A stretch of DNA of 64,000 nt from Shinella kummerowiae. GTDB taxonomy: Bacteria > Pseudomonadota > Alphaproteobacteria > Rhizobiales > Rhizobiaceae. This document shows, in pieces, positions 1 through 64,000 of the stretch (the first letter of the stretch is position 1; each line of letters starts with the position of its first letter). The notes below the pieces were generated by a model. That model saw only the letters and a program-made list of their open reading frames with translations, had not been told where the DNA came from and did not search any database. Both the position numbers and the translations under genes were made by a program. The stretch covers positions 186,001 through 250,000 of the forward strand of contig NZ_WUMK01000001.1 in assembly GCF_009827055.1 (NCBI RefSeq). Direction: 5' to 3'.

Positions 1-489
1 ACCCGGAAGTTCCGGCGGCAGGCCGATGGCCGGCAGCATATGCACGGCAAGCCAGCCGGCCGCCCCCCAGAGCGCACCATTGGCAACGGTGATCGGGTGG
101 CCGGAAACCAGGCTGAAGCCCGCCAGCAGAAGCGCAAAGCCGGTGCCGGTGACGAGGTTGGCCAAAAGCGTACCCGAGAAGCGGCTCATGCCGAACATGA
201 TGCCACCTTCCTCGTGCGCCTCGCCCTCATGGGCATAGGCGACGGAGACCGGCGACAGGTACGATGCGACGTCGAGAAGCACGGCGCCGAACGAGGAATG
301 CTCCTGCGTCGTCGCAGCGCCACCCGTCGTGGGTGTCGTGCCGTCGGTTGCAGGTGCGGTTTCTTCGCCGCCCTCGAATTCTTCTGCATGAAGAATGAGC
401 GGCACGACTCGCGCCTCCTGGGCGGCCGTCATCAGCGCACCGGAGAACAGCCCGGCCACCAGGGCAGCCAGGAGATAACGAACGATCAT
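1..489 (-). CDS. cbtA: CbtA family cobalt transporter subunit, 3' end outside window
   Basis: The frame opens with ATG at 489 and stays open to the window edge (163 codons visible), so the gene is truncated by the edge. The product starts MIVRYLLAALVAGLFSGAL, a first membrane helix. A His/Glu-rich stretch (AHEGEAHEEGG) and further hydrophobic helices with Gly/Ala follow, as in CbtA, the multi-helix membrane protein predicted to take up cobalt in B12-using proteobacteria. It lies 11 bases downstream of cbtB in the same direction, the usual cbtBA order, behind a cobalamin riboswitch. Identification rests on N-terminal character plus context. Confidence 0.85.
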   Translation of the reverse strand, partial: MIVRYLLAALVAGLFSGALMTAAQEARVVPLILHAEEFEGGEETAPATDGTTPTTGGAATTQEHSSFGAVLLDVASYLSPVSVAYAHEGEAHEEGGIMFGMSRFSGTLLANLVTGTGFALLLAGFSLVSGHPITVANGALWGAAGWLAVHMLPAIGLPPELPG

Positions 490-500
490 GTCAAAACTCC

Positions 501-677
501 TTAGTGGCAGGGAAAGCCGTAGGAGTGACGCGTGTCGTGCGCCGTATCGTGCAGCACGGCCGAATTCGCGAGGCCAGCGCCGAATACGAGGAAGGCACCG
601 AGCAGCAGCGCAAAAACACCGGCAACAAGGCGGTCGTTTGCGGAAAGGGTAACAGAAGACGTAGTAGAAACAGCCAT
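501..677 (-). CDS. cbtB: CbtB, small cobalt transporter subunit
   Basis: A 58-residue protein with one central transmembrane helix (about residues 17-38). It ends with the His-containing tail HDTAHDTRHSYGFPCH, typical of CbtB, where C-terminal histidines are thought to bind cobalt. The start is chosen at ATG 677 because GGAGG lies just upstream; a longer frame to 791 would run into riboswitch sequence. First gene of the cbtBA operon. Expected to act in the inner membrane with CbtA and to be repressed when adenosylcobalamin is plentiful. Confidence 0.88.
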   Translation of the reverse strand: MAVSTTSSVTLSANDRLVAGVFALLLGAFLVFGAGLANSAVLHDTAHDTRHSYGFPCH

Positions 678-741
678 GACAACCTCCGTGCAGGCGTTGG
701 GGAAGTCCCTCCCCAGGTCGGGCGATATGCCCTCATCGGCT

Positions 742-1045
742 GGCAGGTCTCCTGGCTCGTGGCGTCCGGCGTTTTCACGCCTGCGGAACACTCTCGCCTT
801 CCCGGGTTATCAGCATCGCGAAAGGTGGACGATTCGTAGAAAAGAGGCGTCCGTGCCTTGGCTTATCGCGATGCCACCCAGTGGCTTTTCCGGTTGGTTT
901 TCTCGGTGCGGCCGGAGCACCATTGCCCCATATCCACACAAATCCTCCCCGCCGGATGAACGTTCCTCGCCACTCTACAGTCGCGGGGTCGGCCGTGATT
1001 GCAGCGCCCTATTTGGGTCCGCCGCGTCACATTCCCATTTACTCC
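742..1045 (-). promoter_or_regulatory. Cobalamin riboswitch upstream of cbtBA
   Basis: Read on the minus strand, this leader contains in order: GGGAAT near 1031-1036; CCCCGCGACTGTA at about 976-990; a GCCACTGGGTGGC segment near 870-890; GGGAAGGCG near 800; and a perfect B12 box AGCCAGGAGACCTGCC at 742-757. That is the standard order of conserved blocks in AdoCbl riboswitches. It lies 65 bases before the cbtB start, so AdoCbl binding would be expected to hide the cbtB ribosome-binding site or end transcription. Outer boundaries are approximate. It explains most of the gene-free stretch 678-1168. Confidence 0.9.
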
Positions 1046-1168
1046 CCGATCCGTTTCCGGATCCGGGAACCATCCAATACTGCGGATGATTATGCTTCCC
1101 GCCCCCTGGAGTCAATCGACCGGCAGCGCCATCACCTGTGCTGAAACCGCCGTCCGGCCGTCGCAATC

Positions 1169-3232
1169 TCAATAGCCGGGGATGATCACCATGCCGCCGC
1201 CATTGTTGTAGTAGCCGTCATCGCCATTGTAGCGCTCGTAGTAACCATCGACCGGGCCTTCCAGCACGTCGTAGTCCTGCTGATACTGACGCTGCTGGTA
1301 CTGGCGCTGTTGATATTGACGCTGGCGATTCTGGCGCGCCTGAGCATATTGCGCGGCCTGCCGGAGTTCGCGGAACTGCGCACGCGACAGGTAGCCGTCG
1401 GCCCGATAGCCGGACGAGCCCTGCCAGGACGCGATCGCCGAGCGGGTGCGCGGGCCGAACACGCCGTCCGCACCGTAGGTGTTAAAGCCGAGAATGCTCA
1501 GCCAGCGCTGCGCCTGAACGCGGGTCGAGCGCTGCATATAGGCTTCGCGCGGATCGATGACCGGCTCCTCGACCGTCTTGCGCTCGGTTTCCGTGGTCGC
1601 AGTCTCCTGCTTCGGCTTGGTTTCCTGCGTTTGCTGGCGCGCGGTATCGGCGAGCGTCGCAAGCCGTTCACGGGCGTCCGCGAGGAATCGGCCATTCGGA
1701 TAGATCCTCAGATAGTCACGGAACGCATCTGCCGAACCGTCGAGCACGGCTTCGCGGAAGATCTTCTCCTCGCGCTTCGCCGCATCGGCCGACTGCTCCA
1801 CCGCAAGGCCCCGGTCCTTCGTCTCAGTGCCCTGCGCTTCACCTTCGCGGGCCGCCGTCGCGGCGCCGTCGTCCTCAGCCTGCTTCTTTGCCGCCGCAGC
1901 CTCTTCAGCGCGTTTATTCGCCTCTTCGGCAAGACGAGCCGCTTCCGTGGCCTTCGCCTCGGCATCCGCCGCAGCCTTGGCGGCCTCGGCCTTCAGCTTC
2001 TCCACCTCGGCCGCCTTCTCTTCCGCGAGCTTGCGGGCAGCGGCCGCCTCTTCCTCGATCCGGGCCTTTTCAGCAGCAGCGGCCTTTTCAACCTCGACGC
2101 GCTTGGCCTCGGCCTCGCGACGGGCGGTGGCCTCTTCTTCGGCGCGCACCTTTTCCGCAGCCGCGGCCTCTTCGGCCTTCACGCGCTCAGCCTCGGCCTC
2201 CAGTCGCGCAGCCTCTTCCGCCTTTGCCTTGTCCGCGGCGGCCTGTGCCTCGGCCTTCAGACGCTCGGCCTCGGCCGACTTTTCATCGGCAAGCTTGCGG
2301 GCGGCAGCTTCCCTCTCATCCGCTTCCGCCTTCAGACGGGCCGCGTCCTCGGCGCGGGCCTTCTCAGCGGCCGCAGCCTCTGCCCTTGCCTTCTCCTCGG
2401 CCGCCGCTTTTTCCTCGGCGAGCTTTTGGGCGGCCGCTTCCTCTTCCGCCTTCTTCGCCTCGGCTTCGGCCTGCAAGCGCGCGGCTTCCGCTTCGGCCTT
2501 GGCCTTTTCCGCTTCGGCAACCTTGCGCGCTTCTTCTTCGGCCTGCTTCGCCTCGGCCTCGGCCTTCAGGCGCGCCGCTTCCGCGTCGGCTTTCGCCTTC
2601 TCCGCTTCGGCGACCTTGCGCGCTTCTTCTTCCGCCTGCTTCGCCTCGGCCTCCGCCTTCAGGCGTGCCGCTTCCGCGTCGGCTTTCGCCTTTTCCGCTT
2701 CGGCAACCTTGCGCGCTTCTTCTTCGGCCTGCTTCGCCTCGGCTTCCGCCTTCAGGCGTGCGGCTTCCGCATCGGCCTTGGCCTTTTCCGCGTCTGCAGC
2801 CTGCTGGGCTTCCGCCTCGGCCTTTTTGGCTTCGGCGGCTGCGCGTTCGGCTTCGTCGGCCTTCGCCTTTTCGGCCGCCGCCGCCTCGTCCGCCTTCGCC
2901 TTGGCACCGGCCTGCTCAGAATTCCCGGTTGCCGGCTTGACCTTCGTGCTGGCCTGCAATTCGGCGATGCGCAGGCGCGCCATCGAGGCGAAGGTGCCGT
3001 TCGGATATGTCTTCAGATATCCTTCGTACTGCGTGACGTCGCTGCCGGCGGAAACCTTCTGCCAGAGGGCGAATTCCTCCTCCCAGCGTTTTCCCGCACT
3101 CGTCGTTTCCTTGGCCGTCGTCTGCGCGAAAGCGATCACCGGCAGGCCAGAGAGCGACAGCCCGACAAGGCTTGCAAAGCCGCATCTCACCAGAACGGAG
3201 CGTGCGAGAGGTCCAGAACCCATATATCTCAC
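1169..3232 (-). CDS. Exported coiled-coil protein with C-terminal peptidoglycan-binding domain
   Basis: A 687-residue protein. It has a signal peptide (cleavage likely after AFA at residue 36) and a short tetratricopeptide-like module with YLKTYPNGTFASMARLRI (about 68-90). A very long Ala/Glu/Lys-rich charged helix follows (about 105-470). A second YLRIYPNGRF module (about 500-530) precedes a peptidoglycan-binding type 1 domain (about 575-625, with WLSILGFNTYGADGVFGPRTRSAI split over its core) and a Tyr/Gly-rich end. The helix holds four near-identical 31-residue repeats. Expected in the periplasm or anchored to the cell wall. A TolA-like spacer is a structural comparison only; function is unknown. 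Confidence 0.7.
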   Translation of the reverse strand: MRYMGSGPLARSVLVRCGFASLVGLSLSGLPVIAFAQTTAKETTSAGKRWEEEFALWQKVSAGSDVTQYEGYLKTYPNGTFASMARLRIAELQASTKVKPATGNSEQAGAKAKADEAAAAEKAKADEAERAAAEAKKAEAEAQQAADAEKAKADAEAARLKAEAEAKQAEEEARKVAEAEKAKADAEAARLKAEAEAKQAEEEARKVAEAEKAKADAEAARLKAEAEAKQAEEEARKVAEAEKAKAEAEAARLQAEAEAKKAEEEAAAQKLAEEKAAAEEKARAEAAAAEKARAEDAARLKAEADEREAAARKLADEKSAEAERLKAEAQAAADKAKAEEAARLEAEAERVKAEEAAAAEKVRAEEEATARREAEAKRVEVEKAAAAEKARIEEEAAAARKLAEEKAAEVEKLKAEAAKAAADAEAKATEAARLAEEANKRAEEAAAAKKQAEDDGAATAAREGEAQGTETKDRGLAVEQSADAAKREEKIFREAVLDGSADAFRDYLRIYPNGRFLADARERLATLADTARQQTQETKPKQETATTETERKTVEEPVIDPREAYMQRSTRVQAQRWLSILGFNTYGADGVFGPRTRSAIASWQGSSGYRADGYLSRAQFRELRQAAQYAQARQNRQRQYQQRQYQQRQYQQDYDVLEGPVDGYYERYNGDDGYYNNGGGMVIIPGY
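2426..2797 (-). repeat. Tandem 93-bp coding repeats (four copies)
   Basis: Residues about 146-269 of the coiled-coil protein are four consecutive 31-residue units of the pattern AEAEKAKADAEAARLKAEAE followed by AKQAEEEARKV. The middle units are almost identical at DNA level; the outer ones have a few substitutions. 93 bp is a whole number of codons, so copy gain or loss would keep the frame and only change helix length. Confidence 0.85.
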
Positions 3233-3370
3233 CCTTTCGGAGCGCGCGAAGGCTTAAAGCCCGATGACCGGGCGGATTTTCGTCAGTCCTCGCACCGAAT
3301 TCTGGCGCAACTTTGGTGCGGCAGACCGGTGGCGAAGGAACCCGATGGCTCTACGTTTCAGAAGGGTAGT

Positions 3371-4843
3371 TTAATCAGCGCCGCCTAAAAGGCCATCGAG
3401 CCAGGCGCGATCGAGAACCGCCTCCAGCTCCGCCGCGACACCATCCAACGCCTCGTCGACACTCCTGCGATAGTCGAACCCGCCGCCCGCGATGCCGAAA
3501 TCGGCAAGCAATTTGGCCCGGTAGGCGTCGCTGGAGAGGAGCCCGTGCAGGTAGGTGCCCATCACCCGGCCATCCGCCGAAACGGCACCATCGGCGCGCC
3601 CGTCGATACTGACCGAAGGGCGCAGCGTATCCGGCCCCGTCGTCTTGCCGAGATGGATTTCATAGCCTTCCAGCGGCACATCATATTGCAGCGAATGCGC
3701 CGTGCTGTTGCGCACGGTCTTTTCCGGCGCCATCTCCGTCTCGACCGCGAGCAGGCCAAGGCCTTCGACCTCCCGCTCATTGCCTTCGATGCCAAGCGGA
3801 TCGCTCACCCGGTGACCAAGCATCTGGTATCCGCCGCAAATGCCGATGACACGGCCACCGCGACGCATATGCAGGGCAAGGTCCCTGTCCCAGCCCGCGG
3901 CCCGAAAATCACCAAGGTCGGCGATCGTCGATTTCGAGCCGGGCAGCACGACGAGGCCGGCATCGGCCGGAATGGGTTCGCCGGGGCGCACGAAGACAAG
4001 ATCCACCTGCGGCTCGGCCTTGAGCGGATCGAGATCGTCGAAATTGGCAATGCGCGACAGGACGGGCACCGCCACTTTCAGCGCCCCCCCGCCCCCTTTG
4101 GCGAGACGCTCCAGCACGACGGAATCCTCCGCCGGCAATCGTGCCGCCTGCTTCAGCCAGGGCACGACGCCAAAACATGGCCAGCCGGTAAAGCGGTCAA
4201 TCTCGGCGATGCCGCTATCGAACAGCGTGACATCGCCGCGGAACTTGTTGATGAGATACCCGGTGACCATGCGACGGTCTTCCTCCGGCAGGATGGCGTG
4301 GGTGCCGACCAGCGAGGCGATGACGCCGCCGCGGTCTATGTCGCCGACCAGCACGACGGGCACGCCGGCGCGCGTCGCAAACCCCATATTGGCGATATCC
4401 CCTGCCCGGAGATTGATTTCCGCCGGCGAGCCCGCCCCCTCGACGACGACCAGGTCGGCGCCGGTAGATATCGTCTCGAAACTCTCCAGCACGGCGCCCA
4501 TCAATTTCGGTTTCAGCGCCTGGTAGTCCCGCCCCTTCGCCTGGCCAAACACCTTGCCCTGCACGATGATCTGGCTGCCGACATCGGATTGCGGCTTCAG
4601 CAGCACAGGGTTCATGTGCACGGAGGACGGCACGCGGGCGGCGAGCGATTGCAGCCATTGGGCGCGACCGATCTCGCCGCCATCGGCCGAAACGGCGGCA
4701 TTGTTGGACATGTTCTGCGGCTTGAAGGGACGCACCTTCAAGCCGCGATTTGCGGCGATGCGGCAAAGGCCCGCCACCAATACCGTTTTTCCGACATCCG
4801 AGCCGGTGCCCTGAAGCATGATCGTTCTTGTCATGCGCCTCAA
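3371..4843 (-). CDS. cobQ: Cobyric acid synthase CobQ
   Basis: 490 residues, the usual length for CobQ, the glutamine-dependent amidotransferase that amidates side chains b, d, e and g of adenosylcobyrinic acid a,c-diamide. The N-terminal synthetase domain starts with GTGSDVGKT (12-20), followed by KPQNMSNNA (41-49). The C-terminal glutamine amidotransferase domain has the nucleophile Cys336 in GICGGYQ and a catalytic-type His433 in YLHG. MTRTIM at residue 4 is an equally possible start. Placed on the same strand as the riboswitch-controlled cbtBA, it fits a local B12-supply theme for the corrinoid methyltransferases further along. Confidence 0.97.
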
Positions 4844-5079
4844 CTAGCATTCACACCCGCCGCCGAAAAGCCCTGATTTACCGCAATTCCGCCCCAATTT
4901 CGCGCGGCGCGCAGATGCATTTTCGCAACAGCGCGCCATGCAATGCGGGCATGGCAGATTTGCTATTCATTTTGCGACATTTTGCGCCGTGAACGATCGT
5001 GACTTTCGGCCCGGACGCGCCTATATCCACGTCATCAAGCAGCCGGGGCATGTGGCTCCGGGTTTCAAGGACAAAGACA

Positions 5080-5223
5080 ATGCTGTTCATCTTCAGCAAG
5101 CCGAACTTCGTACAGATCGCCTGGAACGGCGAAGCCCCCAAGAGCCAGTCCCGCGTGCGCAACACCGTCATGGACGCGCCGCTCGGCCCGCTCGGCTTCA
5201 TCCGCACACGCTCCGTCGGCTAA
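5080..5223 (+). CDS. Small hypothetical protein, 47 residues
   Basis: A short frame starting MLFIFSKPNFVQIAWNGEAP and ending GPLGFIRTRSV-G. Support: a plausible purine-rich ribosome-binding region before the ATG (AAGGACAAAGACA), good codon use, and a clean intrinsic terminator 38 bases after the stop. No domain recognised. Longer upstream in-frame starts (4999) exist but read through non-coding-looking sequence. Probably a conserved small rhizobial protein, but that is inference. Confidence 0.5.
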   Translation: MLFIFSKPNFVQIAWNGEAPKSQSRVRNTVMDAPLGPLGFIRTRSVG

Positions 5224-5261
5224 CTTTCGAGCGCGACGTCAGGTCCGCTCGCATGCAGCGT

Positions 5262-5290
5262 CGCCTCTCTCCGGGAGGCGGCGTTTTTTA
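5262..5290 (+). terminator. Intrinsic terminator after the 47-residue ORF
   Basis: Perfect stem CGCCTC...GAGGCG (5262-5280) followed by GCG and a run of T (5284-5289). It ends a plus-strand transcript and supports the short gene at 5080-5223 being transcribed. Confidence 0.8.
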
Positions 5291-5986
5291 TTGCCTGTAC
5301 GCTGCCCCTGAAACGGCGAAAGCCGCGCATCCCTTTCGGTGATGCACGGCTTGCCAAAAAACGCATGGCGGCTTCCGACAAAAACGCATCGGAGCCCAGG
5401 CACCCCGGTACGCAATACCTTTCCGGAGCGGGCGGCGGTGTCCCCCGCCGTGATGAAAGCAATAGCGGCACATCCTTACCGGACCGTTATTGAGACCTTA
5501 AGCAAAGGTGAATCGCGATTTTTTTTGAAAAATTGCGAAATATTTTTCGGACGTCGGAAGCGACGCATTCGGAACAGGATATGTCCGCAATCAACGACCA
5601 TGCATCTTTCCTGATAAATCGGGCTGTGAACATTTGCCCGGATGCGAGCAAACGCCCAATTTTTCCACCGACAGGTTGCCGGATTTTCAGCACCTTACCC
5701 GCCCGGTACATCGTTTGCGACGCAGGAATGCCGCGCAGGAGGTTGATTTCTCTATGAGAACCCGTAGGCTGCTTCTTGTGACGCACGAGGATACATCGCC
5801 GGTGACAGGGTTCCGCCGGCAGATCAGAAAAAAGGCTCGGCGTCGTTGCAGCAGGGAGATTGGCTCGCCTCACCTGGCATCGAACCTCCATGGCTGCCGT
5901 AAAACTTTCGGGCAGACGGGACACCGCAGTAACCTGCGCTGCCTTCCGGGTTGATCGCTGCATCTAAGACTGGGAGGTCTTAATCT
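5291..5986. other. Gene-free leader region before the ABC transporter operon
   Basis: About 700 bases with no convincing gene; open frames here have poor codon use and no start signals. It holds a stem-loop at about 5321-5351 (GCCGCGCATC / GATGCACGGC), an AT-rich stretch at 5515-5560 that could carry a promoter, and, at the end, a Shine-Dalgarno sequence inside a perfect inverted repeat (5965-5982). Confidence 0.5.
5965..5982 (+). promoter_or_regulatory. Shine-Dalgarno sequence in a hairpin loop
   Basis: TAAGAC-TGGGAG-GTCTTA: the ribosome-binding site TGGGAG is the exact loop of a perfect 6-bp inverted repeat, ending 4 bases before the ATG at 5987. It could present or mask the site for the binding-protein gene, or be a protein-binding palindrome. 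Confidence 0.45.
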
Positions 5987-6985
5987 ATGAAGAAGCTCCT
6001 TGCTTCCACTATCCTCGCTGCCGGCCTCTATGGCTTTGCCGGTTCTGCCCAGGCGGCAGACTGCGGTGAAGTCTCGATTGCCGAAATGAACTGGGCCTCT
6101 GCCGGCGTTGCCGCGCATGTCGACAAGCTCATCCTCGAAAATGGCTATGGCTGCACCGTCACGCTGGTGACCGGCGACACCATGCCGACCTTCACCTCCA
6201 TGAACGAAAAGGGCGAACCGGACGTCGCGCCCGAAATGTGGGTGAACGCCGTGCGCACGCCGCTCGACGCGGCCATTGCCGAAGGTCGCCTGATCCAGCT
6301 CGCCCCCCTCCTCTCGGAAGGCGGCGTGGAAGGCTGGTGGGTGCCGAAATTCTTCGCCGACGCCCACCCGGACATCAAGACGGTGCAGGACGCGCTGAAA
6401 CATCCGGACCTCTTCCCCGCTCCGGAAGATGCCTCCAAGGGCGCTGTGCACAACTGCCCGTCGGGCTGGAACTGCCAGGTCTCGACCGCCAATCTCTACA
6501 AGGCGCTCAAGGCCGACGACATGAACTTCACACTCGTCGACACGGGCTCGGCCGCCGGCCTTGACGGCTCGATCGCCAATGCCTTCGAGAAGAAGGCCGG
6601 CTGGCTCGGTTACTACTGGGCACCGACCGCCATTCTCGGCAAGTACGAGATGACGCGCCTGTCCTTCGGTGTCGAGCACAACAAGGCCGACTGGGACGCC
6701 TGCACCGCCGTGCCGGACTGCCCGGAGCCGAAGGTCAACTCCTACCCGACTTCGGACGTCTTCACCGTGGTGACCAAATCCTTCTCCGAGAAGGCCGGCG
6801 TCGCCATGGACTACATGAAGACCCGCCAGTGGGACAACGGCACGGTCGGCAAGGTTCTCGCCTGGATGACCGACAACCAGGGCACCAACGAAGACGCCGC
6901 AAAGCACTTCCTGGAAACCTATCCGGAGATGTGGACCAAGTGGGTTGCTCCGGACGTTGCAGAGAAGGTCAAGGCCGCTCTCTAA
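5987..6985 (+). CDS. Quaternary-amine ABC transporter, periplasmic binding protein (OpuAC family)
   Basis: 332 residues with a signal peptide (cleavage after AQA, residue 23). The mature protein has the OpuAC fold features of choline/glycine betaine/proline betaine binding proteins: a Trp-rich ligand box (MNWASAG, EMWVNAV, EGWWVP, GYYWAPTA) and several paired cysteines (ADCGE, YGCTV, NCPSGWNCQ, DACTAVPDC). It is first in an operon with the permease and ATPase below. The exact substrate cannot be read from sequence; betaine-type compounds fit best given the betaine/C1 genes that follow. Confidence 0.9.
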   Translation: MKKLLASTILAAGLYGFAGSAQAADCGEVSIAEMNWASAGVAAHVDKLILENGYGCTVTLVTGDTMPTFTSMNEKGEPDVAPEMWVNAVRTPLDAAIAEGRLIQLAPLLSEGGVEGWWVPKFFADAHPDIKTVQDALKHPDLFPAPEDASKGAVHNCPSGWNCQVSTANLYKALKADDMNFTLVDTGSAAGLDGSIANAFEKKAGWLGYYWAPTAILGKYEMTRLSFGVEHNKADWDACTAVPDCPEPKVNSYPTSDVFTVVTKSFSEKAGVAMDYMKTRQWDNGTVGKVLAWMTDNQGTNEDAAKHFLETYPEMWTKWVAPDVAEKVKAAL

Positions 6986-6995
6986 CAAGCCTATC

Positions 6996-7021
6996 GCCGG
7001 CAGCCTTCCCCGGCTGCCGGC
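6996..7021 (+). promoter_or_regulatory. Stem-loop between binding-protein and permease genes
   Basis: Perfect 10-bp stem GCCGGCAGCC / GGCTGCCGGC with a 6-base loop, starting 10 bases after the stop codon and with no T-run. Such hairpins after binding-protein genes commonly stabilise the upstream mRNA so the binding protein is made in excess over the membrane parts; here that is inference. Confidence 0.6.
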
Positions 7022-7108
7022 CTCTCGCGACCTGAACGAGGGTGCTGGCATTTTGCCTGACGCCCGCCCAAGAAACTGCAGAGGTCGCAAACAGCACAGT
7101 ATCAAGCG

Positions 7109-7132
7109 GCAGTTCGTGCGAATACGAACTGC
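7109..7132. promoter_or_regulatory. Perfect 9-bp inverted repeat in the operon gap
   Basis: GCAGTTCGT-GCGAAT-ACGAACTGC, perfect arms, in the 258-base gap between the binding protein and the permease. Possible operator for an internal promoter, or a second RNA hairpin. No T-run follows. Confidence 0.5.
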
Positions 7133-7243
7133 AAGCCGGGAACCAGAACAAGAATATCCCTGTGCGCATCGTTCCGTTCGCAATTGCAAACTCGTTTTAT
7201 TGCGATGCGGGACAATAACTTCCGGTAGAAAGAGGGGAAAAGG

Positions 7244-8155
7244 ATGGCAGGCATATGCGAATTGTTGCCAGGCTTTCTATGCAAGTTTCCGGCCTTCAGT
7301 GACGCCAGCGTCCGCGGCGCACGAAAAGTCATCGACGACGGCTTCAAGGGCCTCGTCCGAGAATATGTCAACCTTATCGACGCAATGGTCCAGCCATTGC
7401 AATGGTTCCTGAACTATCTCGAGCGGCTGTTTGTCAGTTCACCTTGGCCGATCATCCTGATCATCATGGTGGCGATCGTCTATTTCGGCAGCCGAAACAT
7501 GAAGATTACCATCGGCACCGCGCTCTCCATGTTCGCCATCGGCCTTCTGGGTCTCTGGAACGACACGATGGTGACGCTTGCCATGGTGACGGTTTGTACG
7601 ATGATCGCGATCGTCGTCGGCATTCCGATCGGCATTCTCATGGCGCGCTCCGATCGCGTGCAGGGCATCATCAACCCGATCCTCGACGTGATGCAGACGA
7701 TGCCGAGCTTCGTCTATCTCATTCCCGTCGTCATGATCTTCGGCATCGGCAAGGTGCCGGGCCTGATCGCGGTCGTCATCTATGCCGTGCCGCCGATGAT
7801 CCGTCTCACCAATCTCGGCATCCGGCTTGTCGACAAGGAAGTGCTGGAAGCCGCCGACGCCTTCGGCTCCTCCGGCTGGCAGAAACTGAAGAACGTGCAG
7901 ATGCCGCTGGCCTTGCCCACCATCATGGCCGGCATCAACCAGACCATCATGATGTCGCTCGCCATGGTCGTCGTCGCCTCCATGGTCGGCGTCGGCGGTC
8001 TCGGCAAGAACGTGCTGCAGGCCATCAACAACCAGTTCTTCACGGTCGGGTTCCTCAATGGGTTCGCGCTCGTGGCCATCGCCATCATTTTCGACCGTAC
8101 GAGCCAGGCCTATGGCAAGCGGCTGCAGAAGCATTCGGAGGTAATTCATGGTTAG
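7244..8155 (+). CDS. Quaternary-amine ABC transporter permease (ProW/OpuAB family)
   Basis: 303 residues; about six membrane helices starting near residue 65. The binding-protein-dependent permease signature lies around residues 197-216 (EAADAFGSSGWQKLKNVQMP), the EAA loop that contacts the ATPase. The start ATG is preceded by AGAGGGGAAAAGG. An N-terminal non-membrane stretch of about 60 residues is typical of the ProW group. Its 3' end overlaps the ATPase start by 8 bases, so the two are translationally coupled. Confidence 0.93.
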   Translation: MAGICELLPGFLCKFPAFSDASVRGARKVIDDGFKGLVREYVNLIDAMVQPLQWFLNYLERLFVSSPWPIILIIMVAIVYFGSRNMKITIGTALSMFAIGLLGLWNDTMVTLAMVTVCTMIAIVVGIPIGILMARSDRVQGIINPILDVMQTMPSFVYLIPVVMIFGIGKVPGLIAVVIYAVPPMIRLTNLGIRLVDKEVLEAADAFGSSGWQKLKNVQMPLALPTIMAGINQTIMMSLAMVVVASMVGVGGLGKNVLQAINNQFFTVGFLNGFALVAIAIIFDRTSQAYGKRLQKHSEVIHG

Positions 8156-9191
8156 TCATGCAATCGAGGTCCGCAATCTTTACAAGATTTTCGGACCTCG
8201 CGGCGGCGACTATGTCGATCAAGTCAAGAACGGCCTCGGCAAGGCGGAACTGAACGAGAAATACGGCCACGTTCTCGGTCTGCGCGACATCAACATCTCC
8301 ATGCCGGCCGGCGGCATCATGGTGGTGATGGGTCTCTCCGGCTCCGGCAAGTCGACATTGATCCGCCATATCAACCGGCTGATCGACCCGACCGCCGGCG
8401 AAGTGCTCTATGACGGCGTTGACGTCTGCAAGATGAACGAGAACGATCTGCGCGAATTCCGCCGCCACAAGACGGCGATGGTGTTCCAGAAATTCGCGCT
8501 GCTGCCGCACCGCACGGTTCTGGAAAACACCGTCTACGGCTTGGAAATCCAGGGCGTCGGCCAGGAGGAGCGGGAGAAGCGCGCCAGGCAGTGGATCGCC
8601 CGTGTCGGTCTATCCGGCTTCGAGAACCACTACCCGAACCAGCTTTCGGGCGGCATGCAGCAGCGCGTGGGCCTTGCCCGGGCGCTGACCAACGACGCCG
8701 ACATCCTGCTGATGGACGAAGCCTATTCGGCGCTCGATCCGCTTATCCGCGTCGACATGCAGACCGTGCTTCTCGATCTCCAGAAGGAGCTCAAGAAGAC
8801 CGTCGTCTTCATCACGCACGATCTCGACGAGGCGCTGCGTCTCGGCGACAAGATCGCCATCCTGCGCGACGGCATGGTCGTGCAGCAGGGCACCGGCCAG
8901 GAAATCGTGCTGAACCCGGCGGACGAATACATCACCGCCTTCGTCAAGGAAGTGAATCGTGGCCGCGTCGTCAATGTCGAGACGATCATGGCGCCGCTGT
9001 CCGGCAACCCGGAAGGCATGCCGATCGCCAAGGGCACCGTGCTGGAAGTGGCCGCCCGCGCCATGACCGCGGTGAACCAGACACTCGCCCATGTCGTGGA
9101 CGAGACGGGCAAGCCCGTCGGCGCCATCAGCCTCAGCGCCATCATCTCCAGCATGGTGACGCCGACGAGCCACGAGGCGAAGGCGGCCTAA
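8148..9191 (+). CDS. Quaternary-amine ABC transporter ATPase (ProV/OpuAA family)
   Basis: 347 residues. Walker A GLSGSGKST (about 63-71), signature LSGGMQQR (about 166-173), Walker B ILLMDEAYSALD (about 186-197) and the switch ITHDLDEA (about 222-229). The part before Walker A has the ProV-type insertion. The C-terminal 90 residues resemble a reduced CBS-like regulatory region (final ISLSAIISSM). It energises uptake through the permease encoded immediately upstream. Last gene of the three-gene operon, followed by a strong hairpin. Confidence 0.94.
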   Translation: MVSHAIEVRNLYKIFGPRGGDYVDQVKNGLGKAELNEKYGHVLGLRDINISMPAGGIMVVMGLSGSGKSTLIRHINRLIDPTAGEVLYDGVDVCKMNENDLREFRRHKTAMVFQKFALLPHRTVLENTVYGLEIQGVGQEEREKRARQWIARVGLSGFENHYPNQLSGGMQQRVGLARALTNDADILLMDEAYSALDPLIRVDMQTVLLDLQKELKKTVVFITHDLDEALRLGDKIAILRDGMVVQQGTGQEIVLNPADEYITAFVKEVNRGRVVNVETIMAPLSGNPEGMPIAKGTVLEVAARAMTAVNQTLAHVVDETGKPVGAISLSAIISSMVTPTSHEAKAA

Positions 9192-9212
9192 AGTTCGATA
9201 TCATGCAATTGA

Positions 9213-9238
9213 AGAGGGCGCCTAGGCGCCCTCTTTTG
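9213..9238 (+). terminator. Intrinsic terminator of the transporter operon
   Basis: Fully palindromic AGAGGGCGCC-TA-GGCGCCCTCT followed by TTT, 21 bases after the ATPase stop codon. Confidence 0.8.
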
Positions 9239-9260
9239 ATTTGGGGCAGTCCTTCTCCTC

Positions 9261-9350
9261 CGTCATGGTCGGGCTCGACCCGAGGATCCACACATCACGG
9301 CACGCCCTATCCTTGTGGCATGGATACTTGGGTCGAGCCCGAGGATGACG
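9261..9350. repeat. Palindromic intergenic repeat (RIME-like)
   Basis: Two 30-base arms in inverted orientation: 9261-9290 (core GTCGGGCTCGACCCGAGGAT) and 9321-9350 (core GGGTCGAGCCCGAGGATGAC), matching at most positions when one is reversed, with a 30-base spacer. Each arm also contains its own GGGTCGAGCCC palindrome. Elements of this kind (CGTCATCCTCGGGC type) are scattered through intergenic DNA of many Alphaproteobacteria. It lies between the transporter operon and the bmt gene. Confidence 0.75.
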
Positions 9351-9460
9351 CTAGAGAGCGTTGTAGCCTCCCCCGGGCGGCACGCGTCGTTTCCCTCAAA
9401 GCAGCGTTGCAATCACATAAAGAAATCTTTATATGATGTGGCAAACAGAAGGATACCTCC

Positions 9461-10477
9461 ATGACCGCGACGAACCCGCTTGCTGAGCTTCTTGCCGAAA
9501 AGCCCTTCCTGCTTGCCGATGGCGCAACCGGGACCTCGCTCTTCGCCATGGGCCTGGAGGCTGGTGAAGCGCCGGAACTGTGGAACGAAGCCAAGCCGGA
9601 AAACATCACCAAGCTCCACCAGGATTTTGTCGATGCCGGCGCGGATATCATCCTCACCAACACCTTCGGCGGCACCCGTCATCGCCTGAAGCTACATCAC
9701 GCGCAGGATCGCGTTCACGCGCTGAACAAGGCGGCTGCGGAAATCGCCCGCGCCGTCGCCGACAAGGCTGAGCGCAAAGTCATTGTCGCCGGCTCCGTCG
9801 GCCCGACGGGCGAACTGCTCATCCCGCTCGGCGCGCTGACCTATGACGACGCTGTCGCCGCCTTCGCCGAGCAGATCGAAGGCCTCAAGGCTGGTGGCGC
9901 GGATGTCGCCTGGATCGAGACCATGTCCTCGCCGGAGGAAATCCGCGCGGCTGCGGAAGCGGCCACCAAGGTCGGCATGCCCTTCGTCTATACCGGCTCG
10001 TTCGATACCGCCGGCAAGACCATGATGGGCCTGCATCCGCGCGACATCCACGGCGTTGCCGGCGATATCGGCGCAGGTCCGCTTGCGGTGGGCGCCAATT
10101 GCGGCGTCGGCGCGTCCGACATTCTCTCCTCGCTGCTCGACATGACCGGCGCCGACCCGTCGGCCACCGTCGTCGTCAAGGGCAATTGCGGCATTCCGGA
10201 ATTTCGCGGCTCGGAAATCTACTATTCCGGCACGCCGCCGCTGATGGCCGAATATGCCCGCCTCGCCCGCGATGCCGGCGCCCGCATCATCGGCGGCTGC
10301 TGCGGCACCTCCTGTGAGCACCTCGCCGCCATGCGCGTGGCGCTCGATGCGCACGAGCCCCGCGAACGCCCCGCCCTTGTCGAGATCATCGAAAAGATCG
10401 GCCCGTTGCGTAACAAGACCGCCGATGAGAGCGCCGCCCAGCCAACCCGCGAACGCGGCAGCCGCCGCCGGAGCTGA
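9461..10477 (+). CDS. bmt: Betaine-homocysteine S-methyltransferase family protein
   Basis: 338 residues, homocysteine S-methyltransferase (Pfam S-methyl_trans) fold. N-terminal DGATGTSL, then zinc ligands in VGANCGVG (Cys214) and GGCCGTS (Cys280, Cys281). Such enzymes transfer a methyl from glycine betaine to homocysteine, giving methionine and dimethylglycine; rhizobia are known to have a betaine-using version. The transporter just upstream supports this substrate. Odd: an Arg-rich tail (TRERGSRRRS) extends past the usual end, echoing Gly/Arg-rich tails on other C1 enzymes here. Other methyl donors, such as S-methylmethionine, remain possible. Confidence 0.85.
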   Translation: MTATNPLAELLAEKPFLLADGATGTSLFAMGLEAGEAPELWNEAKPENITKLHQDFVDAGADIILTNTFGGTRHRLKLHHAQDRVHALNKAAAEIARAVADKAERKVIVAGSVGPTGELLIPLGALTYDDAVAAFAEQIEGLKAGGADVAWIETMSSPEEIRAAAEAATKVGMPFVYTGSFDTAGKTMMGLHPRDIHGVAGDIGAGPLAVGANCGVGASDILSSLLDMTGADPSATVVVKGNCGIPEFRGSEIYYSGTPPLMAEYARLARDAGARIIGGCCGTSCEHLAAMRVALDAHEPRERPALVEIIEKIGPLRNKTADESAAQPTRERGSRRRS

Positions 10478-10501
10478 TATTCGCCCCTGTGGCGACAGAT
10501 C

Positions 10502-10535
10502 AGCCGCCCCGGCCAGCGCCGCGGGCGGCTTTTTG
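10502..10535 (+). terminator. Intrinsic terminator after bmt
   Basis: AGCCGCCC (10502-10509) pairs with GGGCGGCT (10523-10530), followed by TTTTG. Confidence 0.8.
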
Positions 10536-10631
10536 TTGCGCGTAGGGATCGGCATTACCTGCAAGGTAATCGATCTGCTGCATCGGTCGTCATAGGGTCC
10601 TGTCAACGCCAACACCGACAGGAAGAAACCA

Positions 10632-10961
10632 ATGACCACCTACGCCATCGCTCACCTTCGCAACGTCACACTCGGGCCCGAAATCATTGCCTATCTGGAA
10701 GCCATCGACGCGACCCTGGCGCCCTTCGGCGGCAAGTTCGTGCTGCATGGCGCAGGCAACAGACGCATGCTGGAAGGCACGTTCCCAAGCGACATCATCA
10801 TGCTGTCGTTTCCCAACCGCACGGCGGCAGAAGACTGGTATGCCTCGCCGGCCTACCAGGCCATCCTGCCGCTGCGCACCCGCAACTCCGATGGCGACGT
10901 CCTGTTGATCGACGGCGTCGATGACGACCACAAGGCGACCGATATCCTGCGAAATGGGTAG
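10632..10961 (+). CDS. DUF1330 family protein
   Basis: 109 residues starting MTTYAIAHLR, with the family's ferredoxin-like dimeric alpha/beta barrel pattern: VLHGAGNRRMLEG, then DIIMLSFPNRTAAEDWYASP and YQAILPLRTRNSDGDVLLIDG. DUF1330 proteins are small cytoplasmic proteins of unknown function. The next gene follows 23 bases later on the same strand, so they may be co-transcribed. Confidence 0.85.
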   Translation: MTTYAIAHLRNVTLGPEIIAYLEAIDATLAPFGGKFVLHGAGNRRMLEGTFPSDIIMLSFPNRTAAEDWYASPAYQAILPLRTRNSDGDVLLIDGVDDDHKATDILRNG

Positions 10962-10984
10962 GTCACGATACAAGGAGAAGAGAG

Positions 10985-11353
10985 ATGGACTGGATCGACA
11001 TGGGCGGCACAAAGGTGCTTTTGCTGCCGGTGAAGGGACCGCAGATCACAACGGAAGCCGATGGCAACGATGTCATCGGCGAAGCTTTCTCGGTCGAGGC
11101 GGAGCTTATCGCCATCCCGGTGGAACGCCTTGGATCCAGCTTTCTGCGGCTTGAGACCCGTCTCGCCGGCACGATCTTCCAGAAGTTCGTCAACTATCAC
11201 CTGCGCTGCGCCATCATTGGCGACATCGCCCCGCTGCTGGAAGGCAGCAAGGCGTTGCGTGATTTCGTACGGGAGACGAACAAGGGACGATCGATCTGGT
11301 TCGTGGACGATCTCGACGGCCTGCGGGCGAAACTTGCCCGCGAAAAAGCCTGA
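10985..11353 (+). CDS. DUF4180 family protein
   Basis: 122 residues. The middle AGTIFQKFVNYHLRCAIIGD and the following LRDFVRETNKGRSIWFVDD match the conserved core of DUF4180, a small family of unknown function. The ATG is preceded by AAGGAGAAGAG, a strong ribosome-binding site. Ends 3 bases before the convergent aminotransferase gene. Confidence 0.75.
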   Translation: MDWIDMGGTKVLLLPVKGPQITTEADGNDVIGEAFSVEAELIAIPVERLGSSFLRLETRLAGTIFQKFVNYHLRCAIIGDIAPLLEGSKALRDFVRETNKGRSIWFVDDLDGLRAKLAREKA

Positions 11354-11356
11354 CAC

Positions 11357-12490
11357 CTACACCGCCGCCAGAAGCGTCCGCCACGCCGCAAGCCCCGCAT
11401 CCATGTTGCTCCGGCCGAATCCGACACGGAAGCGATCAACCGGCACCGGCAGCAGGTCCGACACGTAGAGGCTGGAGGGCAGCAGCAGCACGCCCTTCTC
11501 CTCGACCAACCGACGGCAATGTTCTTCCACGCCGTCATTGCCCAGATAGCGCGGGAAAGCGACGCAGCCGCCATCCGGCTCGGCCCATTCGTAGAGATGC
11601 GGATAGTCCGCAAAAAAGGCGCCGAGCTTCGCCAGGTTTTCCGCGCAAAGGGCGCGGTTGCGGGCGAAGATGGTCTCTCGCGCCTTGAGCGCGATGCCGG
11701 CCAGCACTTCCGAGGGCCGTGCGTTGCAGATGGAAAGGTAGTGTTTCATCTTCTCCATGCGCGCCAGCAGCGCATGGTCGCGGCTGGCGATCCAGCCGAT
11801 GCGCAGGCCCGGCAGGCCATAGGCCTTGGACATGACATTGAGCGACACGCCCTTGTCGAACAGGTCGGCGGCCTGCGGCAGGCGTTTCGCGCCATCGATC
11901 TCCAGCCCGCGATAGACTTCATCGGAAAATAGATGGATGCCCCTCTCGACGCAGAGATCGACAAGGCCGCGGAAAACATCCTGATCGGCGATGACACCCG
12001 TCGGATTGTTCGGGAAATTGACGGCGATGAGCCTGGTCTCCGGCCGAAGGGCTGCCCGCACATCGTCGAGATCGAGTTGCCAGCGGTTCTCCGGCCGAAG
12101 CGCGATCCCCGTGACATTGCCGGTGATGGTGACCGGCAGGGTCTCCATCGACTGGTAGTTCGGTACGGTGACGATGGCGTGATCGCCCGGCCCGAGCAGC
12201 GCCAGCATCGCGCAATACAACCCCTCCTCCGCGCCGGCAAAGGTCAGGATATCGGCGCCGGAAAGCGTGTCGTAGGTCGAGGCGATGGTTTCGCGCAGCG
12301 CCGGCGCACCCCAGGTCTCGGTATAGCCGAGCGAGACGCGATCCCAAGCCTCGCGATCCTCCGGGTCGGCAAGGGCCAGGAGGTCGGACATGGTCATGGT
12401 TTCGGCGTCGCTCGCCGTCATGTGATGGCGCGCCTTGAACTCCCAGCGCGAGAAATGGGTTTCGAGGCGAAAATCCGGAAGCGTGGTCAC
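11357..12490 (-). CDS. PLP-dependent aminotransferase class I/II
   Basis: 377 residues, fold type I. PLP-site features in order: VPNYQSM (about 109-115), NFPNNPTGV (about 157-165), SDEVYRGL (about 187-194) and the Schiff-base lysine in SKAYGLPGLRIGW (about 219-231). The substrate is not evident. Its start overlaps the end of the upstream regulator by 4 bases (ATGA type), so regulator and enzyme form one operon. DauR-type regulators elsewhere control amino-acid (D-arginine) catabolism, which suggests a catabolic amino-acid role. Confidence 0.88.
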   Translation of the reverse strand: MTTLPDFRLETHFSRWEFKARHHMTASDAETMTMSDLLALADPEDREAWDRVSLGYTETWGAPALRETIASTYDTLSGADILTFAGAEEGLYCAMLALLGPGDHAIVTVPNYQSMETLPVTITGNVTGIALRPENRWQLDLDDVRAALRPETRLIAVNFPNNPTGVIADQDVFRGLVDLCVERGIHLFSDEVYRGLEIDGAKRLPQAADLFDKGVSLNVMSKAYGLPGLRIGWIASRDHALLARMEKMKHYLSICNARPSEVLAGIALKARETIFARNRALCAENLAKLGAFFADYPHLYEWAEPDGGCVAFPRYLGNDGVEEHCRRLVEEKGVLLLPSSLYVSDLLPVPVDRFRVGFGRSNMDAGLAAWRTLLAAV

Positions 12491-13134
12491 GATGGCCTGT
12501 CCTTCTGGCTCTGGCGCCGGGCATCGGCGAGATAGTTGTAGATCGAGGCGCGCGAGGCGCCGATGAGGGAGGCCAGGTGGTCGACGGCGTTACGCGTCTG
12601 GAACAGGCCGCGTTCGTCGAGGGCGGCAACGAGCGCCACCCGGTCGCCCTTCTTGAGGGCCGTCAGCGCCAGGCCGCGCGTGCGCAGCCAGTCGTGCAGC
12701 GCGGTGTTGATTTCCTCCCGCCAGTCGCCGGCAAAGAGCGATGGAGGCCGCGGGGCCGCGACACCGGTGAAGCCGGAAAGCAGCCTGGCCGCCGCGTCGA
12801 AATGCGAGACGTCCATGTTGATACAGAGCAGGCCAAGTGCCTGGCCGTGGTCGTCCTGCAGCACGGCAGTCACCGATTTCAGCCGTCGCCCGTCCTCGCC
12901 GGTCTTTTCATAGGGACCGTAGACACCCGCCTCGCCGGCTTCCGCCAATTCGTTTTCGACAAGCGATTCCATGCCTGCTTTGCGGCCGGAAAAGGCGTTC
13001 CAGATGCCGGCAATGAGGCCCGTTTCGAGATCGTGCAGCACGACCTCGGCATGGGGATAGAGCAGGGTCGAGATGGCCGCGGCCGTCGCGGCGTGCTGGC
13101 GAAGCAGCAGATCGGCGTTTGATGAGTCGAACAT
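12487..13134 (-). CDS. YheO/DauR-type transcriptional regulator
   Basis: About 215 residues from ATG 13134 (MFDSSNADLLL); an in-frame TTG at 13146 would add four residues. An N-terminal PAS_6/YheO-like sensor (about 15-110; HDLETGLIAGIWN, then LGLLCINMDVSHFD) is followed by a C-terminal helix-turn-helix of the HTH_22 type (NAVDHLASLIGASRASIYNYLADAR, about 180-204, quoted for its position). Heads the operon with the aminotransferase. A 9-bp inverted repeat flanks its TTGACA -35-like element, suggesting autoregulation. Confidence 0.85.
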   Translation of the reverse strand: MFDSSNADLLLRQHAATAAAISTLLYPHAEVVLHDLETGLIAGIWNAFSGRKAGMESLVENELAEAGEAGVYGPYEKTGEDGRRLKSVTAVLQDDHGQALGLLCINMDVSHFDAAARLLSGFTGVAAPRPPSLFAGDWREEINTALHDWLRTRGLALTALKKGDRVALVAALDERGLFQTRNAVDHLASLIGASRASIYNYLADARRQSQKDRPS

Positions 13135-13144
13135 GGCGACAAAC

Positions 13145-13178
13145 AATCCAATAATAGACTTTTTGTCAATATTGGATT
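13145..13178 (-). promoter_or_regulatory. Inverted-repeat operator around the regulator promoter
   Basis: AATCCAATA (13145-13153) and TATTGGATT (13170-13178) are perfect inverted 9-mers. Between them, on the minus strand, is TTGACA (13164-13169), a good -35 element for the YheO-like gene. A further TCCAA at 13184-13188 extends the repeat pattern. Confidence 0.6.
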
Positions 13179-13261
13179 TTCAGTCCAAACATTTCCCGCA
13201 GACTTGCGAGGCCTTTTTCCGCGTCCTATCCAAGGACAGGACGATTCTCAGGGGGACGATC

Positions 13262-13609
13262 ATGAGCGCGGATCTTGCAGCCTTTCCGGACCGGGACACC
13301 GTGGCCGACAAGCTCGCCGCCCTCGGCGAGGCCGAGCAGGCCTATCTCCGCCTGTTGATGGAAAACGCCAAGCAGGACGAGAACCTGCTGGAAGGTCTCG
13401 ACCTCTATCTCAACCGGGCCGCCGGCGCCCGGTTCCTCAATTCGCTGAAGCTGGAAAAACTCGGCGAGTGGCTGGGCAACACGGCGCCCGCCCGCTTGCA
13501 GATGCGACTGGTCGAAACCGCCCGCTCCAGCCAGCACGCGGCCTTCGCCGCCTTCCGCACCGGGCTGACGCGCTCCGGCGGCCTTGACCGCGCTTACCCG
13601 AAAGCCTGA
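13262..13609 (+). CDS. Hypothetical cytoplasmic protein, 115 residues
   Basis: Starts MSADLAAFPDRDTVADKLAA after AGGGGGACG, a good ribosome-binding site. Predominantly helical, soluble, with KLEKLGEWLGNTAPARLQMR in the middle. No family recognised. It is divergent from the YheO-like regulator and overlaps the 3' end of the convergent LysR gene by 16 bases. Confidence 0.65.
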   Translation: MSADLAAFPDRDTVADKLAALGEAEQAYLRLLMENAKQDENLLEGLDLYLNRAAGARFLNSLKLEKLGEWLGNTAPARLQMRLVETARSSQHAAFAAFRTGLTRSGGLDRAYPKA

Positions 13610-14478
13610 TCCGTCATCGCCGCCAGCGGCCCGAAGGATTTGCGGATCAGGTCCGCCATGCCGTCGATCGCCGGCCCGCCGCGCCGCGGATTGCGCTTCA
13701 GCACGACGCGCGAGGAATCGACGGTTGGAAATCCGTCCGCAAGGGTGAGCTCCCGCGCACCCGGCGGAATGTTGCTGCGGGCGAGCGGCGCGATGGAAAG
13801 CCCGCTCGCAACGGCCGAACGCAGGCCGCTGCTCGTATCACTGGTATAGGCGACGCGGTACGGGATCGCGTAGCGCTCCAGCGAGCGTTGCGCAAATTCC
13901 CGGCACCAGACCGACCGCCGGTAGAAGGCGACCGGCACCGGGCGCTCCAGATGCAGGTTATGCGCACTGGACGCCACCCAGACGGTCGGGTCGATTGCCA
14001 GAAGCTCACCGGAAATTCCACCGTCCCATTCGAAGATGACCGCCAGATCGAGTTCGTCCGCGTCCAGGGCCTCCATCTGCTGGGCCGTATAGCCGCAGAA
14101 CACCGTCACCTCGGCACCCGGATGGGTCTCCGCGAAGGCGGCAAGCGCATTGGGCAGGACCGTCTGGTTGTATTCCTCCGGAATGCCGACCCGCACCGGC
14201 CCGTCCAGCGGCAGGGTTCGCATCGCCGCCGTCGTCTCGTCGACCAGCCCGACGATGCGCTTGGCATAGGGCAGCAGCCGCTTGCCCTCCACGGTAAGCG
14301 CAACGCCGCGCGGGCCACGCTCGAACAGCGTGACGCCGACGGATTCCTCGAGTTTGCGCACCTGCATGCTGACCGCGGATTGGGTGCGTCCGAGCCTGTC
14401 TGCCGCATGCGTAACATTGCCGGCATCGGACACGGTGACGAAAATTCTGAGCAGATCGCTTTCAAGAGGAGGATACAT
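13594..14478 (-). CDS. LysR-family transcriptional regulator
   Basis: 294 residues. N-terminal winged helix-turn-helix (about 8-66; AADRLGRTQSAVSMQVRKLE), then a LysR substrate-binding domain with VRVGIPEEYNQTVLPNALAAF split over its start. A GAGG ribosome-binding site precedes ATG 14478. It stands divergently from a small DUF1127-like gene, an arrangement repeated by the second LysR gene at 32.7-33.6 kb, to which it is similar in the DNA-binding part. Ligand unknown. Confidence 0.92.
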   Translation of the reverse strand: MYPPLESDLLRIFVTVSDAGNVTHAADRLGRTQSAVSMQVRKLEESVGVTLFERGPRGVALTVEGKRLLPYAKRIVGLVDETTAAMRTLPLDGPVRVGIPEEYNQTVLPNALAAFAETHPGAEVTVFCGYTAQQMEALDADELDLAVIFEWDGGISGELLAIDPTVWVASSAHNLHLERPVPVAFYRRSVWCREFAQRSLERYAIPYRVAYTSDTSSGLRSAVASGLSIAPLARSNIPPGARELTLADGFPTVDSSRVVLKRNPRRGGPAIDGMADLIRKSFGPLAAMTDQAFG

Positions 14479-14518
14479 GTGGCGCCATCGCTTTTCCTGA
14501 TGCCTGCCATAATCGCTA

Positions 14519-14530
14519 TTCGTTTGTGAA
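14519..14530 (+). promoter_or_regulatory. Putative LysR site, TTCGTTTG motif
   Basis: TTCGTTTGTGAA lies between the divergent LysR and DUF1127-like genes. The 8-mer TTCGTTTG recurs upstream of the DUF1127 gene at 33730, and a one-base variant lies before the gene at 34056. Confidence 0.4.
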
Positions 14531-14578
14531 ATGTCTACGCCTTTGCTTGGCTACTTCTCAGCAAGGGAAGGCAAGGCC

Positions 14579-14920
14579 ATGGGAATTTTCGGAAAACTGA
14601 TGGAAATGGTGGAACGCTATCGTCAGGCGCGGGCCGAACGGGAGGCTTTGCGACTGCTCATCGCGCGCAAGGACGCACGCTTGCTGCGCGATGCCGGGCT
14701 GGCACTGCCCGAAGACGGCGAGCCTCGGTGCACGCCGCTGCCGCAAACGAAGGAAAGGCGCTGGACAGCGCCTCTCTTCCGCCTGCCCGCACCGTCTCCC
14801 CGCAGGTGGAGCGATGGCGATGGAGCACCATCCTCCTCAAGCATTGCAATCGCAGGAAGACCATCCTGGCATTTCCCTTCTCCCCGGCCACGGGGAGAAG
14901 GTCGCCGGCGGGCCGGATAA
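14579..14920 (+). CDS. DUF1127-like small protein with extended low-complexity end
   Basis: 113 residues from ATG 14579 after AAGGGAAGGCAAGGCC. The first 50 residues (MGIFGKLMEMVERYRQAR..., then LLIARKDARLLRDAGL) resemble DUF1127/YjiS-type small basic proteins, which are normally 45-75 residues. The remainder is Pro/Arg/Ser-rich and its last codons read through a palindrome of intergenic type (14876-14901). The tail may therefore be a frame that lost its original stop. Divergent from a LysR regulator. Confidence 0.55.
   Translation: MGIFGKLMEMVERYRQARAEREALRLLIARKDARLLRDAGLALPEDGEPRCTPLPQTKERRWTAPLFRLPAPSPRRWSDGDGAPSSSSIAIAGRPSWHFPSPRPRGEGRRRAG
14876..14901. repeat. Perfect palindromic hairpin (CCTTCTCCCCG type)
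   Basis: CCTTCTCCCCG-GCCA-CGGGGAGAAGG, 11-bp perfect stem, 4-base loop. Hairpins of this composition are common interspersed repeats in rhizobial intergenic DNA. Here it overlaps the 3' end of the DUF1127-like frame and precedes the convergent VWA gene. Confidence 0.6.
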
Positions 14921-14932
14921 AGCCGGACTGCC

Positions 14933-17032
14933 CTACTCCGCCTTCTCGCCGGAAAGACCGCCGGCAAGCTGGACGAGTTTGAGGAACTCCGCCCGGTAGC
15001 CGAACGGGTCGTTGCCCTTGGCGGCCTCGGCAAGGCCGAGGATCGACCCATAGGCGTAGTCCTGCAGGGCGGAAACACCCTTCAGCTTCTGCCCGAAGGC
15101 GGCGACCGCGACGGAGAAGCGGACATCCGCCGAGGCCGCGTTCACGTCGGTAACCGCATTGGCGTCCGTCACCGGCAGGGTGACGAGTTCGCTGGTGTCG
15201 CTATCCGGCTTCTTCCAGCGCATTTTCAGGAAGGCGAGTTCGGACGTGTTCCCGGCAGAGGGCGCCGTCGCCGCCTCTTCCTTGCCATAGCGTAGCGGGT
15301 CGTTCAGCACGGCCGGACTGCCCTTCGGCGTCACCTCATAGATCGCCGTCACCCGGTGGCCGGAACCGATGTCGCCGGCATCCACCTTGTCATTGTTGAA
15401 ATCCTCGCGATTGAGCACGCGGGTCTCATAGCCGACCAGGCGGTACTCGGCGATGCGCTCGGGGTTGAACTCGATCTGGAACTTGACGTCCTTGGCGATC
15501 GGGAAGAGCGAGGACCCAGCCTCCTCCACCAGCGTCTTCTGCGCTTCGGCGAGCGTATCGATGTAAGCGGCGGTGCCGTTGCCGTTCTGCGCCAGCGTCT
15601 GCATCATGCCGTCATTGTAATTGCCGCGGCCGAAGCCGAGCACGGAGAGGAAGATGCCGCTCTTGCGGCGCTCCTCGATGACACGCTTCAGCTCTTCATC
15701 GCTTGCAGGCCCTACATTGAAGTCACCGTCCGTCGCCAGCATGACGCGGTTGACGCCATCCTTCTTGAACGCCTTCTGCGCCAGCCGGTAGGCCGCCTCG
15801 ATGCCTTCGGCACCAGCCGTCGAACCGCCCGGCTGGAGATTGTCGATGGCGGAAAGGATCGTGTCCCGCTCCTTTGCCTGCGTCGGCTCCAGCACCACGC
15901 CGGCATTGCCGGCATAGGTGACGATCGACACCGTATCCGTATCCTTCAGCTTGCCGACAAGCAGGCGGAAGGCGCTCTTGAGCAGCGGCAGCTTGGCCGG
16001 CTCGTCCATCGAGCCGGAGACGTCGATGAGGAAGACGAGGTTGGCGGCGGGCTGCTCGGTCGCCACGGTCTCAAAACCCTTGATGCCGATATGGAGCAGC
16101 TCCGTGTTCTTGTTCCACGGCGTCGGCATGACGGTGACGGTGGCATTGAACGGCGTCTCCGCCGTCTCGGGCCCCTTCCAGTCATAGGGGAAGTAGTTGA
16201 CCAGTTCCTCGACACGCACGGCTTCGGCATCCGGCAGGCTGCCGCCGAGCAACGAACCGCGCACATAGGAGTAGGACGCGGTGTCGACATCGGCGGAGAA
16301 GGTCGACACCGGATCGGTGGAAACGCTCTTTACCGGGTTCGGATCGGCGGAGGCGAAGCGCTCGCGATCTTCCGGGAGCATGACAATCGCGTCCGCAGTC
16401 GCCGAAGGCTGTACGATCGTGCGGCTGAGTGATTGCAAATTGGCGGCCCCGCCGACGGCAAGCGATTCCGACATGACGGCGGCGGCCTTTTCATCATCGC
16501 TTTCGGCAAGCGGCGCAGGCTCGGCGGCAAGCATGTCCGTGGCCTGGCCGCTATCCGCGTCCGCAGCGCTGTTGGCCTCCGCAGCCGCCTTCGATTTGGC
16601 TGTCGCGCCTCCGAGGTCTTCCGGACGGCTCACGATAACAGCGGTTTCCTCAGCGGTGATGTCGTTCTTCTTTGCCTCCTGCTTGCGGGCGCGAACATCC
16701 TGATTGACGGGCTTCGCCGCAATCTCCGTCTCCGCGGTCAGCGGGACGGTGCCGTTGCGCACCAGTTCATAGGTCACGAGGCCGGCGACGGGCACGGCGA
16801 GAAGCGTGGCAAGGGCCGAGCCGGCGAGAAGTCTGCGGTTCATGATGGGGCTCCATATCCAGTTGAACATGGAGCTTCGACGCCCGCCGTCGGTCGATCC
16901 TTGGGGAGCGGTCGCAATTTTTTCATCGCCGTCAAAAGCCTGCATCGCGGCGGCAAGCGCTTGCCCGCGCGCCGCAGGATCAGCGGCCGGCGGTGTGCGG
17001 CGGGCGAGTTTGTCCAGGTCGAGATCGGTCAT
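14933..17032 (-). CDS. VWA-domain membrane protein (YfbK-like, DUF3520), partner of ECF sigma factor
   Basis: 699 residues. A short N-terminal cytoplasmic part is followed by one membrane helix (about 67-90), then a von Willebrand N-terminal region (FSADVDTASYSYVRG, about 240-255). The VWA domain has MIDAS motif DVSGSM (about 335-340) and ATDGDFN, and a C-terminal DUF3520 region follows. It starts 14 bases after the ECF sigma gene. With its cytoplasmic N terminus and single helix it could act as the anti-sigma or sensor partner; this is inference. Substrate of the extracytoplasmic VWA domain unknown. Confidence 0.85.
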   Translation of the reverse strand: MTDLDLDKLARRTPPAADPAARGQALAAAMQAFDGDEKIATAPQGSTDGGRRSSMFNWIWSPIMNRRLLAGSALATLLAVPVAGLVTYELVRNGTVPLTAETEIAAKPVNQDVRARKQEAKKNDITAEETAVIVSRPEDLGGATAKSKAAAEANSAADADSGQATDMLAAEPAPLAESDDEKAAAVMSESLAVGGAANLQSLSRTIVQPSATADAIVMLPEDRERFASADPNPVKSVSTDPVSTFSADVDTASYSYVRGSLLGGSLPDAEAVRVEELVNYFPYDWKGPETAETPFNATVTVMPTPWNKNTELLHIGIKGFETVATEQPAANLVFLIDVSGSMDEPAKLPLLKSAFRLLVGKLKDTDTVSIVTYAGNAGVVLEPTQAKERDTILSAIDNLQPGGSTAGAEGIEAAYRLAQKAFKKDGVNRVMLATDGDFNVGPASDEELKRVIEERRKSGIFLSVLGFGRGNYNDGMMQTLAQNGNGTAAYIDTLAEAQKTLVEEAGSSLFPIAKDVKFQIEFNPERIAEYRLVGYETRVLNREDFNNDKVDAGDIGSGHRVTAIYEVTPKGSPAVLNDPLRYGKEEAATAPSAGNTSELAFLKMRWKKPDSDTSELVTLPVTDANAVTDVNAASADVRFSVAVAAFGQKLKGVSALQDYAYGSILGLAEAAKGNDPFGYRAEFLKLVQLAGGLSGEKAE

Positions 17033-17046
17033 CGTCTATCCTTCCG

Positions 17047-17592
17047 TCACGCGGCGGCATCGCGCAAAAGCACCTTCAGGCGCTTGCGGGCCTCGTGCAC
17101 ATGCCAGGAAATCGTCGTTTCGGCGCAGCCCAGCACCTCGGCCGCGGCGGCATGGTTCAGGCCTTCGCCGTAAATGAGCAGCACGGCGTCGCGCTGCTTG
17201 TCGGGAAGCTGGCGCACGGCCTGCCACAGGTCTTCGCTGCCGTCGTCACCGGGGCTGTTCTCTTGTACCGCCTGATCACGCAGATACGCCGCATCGCGCC
17301 ATTCGGCCCGGCGGCGCTTGCGCATCTGGTCGCGCGCAGCATTCAGCGTCACGGAATAGAGCCAGGTGCCGAAACGGCTCGCCCCCTTGAAACCGCGGAT
17401 GGCGCCGGCGAGGCGTATGCACACCTCCTGCGCCACATCCTCGGCATCCTGCCGGTCGCCGCACCATCGCCAGGCGACAGCATGGATGAAATCATATCGG
17501 CTTTCGATCAGCGCGGCGAAGGCCTGCCGATCTCCCAATGCCGCCTTTTCGACGAGTTCTGTTTCCACGGGTCCATCCCGATTGCAGTGCAC
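17047..17592 (-). CDS. ECF-family RNA polymerase sigma factor
   Basis: 181 residues. Sigma region 2 (about 22-90; DAEDVAQEVCIRL and FGTWLYSVTLNAARDQMRKR) and region 4 (about 126-176; LPDKQRDAVLLIYGEGL, then VLGCAETTISWHVHEARKRL). No extra C-terminal domain. First gene of a two-gene operon with the VWA membrane protein, the usual sigma/anti-sigma layout. An internal GTG (residue 8) is a possible alternative start. Confidence 0.92.
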   Translation of the reverse strand: MHCNRDGPVETELVEKAALGDRQAFAALIESRYDFIHAVAWRWCGDRQDAEDVAQEVCIRLAGAIRGFKGASRFGTWLYSVTLNAARDQMRKRRRAEWRDAAYLRDQAVQENSPGDDGSEDLWQAVRQLPDKQRDAVLLIYGEGLNHAAAAEVLGCAETTISWHVHEARKRLKVLLRDAAA

Positions 17593-17647
17593 TAACCTCT
17601 ACGACGTCCGTCAGGCGGCAATCCTTGGGTGGCGGCGAAGATTTTTC

Positions 17648-18400
17648 TCAGCCCGGCAGATTTTTCACGACGGCGATGATCGTGCCCATCCTGGCATCAC
17701 GGTCATGGCGCCGGATTTCCGGGGAGTAGAGACTGGAAATACTGCCATCGAGAAACAGCGCATTCTGGCATTGCAGCCGGTCGCGGAAGAGCGTCGCGAA
17801 ATCGTGGAACCGTACCGGGTCGTTCGAGATTGCGAAGGCAACGCGGCCATCCGGCAGGATGCCGACGCCGTTGCGGATCTGCAGGCTCGTGCCGTCCGCC
17901 AGAAACCGTGGGTGGATTGCGCCATCGACGAGCAGCATCGGCCCGGATTGCGTCGCGTCTCGCGGCGAAAGCCCCGCCTTCGCATAGGCCTCCGTCTCCA
18001 TCACGCCGGCCTTGCCGTCATGCACCCAGAACACACCATTCGGCTTGAGGAAGAAATTGCCGAATGCATCGCCCCTGTTGAGCGCGCCCGTTTCCCGGCC
18101 ATGCTCGACCAGCAGCCCGACCGGGCCGTAATCCGCATGGTACATGCCGCCATTCATGGCAAAGCTCATATGCTGCCGGTTCCGCAGGAGATATGTGTTC
18201 AACTGGTCATAGCTCGCGCCGCCAGCCCCCAGCGTTGCCGCACCGTAAAGCCGGATCGTCGCCTTCGCCGGATCGAAGGTGCACACGGTATAGCGGCCGG
18301 AAAGATGCTCGATCGCGGCACAGTTCGGCGGCTCGGCCATGGCAGTGCTCCGCAAGGCTAAAGTGGCAAAGAAAAAGACGAAAAACAGAAGAACACGCAT
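17648..18400 (-). CDS. Exported phosphodiester glycosidase family protein (NAGPA/DUF2233)
   Basis: 250 residues with a signal peptide (MRVLLFFVFFFATLALRSTA, cut near AMA). The core has the family motifs FAMNGGMYHADYGPVGLLV, GDAFGNFFLKPNGVFW and QSGPMLLVDG, with LFLDGSISSLYSPE near the C terminus. Homologues hydrolyse GlcNAc-1-phosphodiester or related linkages on cell-surface glycans; here the substrate is unknown. The ATG at 18400 is chosen because a signal peptide starts exactly there; the frame opens further upstream without coding character. Confidence 0.85.
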   Translation of the reverse strand: MRVLLFFVFFFATLALRSTAMAEPPNCAAIEHLSGRYTVCTFDPAKATIRLYGAATLGAGGASYDQLNTYLLRNRQHMSFAMNGGMYHADYGPVGLLVEHGRETGALNRGDAFGNFFLKPNGVFWVHDGKAGVMETEAYAKAGLSPRDATQSGPMLLVDGAIHPRFLADGTSLQIRNGVGILPDGRVAFAISNDPVRFHDFATLFRDRLQCQNALFLDGSISSLYSPEIRRHDRDARMGTIIAVVKNLPG

Positions 18401-18455
18401 GCCTCTTGGCTCGTCTGCCAATGCGGCGAATTTAGCGACGCGGTTGTGCGAAAGA

Positions 18456-19148
18456 TCACAGCGACAGCGCCGCCATATGAAAACGAAGCTGATCGCTATT
18501 GTAGCGGTAGGCTGCACCGACCGGACAGGCGGCACGGGCGAGACAGCCCGACCCCATGCAGCCTCCCTGCCCTTCCGGCGATCGCAAATGCCCGCGACAG
18601 GCCGGTACGTCAAAGACAGCCGGGCGCACCGCGCCGGCGGGACAGGTGGCGAGGCATGGTTTGTCGGGACAGTGCTCACAGGGATGCGGTGCCCCTGCTG
18701 CCGGGACATGGTCGACCCGGTCCGCAAAACCGAGCGCACCCCGATAGCCATGCCAGAGCCCATAGACGGGGTGAATGAGGATGCCAAGCGGCGAGGCTTT
18801 CAGGCCCTCCGCACGCATTGCCCATTGCTGGAACGGTTGCCAGGGTGGATCGGAGGGGAACCAGGGCGTGGCATTCGCTGTATCGGCGACGGCCCGGATG
18901 ACGTCCTTCGACCAAGTATCAAGGGGGTCGCTGCCGCCCCGATCCGGCCTCTGCCCCTGCCAGCGCGAAAAGGCCGGCCAAAGCGAACTGCCGATATTGC
19001 CGATGAGCACGACGCTCGCCGCAGGGCTGCCATCCGACAGCGTCGGCACGGCCTCCCCTTCGGAAAAATTGACGCTACCGCGCAAAAAAAGACCGTGCGG
19101 CTCGAGAGCCGCACGGATCGTGTCGAGATCGGGGCGACGCGCCCTCAC
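18456..19148 (-). CDS. Ferredoxin-like iron-sulfur protein linked to mttB
   Basis: 230 residues starting at GTG 19148. The C-terminal half has a ferredoxin-type set CEHCPDKPCLATC (Cys157, 160, 165, 169) and a second group Cys184, Cys197, Cys202, Cys208 (CMGSGCLARAACP), as in two-[4Fe-4S] proteins. The N-terminal 150 residues show no clear domain; there is loose similarity to the epoxyqueuosine-reductase/ferredoxin superfamily. GGGAG precedes the GTG, and the GTG overlaps the TGA of an upstream reading frame in phase with mttB (GTGA). Likely supplies electrons to corrinoid chemistry; that role is inference. Confidence 0.75.
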   Translation of the reverse strand: MRARRPDLDTIRAALEPHGLFLRGSVNFSEGEAVPTLSDGSPAASVVLIGNIGSSLWPAFSRWQGQRPDRGGSDPLDTWSKDVIRAVADTANATPWFPSDPPWQPFQQWAMRAEGLKASPLGILIHPVYGLWHGYRGALGFADRVDHVPAAGAPHPCEHCPDKPCLATCPAGAVRPAVFDVPACRGHLRSPEGQGGCMGSGCLARAACPVGAAYRYNSDQLRFHMAALSL

Positions 19149-19255
19149 TTGGTCACGTCTCCCTTGAGTTCATAGTGCGGGCGCCAGACTTCCTTCTGGA
19201 TCATGTCTGCCACCCGTGTCGCTCCGCCTTGCTCCCTGGCGCGATCGGGACCCTT
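19145..19255 (-). other. In-frame coding-looking extension after the mttB stop codon
   Basis: Directly after the mttB TGA (19258-19256) the same frame stays open for 36 codons and stops at 19145-19147, where the TGA overlaps the GTG start of the ferredoxin-like gene. Its last 19 codons begin with ATG 19204 and encode MIQKEVWRPHYELKGDVTK with good rhizobial codon choice. It could be a tiny separate leader gene that couples translation, a readthrough extension of MttB, or the end of a longer ancestral MttB. No strong Shine-Dalgarno precedes the ATG. Confidence 0.45.
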
Positions 19256-20833
19256 TCAGGTGAAGGCGTCCGGCATCGAGTTCTTGCGGTTCGCGACATA
19301 GGCGAGCAGCGCATCGTCTATCGCCGGATCGAGATAGGGCGCCTCGAAGCTTTCCAGCCAGGTGCGGCAGAGCGCATTGGCCCGCTCTTCGATACGCTTC
19401 TGGCCTTCGATTTCCCACTGCTCGAACGAGTTGTTGTCGGCGAGCGGCGAGCGGTAGAAAGCGGTCTGGAAGTTGGCCTGGGTATGGGCGCAGCCAAGAT
19501 AGTGGCTGCCCGGGCCGACTTCGCGGATAGCATCGAGCGCCTGCGCGTTTTCGGAAAGGTCCACGCCCTCGGCCAGCTTCTGCATCATGCCGAGCTGGTC
19601 CTGGTCGATCATGAACTTTTCATAGGACGAGACGAGACCGCCTTCGAGCCAGCCGGCCGCATGCAGCACGAAATTCGTGCCGGCGAGCAGCGTCATGTTG
19701 ATCGTGTTGGCCGATTCGTGGGCCGCCTGCGCATCCGGAACCTTGGAACCGCAGAGCGAGCCGCCGGTGCGGAACGGAATACCCAGACGACGGGCAAGCT
19801 GGGCCGCGCCATAGGAGACGAGCGATGGCTCCGGCGAACCGAAGGTCGGTGCACCCGACTGCATGGAAATCGACGCCGCAAAGGTGCCGAACAGCACCGG
19901 CGCACCCTTGCGGATGAGCTGGGTGAAGGCGGCACCGGCGAGAACCTCGGCGAGAATCTGCGTCAGCGTACCGGCGACCGTGACCGGGCTCATGGCGCCC
20001 GACAGGATGAACGGCGAGACGACACAGGCCTGGTTGTGACGGGCATAGACCTTCAGCGCACCGACCATGGTCTCGTCGAAAACCATCGGCGAGTTGGCGT
20101 TGATGAGGTTCAGCGTCACGCAATTGTTCTCGACGAACTCGTCGCCGAAGACGAGCTTCGCCATGGCGATCGTATCTTCCGCGCGTTCCGGCGCGGTGAC
20201 CGAGCCCATGAACGGCTTGTCGGAATATTTGATGTGGCTGTAGACCATGTCCAGGTGACGCTTGTTCACCGGAACGTCGACCGGCTCGCAGACGGTGCCG
20301 CCGGACGAGTGGATGGACGGCGCCATATAGGCAAGCTTCACGAAATTGCGGAAATCCTCGATCGTCGCATAACGACGGTTGCCCTCGAGGTCGCGCACGA
20401 AGGGCGGGCCGTAGACGGGAGCGAAAACGGTCGCCTTGCCGCCGATCTGCACGTTGCGCTCGGGATTGCGCGCATGCCAGGTGAAGCTGGACGGTGCCGT
20501 CTTCAGGAGTTCACGGCAGAGACCCTTCGGAAAATGCACGCGCTCGCCGCGCACGTCCGCGCCGGCTTCCCTCCAGAGCTGAAGCGCTTCCGGATCTTCG
20601 CGGAACTCGATGCCGATCTCTTCAAGAATGAGGTCGGCATTCGCCTCGATCAGCGCCAGGCCGTCCTCGTCGAGGACCTCGTATTCCTTGATCTTGCGGG
20701 TGATGTAGGGCAGCGACGGGCCAGGACCGCCCCCCGTGCGCGACGCACGCCGCGCGGCAGCACCACGACCCTCGCGCGAGCGGCGACCGCCGCCCTCTCC
20801 CTGTCCGGCTGCCATTTGAGATGTGTCGTCCAT
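19256..20833 (-). CDS. MttB-family (non-pyrrolysine) corrinoid methyltransferase
   Basis: 525 residues from ATG 20833, preceded by GAGAGGAATTG; an upstream GTG-type extension is less likely. Belongs to the trimethylamine methyltransferase MttB superfamily: WHARNPERN, HSSGGTVCEP, MFG-like GSVTAPERAED, NLINANSPMVFDE, LSGAMSPVTVAGTL, GAPTFGSPEP and LHAAGWLEGGL along the TIM barrel. There is no in-frame TAG, so it is not a pyrrolysine enzyme. Relatives without pyrrolysine, such as glycine betaine methyltransferase MtgB, demethylate quaternary amines onto a corrinoid protein. Residues 9-37 are an unusual Gly/Arg-rich N-terminal tail. Confidence 0.92.
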   Translation of the reverse strand: MDDTSQMAAGQGEGGGRRSREGRGAAARRASRTGGGPGPSLPYITRKIKEYEVLDEDGLALIEANADLILEEIGIEFREDPEALQLWREAGADVRGERVHFPKGLCRELLKTAPSSFTWHARNPERNVQIGGKATVFAPVYGPPFVRDLEGNRRYATIEDFRNFVKLAYMAPSIHSSGGTVCEPVDVPVNKRHLDMVYSHIKYSDKPFMGSVTAPERAEDTIAMAKLVFGDEFVENNCVTLNLINANSPMVFDETMVGALKVYARHNQACVVSPFILSGAMSPVTVAGTLTQILAEVLAGAAFTQLIRKGAPVLFGTFAASISMQSGAPTFGSPEPSLVSYGAAQLARRLGIPFRTGGSLCGSKVPDAQAAHESANTINMTLLAGTNFVLHAAGWLEGGLVSSYEKFMIDQDQLGMMQKLAEGVDLSENAQALDAIREVGPGSHYLGCAHTQANFQTAFYRSPLADNNSFEQWEIEGQKRIEERANALCRTWLESFEAPYLDPAIDDALLAYVANRKNSMPDAFT

Positions 20834-21012
20834 GTCAATTCCTCTCAAGCACGCCACCCTGGCGGCCCTGTAACCGCTTCGATCCTAAACAATGCCGCAA
20901 AAGGGACATTCCTAAAAGCGCCACGGGCGTCCCTGATAACGAAAAGCAGCCCGGCGCGGAATGGCGAAAGACCTGCCCGTTCAAAAACAGTGCTGGATAA
21001 AGGAGTGAGCGC

Positions 21013-22995
21013 TCAGCGGACGGCACGCAAGGTGCGCTTCTCGACCGGCAGGGGCTTGCCGAGCAGGAATGGCAACAACAGAAGCGGCTTCATCGGGCGG
21101 GCAAAATGGTAGCCCTGCGCGAACGGAATGCCGAGGCTTTGAAGAGCGGCAAACTGCTCCGCCGTTTCCACCCCCTCCGCAACCACATCCATGCCGAGAT
21201 CCGCGGCCATGCGGCCGATCCCGCGCACGATGTCGACGGTGCGCGCCGAACTCGTCACGTTGTCGATCAACGACTTGTCGAGTTTGACGCGGCGAAACTC
21301 CAGGCCTGCCAGGCGCCCGAGATTGGAGTAGCCGCGCCCGAAATCGTCCACGGCGAAGTCGATGCCGCCGTCGCGCAGATGTTCGATGTTGCGTAGAACC
21401 GTCTCGCTTTCGTCCATCATCGCATCTTCGGTCAGCTCCAGCAGCAGGCCGCCCCTCTGAACGGCATGCCGGTGCACGACGTCGATCACCGCGTCCGAAA
21501 ACCGTTCGAGCGTGAGAAGACGCGGTGAAACGTTGACGGCAACCTGAAGGTCGCGGCCACAGGCTCCGAGCGTGCTGCGGATATTGCAGGCCCGCTCGAT
21601 GACGAACAATGTCAGCGGCAGGATTTCACTCGCTTGCTCCGCCGCGACGACGAGTTCATGAGGGTCGATCAGGCCGAGATCCGGATGCTCCCAGCGAACC
21701 AGCGCTTCAAGGCTGGTGACGCGCCCATCGGCGAGCGAAACGATCGGCTGGAATGCGACATCGATCTGCCCCGTCTCGATCGCGGAGCGGATCTCCACCT
21801 GGAGGGCCTGCTTGCGGTGGCTCATGGCCATGATGTCGGGCGTGGTAAAACGGATGCAGTTGCGACCGGCCGCCTTTGCGACATAGAGCGCGGCATCCGC
21901 ATCCCTCATCATCTGCTCGGGCGTGGCGCCCATGCGGGCGTCGTCGATATGGGCGATGCCGAGACTGGCGGAAATGCGCACGGGCTTGCCATCGAAGAAA
22001 CAGCCGGTGGAGACGCGCGCCACGGCCGCCTCCGCATAGTGGCGCGCCCGCTCCCGCGATCCGTCGAGCAGAATGGCGAACTCGTCGCCGCCGAGTCGAG
22101 AGACGATATCCCCCTCCAGGCGCAGGCTATCGAGAATTTCGGCGACCGCCTTCAGCACATGATCGCCGGCCGCATGGCCGAGCGTGTCGTTGACGCCCTT
22201 GAAACCGTCGAGATCGACGAGCACGACGGCAAAACTCCCCTGCATGGATTGTTCGGCGAGCGCCTCCTCGAAATGGCGGCGGTTCGCGATGCCGGTCAGA
22301 TGATCCGACGCGAGCAGGCGCCGCTTGTCTTCAAGCGCCACCTTCAGGCGGCGATTGATCCGCCGAGACAGGGACAGTTCCACCAGGACGTAGATGAGCA
22401 CGAGACAGGAAAGGCCGACGAACTCGATCTGTATCGACCGGAGATCGTCGAGGCTTTGTCTTTCCTTTTCCACCAGTTCCCGAAGCTGATTGCGCCGCGC
22501 GGTATACGAGCGATCGCTGTATTCCAGAAGCGGCGCCTGAAACTCCATGGCAAAGTCGCCGACCTGCTTGTAGCTCGCCGGATTTCCGGCTTCCAGGGCA
22601 AGAACCGCCGCGTCCAGCCTGGGAAGGCTCGCGAAGACGCGCGAAACGATCGCGGTCTCGCGCACCTCGCCGCTGGCCAGCGCATCCCTGTAGCTCGCGG
22701 TCCGCAGCGTATCCATCCGCGACCAGAAGATATCGAGCGCGAACCGCACATCCTCCCGGCTGACGGTGCCGTCGCCCTGGGTGAAGCGGTAAGCCTTGTT
22801 GAGAAGGTCGTTGAACTCCATCTCCGACCGCGTCGCTTCTTCAAAGCGCGCCGAGTTGAACAGCCGGAGATTGATGCCGTCCGCGACCTTCTTGACGCCG
22901 TCCTGCCCGACAACAAGCATCACCGCGAGAAGGCCAAGCATGGCGGGGAAGCGAATCCAGAGGAGGCCCGACGCGTTGAGCCGCGGAATTTTCAT
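21013..22995 (-). CDS. GGDEF-EAL cyclic-di-GMP protein with periplasmic sensor region
   Basis: 660 residues. TM helix 1 (about 13-30), a helical periplasmic region (about 31-190), TM helix 2 (about 191-208), a GGDEF domain with intact RLGGDEFAI, and an EAL domain with SLEALVRW, DDFGRGYSNL, KLDKSLID and VVAEGVET. Both catalytic signatures are present, so it may make and/or degrade c-di-GMP. Its start overlaps the stop of the upstream molybdopterin-type gene by 4 bases, so that exported protein is probably its periplasmic sensing partner. This pair splits the two halves of the C1 region. Confidence 0.93.
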   Translation of the reverse strand: MKIPRLNASGLLWIRFPAMLGLLAVMLVVGQDGVKKVADGINLRLFNSARFEEATRSEMEFNDLLNKAYRFTQGDGTVSREDVRFALDIFWSRMDTLRTASYRDALASGEVRETAIVSRVFASLPRLDAAVLALEAGNPASYKQVGDFAMEFQAPLLEYSDRSYTARRNQLRELVEKERQSLDDLRSIQIEFVGLSCLVLIYVLVELSLSRRINRRLKVALEDKRRLLASDHLTGIANRRHFEEALAEQSMQGSFAVVLVDLDGFKGVNDTLGHAAGDHVLKAVAEILDSLRLEGDIVSRLGGDEFAILLDGSRERARHYAEAAVARVSTGCFFDGKPVRISASLGIAHIDDARMGATPEQMMRDADAALYVAKAAGRNCIRFTTPDIMAMSHRKQALQVEIRSAIETGQIDVAFQPIVSLADGRVTSLEALVRWEHPDLGLIDPHELVVAAEQASEILPLTLFVIERACNIRSTLGACGRDLQVAVNVSPRLLTLERFSDAVIDVVHRHAVQRGGLLLELTEDAMMDESETVLRNIEHLRDGGIDFAVDDFGRGYSNLGRLAGLEFRRVKLDKSLIDNVTSSARTVDIVRGIGRMAADLGMDVVAEGVETAEQFAALQSLGIPFAQGYHFARPMKPLLLLPFLLGKPLPVEKRTLRAVR

Positions 22996-23468
22996 TTTAC
23001 GACAAGGTCCTTAAGCTGCCAGATGCTGCGTGCCTCGTAGACCGGATCCTTCTGGAGCTCGGTATGCTTGCCGGTCGGATAAATGATCCAGGCAGGCCCC
23101 TTGCTCCGGACCGTGAGCCGCTCCCCGTCCATCTCGATCGCGGCGATCACGTCGAGCGTGGTGAAATCGGCCATTGGGATCTCGACCTCATATTTGTCGA
23201 GCGCAACAGCGGCAGCGGTCGTGCCCTCTACGCCCGCCGCCTTTAGGACGTCGCGTATCAGCGGCCCGCGCACCTGATGCAACGCATCGTCCATGCCGGG
23301 CGCCAGCGCCTTGTAGGTGACGGTGCCCAATTTCTCGACCACCGCTTCGGTCACCGGAAAATCCCCTTTGGCGCTTCGGACGGTAAACAGCACATCGTCA
23401 GCATGGGCGAACGGCGCACTTACGAGGAGTGTGGCAAGAACGAGCAGGTGTTGCAGGATGGAGCGCAT
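22992..23468 (-). CDS. Exported molybdopterin-type (sulfite oxidase fold) domain protein
   Basis: 158 residues from ATG 23468 (MRSILQHLLVLATLLVSAPFA, a signal peptide); the frame opens at 23489. The mature part contains VRGPLIRDVLKAAGV, VEIPMADF and YPTGKHTELQ, matching the oxidoreductase molybdopterin-binding superfamily found as small periplasmic proteins next to GGDEF/EAL or sensor kinases. It lacks an evident cofactor-anchoring cysteine and is short, so a ligand-sensing rather than catalytic role is likely (inference). Confidence 0.78.
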   Translation of the reverse strand: MRSILQHLLVLATLLVSAPFAHADDVLFTVRSAKGDFPVTEAVVEKLGTVTYKALAPGMDDALHQVRGPLIRDVLKAAGVEGTTAAAVALDKYEVEIPMADFTTLDVIAAIEMDGERLTVRSKGPAWIIYPTGKHTELQKDPVYEARSIWQLKDLVVK

Positions 23469-23606
23469 GGGAGGATCCTTCGGTGTCATCCCATCAAATA
23501 TTCATGAAGCCTTAAAAAGCGGTTATTACAATTATTAATACAGCAGAAGCTGGTCGGCGCCCCGGGCGCCGGTCGACGAAACTGCCGCTTCGCCAACTGA
23601 CGAAAA

Positions 23607-23622
23607 TGCGACATCGTCGCAA
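23607..23622. promoter_or_regulatory. TGCGACATCGTCGCA palindrome before the corrinoid-protein gene
   Basis: TGCGAC-ATC-GTCGCA is a near-perfect palindrome 114 bases before the corrinoid gene. Its first 11 bases, TGCGACATCGT, recur at 35221 just before the GbdR-like regulator gene. Possible shared operator. Confidence 0.35.
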
Positions 23623-23735
23623 TTCGCCCAGCACGGCGTCGCAATCGAAAACGCTTTGCAATGCAATGACGCTAACTGTATTCAACGATAGAACCCCGAA
23701 AGCACGCGTATCGCTTTCAATATGTGAGGATTGCC

Positions 23736-24431
23736 ATGTCTGACGACGAAATCATTCTTGCCGATCTCTCCGACGAAGAACTTGTGCAGCAGATGCACGA
23801 CGACCTCTACGACGGCTTGAAAGAGGAAATCGAAGAGGGCACGAACATCCTGCTCGAGCGCGGCTGGGCGCCCTACGACGTCCTGACCCAGGCGCTCGTC
23901 GAAGGCATGCGTATCGTCGGCGTCGACTTCCGCGACGGCATTCTCTTCGTTCCGGAAGTTCTGCTTTCGGCCAACGCCATGAAGGCCGGCATGCATATCC
24001 TTCGTCCGCTGCTCGCCGCCACCGGTGCGCCGAAGCAGGGCAAGATGGTGATCGGCACCGTCAAGGGCGACATCCACGACATCGGCAAGAACCTCGTCGG
24101 CATGATGATGGAAGGCGCCGGCTTCGACGTTATCGACCTCGGCATCAACAACCCGGTCGAAAACTATCTCGAAGCCATCGAGCGCGAGCAGCCGGATATC
24201 CTCGGCATGTCGGCGCTTTTGACCACCACCATGCCCTACATGAAGGTCGTCATCGACACGATGAAGGAAAAGGGCCTGCGCGACGACTACGTCGTGCTTG
24301 TCGGCGGCGCGCCGCTGAACGAGGAATTCGGCAAGGCCGTCGGCGCTGACGCCTACTGCCGTGACGCCGCGGTGGCTGTCGAAACGGCCAAGGAATTCAT
24401 GAAACGCAAGCACAACATGCTTGCCGGCTGA
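23736..24431 (+). CDS. Corrinoid (B12-binding) methyl-carrier protein, MtbC/MtgC-like
   Basis: 231 residues from ATG 23736 (GAGGA upstream). An N-terminal four-helix cap (about 10-95) is followed by a Rossmann B12 domain with the lower-ligand motif Asp112-x-His114-x-x-Gly117 in GDIHDIGKN, then SALLTTTM and VLVGGAPLNEEFG. This is the standard size and fold of corrinoid proteins that accept methyl groups from MttB-type enzymes and pass them to a second methyltransferase. Its direct partners are probably the MttB homologue (19.3 kb) and the MtgA-like enzyme (28.4 kb). Confidence 0.95.
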   Translation: MSDDEIILADLSDEELVQQMHDDLYDGLKEEIEEGTNILLERGWAPYDVLTQALVEGMRIVGVDFRDGILFVPEVLLSANAMKAGMHILRPLLAATGAPKQGKMVIGTVKGDIHDIGKNLVGMMMEGAGFDVIDLGINNPVENYLEAIEREQPDILGMSALLTTTMPYMKVVIDTMKEKGLRDDYVVLVGGAPLNEEFGKAVGADAYCRDAAVAVETAKEFMKRKHNMLAG

Positions 24432-24451
24432 GCCCAGACGTTAAATTCCGG

Positions 24452-24477
24452 ACGGCGCCGCCTTGAAACGGCGCCGT
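24452..24477 (+). terminator. Stem-loop after the corrinoid-protein gene
   Basis: ACGGCGCCG / CGGCGCCGT perfect 9-bp stem, 8-base loop, 20 bases after the stop. Only a weak T-rich stretch follows, so it may attenuate or stabilise rather than stop transcription. Confidence 0.5.
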
Positions 24478-24490
24478 TCGTTGACGACTT

Positions 24491-24634
24491 TTAGTTTGCG
24501 GCGTTTTCTACGCTTCGGCCGGCGTCCTGTGTCGCATCCACGGCATTGGCCGTATCCCGTCCCATGCCGCGAATGGTGTTGCCGCAGGCGCTGAGTGCCA
24601 GAAGTGCGGCGAGAACGATGCTGATGCGGGTCAT
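24491..24634 (-). CDS. Small entericidin-like lipoprotein
   Basis: 47 residues: MTRISIVLAALLALSACGNT gives a signal peptide with lipobox LSAC, then IRGMGRDTANAVDATQDAGRS. This matches the entericidin A/B family of tiny lipoproteins (often about 45 residues). An alternative ATG five codons upstream is possible. It is divergent from the DUF1638 gene and inside the C1 region but probably unrelated to it. Confidence 0.75.
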   Translation of the reverse strand: MTRISIVLAALLALSACGNTIRGMGRDTANAVDATQDAGRSVENAAN

Positions 24635-24666
24635 ATTTGTCCCAGTCATGGTCGGGGTCCCTCTAC

Positions 24667-25308
24667 ATGGATGTGGTTGACACAGAACTTCAGTTCGGAA
24701 GTCCGACGCAGGAACGCACGAACGCGAAAAAAGTTCGCGTGATCGCCTGCGGTGCGATCGCCCGCGAGATTCTGGCCATTCGCGACGCCAACGCACTCGA
24801 TCATATCGACCTTCTCTGTCTTCCCGCCATCTGGCATGCCCATCCGGAAAAGATCGCCCCCGGCGTTGAAAAGGCCGTCGAAGAGGCCCGCGCCGAAGGC
24901 TTTGAGCGCATCTTCGTCGGCTATGCCGATTGCGGCACCGGCGGCCTGCTCGATAAGGTGTGCGAGCGGCTCGGCGTCGAGCGCATCGCCGGACCGCACT
25001 GTTATTCCTTCTTCGCCGGCAACGAGGCCTTCGCCGCGACGGATGACGACGTCACCGCATTCTTCCTCACTGATTTCCTCGCCCGCCAGTTCCGCGCCTT
25101 CGTCATCGAGCCGCTTGGCCTCGATCGCCACCCGCAACTGAAAGACATGTATTTCGGCAACTACACCAAGGTCGTCTATCTCTCGCAGATCGAGGACGAG
25201 GCGTTGCAGAAGAAGGCGAAGGAGGCCGCAGACTATCTTGGCCTCGCCTACGAATACCGCTTCACCGGCTATGGCGACCTGACGGGCGAACTCCTGCGGG
25301 CCCGCTAA
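24667..25308 (+). CDS. DUF1638 family protein
   Basis: 213 residues from ATG 24667. Conserved DUF1638 features: VRVIACGAIAREI near the start, then LPAIWHAHPEKIAPGVEKAV split here, FVGYADCGTGG, and GPHCYSFFAG. DUF1638 is a protein family of unknown function that I recall from gene neighbourhoods of corrinoid methyltransferases in archaea and Alphaproteobacteria. Position between the corrinoid protein and MetVF supports a role in this pathway; several conserved Cys and His residues (CG, DCG, PHC) suggest metal or cofactor handling, as inference. Confidence 0.8.
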   Translation: MDVVDTELQFGSPTQERTNAKKVRVIACGAIAREILAIRDANALDHIDLLCLPAIWHAHPEKIAPGVEKAVEEARAEGFERIFVGYADCGTGGLLDKVCERLGVERIAGPHCYSFFAGNEAFAATDDDVTAFFLTDFLARQFRAFVIEPLGLDRHPQLKDMYFGNYTKVVYLSQIEDEALQKKAKEAADYLGLAYEYRFTGYGDLTGELLRAR

Positions 25309-25408
25309 CCATTCCTTAGCCCTGCACTGTAAATCCGCCATCGCAGTTACCCCTTCCTAAGCCCTGCCTAAGATGATGCGCGCCCAAAGACATGGGCGAG
25401 GCAAGGAC

Positions 25409-26191
25409 ATGGCGGAACGCGACATACGGACGGAAACGGTGGCGGTGCTCATCCAGCCCGGCCCGAATCCGGAAACCGTCGTTAACGCCGTAAAGACCGT
25501 CTTCCCAAACCTCGTCGTCATCGAGGAGCAGCCGGAATCGAAAAAGCTGTTCATCAGGCGGCGCGCACGAAAGCTCGGCTGGGTGCAAACACTCGGCCAG
25601 CTCGCCACCATGATCGTGTCGAAATACGGAAAACGCTTCACGACCAAACGCGCGGCAGAAATCCTTGAGGAATTCGGCGCAAACCCTCTCGTCGACTCGA
25701 CAATCCGCCGTGTGGCCGTTCCGTCTGCCGACAGCCCGGACTTTCTGAAGGTCCTTGCGGACATCCAGCCGGCGGTCCTGCTGCTTGTCAGCACCCGTAT
25801 GCTGAAGGCGGGGACGCTGGATGCGATCTCCTGCCCGGTTCTCAATTTCCATGCAGGCATCAACCCGCAATATCGCGGTCTCCAGGGTGGGTACTGGTCG
25901 CTTGTCATGGCGGACGCGGAGAATTTCGGCGCCACGGTGCATCTCGTCGATGCTGGCGTGGACACCGGCGGCGTGCTCTACCAGCAGCGAATTCGCCCCT
26001 CCAAACGCGACACGATGCAGACCTATCCGCTACTCCAGACGGCGGCCTCTACGGGCATCATTCTCGACGCCTTGCAGGACGCCGTGACCGGCAACCTCAA
26101 GCCTTTGAAAATAGCGGCACCCTCGCGGCAATGGTATCATCCGCCGATCTGGACGTGGCTCTGGAACGGCGTGACGCGCGGCATCTGGTAA
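25409..26191 (+). CDS. Formyltransferase-fold protein in the C1 cluster
   Basis: About 260 residues from ATG 25409 (GGCAAGGAC upstream; ATG 25373 is possible). The C-terminal half carries the formyltransferase core LNFHAGINPQYRGLQGGYW and VHLVDAGVDTGGVLYQQRI, including the Asn-His pair and the Asp of folate-dependent formyltransferases. The N-terminal 100 residues are not of the classical Fmt type. Could transfer or hydrolyse formyl groups from 10-formyl-THF, disposing of C1 units, but a sugar-formylating role cannot be excluded. Confidence 0.75.
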   Translation: MAERDIRTETVAVLIQPGPNPETVVNAVKTVFPNLVVIEEQPESKKLFIRRRARKLGWVQTLGQLATMIVSKYGKRFTTKRAAEILEEFGANPLVDSTIRRVAVPSADSPDFLKVLADIQPAVLLLVSTRMLKAGTLDAISCPVLNFHAGINPQYRGLQGGYWSLVMADAENFGATVHLVDAGVDTGGVLYQQRIRPSKRDTMQTYPLLQTAASTGIILDALQDAVTGNLKPLKIAAPSRQWYHPPIWTWLWNGVTRGIW

Positions 26192-26301
26192 ATCCCCGGG
26201 GACAGGGAAATCCCGCGTCGTTTTTGAGCATGGGGCAGTCGTGGCGAGTGAAGCCCGCGACGCGGCCACACAGCATTGTCAGCACGAGGAGAATTTTCGA
26301 C

Positions 26302-26604
26302 ATGGCAGACCGCATCATCGTCTACTGGCGTGACATCCCCGCCCAGGTCATCATCAAGAAGGGCCGCACGACGGCCAAGCGCGAACTGTCGCTACGCTTC
26401 ACAGAGGCAATCGACATGTGCGCAATGCGCACGGGTGCCGCCGAAACCGACGATTACCTCGCCGAATGGCGCAAGGCTGATCCGGTGCAAGTTTCCGACG
26501 ACCTCGAAGCCGAAGCTGACAAGGCCGCCGCCGAATTCGAGGAAGCCTACGACCGCGAACGCCTCGTCAGCCTGGTCAAATCCGGAGGCCGCGAGAATGG
26601 CTGA
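26302..26604 (+). CDS. PF13769-like small protein (annotated elsewhere as virulence factor)
   Basis: 100 residues from ATG 26302 (GAGGAGAATTTTCGAC upstream). Starts MADRIIVYWRDIPAQVIIKK, then RELSLRFTEAIDMCAMRTG, matching a small protein family labelled virulence factor on weak grounds. Acidic C terminus. Its last 8 bases overlap the MetV-like gene, so the two are translationally coupled. In this operon it is more likely a helper of the methylene-THF reductase or corrinoid system than a virulence factor (inference). Confidence 0.65.
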   Translation: MADRIIVYWRDIPAQVIIKKGRTTAKRELSLRFTEAIDMCAMRTGAAETDDYLAEWRKADPVQVSDDLEAEADKAAAEFEEAYDRERLVSLVKSGGRENG

Positions 26605-27178
26605 CCCGAAACCCGGCAATGCCGCGCCTGCCTCGAAGGCCGCCACAGGCGCCTTCACACCGGCTGGCGTGTCGCCGAGCCGCCGCGCGCGCCGCAAATA
26701 TACGGTCCGCCTCTGGGCCGTGCGCAATTCCCGTTTCCTGGAATGGTTCTACCACCGTTTCGCCGACGTCTTCCTGCTGCTGCATCCGGTGTGGAAACTC
26801 TTCGGCTACCAGCGCGTTGAACGGCCGATCACCTTCGTCGAAAAGCACGTGAAGGGTTTCCTCTTCGACTGTCGCATGTGCGGGCAGTGCGCACTGTCGT
26901 CCACGGGCATGTCCTGCCCGATGAACTGTCCCAAGCAGCTTCGCAACGGCCCGTGCGGCGGCGTTCGCGCCAATGGCAATTGCGAAGTGGAGCCGGATAT
27001 GCCCTGCGTCTGGGTCCAGGCCTGGAAGGGCTCGCAGAACATGACCAAGGGGAATGCCATCATGAACGTGCAGAAGCCGGTGAACCAGTCGCTGCGCGAA
27101 ACCTCCTCCTGGCTGCGCGTGACGGCCGAAGCCGCCGCGGCGCGTGAAGCCGCGGCAGCGGCCGGAAAGGACGCCTGA
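26597..27178 (+). CDS. MetV-like zinc/cysteine-rich subunit of methylene-THF reductase
   Basis: 193 residues. It has the PF12225 pattern (methylene-THF reductase C-terminal) with eight cysteines: Cys92, 95, 98, 107, 111, 120, 129 and 137 (CRMCGQC, CPMNCPK, GPCGG, GNCE, PCVW). In acetogens MetV is the small partner of MetF in a MetVF enzyme. Here metF follows 3 bases downstream. Ala/Pro/Arg-rich N-terminal 30 residues and an Ala-rich C terminus flank the core. An acetogen-type reductase module in a presumed aerobe would suit methyl-THF oxidation. Confidence 0.85.
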   Translation: MADPKPGNAAPASKAATGAFTPAGVSPSRRARRKYTVRLWAVRNSRFLEWFYHRFADVFLLLHPVWKLFGYQRVERPITFVEKHVKGFLFDCRMCGQCALSSTGMSCPMNCPKQLRNGPCGGVRANGNCEVEPDMPCVWVQAWKGSQNMTKGNAIMNVQKPVNQSLRETSSWLRVTAEAAAAREAAAAAGKDA

Positions 27179-27181
27179 TCC

Positions 27182-28276
27182 ATGGCGCATATCGACGAGA
27201 ACCCGCTGGGTGCCCACCTGCCGCTCGATCCCCTGCCCGGCCACTCCTCGCTTGGCCGGTTGGAACGCGTTCTGCGGCGCGGCGAGTTCGCGGTCACCAC
27301 CGAACTCAACCCGCCGGACAGCGCCAATCCGGAAGACGTCTACGAACGCGCCGCGATCTTCGACGGCTGGGTGGACGGCATCAACGCCGTCGATGCGTCG
27401 GGCGCCAATTGCCACATGTCTTCCGTCGGCATCTGCGCACTGCTCACCCGCATGGGCTATGCGCCAATCATGCAGATCGCCTGCCGCGACAAGAACCGCA
27501 TCGCCATCCAGGGCGACGTTCTCGGTGGTGCGGCCATGGGCGTGACGAACATGATGTGCCTGACCGGCGATGGCGTTCAGGCCGGCGACCAGCCGGGAGC
27601 AAAACCCGTCTTCGACCTCGACTGCATGTCCTTGCTCGAAACCGTGCGCATCATGCGCGACAACGGAAAATTCCTGTCGGGCCGCAAGCTGACCACACCG
27701 CCGAAGGTTTTTCTCGGCGCTGCCATCAATCCCTTCGCCCCACCTTACGATTTCCGCCCGTACCGCCTCGGCAAGAAGATCGAAGCCGGCGCGCAGTTCG
27801 TGCAGAGCCAATATTGCTTCGACGTACCGATGTTCCGCGAATACATGAAGAAGGTTCGCGACCTCGGCCTGCACGAAAAGTGCTTCATCCTCGTCGGCGT
27901 CGGCCCCATGGCGTCGGCCAAGACGGCAAAGTGGATCCGCTCCAACGTGCCCGGCATCCACATCCCCGATTCCGTCATCACGCGTCTGGAAGGCGCGCAG
28001 GACCAGAAAAAGGAAGGCAAACAGCTCTGCATCGACATCATCAACGAGGTGAAGGAGATCGAGGGCGTTTCCGGCGTGCACGTCATGGCCTACCGCCAGG
28101 AAGAATATGTCGCAGAGATCGTGCATGATTCCGGCGTGCTGAAGGGTCGCAAGCCCTGGAAGCGCGAACCGAACCCCGTCGACCAGCTTGTGGCCGAGCG
28201 CATCGAGAGAACACGCGAAGGCGTCGAACAGAACCAGCAGCAGATGGCGGAAAAAGCCGCCCATCACCCCCATTGA
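27182..28276 (+). CDS. Methylene-tetrahydrofolate reductase, MetF family
   Basis: 364 residues, a MetF-type TIM barrel: FAVTTELNPPDSANPEDVYE near the N terminus (catalytic-type Glu), NAVDASGANCHMSS, ITR-like VLGGAAMGVTNMMCLTGDGV, FLGAAINPF, QFVQSQYCFD and HIPDSVITRLEGAQDQKKEG. Interconverts methylene-THF and methyl-THF. Paired with the MetV-like gene (3-base gap). It differs from the housekeeping MetF for methionine synthesis by its partner and context, so it probably runs toward methylene-THF in C1 catabolism (inference). Confidence 0.9.
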   Translation: MAHIDENPLGAHLPLDPLPGHSSLGRLERVLRRGEFAVTTELNPPDSANPEDVYERAAIFDGWVDGINAVDASGANCHMSSVGICALLTRMGYAPIMQIACRDKNRIAIQGDVLGGAAMGVTNMMCLTGDGVQAGDQPGAKPVFDLDCMSLLETVRIMRDNGKFLSGRKLTTPPKVFLGAAINPFAPPYDFRPYRLGKKIEAGAQFVQSQYCFDVPMFREYMKKVRDLGLHEKCFILVGVGPMASAKTAKWIRSNVPGIHIPDSVITRLEGAQDQKKEGKQLCIDIINEVKEIEGVSGVHVMAYRQEEYVAEIVHDSGVLKGRKPWKREPNPVDQLVAERIERTREGVEQNQQQMAEKAAHHPH

Positions 28277-28366
28277 TCGCGCGCCGGCCACAAGCCGGAA
28301 CGCCGCTTGTAACACCGGAAATCGCGCGCTAGACGTGGTCGAGCGCCCCGCCCCAGAGGACACTAA

Positions 28367-29329
28367 ATGACACGCACCATCGTCGCCTCGGCCACCCGCG
28401 AAATCATCATCGGTTTCGACCAGCCCTTCTGCGTCATCGGCGAACGCATCAACCCGACCGGCCGCAAGAAGCTCGCCGCCGAGATGATCGTGGGCAACTT
28501 CGACACCGTCATCAAGGACGCGCTGGAACAGGTCGCCGCCGGCGCGACGATGCTCGACATCAATGCGGGCGTCACCTCGGTCAACCCGAACGAGACCGAG
28601 CCGGGCCTGCTCGTCCAGACGCTGGAAATCGTCCAGGGCCTCGTCGATATTCCGCTCGCCATCGACAGTTCGGTCACCGCCGCCATCGAGGCCGGCCTCA
28701 AGGTCGCCAAGGGCCGCCCGCTGGTCAACTCCGTCACGGGTGAGGAAGAGAAGCTCGAAGCGATCCTGCCGCTCGTCAAGAAATACGACGTTCCGGTCGT
28801 TGCCATCTCGAACGACGAGACGGGCATCTCGATGGATCCGGACGTGCGCTTCGCCGTCGCCAAGAAGATCGTCGAGCGCGCCATGGATCATGGCATCAAG
28901 CCGCACGACATCGTCGTCGACCCGCTGGTCATGCCGATCGGAGCGCTCGGTGATGCCGGCCGCCAGGTCTTCCAGCTGCTCTATCGCCTGCGCAACGAGC
29001 TGAAGGTCAACACGACCTGCGGCCTTTCCAACATCTCCTTCGGCCTGCCGCACCGTCACGGCATCAATGCCGGCTTCATCCCGATGGTCATCGGCGCCGG
29101 CATGACGTCGGCCATCATGAACCCCTGCCGTCCGCAGGAAATGGAGGCCGTGCGCGCCGCCAACGTGCTCAACGGCACCGATGCGAATTGCTCCAACTGG
29201 ATCATGACCTACCGCGATCACAAGCCAGCGGAAGGCGGTGCCGTTGCAGCAGCGTCTGCAAGCCCGGCGGCCGGCGGTCGCCGTGGTGGTCGTGCTGCCC
29301 GCGCCGGCGCCGGCGCGGCACGAGAATAA
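28367..29329 (+). CDS. Methyl-THF:corrinoid methyltransferase (pterin-binding, MtgA/AcsE-like)
   Basis: 320 residues. Pterin-binding TIM barrel: VIGERINPTGRK (residues 23-34), MLDINAGVTSVN, PLAIDSSVTAAIEAGL and PLVNSVTGEEEKL, then NDETGISMDP and GLSNISFGLPHR, which bind the pterin. Such enzymes move a methyl group between a corrinoid protein and tetrahydrofolate, so this one links the corrinoid protein at 23.7 kb to the MetVF pair. The last 30 residues are a Gly/Arg/Ala-rich tail (GGRRGGRAARAGAGAARE), absent from typical homologues. Confidence 0.93.
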   Translation: MTRTIVASATREIIIGFDQPFCVIGERINPTGRKKLAAEMIVGNFDTVIKDALEQVAAGATMLDINAGVTSVNPNETEPGLLVQTLEIVQGLVDIPLAIDSSVTAAIEAGLKVAKGRPLVNSVTGEEEKLEAILPLVKKYDVPVVAISNDETGISMDPDVRFAVAKKIVERAMDHGIKPHDIVVDPLVMPIGALGDAGRQVFQLLYRLRNELKVNTTCGLSNISFGLPHRHGINAGFIPMVIGAGMTSAIMNPCRPQEMEAVRAANVLNGTDANCSNWIMTYRDHKPAEGGAVAAASASPAAGGRRGGRAARAGAGAARE

Positions 29330-29330
29330 C

Positions 29331-29654
29331 ATGGCGAGCGGGCGGCAGTTTCCTCGCGATGCCTTCAGCCTCTGGCTGCAGGCCCCCCTCGTCATCGCCA
29401 TGCGCTGCCACGAGATGCAGATGGCGGCGCTGACGGGCTCGAAGCAGGATACGGCCGAGATGAGCCGGATGATCACCGAGAAGATGGCTGCCGCGACGGA
29501 AAGCGTCGTGGCGGCCAATTTTGCAGTTGCAAAGGCCATGATGACGGCGGCTTCGCCCTCCGCCACGGCCCGCGCCGTGTCCGAAGCCGCGATCAAGCCC
29601 TATGGCAAGCGCGTGCGCCGGAACGTGCGGCGGCTCGCCGCCAAGAAGGGTTGA
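29331..29654 (+). CDS. Small helical protein co-transcribed with the C1 genes
   Basis: 107 residues from ATG 29331, one base after the MtgA-like stop. Met/Ala-rich helical sequence (MASGRQFPRDAFSLWLQAPL, then TEKMAAATESVVAANFAVAK), basic C-terminal end (KRVRRNVRRLAAKKG). Phasin-like in composition but shorter. No family assigned. Tight spacing means it belongs to the operon and may be a structural or scaffolding element. Confidence 0.65.
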   Translation: MASGRQFPRDAFSLWLQAPLVIAMRCHEMQMAALTGSKQDTAEMSRMITEKMAAATESVVAANFAVAKAMMTAASPSATARAVSEAAIKPYGKRVRRNVRRLAAKKG

Positions 29655-29684
29655 CGGGTTCTACCCCACAGGAAAGTACGATCG

Positions 29685-31757
29685 ATGCGCTACGAAGGTG
29701 AGAACGAGACCATCATGACCGAAGTTTCGGCAAAAGAACCACTGGTCCTCTTCATGCCCTCCGGCAAACGCGGCCGCTTCCCGATCGGTACGCCGGTGCT
29801 CGAAGCCGCGCGAAAACTCGGCGTCTATGTCGAGAGCGTCTGTGGTGGGCGTGCCACTTGCGGACGCTGTCAGATCGAGGTGCAGGAAGGCAATTTCGCC
29901 AAGCACAAGATCGTCTCCTCGCTCGACCACATCTCGGAAAAAGGCCCGAAGGAAGAGCGCTACGAAAAGATCCGCGGCCTGCCGGATGGCCGCCGCCTCT
30001 CCTGTTCCGCCCTCATCCTCGGCGACCTCGTCGTCGACGTGCCGCAGGACACCGTCATCAACGCGCAGGTCGTGCGCAAGGCCGCGACCGACCGTGTCAT
30101 CGAGCGCAACGCCGCCGTCCAGCTGTGTTATGTCGAGGTGGACGAACCCGACATGCACAAGCCGCTCGGCGATCTCGATCGCCTGAAGGTGATGCTCGAG
30201 AAGGACTGGGGCTGGAAGGACCTGCTGATCGCGCCGCACCTCATTCCGCAGGTGCAGTCGATCCTGCGCAAGGGCAACTGGGGCGTCACCGCCGCCATCC
30301 ACCGCGACATGGACTCATCGCGCCCCTTCATCGCCAGCCTGTGGCCGGGCCTCAAGAACGAGGCCTATGGCATCGCCTGCGATATCGGCTCGACGACCAT
30401 CGCCATGCATCTCGTCTCGCTGCTCTCCGGCCGCATCGTCGCCTCCTCCGGCACGTCGAACCCGCAGATCCGCTTCGGCGAAGACCTGATGAGCCGCGTC
30501 TCCTACGTCATGATGAACCCGGACGGCCGCGAGGCCATGACCAAGGCGGTGCGCGAAGCCGTCAACGGTCTCATCGGCAAGGTCTGCGAAGAGGGCCAGG
30601 TCGACCGGCACGACATTCTCGACATGGTGTTCGTCGCCAACCCGATCATGCATCACCTCTTCCTCGGCATCGACCCGACGGAACTCGGCCAGGCGCCGTT
30701 TGCGCTCGCCGTCTCCGGCGCCCTGCAATATTGGGCACATGAACTGGATATCGACGTCAACCGCGGCGCCCGGCTCTACACGCTACCCTGCATTGCCGGC
30801 CATGTCGGCGCGGATGCGGCGGGCGCGACGCTCTCCGAAGGCCCCTACCGGCAGGATCGCATGATGCTGCTCGTCGATGTCGGCACCAATGCGGAAATCG
30901 TGCTCGGCAACCGCCAGCGCGTCGTCGCCGCCTCCTCACCGACAGGCCCGGCCTTCGAGGGCGCAGAAATCTCCTCCGGCCAGCGTGCGGCCCCCGGCGC
31001 CATCGAGCGCGTGCGCATCGACGCGCAGACGCTGGAACCCAAATTCCGCGTCATCGGCGTGGAAAAATGGTCGGACGAAGAAGGCTTTGCCGAGGCTGCG
31101 GCAAGCGTCGGCGTCACCGGCATCTGCGGCTCTGCCATCATCGAGGTCGTCGCGGAAATGTACCTTTCCGGCATCATCTCCGAGGATGGCGTCGTGGATG
31201 GCACGATGGCGGAAAAGAGCCCGCGCATCCTGCAGAACGGCCGCACCTTCTCCTACCTGCTGCATGACGGCGAACAGCGCATCACGGTGACGCAGAACGA
31301 TATCCGCGCCATCCAGCTTGCCAAGTCCGCACTCTATGCCGGCATCAAGCTTCTGATGGAAAAGCAGGGTGTCGATCATGTCGATACGATCCGCTTTGCC
31401 GGCGCCTTCGGCTCGTTCATCGATCCGAAATACGCCATGGTGCTCGGCCTCATCCCGGATTGCGACCTCAACGAGGTGAAGGCGGTCGGCAATGCCGCCG
31501 GCACGGGCGCGCTGATGGCGCTGCTCAACCGCGATCACCGCCGCGAGATCGAAAAGACGGTCAATCACATCGAGAAGATCGAGACAGCGCTGGAGCCGAA
31601 TTTCCAGCAGCTTTTCGTCAACGCCATGGCTCTGCCGAACAAGGTTGATGCCTTCCCGGAACTGGCGAAAGTCGTGATGCTGCCGGAGCGCAAGGTTCTG
31701 TCCGACGACGGCGGTGGTGAAGGTGGCGGACGCCGCAGACGCCGCAGCCGCGAGTAA
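29685..31757 (+). CDS. RACo-like corrinoid reductive activator ([2Fe-2S] + ASKHA ATPase, DUF4445)
   Basis: 690 residues; ATG 29715 is an alternative start, but AGGAAAG precedes 29685. An N-terminal plant-type ferredoxin domain has Cys53, 59, 62 and 107 (CGGRATCGRC ... LSC). A linker follows, then an ASKHA-type domain (about 220-640; IACDIGSTTIAMHLVSL, LLVDVGTNAEIVLGN, GPAFEGAEIS, RFAGAFGSFID). This layout matches RACo-type proteins that use ATP to reduce inactive Co(II) corrinoid to Co(I). A Gly/Arg-rich tail GGGEGGGRRRRRSRE closes the protein. It likely keeps the corrinoid protein active in air-exposed cells. Confidence 0.93.
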   Translation: MRYEGENETIMTEVSAKEPLVLFMPSGKRGRFPIGTPVLEAARKLGVYVESVCGGRATCGRCQIEVQEGNFAKHKIVSSLDHISEKGPKEERYEKIRGLPDGRRLSCSALILGDLVVDVPQDTVINAQVVRKAATDRVIERNAAVQLCYVEVDEPDMHKPLGDLDRLKVMLEKDWGWKDLLIAPHLIPQVQSILRKGNWGVTAAIHRDMDSSRPFIASLWPGLKNEAYGIACDIGSTTIAMHLVSLLSGRIVASSGTSNPQIRFGEDLMSRVSYVMMNPDGREAMTKAVREAVNGLIGKVCEEGQVDRHDILDMVFVANPIMHHLFLGIDPTELGQAPFALAVSGALQYWAHELDIDVNRGARLYTLPCIAGHVGADAAGATLSEGPYRQDRMMLLVDVGTNAEIVLGNRQRVVAASSPTGPAFEGAEISSGQRAAPGAIERVRIDAQTLEPKFRVIGVEKWSDEEGFAEAAASVGVTGICGSAIIEVVAEMYLSGIISEDGVVDGTMAEKSPRILQNGRTFSYLLHDGEQRITVTQNDIRAIQLAKSALYAGIKLLMEKQGVDHVDTIRFAGAFGSFIDPKYAMVLGLIPDCDLNEVKAVGNAAGTGALMALLNRDHRREIEKTVNHIEKIETALEPNFQQLFVNAMALPNKVDAFPELAKVVMLPERKVLSDDGGGEGGGRRRRRSRE

Positions 31758-31925
31758 CCGCACCACGCTGGCGCGGTTACCATATCGATAAACCAATCCG
31801 ACAAAATTCGCTTTGTTTTCGGCAGTTTATCGCCATGGTGCGAGAATAGGGCAAGGCGCTCGCGCGTTGATGAGGATATCGACGGCGTGATCCCTCGCCG
31901 TCCTCCAGCGCACGAAAGCCCGCCC

Positions 31926-32234
31926 ATGTCGCTTGCACGCCTTGCCGCCGCCAGCCTCCTCCTTCTTGCCATAAGCGGCATTGCGCGGGCGCAGGAGGAC
32001 TATGCCTTCACCGGCGAATGGGAGTGCGACGGCGCGCCCTTCGTCTTCAGCTCCACGGTGTACAGCATCGGGGACGACAGCTATGACATTCAGGAGGTCC
32101 AGGAAGGCTCCGACGGCTCCTACACGCTGTTCCTGTCGGACGAGGTCTACATCACTCTCTCCGAGATCACCTCGGACACCCTGGATTTTTCCTCGTCCGA
32201 GAGCAGCCGGACCATGAATTGCCGCAGATATTGA
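31926..32234 (+). CDS. Small exported hypothetical protein
   Basis: 102 residues from ATG 31926. Signal peptide MSLARLAAASLLLLAISGIA cut after ARA, then an acidic mature part with two cysteines (WECDGAPF ... MNCRRY) that could form a disulfide. Similar in style to the next gene, 28 bases downstream. No family recognised. Confidence 0.65.
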   Translation: MSLARLAAASLLLLAISGIARAQEDYAFTGEWECDGAPFVFSSTVYSIGDDSYDIQEVQEGSDGSYTLFLSDEVYITLSEITSDTLDFSSSESSRTMNCRRY

Positions 32235-32262
32235 CGTGCCGATAACAACGAAAGACTTTTCC

Positions 32263-32661
32263 ATGACGAAAGCACGCCTGCTTGCCCTCGCCCTCTCCGT
32301 GACCATCGCCTCGCCTGCCCTCGCCGACACCTATGCGGCGATCAGCAACACGGCGATGGCGATCACCGGCGACATCGAGTTCGACGATTTCGGCATCACC
32401 TTCGAAAATGGCGAGCAGATCACCTTCGACGAGCTTATCGGCGATACGTTCGTGGTGGATGGCAAGACGGTGAATGGCTCTGTCTATAGCATTGCCGAAC
32501 CAAAGGATCCGGTTCTTCTCAATGGCAACCGGCTGTGCGGCCAGCCCGTGACCTATGTCGCCTCCTGGGGCGATGCCGACACCACGACCGTTGCTGTCTT
32601 CTCGACGGACGATGTTCCGACAAGCAACGCGGAAATGTGCGCGTCCTACTCCTACGAATAG
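32263..32661 (+). CDS. Small exported hypothetical protein
   Basis: 132 residues from ATG 32263. Signal peptide MTKARLLALALSVTIASPAL cut after LADT, acidic mature part with paired cysteines (RLCGQPVTYV ... EMCASYSYE). Probably in an operon with the preceding exported protein and ended by the terminator at 32667. Function unknown. Confidence 0.65.
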   Translation: MTKARLLALALSVTIASPALADTYAAISNTAMAITGDIEFDDFGITFENGEQITFDELIGDTFVVDGKTVNGSVYSIAEPKDPVLLNGNRLCGQPVTYVASWGDADTTTVAVFSTDDVPTSNAEMCASYSYE

Positions 32662-32666
32662 GCAGA

Positions 32667-32690
32667 AAGGCCGGGCTCACGCCCGGCCTT
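32667..32690. terminator. Bidirectional terminator
   Basis: AAGGCCGGGC-TCAC-GCCCGGCCTT, perfect 10-bp stem between convergent genes, with A/T at both edges. Confidence 0.7.
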
Positions 32691-32695
32691 CAATG

Positions 32696-33625
32696 TCAGC
32701 AGGCAACCTGCAGCATATCCATCGGCCGGCGCTCGATGCGGGCGAAGGCCGCGCGGATATAGTCCGCCACGGCCAGTGCCGGCGTATCGGCGTCTTCGTT
32801 GACCACGAGGCCGATGAGGTAGTGGCCGAGATCCGGCAATCCGTCCTTCTCACCGAGCGCCACCATGTCGTCGCCGACGAGGAAGCGGGCGAGCGGCGCG
32901 ACGGCAAGGTCGGCGCGGATCGCCGCACGCTGGCCCATATGGTGGGCGCAGAAATAGGCGACGCGGAAATCACGGCCCGAGCGGCTGAGTTCCTCGAGCG
33001 CCCGTGCACGCCAGATGCAGCCTTCCTCCCAGACGGAAACCGGCAGCGGGTTCTTCAGATGCGCATTGCCGCAATTCTTGCCCGCCCAGACAAGCTGCTC
33101 CTTCAGAAGAACCTCCCCCGGCACCGGCATCGTGCCATCGGCCGAGTTGAAGATGGCGAGGTCGAGCCGGCGTTCGGCAACGGCGCGGCGCAGGCTGCTG
33201 CTCGTCTCGATGGAAACATTGACCGCGATTGACGGATAGGTCTCGGCAAACCGTCGCAACACCTCCGGCAGGATAAGTTCGCCCACATCATCGGGCGCGC
33301 CGAGCCGCACCACACCATTCATCTCCGGCATCATGAAGCGCGATACCGCTTCGTTGCTGAGCGCAATCAGCCGGCGCGCATAGGAGAGCAGCACCTCGCC
33401 GTGATGGGTCAGCACGACCGAGCGCGCATCGCGACGGAAAAGCGAGCAACCGAGCAGCTCTTCCAGCTTCTTGATCTGCATGGAAACGGCCGACGGCGTA
33501 CGGTGCACCGTCTCGGCGGCGGTGGTGAAGTTGCCGGTCTCGGCAATCGCCACGAAGGTCTTCAGGATATCGAGCTCCAGCAGGGGGAGCGTCTGGCGCA
33601 TCAGCAGATTCATGCTTGCCTCCAT
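32696..33625 (-). CDS. LysR-family regulator divergent from DUF1127 genes
   Basis: 309 residues (ATG 33625; MNLLMRQ at residue 5 is an alternative). HTH about 18-76 with AAETVHRTPSAVSMQIKKLE, then a substrate-binding domain beginning VVRLGAPDDVGELILPEVL. Related to the LysR protein at 13.6 kb. It stands divergently from two small DUF1127 genes whose upstream regions share TTCGTTKGATTGA. In Brucella and Agrobacterium, a LysR regulator (VtlR) is known to control DUF1127 small proteins; this protein is not obviously VtlR itself. Confidence 0.92.
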   Translation of the reverse strand: MEASMNLLMRQTLPLLELDILKTFVAIAETGNFTTAAETVHRTPSAVSMQIKKLEELLGCSLFRRDARSVVLTHHGEVLLSYARRLIALSNEAVSRFMMPEMNGVVRLGAPDDVGELILPEVLRRFAETYPSIAVNVSIETSSSLRRAVAERRLDLAIFNSADGTMPVPGEVLLKEQLVWAGKNCGNAHLKNPLPVSVWEEGCIWRARALEELSRSGRDFRVAYFCAHHMGQRAAIRADLAVAPLARFLVGDDMVALGEKDGLPDLGHYLIGLVVNEDADTPALAVADYIRAAFARIERRPMDMLQVAC

Positions 33626-33659
33626 GGATCAGAATTTCTGAAGCATAACGTCACTTCAT

Positions 33660-33672
33660 TTCGTTTGATTGA
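33660..33672 (+). promoter_or_regulatory. Shared motif TTCGTTTGATTGA, copy 1
   Basis: Lies between the LysR gene and the first DUF1127 gene, 58 bases before its ATG. It matches 12 of 13 bases of the element at 33968. Candidate LysR-binding half. Confidence 0.5.
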
Positions 33673-33729
33673 AAACCGAGATGGGCGGATAGTCAACCTA
33701 CAGAGACACCGAAGGAAAGGAAAAACGCC

Positions 33730-33948
33730 ATGAAAACGCAAAAATCGTACGCAGCCGGCGCTGATCTTGCCGTTCGTGCCCGCGGAAACGGATTCTACTA
33801 CGCAATACGGCGCTTCGTGGGCGACGCCATCGAGGCGCGCCGCAGGCGCAACACCGCCCGCCATACGGCTGAGGAACTGGAGCAACTGCCTGACTATCTG
33901 AAGCAGGACATCAATTGGCCGACCATCGTCAACCATGAGGAACGCTGA
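33730..33948 (+). CDS. DUF1127 small protein
   Basis: 72 residues. A basic helical core (FYYAIRRFVGDAIEARRRRN) and an ending of the DUF1127 pattern, TAEELEQLPDYLKQDINWPT, in which the usual LsDRxLkDIGl motif is varied. AAGGAAAGG precedes the ATG. First of two tandem DUF1127 genes facing a LysR regulator. DUF1127 proteins in other alphaproteobacteria affect phosphate, carbon or RNA metabolism; the role here is unknown. Confidence 0.8.
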   Translation: MKTQKSYAAGADLAVRARGNGFYYAIRRFVGDAIEARRRRNTARHTAEELEQLPDYLKQDINWPTIVNHEER

Positions 33949-33967
33949 TCTATCCAATCAAATATAT

Positions 33968-33980
33968 TCGTTGGATTGAT
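33968..33980 (+). promoter_or_regulatory. Shared motif TTCGTTGGATTGA, copy 2
   Basis: 76 bases before the second DUF1127 gene. It also forms part of an inverted repeat TCCAA-N13-TTGGA (33954-33976), the shape of a LysR T-N11-A type site. Confidence 0.5.
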
Positions 33981-34055
33981 GTATGAGGTTGCGGCATAGT
34001 GACAATCAAGGTCGCGACCTTTCGAAACCTCCCAAGCTCGAAAGGAACCCTGAAA

Positions 34056-34259
34056 ATGGCAATAGCATTGGAACATCGTCCGGTACGGCGTGCATCGAGC
34101 ACCCGCGATGCCGGCAGCCTGTCGCATATCGTGCGTGAATTCGTCGAACGGACCGTAACCGCCTGGCAGCGCCATCGCGCCGAGCGCGAACAGGAAAGCA
34201 TGCCCTATGATCTCCGCAAGGACATCGGCTACCGCTCCTGGGACAAGACCACACGATGA
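34056..34259 (+). CDS. DUF1127 small protein
   Basis: 67 residues from ATG 34056 with AAAGGAACCC upstream. Core FVERTVTAWQRHRAEREQES followed by MPYDLRKDIGYRSWD, a good DUF1127 ending. Has its own upstream motif copy (33968), so it probably has its own promoter, and is followed by a strong terminator. Confidence 0.82.
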   Translation: MAIALEHRPVRRASSTRDAGSLSHIVREFVERTVTAWQRHRAEREQESMPYDLRKDIGYRSWDKTTR

Positions 34260-34305
34260 CGGATGATTGTTGCGGCAATCCGCCGAAAGACGACGACGCC
34301 AAGCA

Positions 34306-34348
34306 CCGCCGGAGCTGACCTTCAAAAGTCTCTCCGGCGGTTTTCTTT
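34306..34348 (+). terminator. Intrinsic terminator of the DUF1127 genes
   Basis: CCGCCGGAG (34306-34314) pairs with CTCCGGCGG (34332-34340), followed by TTTTCTTT. Confidence 0.85.
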
Positions 34349-34955
34349 ATGGGCGAATGACCGGCACGGTCGGCGCTGCGGTTTCCGGCAGCACACCCGT
34401 CAGCCGCGGATCGTCGAACACCTCTATCTGTCGCTTCACCGGCGTGAAGCCCGAGCGGATATAGAAACCCAGGGCCTGCGCCGAATCGAGCGTACAGGTA
34501 TGCACCCAGAAGCGCTGGATGGGCGCATGTCCTTGCCGCGACCACGCCTGGCTGATCGCCCTGTTCATCAGCCACCGCCCCGTGCCGTTGCCGATCGTTG
34601 CCGGCGTCAGGCCGAAGAAGGCGAGTTCGCAGGTGCCCTCCTCCCGGAAATCGAGTTCCAGCAACCCCTCGGCGCGCCCATCCTTCATTACCGCATAGAC
34701 CTCGACATCGGGATGATGGAGGATCGCAGCGAGATCGCCTTCAGCCAGGGCGAGGCGCGAGGCCCAGAGCCATTCGGTGCCGATACGGCTGTAGAGGTCG
34801 CGATACCAGGCGACATCCGGCCGCTCGATGCGATCCAGCGTGATTCCAAGCTGCTCGGGGTCTTTGCGCCCGGGTGGCGGCGCCTGCATTTCGAGGCACG
34901 TCACGACCGCGGCAAGCTTTCCCGCAGGCACGTCCGAATATCCGTCTGGCAGCAT
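34347..34955 (-). CDS. GNAT-family N-acetyltransferase
   Basis: 202 residues from ATG 34955 (the frame opens further upstream without coding character). GNAT core: VYAVMKDGRAEGLLELDF, then ELAFFGLTPATIGNGTGRWLM (split over beta 4 and the acetyl-CoA loop G-N-G-T-G) and HTCTLDSAQALGFYIRSGFTP near the end. Acceptor unknown. Divergent from the AraC-type regulator. Confidence 0.82.
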   Translation of the reverse strand: MLPDGYSDVPAGKLAAVVTCLEMQAPPPGRKDPEQLGITLDRIERPDVAWYRDLYSRIGTEWLWASRLALAEGDLAAILHHPDVEVYAVMKDGRAEGLLELDFREEGTCELAFFGLTPATIGNGTGRWLMNRAISQAWSRQGHAPIQRFWVHTCTLDSAQALGFYIRSGFTPVKRQIEVFDDPRLTGVLPETAAPTVPVIRP

Positions 34956-35240
34956 CTTCTCATCCCTCTGAAATCCGCTTCGTATTTGGCCGGAGCGCCC
35001 CTCATTGTCAAACCGGAACGGGCGGCAATGGCGGCCGGATTGGGCCTGTCGCAATCGGACAACGCATCCGCAGGGGTCGCAAATGTGCAAGCGCGAACAA
35101 AATGTCATAATTCCGCCCGAACGCCCTGACATTTCAACGATACGCGACGCAGCGCAGTCGTAACCATCCTTTTCTGTGTCGCAAAAATACTAGCATGGCG
35201 GCCATTCTCCCTGCGACCATTGCGACATCGTGCCTCCAGT

Positions 35241-36260
35241 ATGGACACTCTGATGAACAAGCAGAACGTCAAGAAGCGCTCCCTCGTTTTTTTCCTCGTG
35301 CCCAACTTCTCCATGCTGCCCTTCTCGGCGGCGATCGAGACCTTGCGCATTGCCAACCGCATGCTCGGCTACGAGGCCTATACCTGGCGGCTTTCGTCGA
35401 CGGACGGCCAGCAGGTGCTGTCCTCCAGCGGCATCGGCATCGAAGTGAACTCGTCGCTTGCCGACGAGCGTAAATATCTCGGCGGTGAGAACCGCCCCTC
35501 CATGGTGCTGGTCTGTTCCGGCATCTATGTCGAGGATTTCTCCAACAAGTCGGTGAATGCCTGGCTGCGCGAGGTCTATAACCGCGGCCTTGCGGTCGGC
35601 TCGCTCTGTACCGGCGCCCATGTGCTCGCGCAGGCAGGCCTGCTCTCGGGCAAGCGCTGCGCCATCCACTGGGAGAACCTGCCGGGCTTTGCCGAAGCCT
35701 TCCCGCAGGCCGACGTCTATGCCGATCTCTACGAAATCGACGGCAACATCTATACCTGCGCCGGCGGCACCGCCTCGCTCGACATGATGCTGAACCTGAT
35801 CGACCAGGATTTTGGCGAGAACCTCGTCAACCGTGTCTGCGAACAGGCACTGACCGACCGCGTGCGCGGCCCGCATGATCGCCAGCGCCTGCCCCTGCGC
35901 GCCCGTCTCGGCGTGCAGAACGCCAAGGTGCTGTCGATCATCGAGTTGATGGAGAAGAACCTCTCCGAGCCGCTTTCCCTGCTGGAAATCGCCGACGACG
36001 CCGATCTGTCACGACGCCAGATCGAACGCCTGTTCCGGCAGGAAATGGGCCGCTCGCCGGCCCGCTACTATCTCGAAATCCGGCTCGATCGCGCGCGCCA
36101 CCTCCTCGTGCAGTCGTCCATGCCGGTGGTGGAAGTGGCCGTTGCCTGCGGCTTCGTCTCCGCCTCGCACTTTTCCAAGTGCTACCGCGAACTCTACAAC
36201 CGCTCGCCCCAGCAGGAGCGCGCCGAACGTAAGTTGACGCTGTCGGCCATCGCCCGCTGA
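35241..36260 (+). CDS. GlxA-type AraC regulator, GbdR-like
   Basis: About 339 residues from ATG 35241 (ATG 35253 is possible). An N-terminal DJ-1/PfpI amidotransferase-like domain (about 10-190; VGSLCTGAHVLAQAGLLSGK) is followed by a C-terminal AraC DNA-binding domain (about 230-320; LSLLEIADDADLSRRQIERL, then VEVAVACGFVSASHFSKCYR). Overall this is the architecture of GbdR, the activator of glycine betaine catabolism in Pseudomonas. The nearby transporter, bmt and MttB cluster make a betaine-sensing role plausible (inference). It carries TGCGACATCGT at its 5' flank. Confidence 0.85.
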   Translation: MDTLMNKQNVKKRSLVFFLVPNFSMLPFSAAIETLRIANRMLGYEAYTWRLSSTDGQQVLSSSGIGIEVNSSLADERKYLGGENRPSMVLVCSGIYVEDFSNKSVNAWLREVYNRGLAVGSLCTGAHVLAQAGLLSGKRCAIHWENLPGFAEAFPQADVYADLYEIDGNIYTCAGGTASLDMMLNLIDQDFGENLVNRVCEQALTDRVRGPHDRQRLPLRARLGVQNAKVLSIIELMEKNLSEPLSLLEIADDADLSRRQIERLFRQEMGRSPARYYLEIRLDRARHLLVQSSMPVVEVAVACGFVSASHFSKCYRELYNRSPQQERAERKLTLSAIAR

Positions 36261-36278
36261 TCGAAGGAAAAAGACAAG

Positions 36279-36301
36279 AACCCCGTCCCCGTGGCGGGGT
36301 T
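36279..36301. terminator. Bidirectional terminator
   Basis: AACCCCG / CGGGGTT stem followed by TTT on the plus strand, located between convergent genes. Confidence 0.7.
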
Positions 36302-36302
36302 T

Positions 36303-37667
36303 TCAGCTCGCGAGCGCGCTCATCAGGGAAAGTTCGGAGAAGACCCGGTTCCGGCCGGCGTGTTTTGCCATGTAGAGGAACTGGTCCGCGGCGTTCAGAT
36401 AGTTGTCGAAGGTTTCCCGGCCGGAAATGGCCGCAAGGCCCGCCGAAACCGTGATCGTTACCGCCTCGCCATCCGCTTCGATCGGCTGGGCCGCCAATTC
36501 CAGACGCAGCCGCTCGCAGTAATCCAGCGCCTCTTCAAGCCCCAGACCACTGAAGATGATGCCGAACTCCTCGCCGCCGAGCCGGGCGAGCAGATGTCGG
36601 TCGTTGATCCGGTGTTTCAGCCGACGCGACACAGCCTTCAGAACGATGTCGCCGACCTCATGGCCGTAGGTATCGTTGAGCCGCTTGAAATGGTCGATAT
36701 CGAGGATGGCAATCGACGCGAGTTCGCCGCGCCGCAGCGCCTGATCGACAAGCCGTGGGCCGGTCTCGAAGAAGTAGCGGCGGTTATAGATATCGGTGAG
36801 ATAGTCGCGCGCGGCAATGCGATGCAGCGACTGAACGCGCTTCTGGATTGCGGCAACATGGAAGACGCGGCTGTTGAACTCTTCGACCAAGAAGGGTTTC
36901 TGGATATATTCATCGCCGCCGGCCCGCAGGAAGCGCGCCGCGACCATGCGGTCTTCCGATTTGCACAGACCGACCACCCGGACCGTGTCGTCGCCATGCC
37001 GCTGGCGGATCTCGGCGAGCAGCGCAAAACCATCCATGTCGGCAAGATCGAGGTCTGCAACCACCATATCGATATCGCCGCGGGTATCGAGCACGTCGAG
37101 GGCAGCGGCGCCCGTTTCGACCGCGATGATCTGAAAGCGTTGCTTTGCAATCAGGCTCACCTGCCGCTGCAAGCTCTCCGGATCCGAATCGACGACGAGA
37201 ACCTGGGTCTTTCCGCTGGTGAGGATACGGTCGACGGCCAGGACGAGTTGCTGGATCGCCGCCGGATTGTCCTTGACGACATAGTCGAGCACGTTCTTGG
37301 CGAGGATCTGGTCACGGGTGGCATCGCTGAAGGATCCGGTGAAGACCAGCGGCGCAATGCCCTTGGAAATCACATAGTCCAGCGCCTCGCAGTTCGGCGC
37401 GTCAGGCAGGTTCAGGTCGAGAACGGCTAGCGCGAATTCCGGCGCCTCTCCTTGGAGGGTGCCTCGCAGCGCAGCCATGCTGGAGCAATGCGTGACGCAA
37501 AGCCCGAGCTCCTTCTCCAGCCGGTACTTGAGCGCCGTGGAGAACATGCGCGAGTCTTCCACGAGCAATACCTGCTGCCCCGAATGGCGCAGAAATGCAG
37601 GTCCTCGCTGCGGATTTGAATCCACTCCCACGTCGTCCAGTACCCTAGATGAAGTTCCGTCTGGCAA
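36303..37667 (-). CDS. PleD-like REC-REC-GGDEF diguanylate cyclase
   Basis: 454 residues from TTG 37667; an ATG-led start is not available in this frame and GTG 37631 is an alternative. REC1 (about 32-150) has its phospho-acceptor Asp in LAVLDLNLPDA. REC2 (about 155-270) has Asp in VVADLDLADMDG. The GGDEF domain (about 290-445) has the active RLGGEEFGI. This is the PleD layout, in which phosphorylation drives dimerisation and c-di-GMP synthesis. A REC-REC relative without GGDEF lies immediately upstream on the same strand. Confidence 0.9.
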   Translation of the reverse strand: MPDGTSSRVLDDVGVDSNPQRGPAFLRHSGQQVLLVEDSRMFSTALKYRLEKELGLCVTHCSSMAALRGTLQGEAPEFALAVLDLNLPDAPNCEALDYVISKGIAPLVFTGSFSDATRDQILAKNVLDYVVKDNPAAIQQLVLAVDRILTSGKTQVLVVDSDPESLQRQVSLIAKQRFQIIAVETGAAALDVLDTRGDIDMVVADLDLADMDGFALLAEIRQRHGDDTVRVVGLCKSEDRMVAARFLRAGGDEYIQKPFLVEEFNSRVFHVAAIQKRVQSLHRIAARDYLTDIYNRRYFFETGPRLVDQALRRGELASIAILDIDHFKRLNDTYGHEVGDIVLKAVSRRLKHRINDRHLLARLGGEEFGIIFSGLGLEEALDYCERLRLELAAQPIEADGEAVTITVSAGLAAISGRETFDNYLNAADQFLYMAKHAGRNRVFSELSLMSALAS

Positions 37668-37768
37668 GCATTACAAACCACTGGTTTTACCAAGTGGTTA
37701 ATACGTCGGCAAATATCTCACGCTACGTTAGGGACATATCCGGGTGCATTGCAGAAATTGCCGGAATT

Positions 37769-38596
37769 TCAGGCCGATAGCCGTTGCTGAGCCGTCTTGA
37801 TCTGGGTCAGTGTGTCAAGATTCTGGTTCACCCGGCAGTAGAATTCCTCGTCGATAAACGGCCGCATGATGAAGTCGTTGCCGCCGGCCTTGAGGAAGCG
37901 CGCGGACAGCAGGCGATCCGTGGAGGAGGACACGCCGATGATACGCAACTGGTGCGATCCGATGGACCCGCGGATGCGCCGCGTCAATTCGAAGCCATCG
38001 ATATCCGGCATGTTGTAGTCGGTGATCATCAGGCCGATATCCGGATTGGCCTTCAGCAGCGCCAGCGCACTGGCGCCATTGTCAGCAATACTGACACGGA
38101 AATTGAAGCGCTTGAGGCGGGTGGAAAGAAGGGCCCTCGCCGTCGCGCTGTCATCGACGATCAGCACATGATGCTGGTGATTGGTCAGGAAACGGCAGAC
38201 CGATTCCGCAAGCATGTCGACGGCAAAGATGTTGTCCTTGAGGATGTAATCGACGATTTCCTTGGAGAGCAGCTGATCGCGCGTCTTCTGCTGGAATGTG
38301 CCGGTAAAGACAATCGTCGGAATACTCAGATCGACCAGGTAGTTCAGCGCCTCGCCATTCTCGGCACCGGGAAGATTGATGTTGGATATTGCCAGTGTAA
38401 CCTTGTCACTGGACTTGTCATAGGCAAGTTCCAGATCCTCGAAGTTGCGGCAGATTTCGACATCGATGTCGAAAAGCTCCTTCAGGCGCTTTGAGATCAT
38501 GGAGGTGAAGACATTCGAGTCTTCTGCGACGAGAATACGGTGGTGCGAAAGAGACGCGCCGGAATACTGCATCCCGGATATGCCGATAAACGCCAT
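37769..38596 (-). CDS. Tandem receiver-domain protein (REC-REC)
   Basis: 275 residues from ATG 38596 (GAAGG upstream). REC1 (about 18-140) reads LAISNINLPGAENG where the phospho-acceptor Asp is expected, so it is replaced by Asn. REC2 (about 145-265) keeps Asp in LMITDYNMPDIDG and Lys-loop-like features. Clearly related to the two-REC half of the PleD-like protein 100 bases downstream. It may act as a partner or decoy in the same phospho-signalling system. Confidence 0.85.
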   Translation of the reverse strand: MAFIGISGMQYSGASLSHHRILVAEDSNVFTSMISKRLKELFDIDVEICRNFEDLELAYDKSSDKVTLAISNINLPGAENGEALNYLVDLSIPTIVFTGTFQQKTRDQLLSKEIVDYILKDNIFAVDMLAESVCRFLTNHQHHVLIVDDSATARALLSTRLKRFNFRVSIADNGASALALLKANPDIGLMITDYNMPDIDGFELTRRIRGSIGSHQLRIIGVSSSTDRLLSARFLKAGGNDFIMRPFIDEEFYCRVNQNLDTLTQIKTAQQRLSA

Positions 38597-38720
38597 GACA
38601 TGCCTTCGTAATTTGGATGTTCCCCAATCTATGGGTATCCGGCAACCCTTTGCGAAAGCGTTAAATTTAGAGGGCATGAAAACGCGTGAGGCCATGCGTT
38701 GCCGCAGGTCGGCAAACACA

Positions 38721-38754
38721 AAGAACGGCGCGGTTTTTCTTCCGCGCCGTTCTT
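38721..38754. terminator. Strong hairpin terminator
   Basis: AAGAACGGCGCGG / CCGCGCCGTTCTT, perfect 13-bp stem with loop TTTTTCTT, 15 bases after the end of the small exported gene (minus strand). Confidence 0.75.
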
Positions 38755-38769
38755 CGTGTCCTTGAGAAA

Positions 38770-39033
38770 TTACTTGACGGAGGCGGAGCCGCCCTGGATT
38801 TCGACCTCTTCACCGCCATTCAGCGCGATACGGTCACCGTTCGGCAGCGTGACGAAACAGCCGGAGGGGCAGATGGTTTCCGTGGCGCCGGGTTCCAGCG
38901 CGACTTCCACGCGGCTGCCGTCCTCGACGATGACGAGGACCTGCGTGTCGCCATCCTTGTTGGTCACCGAGGCAGCCACGGCCGGAGCGGACAGAACGGC
39001 CGACACCACCAGCATCATGATCATTCGCTTCAT
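38770..39033 (-). CDS. Small exported protein
   Basis: 87 residues from ATG 39033: signal peptide MKRMIMMLVVSAVLSAPAVA, then a short acidic mature part (SVTNKDGDTQVLVIVEDGSR, ICPSGCFVTLPNGD) with a Cys pair. A longer frame to 39111 lacks a signal-peptide start. Function unknown; monocistronic with its own terminator. Confidence 0.7.
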   Translation of the reverse strand: MKRMIMMLVVSAVLSAPAVAASVTNKDGDTQVLVIVEDGSRVEVALEPGATETICPSGCFVTLPNGDRIALNGGEEVEIQGGSASVK

Positions 39034-39166
39034 TTTCGCCCGGCGCCAAGCGCCGCCCCTGTTCAACAAGCCCGAAGGAACACTATCGTTCCTCGACCGG
39101 ATTTGCATCACGTTTTATGCGGGGACGGCTGAATGCAGCGTGAATACGGCGTTCATGCGCCGGAAA

Positions 39167-41653
39167 TCAGGCAGCCGGCTCGGCGTCCGGCCCTTCGTTT
39201 GCCGTCTTGCGGCGCCGACCAGCGGCAGGGGCACGCAGCTTCTCCGTCGCCTGATCGAGGAGCGCCGTGATAAGTTCAGCGCCCTCCGGCGAGATCTTGA
39301 TCGGCACTTCCGGCGCCGCAGGCCCGCCAAGCGGGATTTCCTCTGCGCGAAACCGTTCCAAGATGGCGGCGCGCAGCTCCGATTTCACACCGGTGCCGTT
39401 GAGAATATCCGCAAGGAACGCGCGGATCTCGAAGTCGAGCGTGGTCGACGAGAACGCCTGAAAGACCACCATGGGCTCGGGGTTGCGCAGCAGCCCCTGC
39501 TGCGCCCGCACAACCTCCGTCAGGATGTCCTGCACACGGCGCGGATCGTTGCCGGCGTGAACACTGAGGGCCACCTCGATGCGGCCAAGCTTGTTGCGAT
39601 GCGTCCAGTTGCCGACCTGGCCGTTGATCAGCACGGAGTTCGGCACGATCACCGTCTGGCGCTGGAACGTCTCGATCTCCGTGGCGCGCACGGAGATACG
39701 GCGCACAAACCCTTCCGTCGTGCCGGCAACCACCCAGTCGCCCACCTTGAACGGACGTTCGGCGAGCAGGATGAGGCCGGAGACGAAGTTCGATACGATG
39801 TTCTGGAGACCGAAACCGATACCGAGCGAGAGGGCACCGGCGACGACGGCAAGGCTGGAAAGATTGATGCCGGCCGCCGACAGGCCGATGAGGCCCGCAA
39901 GCGCCACGCCAGCATAACTGACCGCCGTGCGCACGGAGTTTCGCACCCCGACATCCACCTGGCTGCGGGCCAGCACATTGCCATCCACCCACTTCTGAAA
40001 CCAGCGCGTGACGACAAGGCCGACGACGAAAAGCAGGATGCCGACCAGGATGCCGACCAGGGAAATCGTGATGCTGCCGATGCGGATTTCCGTGAAGAAA
40101 CGATAGGCCCAGGATTCGATGTCGGCGACCTGGAAGCCCCATTGCAGCAGGATCAGCGGAATGAACAGGATGAAGATCAAGAGATAGATGCTGAGACCGG
40201 CGGCGAGCCCCACCTGATCAAGCGCGACCTGCCCGAGACCGAAACGCTCCTCGAGACGCTTGCCCACCGCCGTTTCGGCAAATGCGCTCGGGGCCGAGAC
40301 GGCGCGCCCGGAGAGGAAGCCGATATACATCGTGACGATCACCGCGCCCGTAACGATGATCTGCGTCGCGATGAAACGCGCCATGCCGACGTAACCGAGC
40401 AAGGGCGCGAAGATGAGCACGAGACCCGTCAGGATCAGCAGGACGAAAATCGACCGTGGCCAGGGTCGGCCCTGCGAATCCGGCGCTTCGCCCTTGGACA
40501 ATACCGGCTTGATGAAGGCCGTGACGAGGAGCAGCCCGCCGATGATGAGCGAGGCGAAGAAGCTTTTCACGACGGTCAGAACCACCGGCGAGCCTAGGAC
40601 TTCGCTGATCGTTCCCAGAAAATAGTCGGCACCGTTGACGAGCGCCATGCTGCAGATCAGCAGCCACAAGAGCTGCGCGCCACGGTCGGAAACCCGCACC
40701 AGACGCCAATGGCCGTCGCTCGGCGACAGCACCGCATTGGCAAGCTGCGCCATGAAGTAGACCGCGACGGCCACCGCAAGCCCGATCGAAATGATCGGCG
40801 CGATGTCGGTGCGCAACACCTTGAACGCATCCAGGAAGAAATAGCTGGCCCCGGCAAAGGCGGCCGCGGCCATGGTCGGCAGCACCGTCGACCAGAAGGC
40901 GACTGACAGGCGCGTGATGTAGTGCGGTTTATCATGCCGCGCCGCGCGGGTGATGAGCGGTGCAAACAGCCGATAGCTGCCGGAGAGCAGGACAAGCGCC
41001 GCCAGCAGCGAGAGCGCGACAGCACCAAAAAGCTGCATCCGCTTGAATTTCCAGACGAACTGCATCCACGCCGTCACAGTGCGGTTAAGCGTCTGCGCTT
41101 CCTTCGTGATTGCCCCGGAAGCCTCCATGAACAGATCCGCGTTCACGTCGGTGCGTTTGAGGATCGCCTCGCTGAACAGTTGCCGGCGCATTTCAGTGAT
41201 GCGGTTGGAAAGCTTGGTCGCTTCGATCGAGAGATTTTCCGCCTCGCCGGTCAGCGCATTGATCTCATTGCGTTCGGCGGCAAGTTTCTTGCGCTCCTCG
41301 ACGACAACGGCCGCTTCCGCCGGAGCCCCCTCGCCCGGCGGATCGCCGAGTTCGGCCTGGCGGGCCTTGATGGCCTCCAGCCGGGGGCGCGTCGCAATCG
41401 AGATCGAGAGAATCGAGCGGTTGAGTGCCTCAGCCGCGACCTTCAGGTCGACGAGTTGCGCATCATCGTCCTTGTAGCGTTCGACCTGATCGCGGATGGT
41501 GTTGAGCTGCCCGCCCGCGCGGTCGAGATCGGTGCTCGCCTGCTCAAGCTGTGTCGTCGTCGTATCAGTGGCAGGCGCTGCCGCGGTCTGTGCGACGGCA
41601 GGCGCTGCGGCAAACGAGAGAACCGTCAGCAGGACGAACAGAAGGCGGGACAT
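39167..41653 (-). CDS. Large mechanosensitive channel (MscS/MscK-like, DUF3772)
   Basis: 828 residues from ATG 41653 (GAGGATGGCC upstream; signal peptide MSRLLFVLLTVLSFAAAPAV). A periplasmic helical DUF3772-type region (about 30-200) is followed by about ten membrane helices. The MscS core has LSLGIGFGLQNIVSNFVSGL and a beta domain with FKVGDWVVAGTTEGFVRRIS and VIVPNSVLINGQV. The end (about 780-828) is charged and probably disordered. Expected to release solutes on hypo-osmotic shock, which complements betaine uptake genes nearby. Confidence 0.9.
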   Translation of the reverse strand: MSRLLFVLLTVLSFAAAPAVAQTAAAPATDTTTTQLEQASTDLDRAGGQLNTIRDQVERYKDDDAQLVDLKVAAEALNRSILSISIATRPRLEAIKARQAELGDPPGEGAPAEAAVVVEERKKLAAERNEINALTGEAENLSIEATKLSNRITEMRRQLFSEAILKRTDVNADLFMEASGAITKEAQTLNRTVTAWMQFVWKFKRMQLFGAVALSLLAALVLLSGSYRLFAPLITRAARHDKPHYITRLSVAFWSTVLPTMAAAAFAGASYFFLDAFKVLRTDIAPIISIGLAVAVAVYFMAQLANAVLSPSDGHWRLVRVSDRGAQLLWLLICSMALVNGADYFLGTISEVLGSPVVLTVVKSFFASLIIGGLLLVTAFIKPVLSKGEAPDSQGRPWPRSIFVLLILTGLVLIFAPLLGYVGMARFIATQIIVTGAVIVTMYIGFLSGRAVSAPSAFAETAVGKRLEERFGLGQVALDQVGLAAGLSIYLLIFILFIPLILLQWGFQVADIESWAYRFFTEIRIGSITISLVGILVGILLFVVGLVVTRWFQKWVDGNVLARSQVDVGVRNSVRTAVSYAGVALAGLIGLSAAGINLSSLAVVAGALSLGIGFGLQNIVSNFVSGLILLAERPFKVGDWVVAGTTEGFVRRISVRATEIETFQRQTVIVPNSVLINGQVGNWTHRNKLGRIEVALSVHAGNDPRRVQDILTEVVRAQQGLLRNPEPMVVFQAFSSTTLDFEIRAFLADILNGTGVKSELRAAILERFRAEEIPLGGPAAPEVPIKISPEGAELITALLDQATEKLRAPAAGRRRKTANEGPDAEPAA

Positions 41654-41763
41654 TGGCAAAAGGCCATCCTCGTTGGACAGGAAAAGACGACGCAGCGAAA
41701 CCATGCGATTCCGCATCCTTCTAGCCATGATTGCGGCCATTTTAAACCATGCCGCCTGCGCGA

Positions 41764-42327
41764 CTAGAATCCTGCCCCCGGTTTGGTGAGATAGGCCTCT
41801 TCCTCCGGTGTCGAAACACGGCCGAGGAAGGCGTTGCGATGCGGAAAACGGCCGTATTGGGCGATCACCTCATGGTGTCGCTGCGCATAGTCGAGATACA
41901 TCTCATCGCCGTGTGCCTCGAAAAGAGCGATAGAGAGATCCTGGTCGGCAAGCACTTCCGAATGCTCGAACGGCATGTAGAAGAAATGCCGTCGATCAAA
42001 ACCAACCAGCTTGTCCGCACCCGCGTCCAGCGCGAGCCGCGCCTCGCGCCGGGCGATCCAGTCCGTCGCAAACGCCATGGGAGAGGCGCGGTACATGTTG
42101 CGGGGAAACTGGTCGAGCACGATAATGGCCGCCAGCCGCGCCTCCGGGCTCGCCCGCCACGGCGGCGTCACGCCGCGCGAGAGCGCCAGGTGCGTTGCGG
42201 CAAACCGTTCGGTGACATGCACATCGAGAGCGGGCGCCGATTGCCACCAGTCCTTCGCCGTCAGCGTCTCGCACCAATAGGCAACCACCTCGTCCGGCGT
42301 TTCGATCGCCTCGTCGTTCATGTCCAT
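41764..42327 (-). CDS. DUF924 family protein
   Basis: 187 residues from ATG 42327 with AGGAGCG upstream. Typical DUF924 motifs: EVVAYWCETLTAKDWW, LAAIIVLDQFPRNMYRASP, FFYMPFEHSE and RFPHRNAFLGR near the end. Cytoplasmic all-helical protein, TPR-like fold, unknown function. Confidence 0.9.
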   Translation of the reverse strand: MDMNDEAIETPDEVVAYWCETLTAKDWWQSAPALDVHVTERFAATHLALSRGVTPPWRASPEARLAAIIVLDQFPRNMYRASPMAFATDWIARREARLALDAGADKLVGFDRRHFFYMPFEHSEVLADQDLSIALFEAHGDEMYLDYAQRHHEVIAQYGRFPHRNAFLGRVSTPEEEAYLTKPGAGF

Positions 42328-42667
42328 CGCTCCTTTTGCTTCAAGGGCAATATGGCGGCGTTCGGGCCCATGACAAGAGGCAAAAAAGTGAGGCGCGACC
42401 ATGCGCCGAATCGCATAAACCGGCAGCAAATCATTGTTTTGTCAGAAAAATAGACGAGAGTCGGCGGCAGGCATGTGCCTGTCGCCGCACCATAGATGCT
42501 TGAAGGGCCAGGGGCTTTTGCCTCTATGCGGCTTCTGGCGAGCTCGGCCGGCCTCACCCTGAGGCTGCAAGAAAGATAGGCTCCACGCACGAACCAAGAG
42601 GATTGCCTGCGAGGCAACCCACTTCTATCCATGTCATTCGACTAGGCGCGACGCCCAGCGTCCAAAT
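42328..42667. other. Intergenic region with imperfect hairpin
   Basis: Between two divergent genes. Contains a 12-bp stem-loop with one mismatch at 42462-42487 (CGGCGGCAGGCA / TGCCTGTCGCCG). No gene seen; both promoters should lie here. Confidence 0.5.
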
Positions 42668-43888
42668 GTGGAGTTTGCTGTGGATCAGCAGGAAATCGGC
42701 GAGGTCGTGGACTGGCTCGTGCAACTCGGTCTCGACGGGCTGGACGAAGCCGAGATGGTTGCTTCCTTCTGCCGTAAGGTGCGTTCCCTGGGTATCGAGC
42801 TGGAACAGGTTGCGGTCTTCCTCGATACGCTGCATCCGGCGCTGGAGGCCCAAGGCTACTACTGGGACGTTCACGACGAGGCCGGAACGGCACGAAGGGA
42901 CTTTCTACGACTGCAAGCCGCAGACAATCTGCACCAATGGCGCAGCAGTCCGTTTCACTACATGCTGGAAAACGCGCTTGGTGAATTGCGCGTGTTGTTG
43001 TCGGACGGCGAGGAACAACCGTTTGACATTCTGAACGACCTTCGGCTGGCCGGGCACAGCGACTACTTCGTCCAGGTCCATCGATTGGGAAACGGAAACA
43101 TCATCGGCGACGTCGACAACCTGTTTTCACGGTGGTCGACAAAACGCACAGGGGGTTTTTCCGAAGCGGACCTGGACTGCCTGCGGCGAACGGTGCCTGC
43201 GCTCGCGCTCGCCATAAAGTCAGCGGCGTTGCGCCGGATTGCCGGCTCGCTCGCCGAGGTCTATCTGGGGCGCGATGCCGCAAACCGGGTTCTGCGCGGC
43301 CGCATCGAGCGCGGCAAGGTCGATAGCATCCAGACAGTGCTCTGGTTTTCCGACATGCGGAACTACACGTCGCTTTCCGAAAAGCTGCATGGCAGCGACC
43401 TCATCGCCATGCTGGGCGGCTACGCCGAGGCGATCATTTCCGCCGTCCATAGCGCGGGCGGCGATGTGCTCAAGCTGATCGGCGACGGCACGCTGGCCAT
43501 CTTCAACGATACGGACCCGCAGCAAGCAGCCTCCGCCAGCCTGAACGCCTGGCGCGACCTTGCGCAGCGCGTGGAGACGCTCAACCTGGAACGCCAGGAG
43601 AAAGGGCTCGCCACCACCACCGTGCATGTCGGGCTGCATGTCGGCGAGGTGTTCTACGGCAACATCGGCAGCGACGAGAGGCTGGACTTCACCGTCATCG
43701 GGCCGGCTGTCAACGAGGCATCGCGCATCGTCGCCACCAGCCGGAAGCTCAACCGCCCCCTCTTGATCTCGCAGGAGCTGTTGGAACTGCTCACGGCCAT
43801 GGAAGCAGCGACCTTCGAGGACCTCGGGTCCTTCCGGCTGCGGGGCGTACAGCGCAAGAAGCGGCTGCACGCCCCGCGACACCCATGA
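42668..43888 (+). CDS. Class III adenylate/guanylate cyclase
   Basis: 406 residues, GTG start at 42668 (GTG 42680 is possible). The N-terminal 200 residues are a GAF-like helical region without a clear family. The C-terminal cyclase domain (about 215-380) has VLWFSDMRNYTSLSEKL (metal-binding Asp), VLKLIGDGTLAIF (second Asp), HVGEVFYGNIGSDERLDFTV (split at its centre) and GPAVNEASRI. This type is common in rhizobia, each genome having many. Substrate, ATP or GTP, not certain. Confidence 0.9.
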   Translation: MEFAVDQQEIGEVVDWLVQLGLDGLDEAEMVASFCRKVRSLGIELEQVAVFLDTLHPALEAQGYYWDVHDEAGTARRDFLRLQAADNLHQWRSSPFHYMLENALGELRVLLSDGEEQPFDILNDLRLAGHSDYFVQVHRLGNGNIIGDVDNLFSRWSTKRTGGFSEADLDCLRRTVPALALAIKSAALRRIAGSLAEVYLGRDAANRVLRGRIERGKVDSIQTVLWFSDMRNYTSLSEKLHGSDLIAMLGGYAEAIISAVHSAGGDVLKLIGDGTLAIFNDTDPQQAASASLNAWRDLAQRVETLNLERQEKGLATTTVHVGLHVGEVFYGNIGSDERLDFTVIGPAVNEASRIVATSRKLNRPLLISQELLELLTAMEAATFEDLGSFRLRGVQRKKRLHAPRHP

Positions 43889-44885
43889 GACCGCCGAGCC
43901 GTATGTCCGAGCTCGCCGGACGCCATCAGCGTGATCGCGTTGCAGGTCCACCCCGTCCCATCCGCTGCGAAGACACGCAAGGTCTACACCCAAAAAGCTT
44001 CCGCGAGGCAGCGCGTCAGGGGGCGCCATACCCATTTTTTCGCTCGAAGCTGCTTGCCCAACAACATTAGTGAACAACGCAGGACAGCAAAGGGGACTAT
44101 GATGCAGCGGCGCCCATCCGAACCGATCAAGCGCGTGGTCTCGGCCTGAACGAAATCGGCGCCTTCCTGTCGTACTACCGCGCCGGCACGCTTTCCCAAG
44201 TGGGCCTCGTGGCCCTGGTCGTAGATCAACGAGAATGTCCGCTGGTCAGCTCGACCGAATCTATCAAACTTGCTGATCTCCTTGCGGCCAAGATCTTCTG
44301 GATCGAAACGAGCGAGACTAGCGACAATCCTGCTCATCGCCTACACGCATAGTCGAGGCATCAACGGCCGCGAGTGTCACTGCTGTCGCCTCATCGAGAG
44401 GCGTGCGCGTTTTCGCACCGATCACGGTTGTCGCGCCCGCCGTGGCACGCCACAAACCATCACCGTGCTCGCCTGCCACTACCTCCTCGGCCACAATGCG
44501 GAAAAGCCACGAGTCGCTCGATCTTCAACTGGCCGATATCATCCTTGTCGTTGAACGGATTGAGGGAGCTGGGCTGCGGACCGAGATCTTGTATCAGCAC
44601 GATCACAACGCCAGACAAACCCTGGCGGTGGCGCCGGTCCGTCTCCATGGCACGCTGCCATTTCTCCTCGCTGCCACTGAAAATACCAACAGTGAAGCGC
44701 CCTGCGTTCTCGCCGCTATTGATGCGATACCTCACGCCGATCGCATCTCGTGTCCGCAAAACCAGGTTGGGCCGCTCGCAGCGACGATGTGGCTCAACCC
44801 TGCCTGCTTCATGCCTCTCGGCATGTGGCCTTCGCTTGGCTGACGGACTAAGGTGGCCGCCGGAGCGGGTCGGATAGGCTGAGTA
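43889..44885. other. One kilobase without a recognisable gene
   Basis: Several open frames on both strands (for example minus 43984-44337 and minus 44460-45164) read like fragments, with mixed codon use and no clear start signals. One minus-strand stretch (FDPEDLGRKEISKFDRFGRA, then SLIYDQGHEAHLGKRAG) looks protein-like. The region may be the decayed remains of a gene or mobile element between the cyclase and the MFS transporter. I could not assign anything. Confidence 0.45.
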
Positions 44886-46076
44886 ATGAGAGACAAGTCT
44901 GACAATCCGGTTCGTGACCCCGCATCCGTGGTGATCGGCGCAATCGCCTTCCACATGATCGGCGGGGTCGTCGTCCAGATGTCGCCTTTTGTCGTGGCCG
45001 GACTGATGGCGGGGCTTTCGTTGTCCGAGCGCGATGCGGGTATCGTCGCCTCTGTCGAACTCTTTGCGCTTGGGGCGACAGCCATCGCCATCGCGCCGTT
45101 TCTGTCGCGGCTTGCCACCCGTCGCACCGGCCTTCTTGCGCTTCTCGTGACTTTGATTGCCCAAGCCGCGTCGATTTCGGACACGACATGGACGGTTCTG
45201 GTTCTATTGCGGGGCCTCGCGGGTATCGGAGAAGGCGTGCTCTATGCCATTTCCCTCAGCATCGTTGCCTCCCGATGCGGCAACCCCGAAAAAGTCTTCG
45301 GCTACTTCCAGTTCGCGTGCGCGATCGCCAGTGTTGTGCTTTTCAGCGTCGGCGGTGAGGTTACCGCCACGTTTGCGCATCGCGGCATCTTCGCTCTCCT
45401 TGCCGTGGTCATGCTGGTCTTTGCACCGCTTCTCTTCCTCGTGCCCAACACCCCCAAGGCCGAAGAAAACGACGTATCTAGCGATACCGGATCGCCTGCG
45501 TTCCTCGGTTTTTTGCTTTTTATCGCCATCGTCCTCTACGTGACGGTCTCGGCAGGGCTGTTCGCCTTCAGCGGGCCGCTGGGGCAACGGGTCGGCCTGA
45601 GCACCAGTGCCGTCGGATATATCCTGACGATTTCCGCCCTCGTGGGTCTCATCGGGGCGGGAGCGGCCACTGTTCTGAACGTGCAGTGGGGGAGAACATT
45701 GCCTATTTCGGCGTTCTGCTTCGGGTATGGGGTCGTTGTGCTTGTGCTGTGCCTGTGGCGCGATCCGCTGGCTTATGGAGTCGCGGTCGTCGCCTCGGCT
45801 ATCCTCTATTATTTTTCGCTTCCCTATCTGTTCGGCCTGGCTGCCACCCTGGACCGCAGCGGGCGATGGGCTGCGGCGGCCGGGTCGGCGCATCTGCTTG
45901 GATTCGCTATCGGGCCCATATTTGCCGGCACCGTGATCGCTGAGACCGGATATGCACGCTTGGCGGCGTTCTCCGTGGCAATGACGATGACCGCCTGGGG
46001 GCTTGCGATGGTTGTGCTCAGCGGCGGCTTCGTTAGAAAGCACCGGACCGATCGGTATCCGGACGCAACGACCTAG
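44886..46076 (+). CDS. Major facilitator superfamily transporter
   Basis: 396 residues, about twelve hydrophobic helices. Motif A-like loop RLATRRTGLLAL between helices 2 and 3. No substrate-specific signature recognised; sugar or drug efflux-type family is possible. The end overlaps the convergent histidine-kinase gene by 4 bases. The region upstream is gene-free. Confidence 0.85.
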   Translation: MRDKSDNPVRDPASVVIGAIAFHMIGGVVVQMSPFVVAGLMAGLSLSERDAGIVASVELFALGATAIAIAPFLSRLATRRTGLLALLVTLIAQAASISDTTWTVLVLLRGLAGIGEGVLYAISLSIVASRCGNPEKVFGYFQFACAIASVVLFSVGGEVTATFAHRGIFALLAVVMLVFAPLLFLVPNTPKAEENDVSSDTGSPAFLGFLLFIAIVLYVTVSAGLFAFSGPLGQRVGLSTSAVGYILTISALVGLIGAGAATVLNVQWGRTLPISAFCFGYGVVVLVLCLWRDPLAYGVAVVASAILYYFSLPYLFGLAATLDRSGRWAAAAGSAHLLGFAIGPIFAGTVIAETGYARLAAFSVAMTMTAWGLAMVVLSGGFVRKHRTDRYPDATT

Positions 46077-47575
46077 ACGTCCGCCGTTCCATACTCCGCC
46101 GACGCGGCAGGCAGGGTGAATGCGACCGTCGCGCCAGCCACCTCGTTGTTCGCCACCCAGAGCTTGCCTCCGTGCGATTCGACAATCGAACGGCAGATCG
46201 GAAGCCCCATGCCCATTCCGTTACTCTTGGTCGTGAAAAAGGGCTCGAAGACACGATTGGGATCGGCAAAACCGCCTCCGGTGTCCCGAACCTCGACACG
46301 GACGCCATCGGGATCGCTTGGATATGACGTGATGCTGAGTGAACGCAGCGGATTTGTACTGTCCATGGCCTGGATGGCGTTTCGGATCAGGTTTACGAGA
46401 ACCTGCTGCACCTGCACGCGGTCGATTGGAATCTGCGGCAGGTTCACGGCAAGATCGGTATCGACGCGGGTCGACGTTCCGGCAATCTCGTCAGACATCA
46501 GGTCAAGGACTTCGACGACGAGTTGGTTCATGTCTTCGATCAGCCGCGGCTGCGGCTTGCGCTGAAAGAGCGCCCGAATTCGGCCAACGACGTCGACCGC
46601 CGCCAAGGCGTCTTGCGCGATGCGTTTCGCGGTGAATTTTCCCCGCTCGATGTTCGGCGGATCGGCCGCAAGCCATCGCTGGCATGCGTCGGAATTGGTG
46701 ATGATCGCCGCCAGCGGCTGGTAGATCTCGTGTGCGATCGACGCGGAAAGCTGCGACAGGTTGGCCGCCTGACTGGCCAGGGCGAGTTTGCTGGCGGAAC
46801 GGCGCAGCGCGGCGGCGGCCTGCATTTCGTCCTCTATGTCGTGGCAAAGTCCGAACCACGCAGTGATACTTCCACCCTGGTCGCGCATGGGCTCCGCACG
46901 GCCGGACATCCAGCGATACATGCCGTCCGCCCGCAGCAGCCTGTACCGCATCGAGAATCGTTCACCCGTGGCAAGACAGCGGCCCAGCTCCGTCTCCACA
47001 ACGTCTGCATCCTCTGGATGAAAGATCGTATCCATCACGGATTCGATACTGCTCTTGTCGGAGAGATCCCGACCAAGAAAGTCCGCCATACGCTTGTTGA
47101 CCAGCGTGGTTGTGCCGTCCGGCGTCAACCGCCACAGGTGGCTCGGAACCATGTCGATGAGCACGGACAGTTCCACCGAACGGTCGCGCAATTCCTCCTC
47201 GGCTTTCTTCTGGTCCTCGATGTCGATCGTCTGGCCGTGCCATGCCTCGATGACTCCATGGCTGTCACGAAAAGGGCGGCTCGACGTGCGAAACCACCGA
47301 TAGGCACCATCTCCGCCGCATGTGCGGTGCTCGCTGGCGAACGGATCACCGATCGCAAGACTATGCTGCCATCCGGCAGCAACATGGTGGCGATCCACGG
47401 GATGAACACGCTGCAACCAGTCTTCCATCGTCCCCAGGCCATTGTCCGGTGTGCCGCCGAAAAATGCCCGCATGCTGGAATTCACATAGGTGAAACGCCC
47501 GTCGAGATCCGTCGACCAAACATGCCCCGGTATATTTTCGATGAGTTGCAACGCCAAAGATTCAGTGTTGGACAC
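46073..47575 (-). CDS. PAS-PAS histidine kinase (soluble)
   Basis: 500 residues, no membrane helix. Two PAS domains (about 8-125, 135-260; each with a PAC-type ending such as WHGQTIDIEDQKK). The HisKA has phospho-acceptor His in SASIAHEIYQPLAAI, followed by DACQRWLAADPPNIERGK. HATPase motifs: NLIRNAIQAM (N box), DTGGGF (G1), FFTTKSNGMGMGLPI (F/G2). One of four closely related kinases in this window. No response regulator adjacent. Confidence 0.93.
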   Translation of the reverse strand: MSNTESLALQLIENIPGHVWSTDLDGRFTYVNSSMRAFFGGTPDNGLGTMEDWLQRVHPVDRHHVAAGWQHSLAIGDPFASEHRTCGGDGAYRWFRTSSRPFRDSHGVIEAWHGQTIDIEDQKKAEEELRDRSVELSVLIDMVPSHLWRLTPDGTTTLVNKRMADFLGRDLSDKSSIESVMDTIFHPEDADVVETELGRCLATGERFSMRYRLLRADGMYRWMSGRAEPMRDQGGSITAWFGLCHDIEDEMQAAAALRRSASKLALASQAANLSQLSASIAHEIYQPLAAIITNSDACQRWLAADPPNIERGKFTAKRIAQDALAAVDVVGRIRALFQRKPQPRLIEDMNQLVVEVLDLMSDEIAGTSTRVDTDLAVNLPQIPIDRVQVQQVLVNLIRNAIQAMDSTNPLRSLSITSYPSDPDGVRVEVRDTGGGFADPNRVFEPFFTTKSNGMGMGLPICRSIVESHGGKLWVANNEVAGATVAFTLPAASAEYGTADV

Positions 47576-47838
47576 CAGTCACCCCCCGGTGAAATGCGAT
47601 AGGACAAGGACGAGAAAACGGAGAACGAGGACGTGCGTGGCGCAGCGATCTCGTCGCAAGTTGTGCAAGTGACAATTCCATCGCGAGCGTTGTGCCGCAA
47701 GCCGTGATATTCGACATTCGCCGGCGCCGACTTGCGCACCGGCCGCTGCAGCAAACGGCCGACGGTGTCATGTCGTGGTGCCAATGCATACCTTCGTACA
47801 GTGATGCGCAGAGGCGTTCTTGCGTATGGTGCCCCTCA

Positions 47839-47968
47839 TCACCACTTCCCGCCTCCCCTCCAAAGTGGTGACATGGCCTCGCGGCTGCCCCATCCCCGCG
47901 ATGCGCCAACAGGCATGACCCGCTTGAACGGGCCGTCGGTTTCCCCTCGCCAGACGGCCCGTTTTTTT
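47839..47968 (+). ncRNA. Candidate small regulatory RNA with anti-Shine-Dalgarno loops
   Basis: In a gene-free gap, the plus strand holds three hairpins in a row: 47839-47871 (TCACCACTT / AAGTGGTGA, loop CCCGCCTCCCCTCCA), 47879-47901 (TCGCGG / CCGCGA, C-rich loop) and 47927-47968 (AACGGGCCGTC / GACGGCCCGTT, loop containing TTCCCCTC, followed by a T-run), a perfect intrinsic terminator. There is no plus-strand gene upstream that needs this terminator. CCUCC-loop RNAs of this form are known in Rhizobiales as trans-acting sRNAs. The 5' end lies upstream, perhaps near 47800; the promoter is not identified. Confidence 0.65.
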
Positions 47969-47993
47969 GGCGAACCGTCACCGTGGAGGAGAC

Positions 47994-48752
47994 CTAAGCC
48001 GCTGCAACATGCGGCGCGGTCGAGGATGCGCCGAGCGGCAGAACAAAGACGAACGTGGTTCCATGGGGATCGTTCTGCTTCGCGAACAGGCGCCCGGCAT
48101 GCGCGTCGGCGATCGTGCGGCAGATGGCAAGCCCCATGCCCATGCCCTGAAACTTCGTCGAGAAGAAGGGTTGGAAGATCTTGTCGGGGTGTTCCAGCCC
48201 GACACCACAGTCGCTGATGGCGATCTGAAGCGTGTCTCCGCAGCGCTCGACGGCGATTTTCAGGGTCCGGTCGCGTGCGACGAACTCCATCGCCTCCAAC
48301 CCGTTGCGGATGAGATTGACCAGAACCTGCCGGATCTGGATGCGATCGACCGCAACAGGCGGTAGATCGGGCTCCACGTCGAGATCAAGCCGTACAAAAT
48401 ACCGCGACGCCTCCTCGGCCATGAGGTCGCGTGCTTCCGCGACAAGGTCCCCGACTGCGGCGGGTTCCCGCGTCTCGCCGGGCCGCCGCGACAGAACGCG
48501 GATGTGGTTCACCACCTCGCAGGCGGTATTCGCCGCCCGTGTGATGCGTTTCACGGCGATCAGCGCGCGTTCGATATTGGGCGGGTCTGCCGTCAGCCAT
48601 CGTTCGCAGGCGTTCGAGGACGCCAGAACCGCCGTCAAGGGGTTGCTTACCTCATGGGCGATCGATGCGGACAGTTCGGCAAGATTTGCAACACGGCGCG
48701 CACGACCCAAATCGGCCGATGGATCGCCACGCCTTCTCTTGGATTTCACCAT
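47994..48752 (-). CDS. Short histidine kinase without sensor domain
   Basis: 252 residues: HisKA (about 20-90, His in SASIAHEVSNPLTAVLAS) and HATPase (about 120-245; NLIRNGLEAM, DCGVGLEH, FFSTKFQGMGMGLAI). Closely related to the transmitter halves of the other three kinases; NACERWLTADPPNIERAL follows the His. It lacks PAS or membrane parts, so it needs another input or has lost its sensor. Divergent from a TetR gene with paired operators between them. Confidence 0.88.
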   Translation of the reverse strand: MVKSKRRRGDPSADLGRARRVANLAELSASIAHEVSNPLTAVLASSNACERWLTADPPNIERALIAVKRITRAANTACEVVNHIRVLSRRPGETREPAAVGDLVAEARDLMAEEASRYFVRLDLDVEPDLPPVAVDRIQIRQVLVNLIRNGLEAMEFVARDRTLKIAVERCGDTLQIAISDCGVGLEHPDKIFQPFFSTKFQGMGMGLAICRTIADAHAGRLFAKQNDPHGTTFVFVLPLGASSTAPHVAAA

Positions 48753-48762
48753 CTTGGTCTCC

Positions 48763-48807
48763 GGTAATGTCCGTTACCATTGACGCCTACGGTAATTGTG
48801 ATTACCG
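48763..48807. promoter_or_regulatory. Two palindromic operators for the TetR-type regulator
   Basis: GGTAATGTCCGTTACC (48763-48778) and CGGTAATTGTGATTACCG (48790-48807, perfect) share the half-site GGTAA/TTACC and lie in the gap between the divergent kinase and TetR genes, with TTGACG (48780-48785) between them. Confidence 0.65.
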
Positions 48808-48843
48808 GTCAAGCGGGATCATTGTCAGAGGAGGCGACAAACC

Positions 48844-49452
48844 TTGGTAAAAGTCAGTCTGGTGAAACCCGGCGCGCGCCGCGAAGCTCTCCTTCAAGCG
48901 GCGGCCGACGTGTTTTTCGAGCAAGGTTACGCTGCCACGAGCATCGATGCGATCATCGAACGGGCCGGCGGATCGAAGCGCAACATCTACAATGCGTTCG
49001 GAAACAAAGAAGGGCTGTTTGCAGCCATCGTCTACGAAAACGCAAGCAAGTTGCTGTCAACGCTGGATGTCGGGCTGATTGAAGGACATGACCTGGAGGA
49101 GATGCTGACGACGTTCGGAAAACGTCTTCTTGACCTCTACACGTCGCCCAACCTCATGGGCCTCTATCGTATTGTCGTTTGCGAGGCCCATCGCTTTCCA
49201 GGACTCGTGAAGGTGTTCCACGATCAAGGGCCTGGCCGCGCGACACAGCGGCTGGCCGAAGTCCTGGAAGCCGCCAAGGAGCGCGGCGAAATCCACACGC
49301 AGGACTGCCTGCAGGTTTCCCGGCATTTTGTCGGCATGATCCGCGACAATCTTCTTCAGGCGCTTGTCGGCGTCCATCCTGACCCAAAGCAAACCGTTGC
49401 TTCCGCCGTTGAACTCGTCCTGAATGGCATTCGCATTCGACGGGAGAGCTGA
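48844..49452 (+). CDS. TetR-family regulator
   Basis: 202 residues, TTG start at 48844 behind GAGGAGGCG. HTH about 12-60 (ADVFFEQGYAATSIDAIIER and SKRNIYNAFGNKEGLF). The C-terminal domain is of the TetR_C type with LDLYTSPNLMGLYRIVVCEA. Likely represses its own gene and perhaps the divergent kinase through the two GGTAA-type operators. Ligand unknown. Confidence 0.9.
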   Translation: MVKVSLVKPGARREALLQAAADVFFEQGYAATSIDAIIERAGGSKRNIYNAFGNKEGLFAAIVYENASKLLSTLDVGLIEGHDLEEMLTTFGKRLLDLYTSPNLMGLYRIVVCEAHRFPGLVKVFHDQGPGRATQRLAEVLEAAKERGEIHTQDCLQVSRHFVGMIRDNLLQALVGVHPDPKQTVASAVELVLNGIRIRRES

Positions 49453-49756
49453 CCGAAACCATCGGCGCGCCATGATGCGGGAACGTTCGGCAATCACCTC
49501 GACGGCATCGGCGTCGCCTTGGCGCGAGGTTTCCCGAGAGACAAAAGGGCGGCGCACCCCTGCGACGGGAGGGCGCAGCTACGCCCTCATGCCAGCCTCG
49601 TCCCTCCTCTCATGCGCGCTGCGCTCCACCGGGAGCACAGGCTGCCCTATCCTCGGGGCGTAGGCTTCCCTCTCCCCCAATGCGGTCGACCCTCCGCACG
49701 CTCCAACCTAGTGTCAACAGCGAGACCCCTCTCGATCCCACACACAGGAGCGCATC
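49453..49756. other. Gap without a gene before the metallo-hydrolase
   Basis: 304 bases of G+C-rich sequence between TetR and metallo-hydrolase genes. No clear ORF, hairpin terminator or repeat beyond short inverted matches. The promoter of the hydrolase gene should be near 49710-49750. Confidence 0.45.
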
Positions 49757-50698
49757 ATGTCACAGGCAGAAGCAAAACCGCGCATGAATGGCCAACAGGA
49801 GGCAGCCGCCTCCGGCAAGCCTGACGAACTGGTTCCCTCGCGTTATCCGCTGCAGATCGGCGATATCGACGTGCTGATCGTCAGCGACGGCGTGCTGCCC
49901 CTTCCCACCGCCATGCTGGCCCATAACATCGACCCGTCCGAACGGGCCAAGTGGCTGAAAGACATGTTCCTGCCGCCGGACGCCTACGACTGGGCGCTGA
50001 ACGTGGTGGTGGTGCGCAGCGGCGAACAGACCATTCTCGTCGACGCCGGTCTGGGGCTGGATCCAGACCTGAACCTGCCGCGCGCCGGGCAGTTGATCAA
50101 ACGCCTGGCGTCCGCCGGCGTGGATCTCGCCTCCGTCACCGATGTGGTGCTGACCCATATGCATATGGACCATATCGGCGGACTGCTCATCGACGGCGTC
50201 AAGGAGCAGCTGCGTCCGGACCTGCGCATCCATCTGGCCGCCGCCGAAGTGGACTTCTGGCAGAAGCCCGACTTTTCTCATGTCTCGATGCCGCCCGGCT
50301 TCCCGGACGCGCTGCGCTCGGCCGCCAAGCGGTTCATGAAGGAATATGCCAGCCACCTGCGACCATTTGAAGATCGGTGCGACATCGCACCGGGCGTCAT
50401 CGCCCAGCGCACCGGCGGCCACACGCCCGGACATTGCGTGGTCCGCGTGGCATCAGGCAACGACAAGCTGACATTCGCCGGCGATCTGGTCTTCGCGGTC
50501 GGCTTCGAACATCCCGAATGGTACAACGGCTTCGAACACGACCCCGAGGAAGCCGCCCGCGTCCGCATCCGTCTGCTGAAGGAACTGGCGGGAACCACCG
50601 AATACCTGGTGGCGACGCACTTGCCGTTCCCGTCTATTGGTCATGTCGCGGCCGATGGCGCCGCCTTCCGCTGGGTCCCGACCTTCTGGGATTACTGA
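49757..50698 (+). CDS. MBL-fold metallo-hydrolase
   Basis: 313 residues from ATG 49757 (CAGGAGCG upstream). Metallo-beta-lactamase core: ILVDAGLGLDPD, dinuclear-zinc motif THMHMDHIGG (about 132-141, H-x-H-x-D-H), GHTPGHCVV (third-His region) and FAGDLVFAVG. Closest in outline to quorum-quenching lactonase or AttM/AiiB-like enzymes and general MBL hydrolases; substrate not clear. Confidence 0.85.
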   Translation: MSQAEAKPRMNGQQEAAASGKPDELVPSRYPLQIGDIDVLIVSDGVLPLPTAMLAHNIDPSERAKWLKDMFLPPDAYDWALNVVVVRSGEQTILVDAGLGLDPDLNLPRAGQLIKRLASAGVDLASVTDVVLTHMHMDHIGGLLIDGVKEQLRPDLRIHLAAAEVDFWQKPDFSHVSMPPGFPDALRSAAKRFMKEYASHLRPFEDRCDIAPGVIAQRTGGHTPGHCVVRVASGNDKLTFAGDLVFAVGFEHPEWYNGFEHDPEEAARVRIRLLKELAGTTEYLVATHLPFPSIGHVAADGAAFRWVPTFWDY

Positions 50699-50853
50699 TC
50701 GCAGGTAGAGGCATTGCGTGGGCGGCTCCCGAGCGCAGGGTGCCGCCCATGTCAAACCCGGTCGGTCGCAGCCTTGTCCAATATCGGATGGGCTGCGATC
50801 GGCTTAAACGTCGTGCTGCCAGTCGGCTGGTGTTTGTTTGGCGATCATGGCCT

Positions 50854-53256
50854 TCAGGATGCCGGCGCCCCTTCGATGGGCAGGGTGAAGATGAAGATCG
50901 CTCCTTGCGGTTCGTTCGCCTCCGCCCACAACCGTCCGCCGTGGGACTCGACAATCGAACGACAGATCGCAAGCCCCATGCCCATGCCATGCGCCTTCGT
51001 GGTGAAGAAGGGCTCGAATACCTTCTCCGGATGTTCGATGCCCGGACCGTGATCGCTGATCTCGGTCTGGACGACGCCTCCCAACCGGCGCATTCGGATC
51101 CCGATGGTCCTGTCACCCGTGATCGCCTCCACAGCATCCATGCCGTTGCGCAGGAGGTTGATCAACACCTGCTGGATCTGCACGCGATCCAGGGAAACGG
51201 GCGGAAGATCACGTTCGACATCGGCGGTCACACGGACGCGCCGACGCGCCGCCTCCTCGGCCATGAGATTGTGTGCCTCCGTGATGACGCTGGCAGGCAT
51301 CGTGCTCGTCCGCGTGCTGGCGGTGCGCCGGAACAAGGCGCGGGTGTGGCGCACGATGTCCGTCGCCGAATTGGCCGCCCGGACGATGAGCCCCAGCGTC
51401 TTCTGCGCCTTTTCGAGATGAGGCGGCTCGGCCGAAAGCCAGCGTTGGCAGGCGAGCGAATTCGCCACGACAGCCGTCAGTGGCTGGTTAACCTCATGGG
51501 CTATCGAGGCGGAAAGTTCGGCAAGGCTCGCCGCCCGGCTCGCGATGGCAAGGTTCTCCTGGGCGAGGCTCAGTTCCTCGCGCGAGCGCACCTGGTCGTC
51601 GATGTCGAGGGAAACGGCGTACCATTGCACGATCTCTCCGTGCTCGTCCCGCACCGCTTCCCCGCGGCCGTCGACCCAACGATAGGTGCCGTCCGCGTGC
51701 AGCATGCGATATTTCAGGGAGAACGGCTCGCCGGTCGCGACCGCCTTATGCACGGTCGCGAGCAGCTTGCCGGCATCCTCGGGGTGGACGAGCGCCTCGA
51801 TCGCCGCCGTCAACCGGCTCAAGCCGGGCTTGTCCAGTTCCGATACGGAATCCAGGCCGAAGAAGTCCAGCAGGCGTTTGTTGAAGAAGGTCGGGTTGCC
51901 CTCCGGCGTCAGTCGCCGAATGTGAACCGGAACCATCTCCACAAGCTGCGAGAGTTCCCGCTCGCGCTCCCGCAAGGCCTCCTGCGCCTTCATCATGTCC
52001 TCGATATCGACAGATACGCCATACCACTGGACGATCGCGCCGGTCTCGTCGCGCAGCGCCTCCGCGCGGCTTTCCACCCACCGGTGGGGACCGTTGGCAC
52101 GGCGCTGGCGATATCGCCACAGGAGGGGCTCACCCGTTTCAAAGGCGTGCGCATAGGCCTTTTCCGCGGCATCCCGGTCTTCCGGATGGACGATCGTCAA
52201 TGACCGCGATCCATCGGGCGCAAGCAGGTCCTTGACGGTCGCGCCGATCACATCCATGGCCCGCTTGTTGAGGTAACACGGCACGCCCTCCGGCGTCGCA
52301 CACCAGATGAGCGTCGGGACGGCGTCGATAAGCTGCTGGAGCTGCCGTTCGCTTTCGCGCAGGGTCAGCAGCGCACGCTGGTACTGCCGGGATATTGCGG
52401 CAACGATGAGCGCCGAGAACGCCGAAATGACCAGAAAAAGCTGCAGCATGATCTGTTTGTGCCGCTGGGATTCGGGGTCGCCGGCAAACTGGCTGACGCC
52501 GGACACCGTGAAAGCCGCGGTGATCAGCGCGAGAAGAGCGAGCGTGATGACCGCGCCCTTGAACTCGAAGCGCACCGCCGCCCAAAGAAGGGGCGGCATG
52601 ATGATATAGGCGAAAGGCAGGTAGCCGCTCAGGGAAAGGCCGGCGACGGCAAGGAAGATCATCCCCAGTATGCCGGCTTCCGTCCACCGCGCAGCCGAGA
52701 GCCGGGCATCGCCGCGCCAGCTCTGAAAGACGACCAGCGCCAGCGGGGCGACGATCAGCACGCCCGTGGCGTCACCGATCCACCACAACGGCCAGGCCCG
52801 GGTAAAGGGCTGCATGCCGAACCAGGCGAGCGTCGCGCTGCCCATCGTCGCGCTGATGATCGGCGCGGCACCGGCGCCCATCACGATCAGGGCGACGACC
52901 TCCTGCACGGTTTCCATCCGGACGGGCCGCCCGCAGGTCCGCTTCACAAGCCATGCGCCGACCATCGCCTCCAGGGCATTGCCGGTATAGATCAGCACGG
53001 CGACCGGCAGCGGATTGTGGAACCAGAGGACGTTGGCCGAAAACTCCCCCAGGGAGCCCGCCAGCACCCACCATGGCCAACTCGGCGGCGTTGCGAGGAT
53101 GAGTGTGGCAACGAAAAGCCCGCTCGGTGGCCAGATCGAAATGCCCGTTCCCGGCACGATGGCGAGCAGTTGCGCGAAGCCCGCGGCAAGCACATAGGTC
53201 ACACCGAACAGCGCCAGATGGAGAAGCGAAGGGCGGTGCAACCAGACACTCGTCAT
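50854..53256 (-). CDS. MASE1 membrane histidine kinase with PAS domains
   Basis: 800 residues. An N-terminal MASE1 integral-membrane sensor (about 10-290, eight or so helices; GTGISIWPPSGLFVA). Two PAS/PAC units follow (about 310-435, 440-560), then HisKA (His in SASIAHEVNQPLTAVVAN) and HATPase (NLLRNGMDAV, FFTTKAHGMGMGLAI). Shows the same transmitter family as its neighbours; LACQRWLSAEPPHLEKAQ follows the His. MASE1 sensor specificity is generally unknown. Convergent with the metallo-hydrolase gene. Confidence 0.93.
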   Translation of the reverse strand: MTSVWLHRPSLLHLALFGVTYVLAAGFAQLLAIVPGTGISIWPPSGLFVATLILATPPSWPWWVLAGSLGEFSANVLWFHNPLPVAVLIYTGNALEAMVGAWLVKRTCGRPVRMETVQEVVALIVMGAGAAPIISATMGSATLAWFGMQPFTRAWPLWWIGDATGVLIVAPLALVVFQSWRGDARLSAARWTEAGILGMIFLAVAGLSLSGYLPFAYIIMPPLLWAAVRFEFKGAVITLALLALITAAFTVSGVSQFAGDPESQRHKQIMLQLFLVISAFSALIVAAISRQYQRALLTLRESERQLQQLIDAVPTLIWCATPEGVPCYLNKRAMDVIGATVKDLLAPDGSRSLTIVHPEDRDAAEKAYAHAFETGEPLLWRYRQRRANGPHRWVESRAEALRDETGAIVQWYGVSVDIEDMMKAQEALRERERELSQLVEMVPVHIRRLTPEGNPTFFNKRLLDFFGLDSVSELDKPGLSRLTAAIEALVHPEDAGKLLATVHKAVATGEPFSLKYRMLHADGTYRWVDGRGEAVRDEHGEIVQWYAVSLDIDDQVRSREELSLAQENLAIASRAASLAELSASIAHEVNQPLTAVVANSLACQRWLSAEPPHLEKAQKTLGLIVRAANSATDIVRHTRALFRRTASTRTSTMPASVITEAHNLMAEEAARRRVRVTADVERDLPPVSLDRVQIQQVLINLLRNGMDAVEAITGDRTIGIRMRRLGGVVQTEISDHGPGIEHPEKVFEPFFTTKAHGMGMGLAICRSIVESHGGRLWAEANEPQGAIFIFTLPIEGAPAS

Positions 53257-53788
53257 CGGCGGCTCCTGCCCCAGGGGAAAGCCGGAGAGCCGTCAGCGCT
53301 TCGTGTCGCATGTGTCTGGGCAGGCAACATTGTCCCCTGGTCCCTGCGAGTCCGCTCCGCGCCTCATGGAAACCGGGATGGCGCCGGTGCACCACGAACG
53401 CCCTCTCGCAGGCAGCGCCGGAACGACGTCTGTAACCTGAAAGAACGCTCCCGCCTGCGGTGGGTCTCTGCGAATGTCGATGTTGGGTTGTGACAGCAAA
53501 CCATCGAGAAACCGTTCTCGACTCGCGAGACGGGCGGGCCCTCTATCGCTTGCGGATTTCAACCACAGTGAGAGTAGCCGCTTGCATGAGCGCCACCACC
53601 GACTTCAAGTTGAAATATAAGAACATCCTTTTAAACGCCAGAAGTGAGTACGGGCTCCTGTTTCCCGGACGGGCCGCTCGCCATACCCATACTCATGGTT
53701 AACTACCGCCATTCCCGGTTTCGCGTCAGAAACATGCGGGGCGGGCAGTCGCAACATTCGCGCACCCACCAATCCCAAGGAGAATGAC
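53257..53788. other. Gap between kinase and isochorismatase genes
   Basis: 532 bases, no convincing gene. Divergent promoters of the MASE1 kinase and the isochorismatase-family gene are expected here. No terminator or repeat of note. Confidence 0.5.
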
Positions 53789-54445
53789 ATGACCATCAAC
53801 GCCACCCCCACCCCCGGCTCATTGCTTGTCACGCCCGGGGACCATGCCCTGATCATGATCGACTTCCAGTCGCAGATGTCCTTTGCGACGAAATCGATCG
53901 ATGCCGTGAACCTGCGCAACAACGCAGCACTCGTTGCCCATGCGGCCGCCGGTTTTGGCGTCTCGACCATTCTGACCACGGTAGCCGAAAAGACCTTTTC
54001 CGGCCCGATGTTCTCCGAGATCACCGAAGCTTTCCCCGGTCAGGCGCTTCTCGACCGCACCTCGATGAACACCTGGGAGGATGCCGCCGTCATCAAGGAG
54101 GTCAACCGCATCGGCAAGAAGCGCCTTGTCATGTGCGGTCTCTGGACCTCCGTCTGTATCGTCGGCCCGTCGCTCTCGGCGCTCGACCAGGGCTTTGAGG
54201 TGTATGTCATCGCTGACGCCTGCGGCGACATCTCCACAGAGGCACATGACCGGGCCATGGACCGCATGGTGCAGGCCGGCGTCAAGCCGATGACTTCGCT
54301 GCAATACCTGCTGGAACTCCAGCGCGACTGGGCGCGCAGCGAAACCTACGAGATGACGACCGGCATCGCGAAAAAGTTCGGCGGCGCCTATGGCCTCGGC
54401 CTTGTCTACGCCAAGTCGATGTTCGGGGCCTCCGAAGGTCATTGA
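53789..54445 (+). CDS. Isochorismatase-family hydrolase (YcaC-like)
   Basis: 218 residues after AAGGAGAATGAC. Cysteine-hydrolase fold: ALIMIDFQSQMSF (catalytic-type Asp), NTWEDAAVIKEVNRIGKKRL (split), LVMCGLWTSVCIVGPSLSAL with the nucleophile-position Cys in SVC, and VIADACGDIS. YcaC-type proteins have an unknown natural substrate. The gene precedes XapX and cupin genes on the same strand. Confidence 0.9.
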   Translation: MTINATPTPGSLLVTPGDHALIMIDFQSQMSFATKSIDAVNLRNNAALVAHAAAGFGVSTILTTVAEKTFSGPMFSEITEAFPGQALLDRTSMNTWEDAAVIKEVNRIGKKRLVMCGLWTSVCIVGPSLSALDQGFEVYVIADACGDISTEAHDRAMDRMVQAGVKPMTSLQYLLELQRDWARSETYEMTTGIAKKFGGAYGLGLVYAKSMFGASEGH

Positions 54446-54572
54446 GGCGGTAGATCATTAGCCCCGACACCGCTTACGACGGGACCGGCGGTCCCCTCGC
54501 GCCCGCCCGCCGTGCCGCCCGTCCGCAATCCGCCTGCGGACGGGCGTTCGATCAGACTGAAGGGACGCCGCG

Positions 54573-54863
54573 ATGAAACTCTATCTTCTCTCGCTCGGTG
54601 CCGGCCTTTTGGTGGGCGCCATCTATTCGTTCCTTGATATCCGCTCGCCCGCCCCACCCGTCGTGGCGCTGATCGGCCTGCTCGGCATCCTGATCGGTGA
54701 GCAATCGGTTCCGCTGGCGAGGCAGGTCCTGTCGGGTGAACCGATCAATCTCGGTTGGTTCCACCGGCACTGCAAGCCGCACATGTTCGGCCATCTTCCC
54801 GGCTGCACCCGGGCGGAGACCGTCAAGGCGAAGGACGCGGATAGCCACGGCCCGAAGGCCTGA
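54573..54863 (+). CDS. XapX-domain small membrane protein
   Basis: 96 residues. Two hydrophobic segments with the XapX (DUF1427) core: LYLLSLGAGLLVGAIYSFLD and APPVVALIGLLGILIGEQ. The C-terminal half is soluble with Cys/His residues (FHRHCKPHMFGHLPGCT). Function unknown. Confidence 0.85.
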   Translation: MKLYLLSLGAGLLVGAIYSFLDIRSPAPPVVALIGLLGILIGEQSVPLARQVLSGEPINLGWFHRHCKPHMFGHLPGCTRAETVKAKDADSHGPKA

Positions 54864-55034
54864 TGATCCGACCCCGAAGGTCGCCCCCGTTGCATTGGTA
54901 GGGCGCACTGGCGGAAGGTCTAGGGCCACCTAAGCCTTTGTCGAACGCGACCGCCGGTTCGCACGATAGCGACCACACCGCCGTTGCGCCATTCTTCCCA
55001 CGAGGTGAGAACAACACGTCGAAGGAATCCAGCC

Positions 55035-55466
55035 ATGAAGATCGTGGTCATTGGCGGCACGAGCCAACTGGGCTCGAAGGTCGTCACCATTCTGAAGCGC
55101 AACACTCCCCGCAAGATAAAGGCCGCACAGGACAGGAACGTCGATACGGTTTCGCACGATTGTCCCTCGGAGCGGGCCGGTATCACCGGAGATGCCGGCA
55201 AGCTAGGCTCCAGTGGTCCGGGATGCAGCGGCAAGGACTGCGCGCGCTGCTCGTCCTGCGCCGCCATCGCCAGGCTGACGATCGCAGATCCGGAGATTCA
55301 CCGCCCCAACGAACCGGTTGCACGCGACTGCGACGACGATCCCGAGGCACGCTATTACGGCATTCGATTGGCCGACTTGCGGCTGCTGCCGGACTATCGG
55401 TCCATACGCGATGCGGCCCCCTGCGCCGGATGGCCCGCGTCCCTCCCCTCGCCGCGCGAAACATAG
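55035..55466 (+). pseudogene. Decayed NAD(P)-binding (SDR/NmrA-like) protein with Cys-rich end
   Basis: The frame begins MKIVVIGGTSQLGSKVVTIL, a perfect start of an NmrA/SDR-type NAD(P)-binding protein (G-G-T-x-x-x-G). After about 40 residues the family pattern is lost, and the frame continues with Cys- and Ser-rich sequence (GPGCSGKDCARCSSC) of no known family. The normal protein is about 250 residues. Most likely a truncated remnant, or a recombined hybrid. It sits between XapX and the cupin gene where an intact SDR gene would be expected. Confidence 0.6.
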
Positions 55467-55591
55467 CTTTCGACCCGCGCACGAGAACACATGCGGGAGC
55501 GCCGTTCCCGATCCGGCAAATACGCTCGATTTGCGGCTGTCTCCGGACAATCCGCCAGACGATCTTCACCTGAAGCGCAAAGGAAACCACG

Positions 55592-55993
55592 ATGAAATCC
55601 ATGCTCCGCATCCTGCTCGTATCGGCCGCCTTCGGCATGGGCATCCTGCCCGCCGCCGCCGAAGACGGCGCGAAGGTCACGCCCGTGATGTCCAAGGACC
55701 TGCAGGACTATCCCGGCAAGGAAGCGCTGATGCTGTCGGTCGAGTATGAGCCCGGCGCGTCCTCCCCCAGCCATCGGCACGATGCCCACGCCTTCGTCTA
55801 TGTGCTGGAGGGCGCGATCGTCATGCAGGTCGAGGGCGGCGAAGAGGTCACCGTCGGACCCGGCGAAACCTACTACGAGAACCCGTCGGACATTCATCTG
55901 GTGAGCCGCAATGCGAGCACGACGGACCGCGCCAAATTCGTGGTGGTCCTGCTCAAGAACAAGGACGTTCCGGCCGTCATCCCACTGAAGTGA
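55592..55993 (+). CDS. Exported cupin-domain protein
   Basis: 133 residues. Signal peptide MKSMLRILLVSAAFGMGILP cut after AAA, then a single cupin_2 domain (about 45-125): HRHDAHAFVYVLEGAIVMQV (metal-binding His pair and Glu) and GETYYENPSDIHLVSRN (third His). Periplasmic. Near isochorismatase-like and XapX genes, so it may share their regulation. Substrate unknown. Confidence 0.88.
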   Translation: MKSMLRILLVSAAFGMGILPAAAEDGAKVTPVMSKDLQDYPGKEALMLSVEYEPGASSPSHRHDAHAFVYVLEGAIVMQVEGGEEVTVGPGETYYENPSDIHLVSRNASTTDRAKFVVVLLKNKDVPAVIPLK

Positions 55994-56257
55994 ACACGGC
56001 CTGATCAGCGGGAGGGAAACCGCCGGGTGCATTCCAACCTCCTCGGCCTCAACATAGCGGCCTGGGATGAGCGAGGGGGCGCAACTGACCTACCATTTCC
56101 TCAACTATGCCCTCGCCACGCTTCTGGGGCGCCATTGCCGGATTGTTGCTGGTGAGCCTCATGCGGGCCGCGCCGCCGGGACCCTGACGCCCGGCGGAAT
56201 GCGCGTCAGAGCCACGCACGATACCGGCCGGGTCCGAATTGAGAAGGGTAGTGTTTT

Positions 56258-56989
56258 ATGAGCGCGTACCACACCATGAACCCGACACCTGCCGACTATG
56301 GATCCTTCGACCTTCCGCGCAGGAGCGACTTCCCGGCCGCCCTGCTCGCCATGGCCGGACACGACTTGCGCCAGCCGTTGCAGGTGATCCAAAGCGCTTA
56401 TGAATGGCTGGAGTACCGTCTCGCCCATGCGTCGGAGAAGGTCCAGCTCGCAAGGGCCGAGCGGGCGATCGGCAGACTGGCCGAGCAGCTCGACCGGCTG
56501 ACCGGCGCGCTTCTGGTCTACGAGCAAAGCCAGAGGATCGAGCTTTCGCCCATCCCGCTGGCACCGCTTTTCCGGCGCATCGCCGCCGAAAACGAAGGCA
56601 GCGCCCGGGAAAAAGGCGTCGAAATCCGCGTCCATGTCACGCGCGGCCTGGTGGTCAGCAATCCCGTGCTGCTCGATAGCATACTGCGCAATCTGGTGCG
56701 CAACGCCGTCAAATATACCAGGCCGGGCGGGCGCATCCTCATCGGTTGCCGCCGCGCGGGGGAAAACGTCCGCATAGATGTCTGCGACACCGGCATCGGT
56801 ATTGCGTCCGAGCATCTGTCACAGATCTTCGAGGCCTTCCGTCGGCTCGACGAGGCCGGTGCGGAGGGGCTCGGCATCGGCCTGTTCGTGGTGCGGCGGG
56901 CCGCCGAACTGCTCGGCCACGGCATCGAGGTGCGCTCGCGGGCTGGAGAGGGATCGCGGTTTTCGGTGCTGGCGCGCGCCGGCGAGTAG
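56258..56989 (+). CDS. Sensorless histidine kinase
   Basis: 243 residues from ATG 56258 (GAGAAGGGTAG upstream). HisKA-like region with His in GHDLRQPLQVI (about 34-44), HATPase with NLVRNAVKYT, DTGIGIASEHLSQIFEAFRR and GLGIGLFVV. It lacks a PAS domain, so it may rely on interactions for input. A different kinase subfamily from the four PPN-type paralogues here (no QRWL-PPN segment). Confidence 0.88.
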   Translation: MSAYHTMNPTPADYGSFDLPRRSDFPAALLAMAGHDLRQPLQVIQSAYEWLEYRLAHASEKVQLARAERAIGRLAEQLDRLTGALLVYEQSQRIELSPIPLAPLFRRIAAENEGSAREKGVEIRVHVTRGLVVSNPVLLDSILRNLVRNAVKYTRPGGRILIGCRRAGENVRIDVCDTGIGIASEHLSQIFEAFRRLDEAGAEGLGIGLFVVRRAAELLGHGIEVRSRAGEGSRFSVLARAGE

Positions 56990-57084
56990 AATGTCGACGC
57001 GACCGCGCGACCTATACGAACGCATAGGCTCCTCGGGGCCTCTTTTGCATTATGTCTGTATCCCGCACGACAGGGCGACGTCCG

Positions 57085-58410
57085 ATGATGCGATTGATGT
57101 ATTGCACGTTGAAAACCTTCACAAAAACGCGGCTTTTCCGGTTCGCGTTTCTGGTGTTCCTGTTGCCTTGCCTTCTCCTGCCGCCGGCGTGTTCCTATTC
57201 AACGGAAACAGTCGGCAAACATCTCGCCGCGGGCGACACGTCCAAGGCCCATGTCGAACAGGATACGTCCTTCGACATCCTTTATGTGACCAACCGGGCG
57301 CCTTCCACCTCGGTCGAGGAAAAACTCTCCTACGGCGCAACTCGCGGCCATTCCATGGCCTACGGTTCGGTGACGCTCGCCCATCGGGGAGTGTCGGTGG
57401 AAGTCGTGCGCATCAGCAAACACGGCGAATTTCCGCAGTCGCCCTATCCCATCGAACTCACCGATCGCGGCCCACGCCGGGTGCCCGCCGTGGTCGACGC
57501 GCATCTGAGCGCAACCGCGGCCTTGCAGGGTGAGGTGAGCCGGCGCCTTGCGAAGGCGAAACGCAAGGAGGTGGTCGTTTTCATCCATGGCTACAACAAC
57601 AGTTTCGACGACGCCGCGAAAGCCACCGGAAAGATATGCAACACGCTGTCGGCGGACTTTGTCTGCGTGTCGCTGTCATGGCCCGCCGGCGGGTCGGGCG
57701 GCGCATTCTACGGCTATAATATCGACCGGGAATCCGGCGAATTCGCCGTCCTCGATTTGAAGAAGGCCATTCGCACCCTCGCCACTGCCGATGGCGTCGA
57801 ACGTCTCCACCTCATCGCGCACAGCCGCGGTGCGGATGTCCTGCTTTCCGCGCTCCATCAACTCGGGATGGAGAGCTACATGACCCGCACGTCCATCAGC
57901 GAACGCTACAAGATCAACAATGTCGTGCTGTTCGCCCCCGACGTCGATCTGGACGTCGCCACCACGAAATTGTTCGGCTTCGTGTCTGATCCGGATGCCC
58001 CCTTCGGAACGCGGGCCAGCCCCTACGGTCTCCTGCCGCCGGTGGGTTCGCTGCACCTGACCGTCTATTCATCCCCCAACAACCAGGCACTCGCGCTGTC
58101 GAGCGCGCTGTTTGGAAGCGTTATCCGGCTTGGGCGTTTGACGAGCGCCAGCATCGATTCCAAAGCGGCAAGCGCAAATGCGCTGTGGAACAACACGCAG
58201 ATATCGGGGGTCGCCGACTTCGTCGAATATCAAGGAAATGCGAGCTTTACAGGCCACAGCTATTTCCTCGACGACCCAGCGGTTCAAAAGGATCTGGACG
58301 CCCTGCTGAGGGGGCACCTCAAGGCCGGTAACCCCGGTCGGCCATTGATCGAAATAAAGCGCCCGTTCTGGAAGATTATAGGCCGTACCAGCCAGATCAA
58401 GAGAGATTGA
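57085..58410 (+). CDS. DUF900-type alpha/beta hydrolase, probable lipoprotein
   Basis: About 441 residues from ATG 57085 (GTG/ATG 57052 and ATG 57097 are alternatives). N-terminal hydrophobic stretch (FRFAFLVFLLPCLLLPPACS) with a lipobox-like LPPAC suggests a lipoprotein. The alpha/beta-hydrolase DUF900 domain has VVVFIHGYNNSFDDAAKATG and the nucleophile in LIAHSRGADVLLSAL, with an acid/His pair beyond (APDVDLD, FTGHSYFLDD). Substrate unknown. Confidence 0.83.
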   Translation: MMRLMYCTLKTFTKTRLFRFAFLVFLLPCLLLPPACSYSTETVGKHLAAGDTSKAHVEQDTSFDILYVTNRAPSTSVEEKLSYGATRGHSMAYGSVTLAHRGVSVEVVRISKHGEFPQSPYPIELTDRGPRRVPAVVDAHLSATAALQGEVSRRLAKAKRKEVVVFIHGYNNSFDDAAKATGKICNTLSADFVCVSLSWPAGGSGGAFYGYNIDRESGEFAVLDLKKAIRTLATADGVERLHLIAHSRGADVLLSALHQLGMESYMTRTSISERYKINNVVLFAPDVDLDVATTKLFGFVSDPDAPFGTRASPYGLLPPVGSLHLTVYSSPNNQALALSSALFGSVIRLGRLTSASIDSKAASANALWNNTQISGVADFVEYQGNASFTGHSYFLDDPAVQKDLDALLRGHLKAGNPGRPLIEIKRPFWKIIGRTSQIKRD

Positions 58411-58698
58411 GGACCTGCCTTCCTGAGCCGAAAGACCCTTCTACGACGCGCTGCGGGCACACGGTCGAACCCGCAACCGGACACCGTATCCCTCGGCGCC
58501 ATCGAGACGATGCGACCCGGACTTCCGACGCCTTGCCTATAGGCCGGCGTCAGGCGCCCTGCCCCAAAAGGTGCCGCGCGCTAGACCATCGGATAGTGTT
58601 GAAGCCGGCCGCCGTCTGAGACAATTCCTGCGAAAAATCAGAGGCCTGAAACGCGAGCAGCGAATCGAAGATCGCGACGCGCTTTGAGGGAGGGTGAG
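58411..58698. other. Short gap before the FixJ-like gene
   Basis: 288 bases without a gene; contains the promoter of the FixJ-like gene, with GAGGGAGGGTGAG as its ribosome-binding site at 58685-58697. Confidence 0.4.
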
Positions 58699-59337
58699 AT
58701 GTTTATGGCACGCAAGCACCAGACCGCGCCGTCGGAAGAACAGGCCGTCGTCGTCATCGATGACGATGTGGACATCAGGTCCGGTATCGCCGACTTGCTT
58801 CAATCGGCAGGCATTGCGGCATCGTGCTTCCATGACACACTGGATTTTGTCGAGAACGGTTGCCTGTCCATGCCGGGCTGCATCGTTCTGGACGTGCATC
58901 TGCCCGGAATGAGCGGCATCGAGTTCCAGTCCCGGCTGGACGATCTCGGGTGCCATATCCCTGTTGTCTTCGTGACAGGCCATGGCGACGTGCCGATGAG
59001 TGTCGCAGCCATGAAGGCGGGCGCGGTGGATTTCCTGCTGAAGCCGTTTAGCAGAAAGGCCCTGCTCGGCGCGGTCGAAAGGGCATTCGAGACCGACCGG
59101 TTCCGGCGACAGGATGCGGTCGTGCGAGAAACCATCCGGCAGAAAGCCTCGACGCTCACCCCTCGGGAGCGGGAGGTGATGCAGCATGTAACCGATGGCC
59201 TCCTGAACAAACAGGTCGCCTACCAGCTCGGCATCAGCGAGATCATGGTCAAAATCCACAGGGCCAGTGTCATGCGCAAGATGGAGGCTCGCTCCCTTGC
59301 CGATCTCGTGAAGAAATCGGGATTCGTCTACGCCTAG
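58699..59337 (+). CDS. FixJ/NarL-type response regulator
   Basis: 212 residues from ATG 58699 behind GGGAGGGTGAG (ATG 58705 is possible). Receiver domain (about 15-130): VVVIDDDVDIRS, phospho-acceptor Asp in CIVLDVHLPGMSG, Thr in FVTGHGD, Lys in LLKPFSR. LuxR-type HTH (about 145-205): STLTPREREVMQHVTDGLLN and KQVAYQLGISEIMVKIHRAS. Convergent with the PAS kinase at 59355 (18-base gap); probably its partner, by proximity. Confidence 0.93.
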   Translation: MFMARKHQTAPSEEQAVVVIDDDVDIRSGIADLLQSAGIAASCFHDTLDFVENGCLSMPGCIVLDVHLPGMSGIEFQSRLDDLGCHIPVVFVTGHGDVPMSVAAMKAGAVDFLLKPFSRKALLGAVERAFETDRFRRQDAVVRETIRQKASTLTPREREVMQHVTDGLLNKQVAYQLGISEIMVKIHRASVMRKMEARSLADLVKKSGFVYA

Positions 59338-59354
59338 CGCCGGTCTGCCGTCCC

Positions 59355-61943
59355 TCAACCGACCGGAAGGCTGACGGTGACGATCGCGCCGCCTCCGGGC
59401 GCATTTTCCGCCCAGATGCCGCCGCCGTGGGTTTCCAGGATCGAGTGGCAGATCGACAGCCCCATTCCCATTCCTTCCTTCTTGGTCGTGTAGAAGGGGT
59501 CGAAGATCCGCGCGACGTCGTCGATACCGCCTCCCTGATCGTGGAACTCGATCACCACCATGTCGCTGCCCCGCCGCCGCGACGCGATCTTGAGGGTCTT
59601 GCGGGATGCGTCTGTCTTCTGCATCGACTCGATCCCGTTGCGCAAAAGGTTGAGCACCACCTGTTCGATCTGGGTGCGGTCGGCAATGATCGAAGGCAAA
59701 TCCGGGTCGAGATCCAGATGGAGTTTGATGGCGTTCAGCGACAGTTTGTCGGCCATCAGGCCGCAGACTTCCTTGACGACGGTCTCGACGTTGAGGGCTT
59801 GGCGTTGCGCCCCGTCCTGGCTGAACAGGGAGCGAATCCGGCTAACGACCTGCGCCGCCGCATCGGCGTTCCGGACGATCGATTCGGAGCTTCGGTTGGC
59901 ACGCTCGAGATTGGGCGGATCGGTGGCCAGCCAGCGTTGCACCGCGTTTGCGTTGGAAACCATGGCCTGAAGGGGCTGGTTGAGCTGGTGCGCGATGGAG
60001 ACCGAGAGTTCGGCAAGGCTCGCCGCGCGTGAGGCGCGCGCCAAACGTTCGTCCGCCAGGCGCAGCGATTCGTGTGCGCGCACTTCGTCGTCGATATCGA
60101 GGTTAACCCCGTACCACTGCACGATCACACCCTCGTCATCGCGGAACGGTTCGCTGCGGCCCTCGACCCAGCGATAGACTCCGTCCGAACGGCGCTGACG
60201 GTAACGCATCGAAAAGGACTGCCCGGCCCTGTGGCAATGGGCGAGCCTTTCGGCAACCGCATCCCGATCATCCGGATGCACGAGATCGCGAATGGCCTGC
60301 CCCGGCTCTGATCCGTGATATTCCATCAGCCGCTTGTTGACGTAGATCGGCTCTCCCTCGGGATCGGACAACAAAATCCCGACCGGCACCGTATCGATGA
60401 GATGTTGCAGATAACGCTGGCTCTCCCGCAACGCGTTCTGCGCCCGCACCTCTTCCTCGATGACGAAGGAGACGCCATACCAGCGGATGATGTTGCCCCT
60501 GTAATCCCGCAGGGGCTCGACGCGGGAATCGACCCAGCGATACTGGCCATCCCTGCGGCGAAGCCGCCCCTTGATGTGAAGCGGCTGGCCAGTCGCGAAG
60601 GCATCCTGGAAAGCGGCGGCCACCCGCGACCGGTCATCGGGATGGATCAGCTCGATATGGGTGCTCTGCCCCTCTCCGGCTGCAAGGTCTTCATCCCGCA
60701 GCTCGACACCGCTCCAATCGACAAAACGCTTGTTGAAGTAGTGCGGGATCCCGCTGGGGGTAATCAGCCAGATCAGGGCGGGAACCGTATCGACCAGCAC
60801 GCGCAGCTCCCGCTCGCGGACCTGGACGGCCTGGTGCGCTTCGACCTCCTCGCTGATGTCGAGGCAGACACCGTACCATTGCAGGATGCTGTCGTCGGCG
60901 TCGCGCAGCGGTTCCGCCTTGCCGTCGATCCAGCGATAGACGCCATCGGCCCGTCGCTGACGGTATTTATGGGCGAACGGTTCACCGGTGGAAAAGGCGC
61001 TCGCCAGCGCTTCCACCAGCACATCTCGATCGTCGGGATGCACCGTGTCGATGATAATCGATGCCGGCCCATCCTCTATGCCGGGCTTGATCTCGTCGAG
61101 CGACAGGCCGGACCAGCTTGCCAGCGTCTTGTTGACGTAAGACGGCTTGCCATTGGGATCGGCGCACCAGATGAGGGCGGGCACCGTGTCGATCAGCCGG
61201 CGAAGCTGTTCCTCGCTGGCGCGCAGCGCAGCCTCGGCGCGTCTCTGGTCGTCGATATCGACCGTGGTGCCGTACCAGCCAGTGACGTTGCCGCGCTCGT
61301 CGCGCGATGCCACGGCGGAGTCGCGAAACCATCGATACGTGCCGTCGTGCCGGCGCACACGCTGTTCGTCGATCAGGGGTTCGCCGGTCCGCAAGCTGTA
61401 ACGCCAGCGCTCGATGCTGCGGTCTATATCATCGGGATGAACGAAATGCCGCCACCACGCATGTTGGTCCTCGTCCATGATCCGGCGCATTTCCTCAGTG
61501 CTGATGCCGATGAAATCAAGCGCCGCCGGATTGACGAACCGCATGCGTCCATCCGGGTAGGTCGACCAGCCGAGCCCCGGAATATCCTCGATGGTCGGCT
61601 GGCTGACCCGATGCACCTGGTCGAAGAAGTTGACAGAGCGGAAGGTCTGCAACAGCAGCCAGAGCCCGAAGGCCGAAAGCGCAAACACGGCGATCCGAAC
61701 GGTGCCCTCGTCCAGGGTGGTCGGCAATGGCAAGGTGGGCGCCGGCGAATGGAGGATGGCCGCAAAAACCAGGCTCGCCGCCGCGACCGCCGCAAGACCC
61801 GCCCGCCAACCAATAGACATCCACACCGCGGCCACGGCGATCAGCAAACTCGCCGGCTCGTGCGACAGCCAGGCCAACAACACACCGGCAGCGCCGGTCA
61901 AAGCGGCGAGCAGCGTGCGTTTGCCTTTCGATGTCGCCTCCAT
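59355..61943 (-). CDS. Multi-PAS histidine kinase with N-terminal membrane segments
   Basis: 862 residues. N-terminal membrane segments (about 10-110), then four to five PAS/PAC repeats between about 115 and 625 (each with a YRWIDGKAEPLRD-type PAC core). HisKA with His in VSIAHQLNQPLQAMVSNANA and NAVQRWLATDPPNLERAN after it; HATPase with NLLRNGIESM, DQGGGIDD and FYTTKKEGMGMGLSI. PAC sequences in the middle units are very alike, suggesting internal duplication. Two FixJ-like regulators flank it (58699 and 62015). Confidence 0.93.
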   Translation of the reverse strand: MEATSKGKRTLLAALTGAAGVLLAWLSHEPASLLIAVAAVWMSIGWRAGLAAVAAASLVFAAILHSPAPTLPLPTTLDEGTVRIAVFALSAFGLWLLLQTFRSVNFFDQVHRVSQPTIEDIPGLGWSTYPDGRMRFVNPAALDFIGISTEEMRRIMDEDQHAWWRHFVHPDDIDRSIERWRYSLRTGEPLIDEQRVRRHDGTYRWFRDSAVASRDERGNVTGWYGTTVDIDDQRRAEAALRASEEQLRRLIDTVPALIWCADPNGKPSYVNKTLASWSGLSLDEIKPGIEDGPASIIIDTVHPDDRDVLVEALASAFSTGEPFAHKYRQRRADGVYRWIDGKAEPLRDADDSILQWYGVCLDISEEVEAHQAVQVRERELRVLVDTVPALIWLITPSGIPHYFNKRFVDWSGVELRDEDLAAGEGQSTHIELIHPDDRSRVAAAFQDAFATGQPLHIKGRLRRRDGQYRWVDSRVEPLRDYRGNIIRWYGVSFVIEEEVRAQNALRESQRYLQHLIDTVPVGILLSDPEGEPIYVNKRLMEYHGSEPGQAIRDLVHPDDRDAVAERLAHCHRAGQSFSMRYRQRRSDGVYRWVEGRSEPFRDDEGVIVQWYGVNLDIDDEVRAHESLRLADERLARASRAASLAELSVSIAHQLNQPLQAMVSNANAVQRWLATDPPNLERANRSSESIVRNADAAAQVVSRIRSLFSQDGAQRQALNVETVVKEVCGLMADKLSLNAIKLHLDLDPDLPSIIADRTQIEQVVLNLLRNGIESMQKTDASRKTLKIASRRRGSDMVVIEFHDQGGGIDDVARIFDPFYTTKKEGMGMGLSICHSILETHGGGIWAENAPGGGAIVTVSLPVG

Positions 61944-62014
61944 CGGACGTCCTTCATGGTGTTCCGTGCCGGCTTGGCGCTCCAGGAATTCGCAACGTCA
62001 CGATGAAAAAAGCG

Positions 62015-62689
62015 CTAGTCGTCGTTCGCTTTCAGTTCATCGGGAAGCATGTTCCAGGCACTGATCAGTTGAGGGACCGAATTGGCTTGCATCTTCTTCA
62101 TCATGCCGCTGCGATGCAGCTTGACCGTGACTTCGCTGATGCCCAGTTCGAAAGCAATCTGCTTGTTGAGAGCGCCGGCCACGACGAGCCGCATGACCTG
62201 TCGCTCGCGCGTGGTCAGCGATTTGTAGCGGCCGGTGTGAAGCCGCGACGTCGCTGCCTGCTCCCGGCGCGTGCAATCCGTTGCGATCGCCTTGAGGACG
62301 GCGTCGAGAAAGGTCTGGTCGCGAACCGGCTTGGTGAGGAAATCCAGCGCGCCGGCCTTCATCGCTTCGACGCTCATCGCAATGTCGCCATGCGCGGTGA
62401 GGAACACGACGGGCGTGTTGATGCCCTTGCTGGCCAGATGATGTTGCAGGTCGAGGCCGCTCAGCCCCGGCATCCGGACGTCGAGAACGAAGCAACCGGG
62501 TCGGTCGGGCAGTTTCGCGTTGAGGAACTCCTGGGCCGAGGCAAAGGCCATGGTTTCTATGCCGACGGAGTCCAGCAGGTTGCCCATGGCATCCCGCACA
62601 TCGGAATCGTCATCCACAAGGGTCACGATCGGGACCGTCGAATGTTCTGAGACTGACGCCTTCATCCTCGCCTCCGATTGGGACTGCAT
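62015..62689 (-). CDS. FixJ/NarL-type response regulator
   Basis: 224 residues from ATG 62689 (GGAGGCGAC upstream). Receiver domain (about 20-135): VTLVDDDSDVRD, Asp in CFVLDVRMPGLSG, Thr in FLTAHGD, Lys in LTKPVRD. LuxR HTH (about 160-215): SLTTRERQVMRLVVAGALNK, then QIAFELGISEVTVKLHRSGM. Same strand as, and 71 bases upstream of, the multi-PAS kinase; the pair probably forms one two-component operon. Confidence 0.93.
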   Translation of the reverse strand: MQSQSEARMKASVSEHSTVPIVTLVDDDSDVRDAMGNLLDSVGIETMAFASAQEFLNAKLPDRPGCFVLDVRMPGLSGLDLQHHLASKGINTPVVFLTAHGDIAMSVEAMKAGALDFLTKPVRDQTFLDAVLKAIATDCTRREQAATSRLHTGRYKSLTTRERQVMRLVVAGALNKQIAFELGISEVTVKLHRSGMMKKMQANSVPQLISAWNMLPDELKANDD

Positions 62690-62885
62690 GTCGCCTCCGC
62701 GCCCCTGTGGATCGTGCGAACCATTGCCGCCCCATACTAGAGCACCGTCCATCCCTGGTGAAGTCCTTGGGGCATGGCCGCACTGCATTTCTGGCGCGGA
62801 TTGTTCAAGCTTTCTCGCCTTCTAAGGCTAGGTTTTTGTTGGAAGCAGGCCGGATTGGCGCCTCGCCATCAGCAGGACAAACGAC

Positions 62886-64000
62886 ATGCGGAGCAGTTGC
62901 GGCGATCACAGTGCGACGCGGTCCCCTGCCAGGCTTTGGACCTGCGTTTTGGGCGCGATACTTGGCGCGTGGGTCGTCGTCCTGCCGGTGCACGCGCAGG
63001 AGGTTCTGAGAATTCCGCTCTTTGGAGACATCGGCACTTTCGATCCGGACAACGGGTTCGAAATCGCAGGCATCGGCGTGATCAACAGTGTCTATGAAGG
63101 TCTGGTCGAATACGAACCGGGTTCCACCCGGATCGTCGGATCGCTCGCCAGGACATGGGACATTTCCGAGGACGGATTGACCTATACTTTCCACCTCGTC
63201 GAAGGCGTCAGGTTTCACGATGGAACGCCGCTCACCGCTGCCGCGGTGGTAAAATCCTTCGAGCGTCGCCGGGACCGGGGCCTGGTGCTCAGCTACTTCC
63301 TCAACAATGTGAAGGAAATCCGGGCGCCGGACGACGACACGATCGTACTCATCCTCCATGCGCCACAGGCCTCGCTGCTTGATTCCCTTGCCAGTCCCTG
63401 GGGCCCGAAAATCATCAGCCCCACCGCGCTTGACGCCCATGACGGCGGGAATGCCGCAACCGAATGGCTGAACGACCACGCCGCCGGCACCGGGCCCTTC
63501 AAGCTCGGAGAATTCCGGCCGGCCGAGCGCTACACGCTGGAACGGTCCGACGACTACTGGGGGCAGGAACCGTTCTTCAGCCGGGTGGAAATATCCGTCG
63601 TCCCCGACCTCAGCCAGCAGATCCTGAAACTCAAGGCGGGCGAGATCGACGCGGTGCCGAAAAACTATCCGATCGCACAGCTCTTCAGTCTGCCGCAGGA
63701 CCTGGAGATAACGGCGCAGCCGAGCATGATGCAGTTCAGCCTCTTCACCAAACCGGGGTCGCCGCTCGACAATCCCGAAATCCGCGGCGCGGTTTTGACC
63801 GCCATCAATCCCGCGCTCTGGATCAAGGATGCCTTTGGCAAATATGCCAGCATTTCACAGTCTCCCTATCAGAACATGATGTTCAAGCCGAAGCAGCCAA
63901 TCGCCTTTCCAACCGACGTCGCGGCCGCGAAAGCGGCGATCGCAAGGCATGGCGAGGTCACCCTGACGATCGGCCTGTTCAGCGCCGCTCCCAGCTACGG
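62886..64000 (+). CDS. Family 5 (peptide/nickel-type) ABC solute-binding protein, 3' end outside window
   Basis: The frame starts at ATG 62886 and is open to the window edge (371 codons visible). Signal peptide with core VLGAILGAWVVVLPVHAQ (about 21-38). The mature part has SBP_bac_5 features: VLRIPLFGDIGTFDP, INSVYEGLVEYEPG, LARTWDISEDGLTYTFHL, VRFHDGTPLTAAAVVKSFER and HAAGTGPFKLGEF-like GTGPFKLGEFRP. Binds peptides, nickel or other solutes; substrate unknown. Divergent from the FixJ-like gene. Confidence 0.9.
   Translation, partial: MRSSCGDHSATRSPARLWTCVLGAILGAWVVVLPVHAQEVLRIPLFGDIGTFDPDNGFEIAGIGVINSVYEGLVEYEPGSTRIVGSLARTWDISEDGLTYTFHLVEGVRFHDGTPLTAAAVVKSFERRRDRGLVLSYFLNNVKEIRAPDDDTIVLILHAPQASLLDSLASPWGPKIISPTALDAHDGGNAATEWLNDHAAGTGPFKLGEFRPAERYTLERSDDYWGQEPFFSRVEISVVPDLSQQILKLKAGEIDAVPKNYPIAQLFSLPQDLEITAQPSMMQFSLFTKPGSPLDNPEIRGAVLTAINPALWIKDAFGKYASISQSPYQNMMFKPKQPIAFPTDVAAAKAAIARHGEVTLTIGLFSAAPSY

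What the first reader, a model, noticed from the sequence alone, without database searches (positions are those of the whole stretch)
18456..31757. Anaerobe-style corrinoid methyl-transfer pathway in a presumed aerobic rhizobium
The region encodes an MttB homologue without an amber codon, a corrinoid protein, an MtgA-type methyl-THF transferase, a MetV+MetF pair, a [2Fe-2S] RACo-like activator, DUF1638 and extra Fe-S and formyltransferase-like proteins. By family knowledge this is a full route from a methylated amine to methylene-THF. Nearby are a betaine-type transporter, bmt, B12-supply genes and a GbdR-like regulator. The substrate of the MttB homologue and how Co(I) is protected from oxygen are open questions.
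Basis: partly seen in the sequence, partly recalled or inferred. Interest (0 to 1): 0.85.

Follow-up and report, generated by a model that had tools for sequence, protein, structure and literature searches.

The report
Corrinoid betaine demethylation, plus unrecognised parts
The region holds a complete vitamin-B12-type pathway that probably strips methyl groups from glycine betaine in an aerobic soil bacterium; such a pathway was described in 2025, but two conserved genes beside it look like working parts whose role has not been recognised.

Summary
The 'anaerobe-style oddity' is already explained: Mausz et al. (PNAS 2025) showed genetically that MtgC/MtgD drive aerobic glycine-betaine demethylation in Ruegeria and named the same locus in Sinorhizobium meliloti; Price et al. 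[quoted passage not shown] Added here, by computation only: (1) a 100-aa 'virulence factor' gene (PF13769) between the formyltransferase-like gene and metV tracks MttB almost perfectly: in 241 Alphaproteobacteria, 50 of 50 PF13769 genomes have MttB and 50 of 53 MttB genomes have PF13769; in 319 Pseudomonadota, 39 of 39 and 39 of 40 (7 positives shared). (2) The Fe-S protein beside MttB is predicted to have the CblC/QueG/reductive-dehalogenase B12 fold plus eight invariant cysteines: a candidate corrinoid reductase or chaperone, though not MttB-specific (12 of 53 genomes with it lack MttB). MetV is optional (18 of 53). Substrate, PF13769 function and oxygen protection are untested. Verdict: known pathway, new member, with a testable list of missing parts.

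The parts
18456..19148 (-). Fe-S protein directly downstream of mttB; predicted CblC/QueG/reductive-dehalogenase-type B12 fold plus a tail with eight invariant Cys
   Evidence: No Pfam family at E<=0.001 (Fer4_11 at E=0.0058). AF2 mean pLDDT 89.7; Foldseek ranks 1-48 are CblC/MMACHC, QueG and reductive dehalogenases, only 11 of them at E<=0.001. MttB within 500 bp, same strand, in 79 of 80 loci. Annotated 'ferredoxin' in S. meliloti.
19256..20857 (-). mttB/mtgB homologue without an amber codon (quaternary amine:corrinoid methyltransferase)
   Evidence: PF06253 E=1.3e-233; PDB 4yyc 1079 bits, 9yce 'Glycine betaine methyltransferase' 414 bits; below the TIGR02369 pyrrolysine-MttB cut-off, 281.7 vs 525 bits.
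23724..24431 (+). mtgC, corrinoid protein
   Evidence: PF02310 and PF02607; DIHDIG motif.
24637..25308 (+). DUF1638 protein (B12 reactivation partner by published fitness data)
   Evidence: PF07796 E=2.7e-28; PMC5764234 passages.
25373..26191 (+). formyltransferase-like protein
   Evidence: PF00551 E=6.7e-12; NFH and VDTGG segments present (that these hold the catalytic Asn-His-Asp is recalled). Kept in L017, where the core cluster is absent.
26302..26604 (+). PF13769 'virulence factor' gene, 100 aa: near-universal genomic partner of MttB in the samples
   Evidence: PF13769 87.7 bits vs cut-off 25 (longer frame 26131-26604); co-occurrence; gene order; invariant W-R-D-I-P-x-Q-V in 22 diverse sequences.
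26597..27178 (+). metV (DUF5981), 8 Cys
   Evidence: PF12225 E=3.5e-27 on the frame 26276-27178; Cys count; in 18 of 53 MttB genomes.
27182..28276 (+). metF2 (methylene-THF reductase family; proposed methyl-THF oxidiser)
   Evidence: PF02219 E=1.1e-31; a separate metF with 279 bits lies elsewhere in the genome.
28367..29329 (+). mtgD/mtgA: methyl-THF:corrinoid protein methyltransferase
   Evidence: PF00809 E=2.7e-27; NF005719 394.1 bits, above its cut-off of 259.
29331..29654 (+). small ORF, weakly phasin-like, between mtgD and the RACo gene
   Evidence: Phasin_2 E=0.005, under the cut-off; found in 44 of 80 Rhizobiales loci and in S. meliloti with the corrected frame.
29685..31757 (+). RACo/RamA-type reductive activator with N-terminal [2Fe-2S] ferredoxin domain
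   Evidence: PF14574 E=1.5e-89, PF17651, PF17650, PF00111.
9461..10477 (+). bmt/mtgE-type homocysteine methyltransferase (third methionine-synthase module in the published model)
   Evidence: PF02574 E=6.6e-64.
5987..9191 (+). OpuAC-type ABC transporter: substrate-binding protein, permease, ATPase
   Evidence: PF04069 E=2.1e-57; PF00528 and PF00005.
35220..36260 (+). AraC-type regulator with DJ-1/PfpI domain (GlxA/GbdR-like architecture); link to the cluster inferred from proximity
   Evidence: PF12833 and PF01965; a GlxA-type regulator lies beside the Azoarcus cluster.

Best explanation
The cluster is the aerobic MtgBCD-type corrinoid demethylation module. MttB/MtgB moves a methyl group from a quaternary amine, most likely glycine betaine, to Co(I) of MtgC; MtgD moves it to THF; MetV/MetF2 oxidises methyl-THF to methylene-THF. 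RACo, with DUF1638, re-reduces MtgC when Co(I) is lost to Co(II). Bmt/MtgE can draw on the same methyl-corrinoid for methionine. The PF13769 protein is an obligate small partner of the MtgC/MtgD(/MetF2) methyl-transfer complex, and the Fe-S protein beside MttB is a CblC/QueG-like corrinoid reductase or chaperone that loads or repairs the cofactor. Shown here: gene content, order, co-occurrence, predicted fold. Shown by others in Ruegeria pomeroyi: MtgC and MtgD are needed for glycine-betaine growth. Inferred: substrate in this organism, direction of MetF2, and the roles of PF13769 (about 0.5 for a complex subunit) and of the Fe-S protein (about 0.55 for a corrinoid-handling role).
For: Pathway genes and order. 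Published genetics and proteomics, with S. meliloti MtgBCDE, reactivation modules and cobalamin operon said to be colocated (PMC12478193). RamA-like and DUF1638 genes cofit with the split methionine synthase (PMC5764234 passages). Betaine-type transporter, bmt and AraC-type regulator nearby. PF13769 with MttB: 50/50 and 50/53 in 241 genomes, 39/39 and 39/40 in 319, 82 distinct positive genomes in all. PF13769 lies within 300 bp of DUF1638 in 32 of 47 genomes holding both (40 of the 47 on one contig). Next gene downstream of PF13769 in 65 rhizobial loci: MetV 57, MTHFR 2, MtgD 6; in 24 diverse loci: MTHFR 12, MetV 3, MtgD 4 (one after a gap over 600 bp), RACo 2, none seen 3. Fe-S protein.
Against: No functional test here. 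The genome also has a full MetH with its activation domain, so the methionine branch is not needed for methionine. Two paralogues are equally near the D. hafniense betaine enzyme (window copy 414 bits; contig C41 copy 412 bits), so similarity does not fix the substrate. Co-occurrence is not corrected for relatedness, and positives outside Alphaproteobacteria are few: one genome (G373) in the 319, plus the Azoarcus plasmid. PF13769 passes its cut-off in Bacillus subtilis, which shows no MttB or DUF1638 match (controls), so the Pfam family has other uses; Methanosarcina acetivorans has MttB and DUF1638 matches but no PF13769. The PF13769 model failed (pLDDT 52.7). The Fe-S family occurs without MttB in 12 of 53 genomes; Foldseek TM-scores are only about 0.38-0.55 over its top 48; sequence profiles do not reach CblC, and reach QueG only at E=1.4 over the cysteine region.
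Confidence: 0.8

Rival explanations
1. The MttB of this cluster uses another quaternary amine (proline betaine, carnitine, gamma-butyrobetaine, a sulfonium) and glycine betaine is handled by a paralogue or another route.
For: Four MttB paralogues in the genome. The copy at C41 matches the betaine enzyme 9yce as well as the window copy does (412 vs 414 bits). The distant copy at C1:511518 (188 bits to 9yce) sits beside a PEP-mutase-like gene and two FAD/GCV_T proteins of the dimethylglycine/sarcosine dehydrogenase type. Five MttB-type enzymes in Eubacterium are reported with other preferences (PMC12478193 discussion).
Against: An OpuAC-type transporter and bmt lie 8-15 kb away; S. meliloti, with the orthologous locus, has a betaine route that does not need Bmt when methionine is given (reported in PMC12478193).
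Confidence: 0.3
2. The cluster is mainly a split methionine synthase (MtgC, MtgD, Bmt/MtgE with RACo and DUF1638) and demethylation is secondary.
For: In Phaeobacter these genes are cofit as methionine synthase (PMC5764234 passages); in Ruegeria MtgC and MtgD are dual (PMC12478193); bmt is near here.
Against: A complete MetH with activation domain is present; MttB, metF2 and metV have no place in methionine synthesis alone; PF13769 and MttB coincide in 50 of 50 genomes.
Confidence: 0.15
3. PF13769 is a subunit of the methyl-THF-oxidising MTHFR only, standing in for or working with MetV, not of the corrinoid complex.
For: Next recognised gene downstream is MetV or MTHFR in 59 of 65 rhizobial and 15 of 24 diverse loci; in L129 and L130 it pairs with an MTHFR and no other core gene is in the stretch seen.
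Against: In 6 of 65 rhizobial loci it lies directly before mtgD with no MTHFR or MetV detected (L083, L086, L087, L089, L090, L091); in L134 and L143 it is next to mtgD, in L135 and L136 next to RACo.
Confidence: 0.35
4. The Fe-S protein is a general B12-trafficking protein that merely happens to sit next to mttB in Rhizobiaceae.
For: 12 of 53 genomes with it lack MttB, among them neighbourhoods of housekeeping genes (dapF, ffh; argC) in the two examined; L017, G003 and G020 keep it without MttB.
Against: 79 of 80 close loci and 30 of 33 relatives compared have it adjacent to MttB; in L118 it sits with another corrinoid protein, two URO-D proteins and DUF1638.
Confidence: 0.45

Closest known systems
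MtgBCDE of Ruegeria pomeroyi DSS-3 (Mausz et al. 2025, PMC12478193), with the S. meliloti locus named there
   Same: MttB-family protein, MtgC, MtgD, RamA-like and DUF1638 proteins, metF paralogue; S. meliloti ortholog cluster in the same order.
   Different: Here core genes, metV and metF2 are clustered, and MetH is present as well. The main text of that paper has no occurrence of 'virulence', 'ferredoxin', 'iron-sulfur', 'hypothetical', 'unknown function', 'metV' or 'formyl'; its supplements were not read.
Desulfitobacterium hafniense MtgB/MtgC/MtgA glycine betaine system
   Same: Non-pyrrolysine MttB (414 bits to 9yce), corrinoid protein, pterin methyltransferase.
   Different: Aerobic host; MtgC scores under both NCBIfam MtgC cut-offs (214.8 vs 370; 178.6 vs 310).
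Split methionine synthase and B12 reactivation genes of Phaeobacter inhibens (Price et al. 2018, PMC5764234, passages)
   Same: Corrinoid, pterin and homocysteine modules, RamA-like and DUF1638 proteins.
   Different: No demethylase context there; here MttB and an MTHFR are in the cluster.
CblC (MMACHC), epoxyqueuosine reductase QueG, reductive dehalogenases (for the Fe-S protein)
   Same: Predicted fold: first 48 Foldseek hits are all of these; cysteine-rich tail in a C-terminal position.
   Different: 230 aa; no Pfam family at E<=0.001; not in QueG or dehalogenase families by the Pfam and NCBIfam scans.
PF13769 Virulence_fact (domain of the staphylococcal protein CvfC, recalled)
   Same: Matches the profile over its whole length.
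   Different: A stand-alone 100-aa protein in a methyl-transfer operon; nothing in its context suggests virulence.

Membership tests
Aerobic MtgBCD(E) glycine-betaine methyltransferase | pfam06253 protein without pyrrolysine | tested here: met
Aerobic MtgBCD(E) glycine-betaine methyltransferase | separate corrinoid protein MtgC (PF02310/PF02607, DxHxxG) | tested here: met
Aerobic MtgBCD(E) glycine-betaine methyltransferase | separate pterin-binding methyltransferase MtgD | tested here: met
Aerobic MtgBCD(E) glycine-betaine methyltransferase | RamA/RACo and DUF1638 reactivation genes | tested here: met
Aerobic MtgBCD(E) glycine-betaine methyltransferase | separate homocysteine methyltransferase MtgE/Bmt | tested here: met
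   9461-10477
Aerobic MtgBCD(E) glycine-betaine methyltransferase | absence of MetH (typical, not defining; Hyphomicrobiales reported as exception) | tested here: not met
   Complete MetH, five domains
Aerobic MtgBCD(E) glycine-betaine methyltransferase | betaine demethylation activity | not testable with these tools
   Needs enzymes or mutants
Pyrrolysine trimethylamine methyltransferase (TIGR02369) | score above curated cut-off; in-frame amber codon | tested here: not met
   281.7 vs 525 bits; no in-frame stop
AcsV corrinoid activator (NF040756) | score above curated cut-off | tested here: not met
   388.7 vs 800 bits
CblC/QueG/reductive dehalogenase superfamily (Fe-S protein) | B12-binding flavodoxin/nitroreductase-like fold | tested here: inconclusive
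   Foldseek top E=6.6e-5, ranks 1-48, but TM about 0.38-0.55 on a predicted model; no sequence-profile support
CblC/QueG/reductive dehalogenase superfamily (Fe-S protein) | corrinoid binding | not testable with these tools
   Needs purified protein
CblC/QueG/reductive dehalogenase superfamily (Fe-S protein) | cysteines for two [4Fe-4S] clusters (as in QueG and dehalogenases, not CblC) | tested here: met
   8 invariant Cys columns in 81 sequences; cluster type is inference
PF13769 Virulence_fact | score above gathering cut-off | tested here: met
   87.7 vs 25 bits
PF13769 Virulence_fact | role in virulence | not tested
   Name only; context is metabolic

The most novel reading that the evidence does not exclude
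Bacterial MttB systems in Proteobacteria need two parts absent from the published model: the PF13769 protein, an obligate subunit of the corrinoid methyl-transfer complex not found in the methanogen control, possibly what lets Co(I) chemistry run in air; and a CblC/QueG-like Fe-S protein that reduces or reloads the corrinoid. The 'virulence factor' label on PF13769 in these bacteria is then simply wrong.
Probability: 0.35. Interest if true: 0.7.

Novelty: new member of a known kind. Interest (0 to 1): 0.5.

Why it matters
Aerobic corrinoid demethylation of betaine is a newly recognised, widespread carbon and nitrogen route, and its weak point is keeping Co(I) alive in air. An unnamed small protein that is present in all 82 PF13769-positive genomes together with MttB, and a likely B12-handling Fe-S protein, are concrete candidates for the missing parts. 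They make the question testable with single-gene deletions in S. meliloti or Ruegeria, and would correct a misleading 'virulence factor' annotation in many rhizobia and roseobacter-like bacteria.

Tried and rejected
Rejected: 'anaerobic oddity or recent transfer' (the cluster is in 39 of 61 relatives by MttB, and in a stable order). Rejected: pyrrolysine MttB. Rejected: MetV as a general part. The formyltransferase-like gene was not pursued as a core part: tblastn finds it in many but not all rhizobial loci, it is kept in L017 without the core genes, and in Azoarcus purU takes a comparable place.

Led nowhere: AF2 of PF13769 (pLDDT 52.7; its 65-row alignment is too uniform), so no fold search was made with it; VIA-align library not available; sequence-profile links from the Fe-S protein to CblC or QueG; paper searches for bacterial CblC relatives (listings only) and for CvfC (listing only).

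Errors of mine: the 'phasin' query was an out-of-frame translation, so that column is void, and notebook entry 3 says wrongly that the small ORF is confined to Shinella; one search repeats it in frame (44 of 80 loci and S. meliloti). One search ended in an error after its first prints. In one search I kept 53 of 66 genomes as Fe-S-positive (E<=1e-30) and dropped 13 weaker ones (G068, G094, G096, G108, G139, G159, G163, G165, G183, G201, G202, G250, G251) before counting. In one search G048, with a weak match, was left out of the distance count. 15 of 80 rhizobial loci show no PF13769 in the stretch held: L017 lacks the core genes, others end early or have inserts, and I did not look beyond them.
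Full report
What is there. The window lies in a 6.34 Mb genome of the genus Shinella or very near it: the nearest named relatives of the Fe-S gene are Shinella and the DNA is 87.6% identical over 78% of the query to Shinella sp. PSBB067. S. meliloti pSymB of strain Ak57 carries the orthologous cluster: Fe-S 'ferredoxin', MttB, cobalamin-binding protein, DUF1638, formyl transferase, 'virulence factor', MetV-type protein, methylenetetrahydrofolate reductase, methyl-THF:cobalamin methyltransferase, a small hypothetical protein, ASKHA protein, with bmt and a betaine transporter ATPase upstream.

Is it new. No. Mausz et al. 2025 (PMC12478193; outline, sections 3, 4 and 9, and passages read) show in Ruegeria pomeroyi that mtgC and mtgD deletions abolish growth on glycine betaine even with methionine, that MetF2, RamA and DUF1638 proteins rise on N-osmolytes, and state that in S. 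meliloti MtgBCDE, both reactivation modules and the cobalamin operon are colocated. They also note Hyphomicrobiales as genomes with both metH and mtgBCD, which fits the full MetH found here. Price et al. [quoted passage not shown] MttB itself has an orthologous solved structure, 4yyc (1079 bits; that it is from S. meliloti is recalled), and is 414 bits from 9yce, named glycine betaine methyltransferase.

What the published model leaves out, part one: PF13769. Between the formyltransferase-like gene and metV lies a 100-aa gene (26302-26604) that matches only Pfam 'Virulence factor' (no NCBIfam family at E<=1). Over 241 Alphaproteobacteria (one sample) PF13769 is in 50 and MttB in 53; all 50 are among the 53 (Fisher p=1.3e-48, not corrected for relatedness; 32 anonymous families with PF13769, 34 with MttB). 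The three MttB-only genomes are G122 and G269, whose best MttB matches are distant (E=2.0e-76 and 8.6e-78), and G296, a real exception. With DUF1638: 47 both, 3 PF13769 only, 2 DUF1638 only (G167, G296). So PF13769 follows MttB slightly more closely than DUF1638 does. A second sample of 319 Pseudomonadota gives 39 and 40, with all 39 shared; the odd one, G374, has a 73-position MttB match. Seven positives are in both samples, so 82 distinct PF13769 genomes were seen, each with MttB. Only one of these positives lies outside Alphaproteobacteria (G373); Azoarcus KH32C, a betaproteobacterium, adds another PF13769 inside the cluster, without MttB in the 27 kb seen.

The order is MtgC-DUF1638-PF13769-(MetV)-MTHFR-MtgD-RACo in the window, S. 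meliloti, Azoarcus, L120, L122 and L137. Where MetV and the MTHFR are missing from the stretch, PF13769 stays, directly before MtgD (6 of 65 rhizobial loci). The 24 diverse loci L120-L143 were not a random draw: eleven were chosen because PF13769 lay far from DUF1638. In 22 of them at least one of MtgC, MtgD, DUF1638, RACo or MTHFR is in the stretch; in L131 and L132, on short contigs, none is. Across 22 sequences down to about 40% identity, 19 columns are invariant, including the W-R-D-I-P-x-Q-V signature. Against specificity: the control Bacillus subtilis has a PF13769 match but no MttB or DUF1638 match, and Methanosarcina acetivorans has MttB and DUF1638 matches but no PF13769 (controls). 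No paper of the held library contains 'PF13769'; a search for 'virulence factor' with DUF1638, MtgC or split methionine synthase brought, beside the two papers above, only papers on other subjects by their titles (listing).

Part two: the Fe-S protein. The gene next to mttB (18456-19148) has no Pfam family at E<=0.001. Aligned with 80 relatives it has eight invariant cysteines in its C-terminal third. Its AlphaFold model is good (pLDDT 89.7, pTM 0.85; the other four models 69-86). Foldseek against the PDB ranks CblC/MMACHC first (E=6.6e-5), then QueG and reductive dehalogenases through rank 48, after which unrelated proteins follow. Eleven hits reach E<=0.001, all CblC. These are cobalamin-handling proteins, and QueG and the dehalogenases also carry Fe-S clusters, so I read the protein as a corrinoid reductase or chaperone. 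It lies within 500 bp of MttB on the same strand in 79 of 80 loci, though these are the best 80 of 161 relatives found, and in 30 of 33 relatives compared. It is not restricted to MttB genomes: 12 of 53 strong positives lack MttB and 12 of 53 MttB genomes lack a strong match. In L118 (G167), which has no MttB, it sits beside a B12-binding protein, two URO-D proteins and DUF1638.

Mechanism. Most likely: MttB to MtgC to MtgD to methyl-THF, oxidised by MetV/MetF2; RACo with DUF1638 re-reduces MtgC; Bmt can use the same methyl group. PF13769 is most likely a small subunit of this methyl-transfer machinery, with the MTHFR as the main rival partner; the Fe-S protein most likely handles the corrinoid itself. 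The substrate is most likely glycine betaine by neighbourhood and by analogy, but the genome has four MttB paralogues, two of which are equally close to the known betaine enzyme, and one of which sits with dimethylglycine/sarcosine-dehydrogenase-like genes.

Verdict.

Noticed in passing
L146 (G000:C1:503000-522000), 8498-15819 -: A distant MttB paralogue in a run with a PEP-mutase-like gene and two FAD/GCV_T proteins of the dimethylglycine or sarcosine dehydrogenase type, possibly a separate betaine pathway.
   Followed up: partly
L017 (Shinella zoogloeoides PQ7) 8778-10690: MttB, MtgC, DUF1638, PF13769, MetV, MetF2, MtgD and RACo are absent from the stretch while the Fe-S and formyltransferase-like genes stand next to each other; G003 and G020 also have the Fe-S gene but no MttB.
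   Followed up: partly
window 21013-23489 -: An EAL-GGDEF protein and a small Oxidored_molyb-domain protein lie between mttB and mtgC; the annotated S. meliloti locus has neither there.
   Followed up: no
window 29331-29654 +: Small, weakly phasin-like ORF between mtgD and RACo, found in 44 of 80 rhizobial loci and S. meliloti.
   Followed up: partly
L009 (Azoarcus sp. KH32C plasmid) 3044-19218: FAD oxidoreductase, ETF subunits, ProVW-type transporter, GlxA-type regulator and purU precede the core methyl-transfer cluster, with no MttB in the 27 kb seen.
   Followed up: no
L130 (G160:C100) 4971-9955 +: PF13769 and a divergent MTHFR lie directly before cobalamin biosynthesis genes (CbiG, tetrapyrrole methylases).
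   Followed up: no
L118 (G167:C32) 4998-9348 +: Fe-S protein, B12-binding protein, two URO-D proteins and DUF1638 next to a methylmalonyl-CoA mutase-like gene, without MttB: perhaps another corrinoid methyltransferase system.
   Followed up: no
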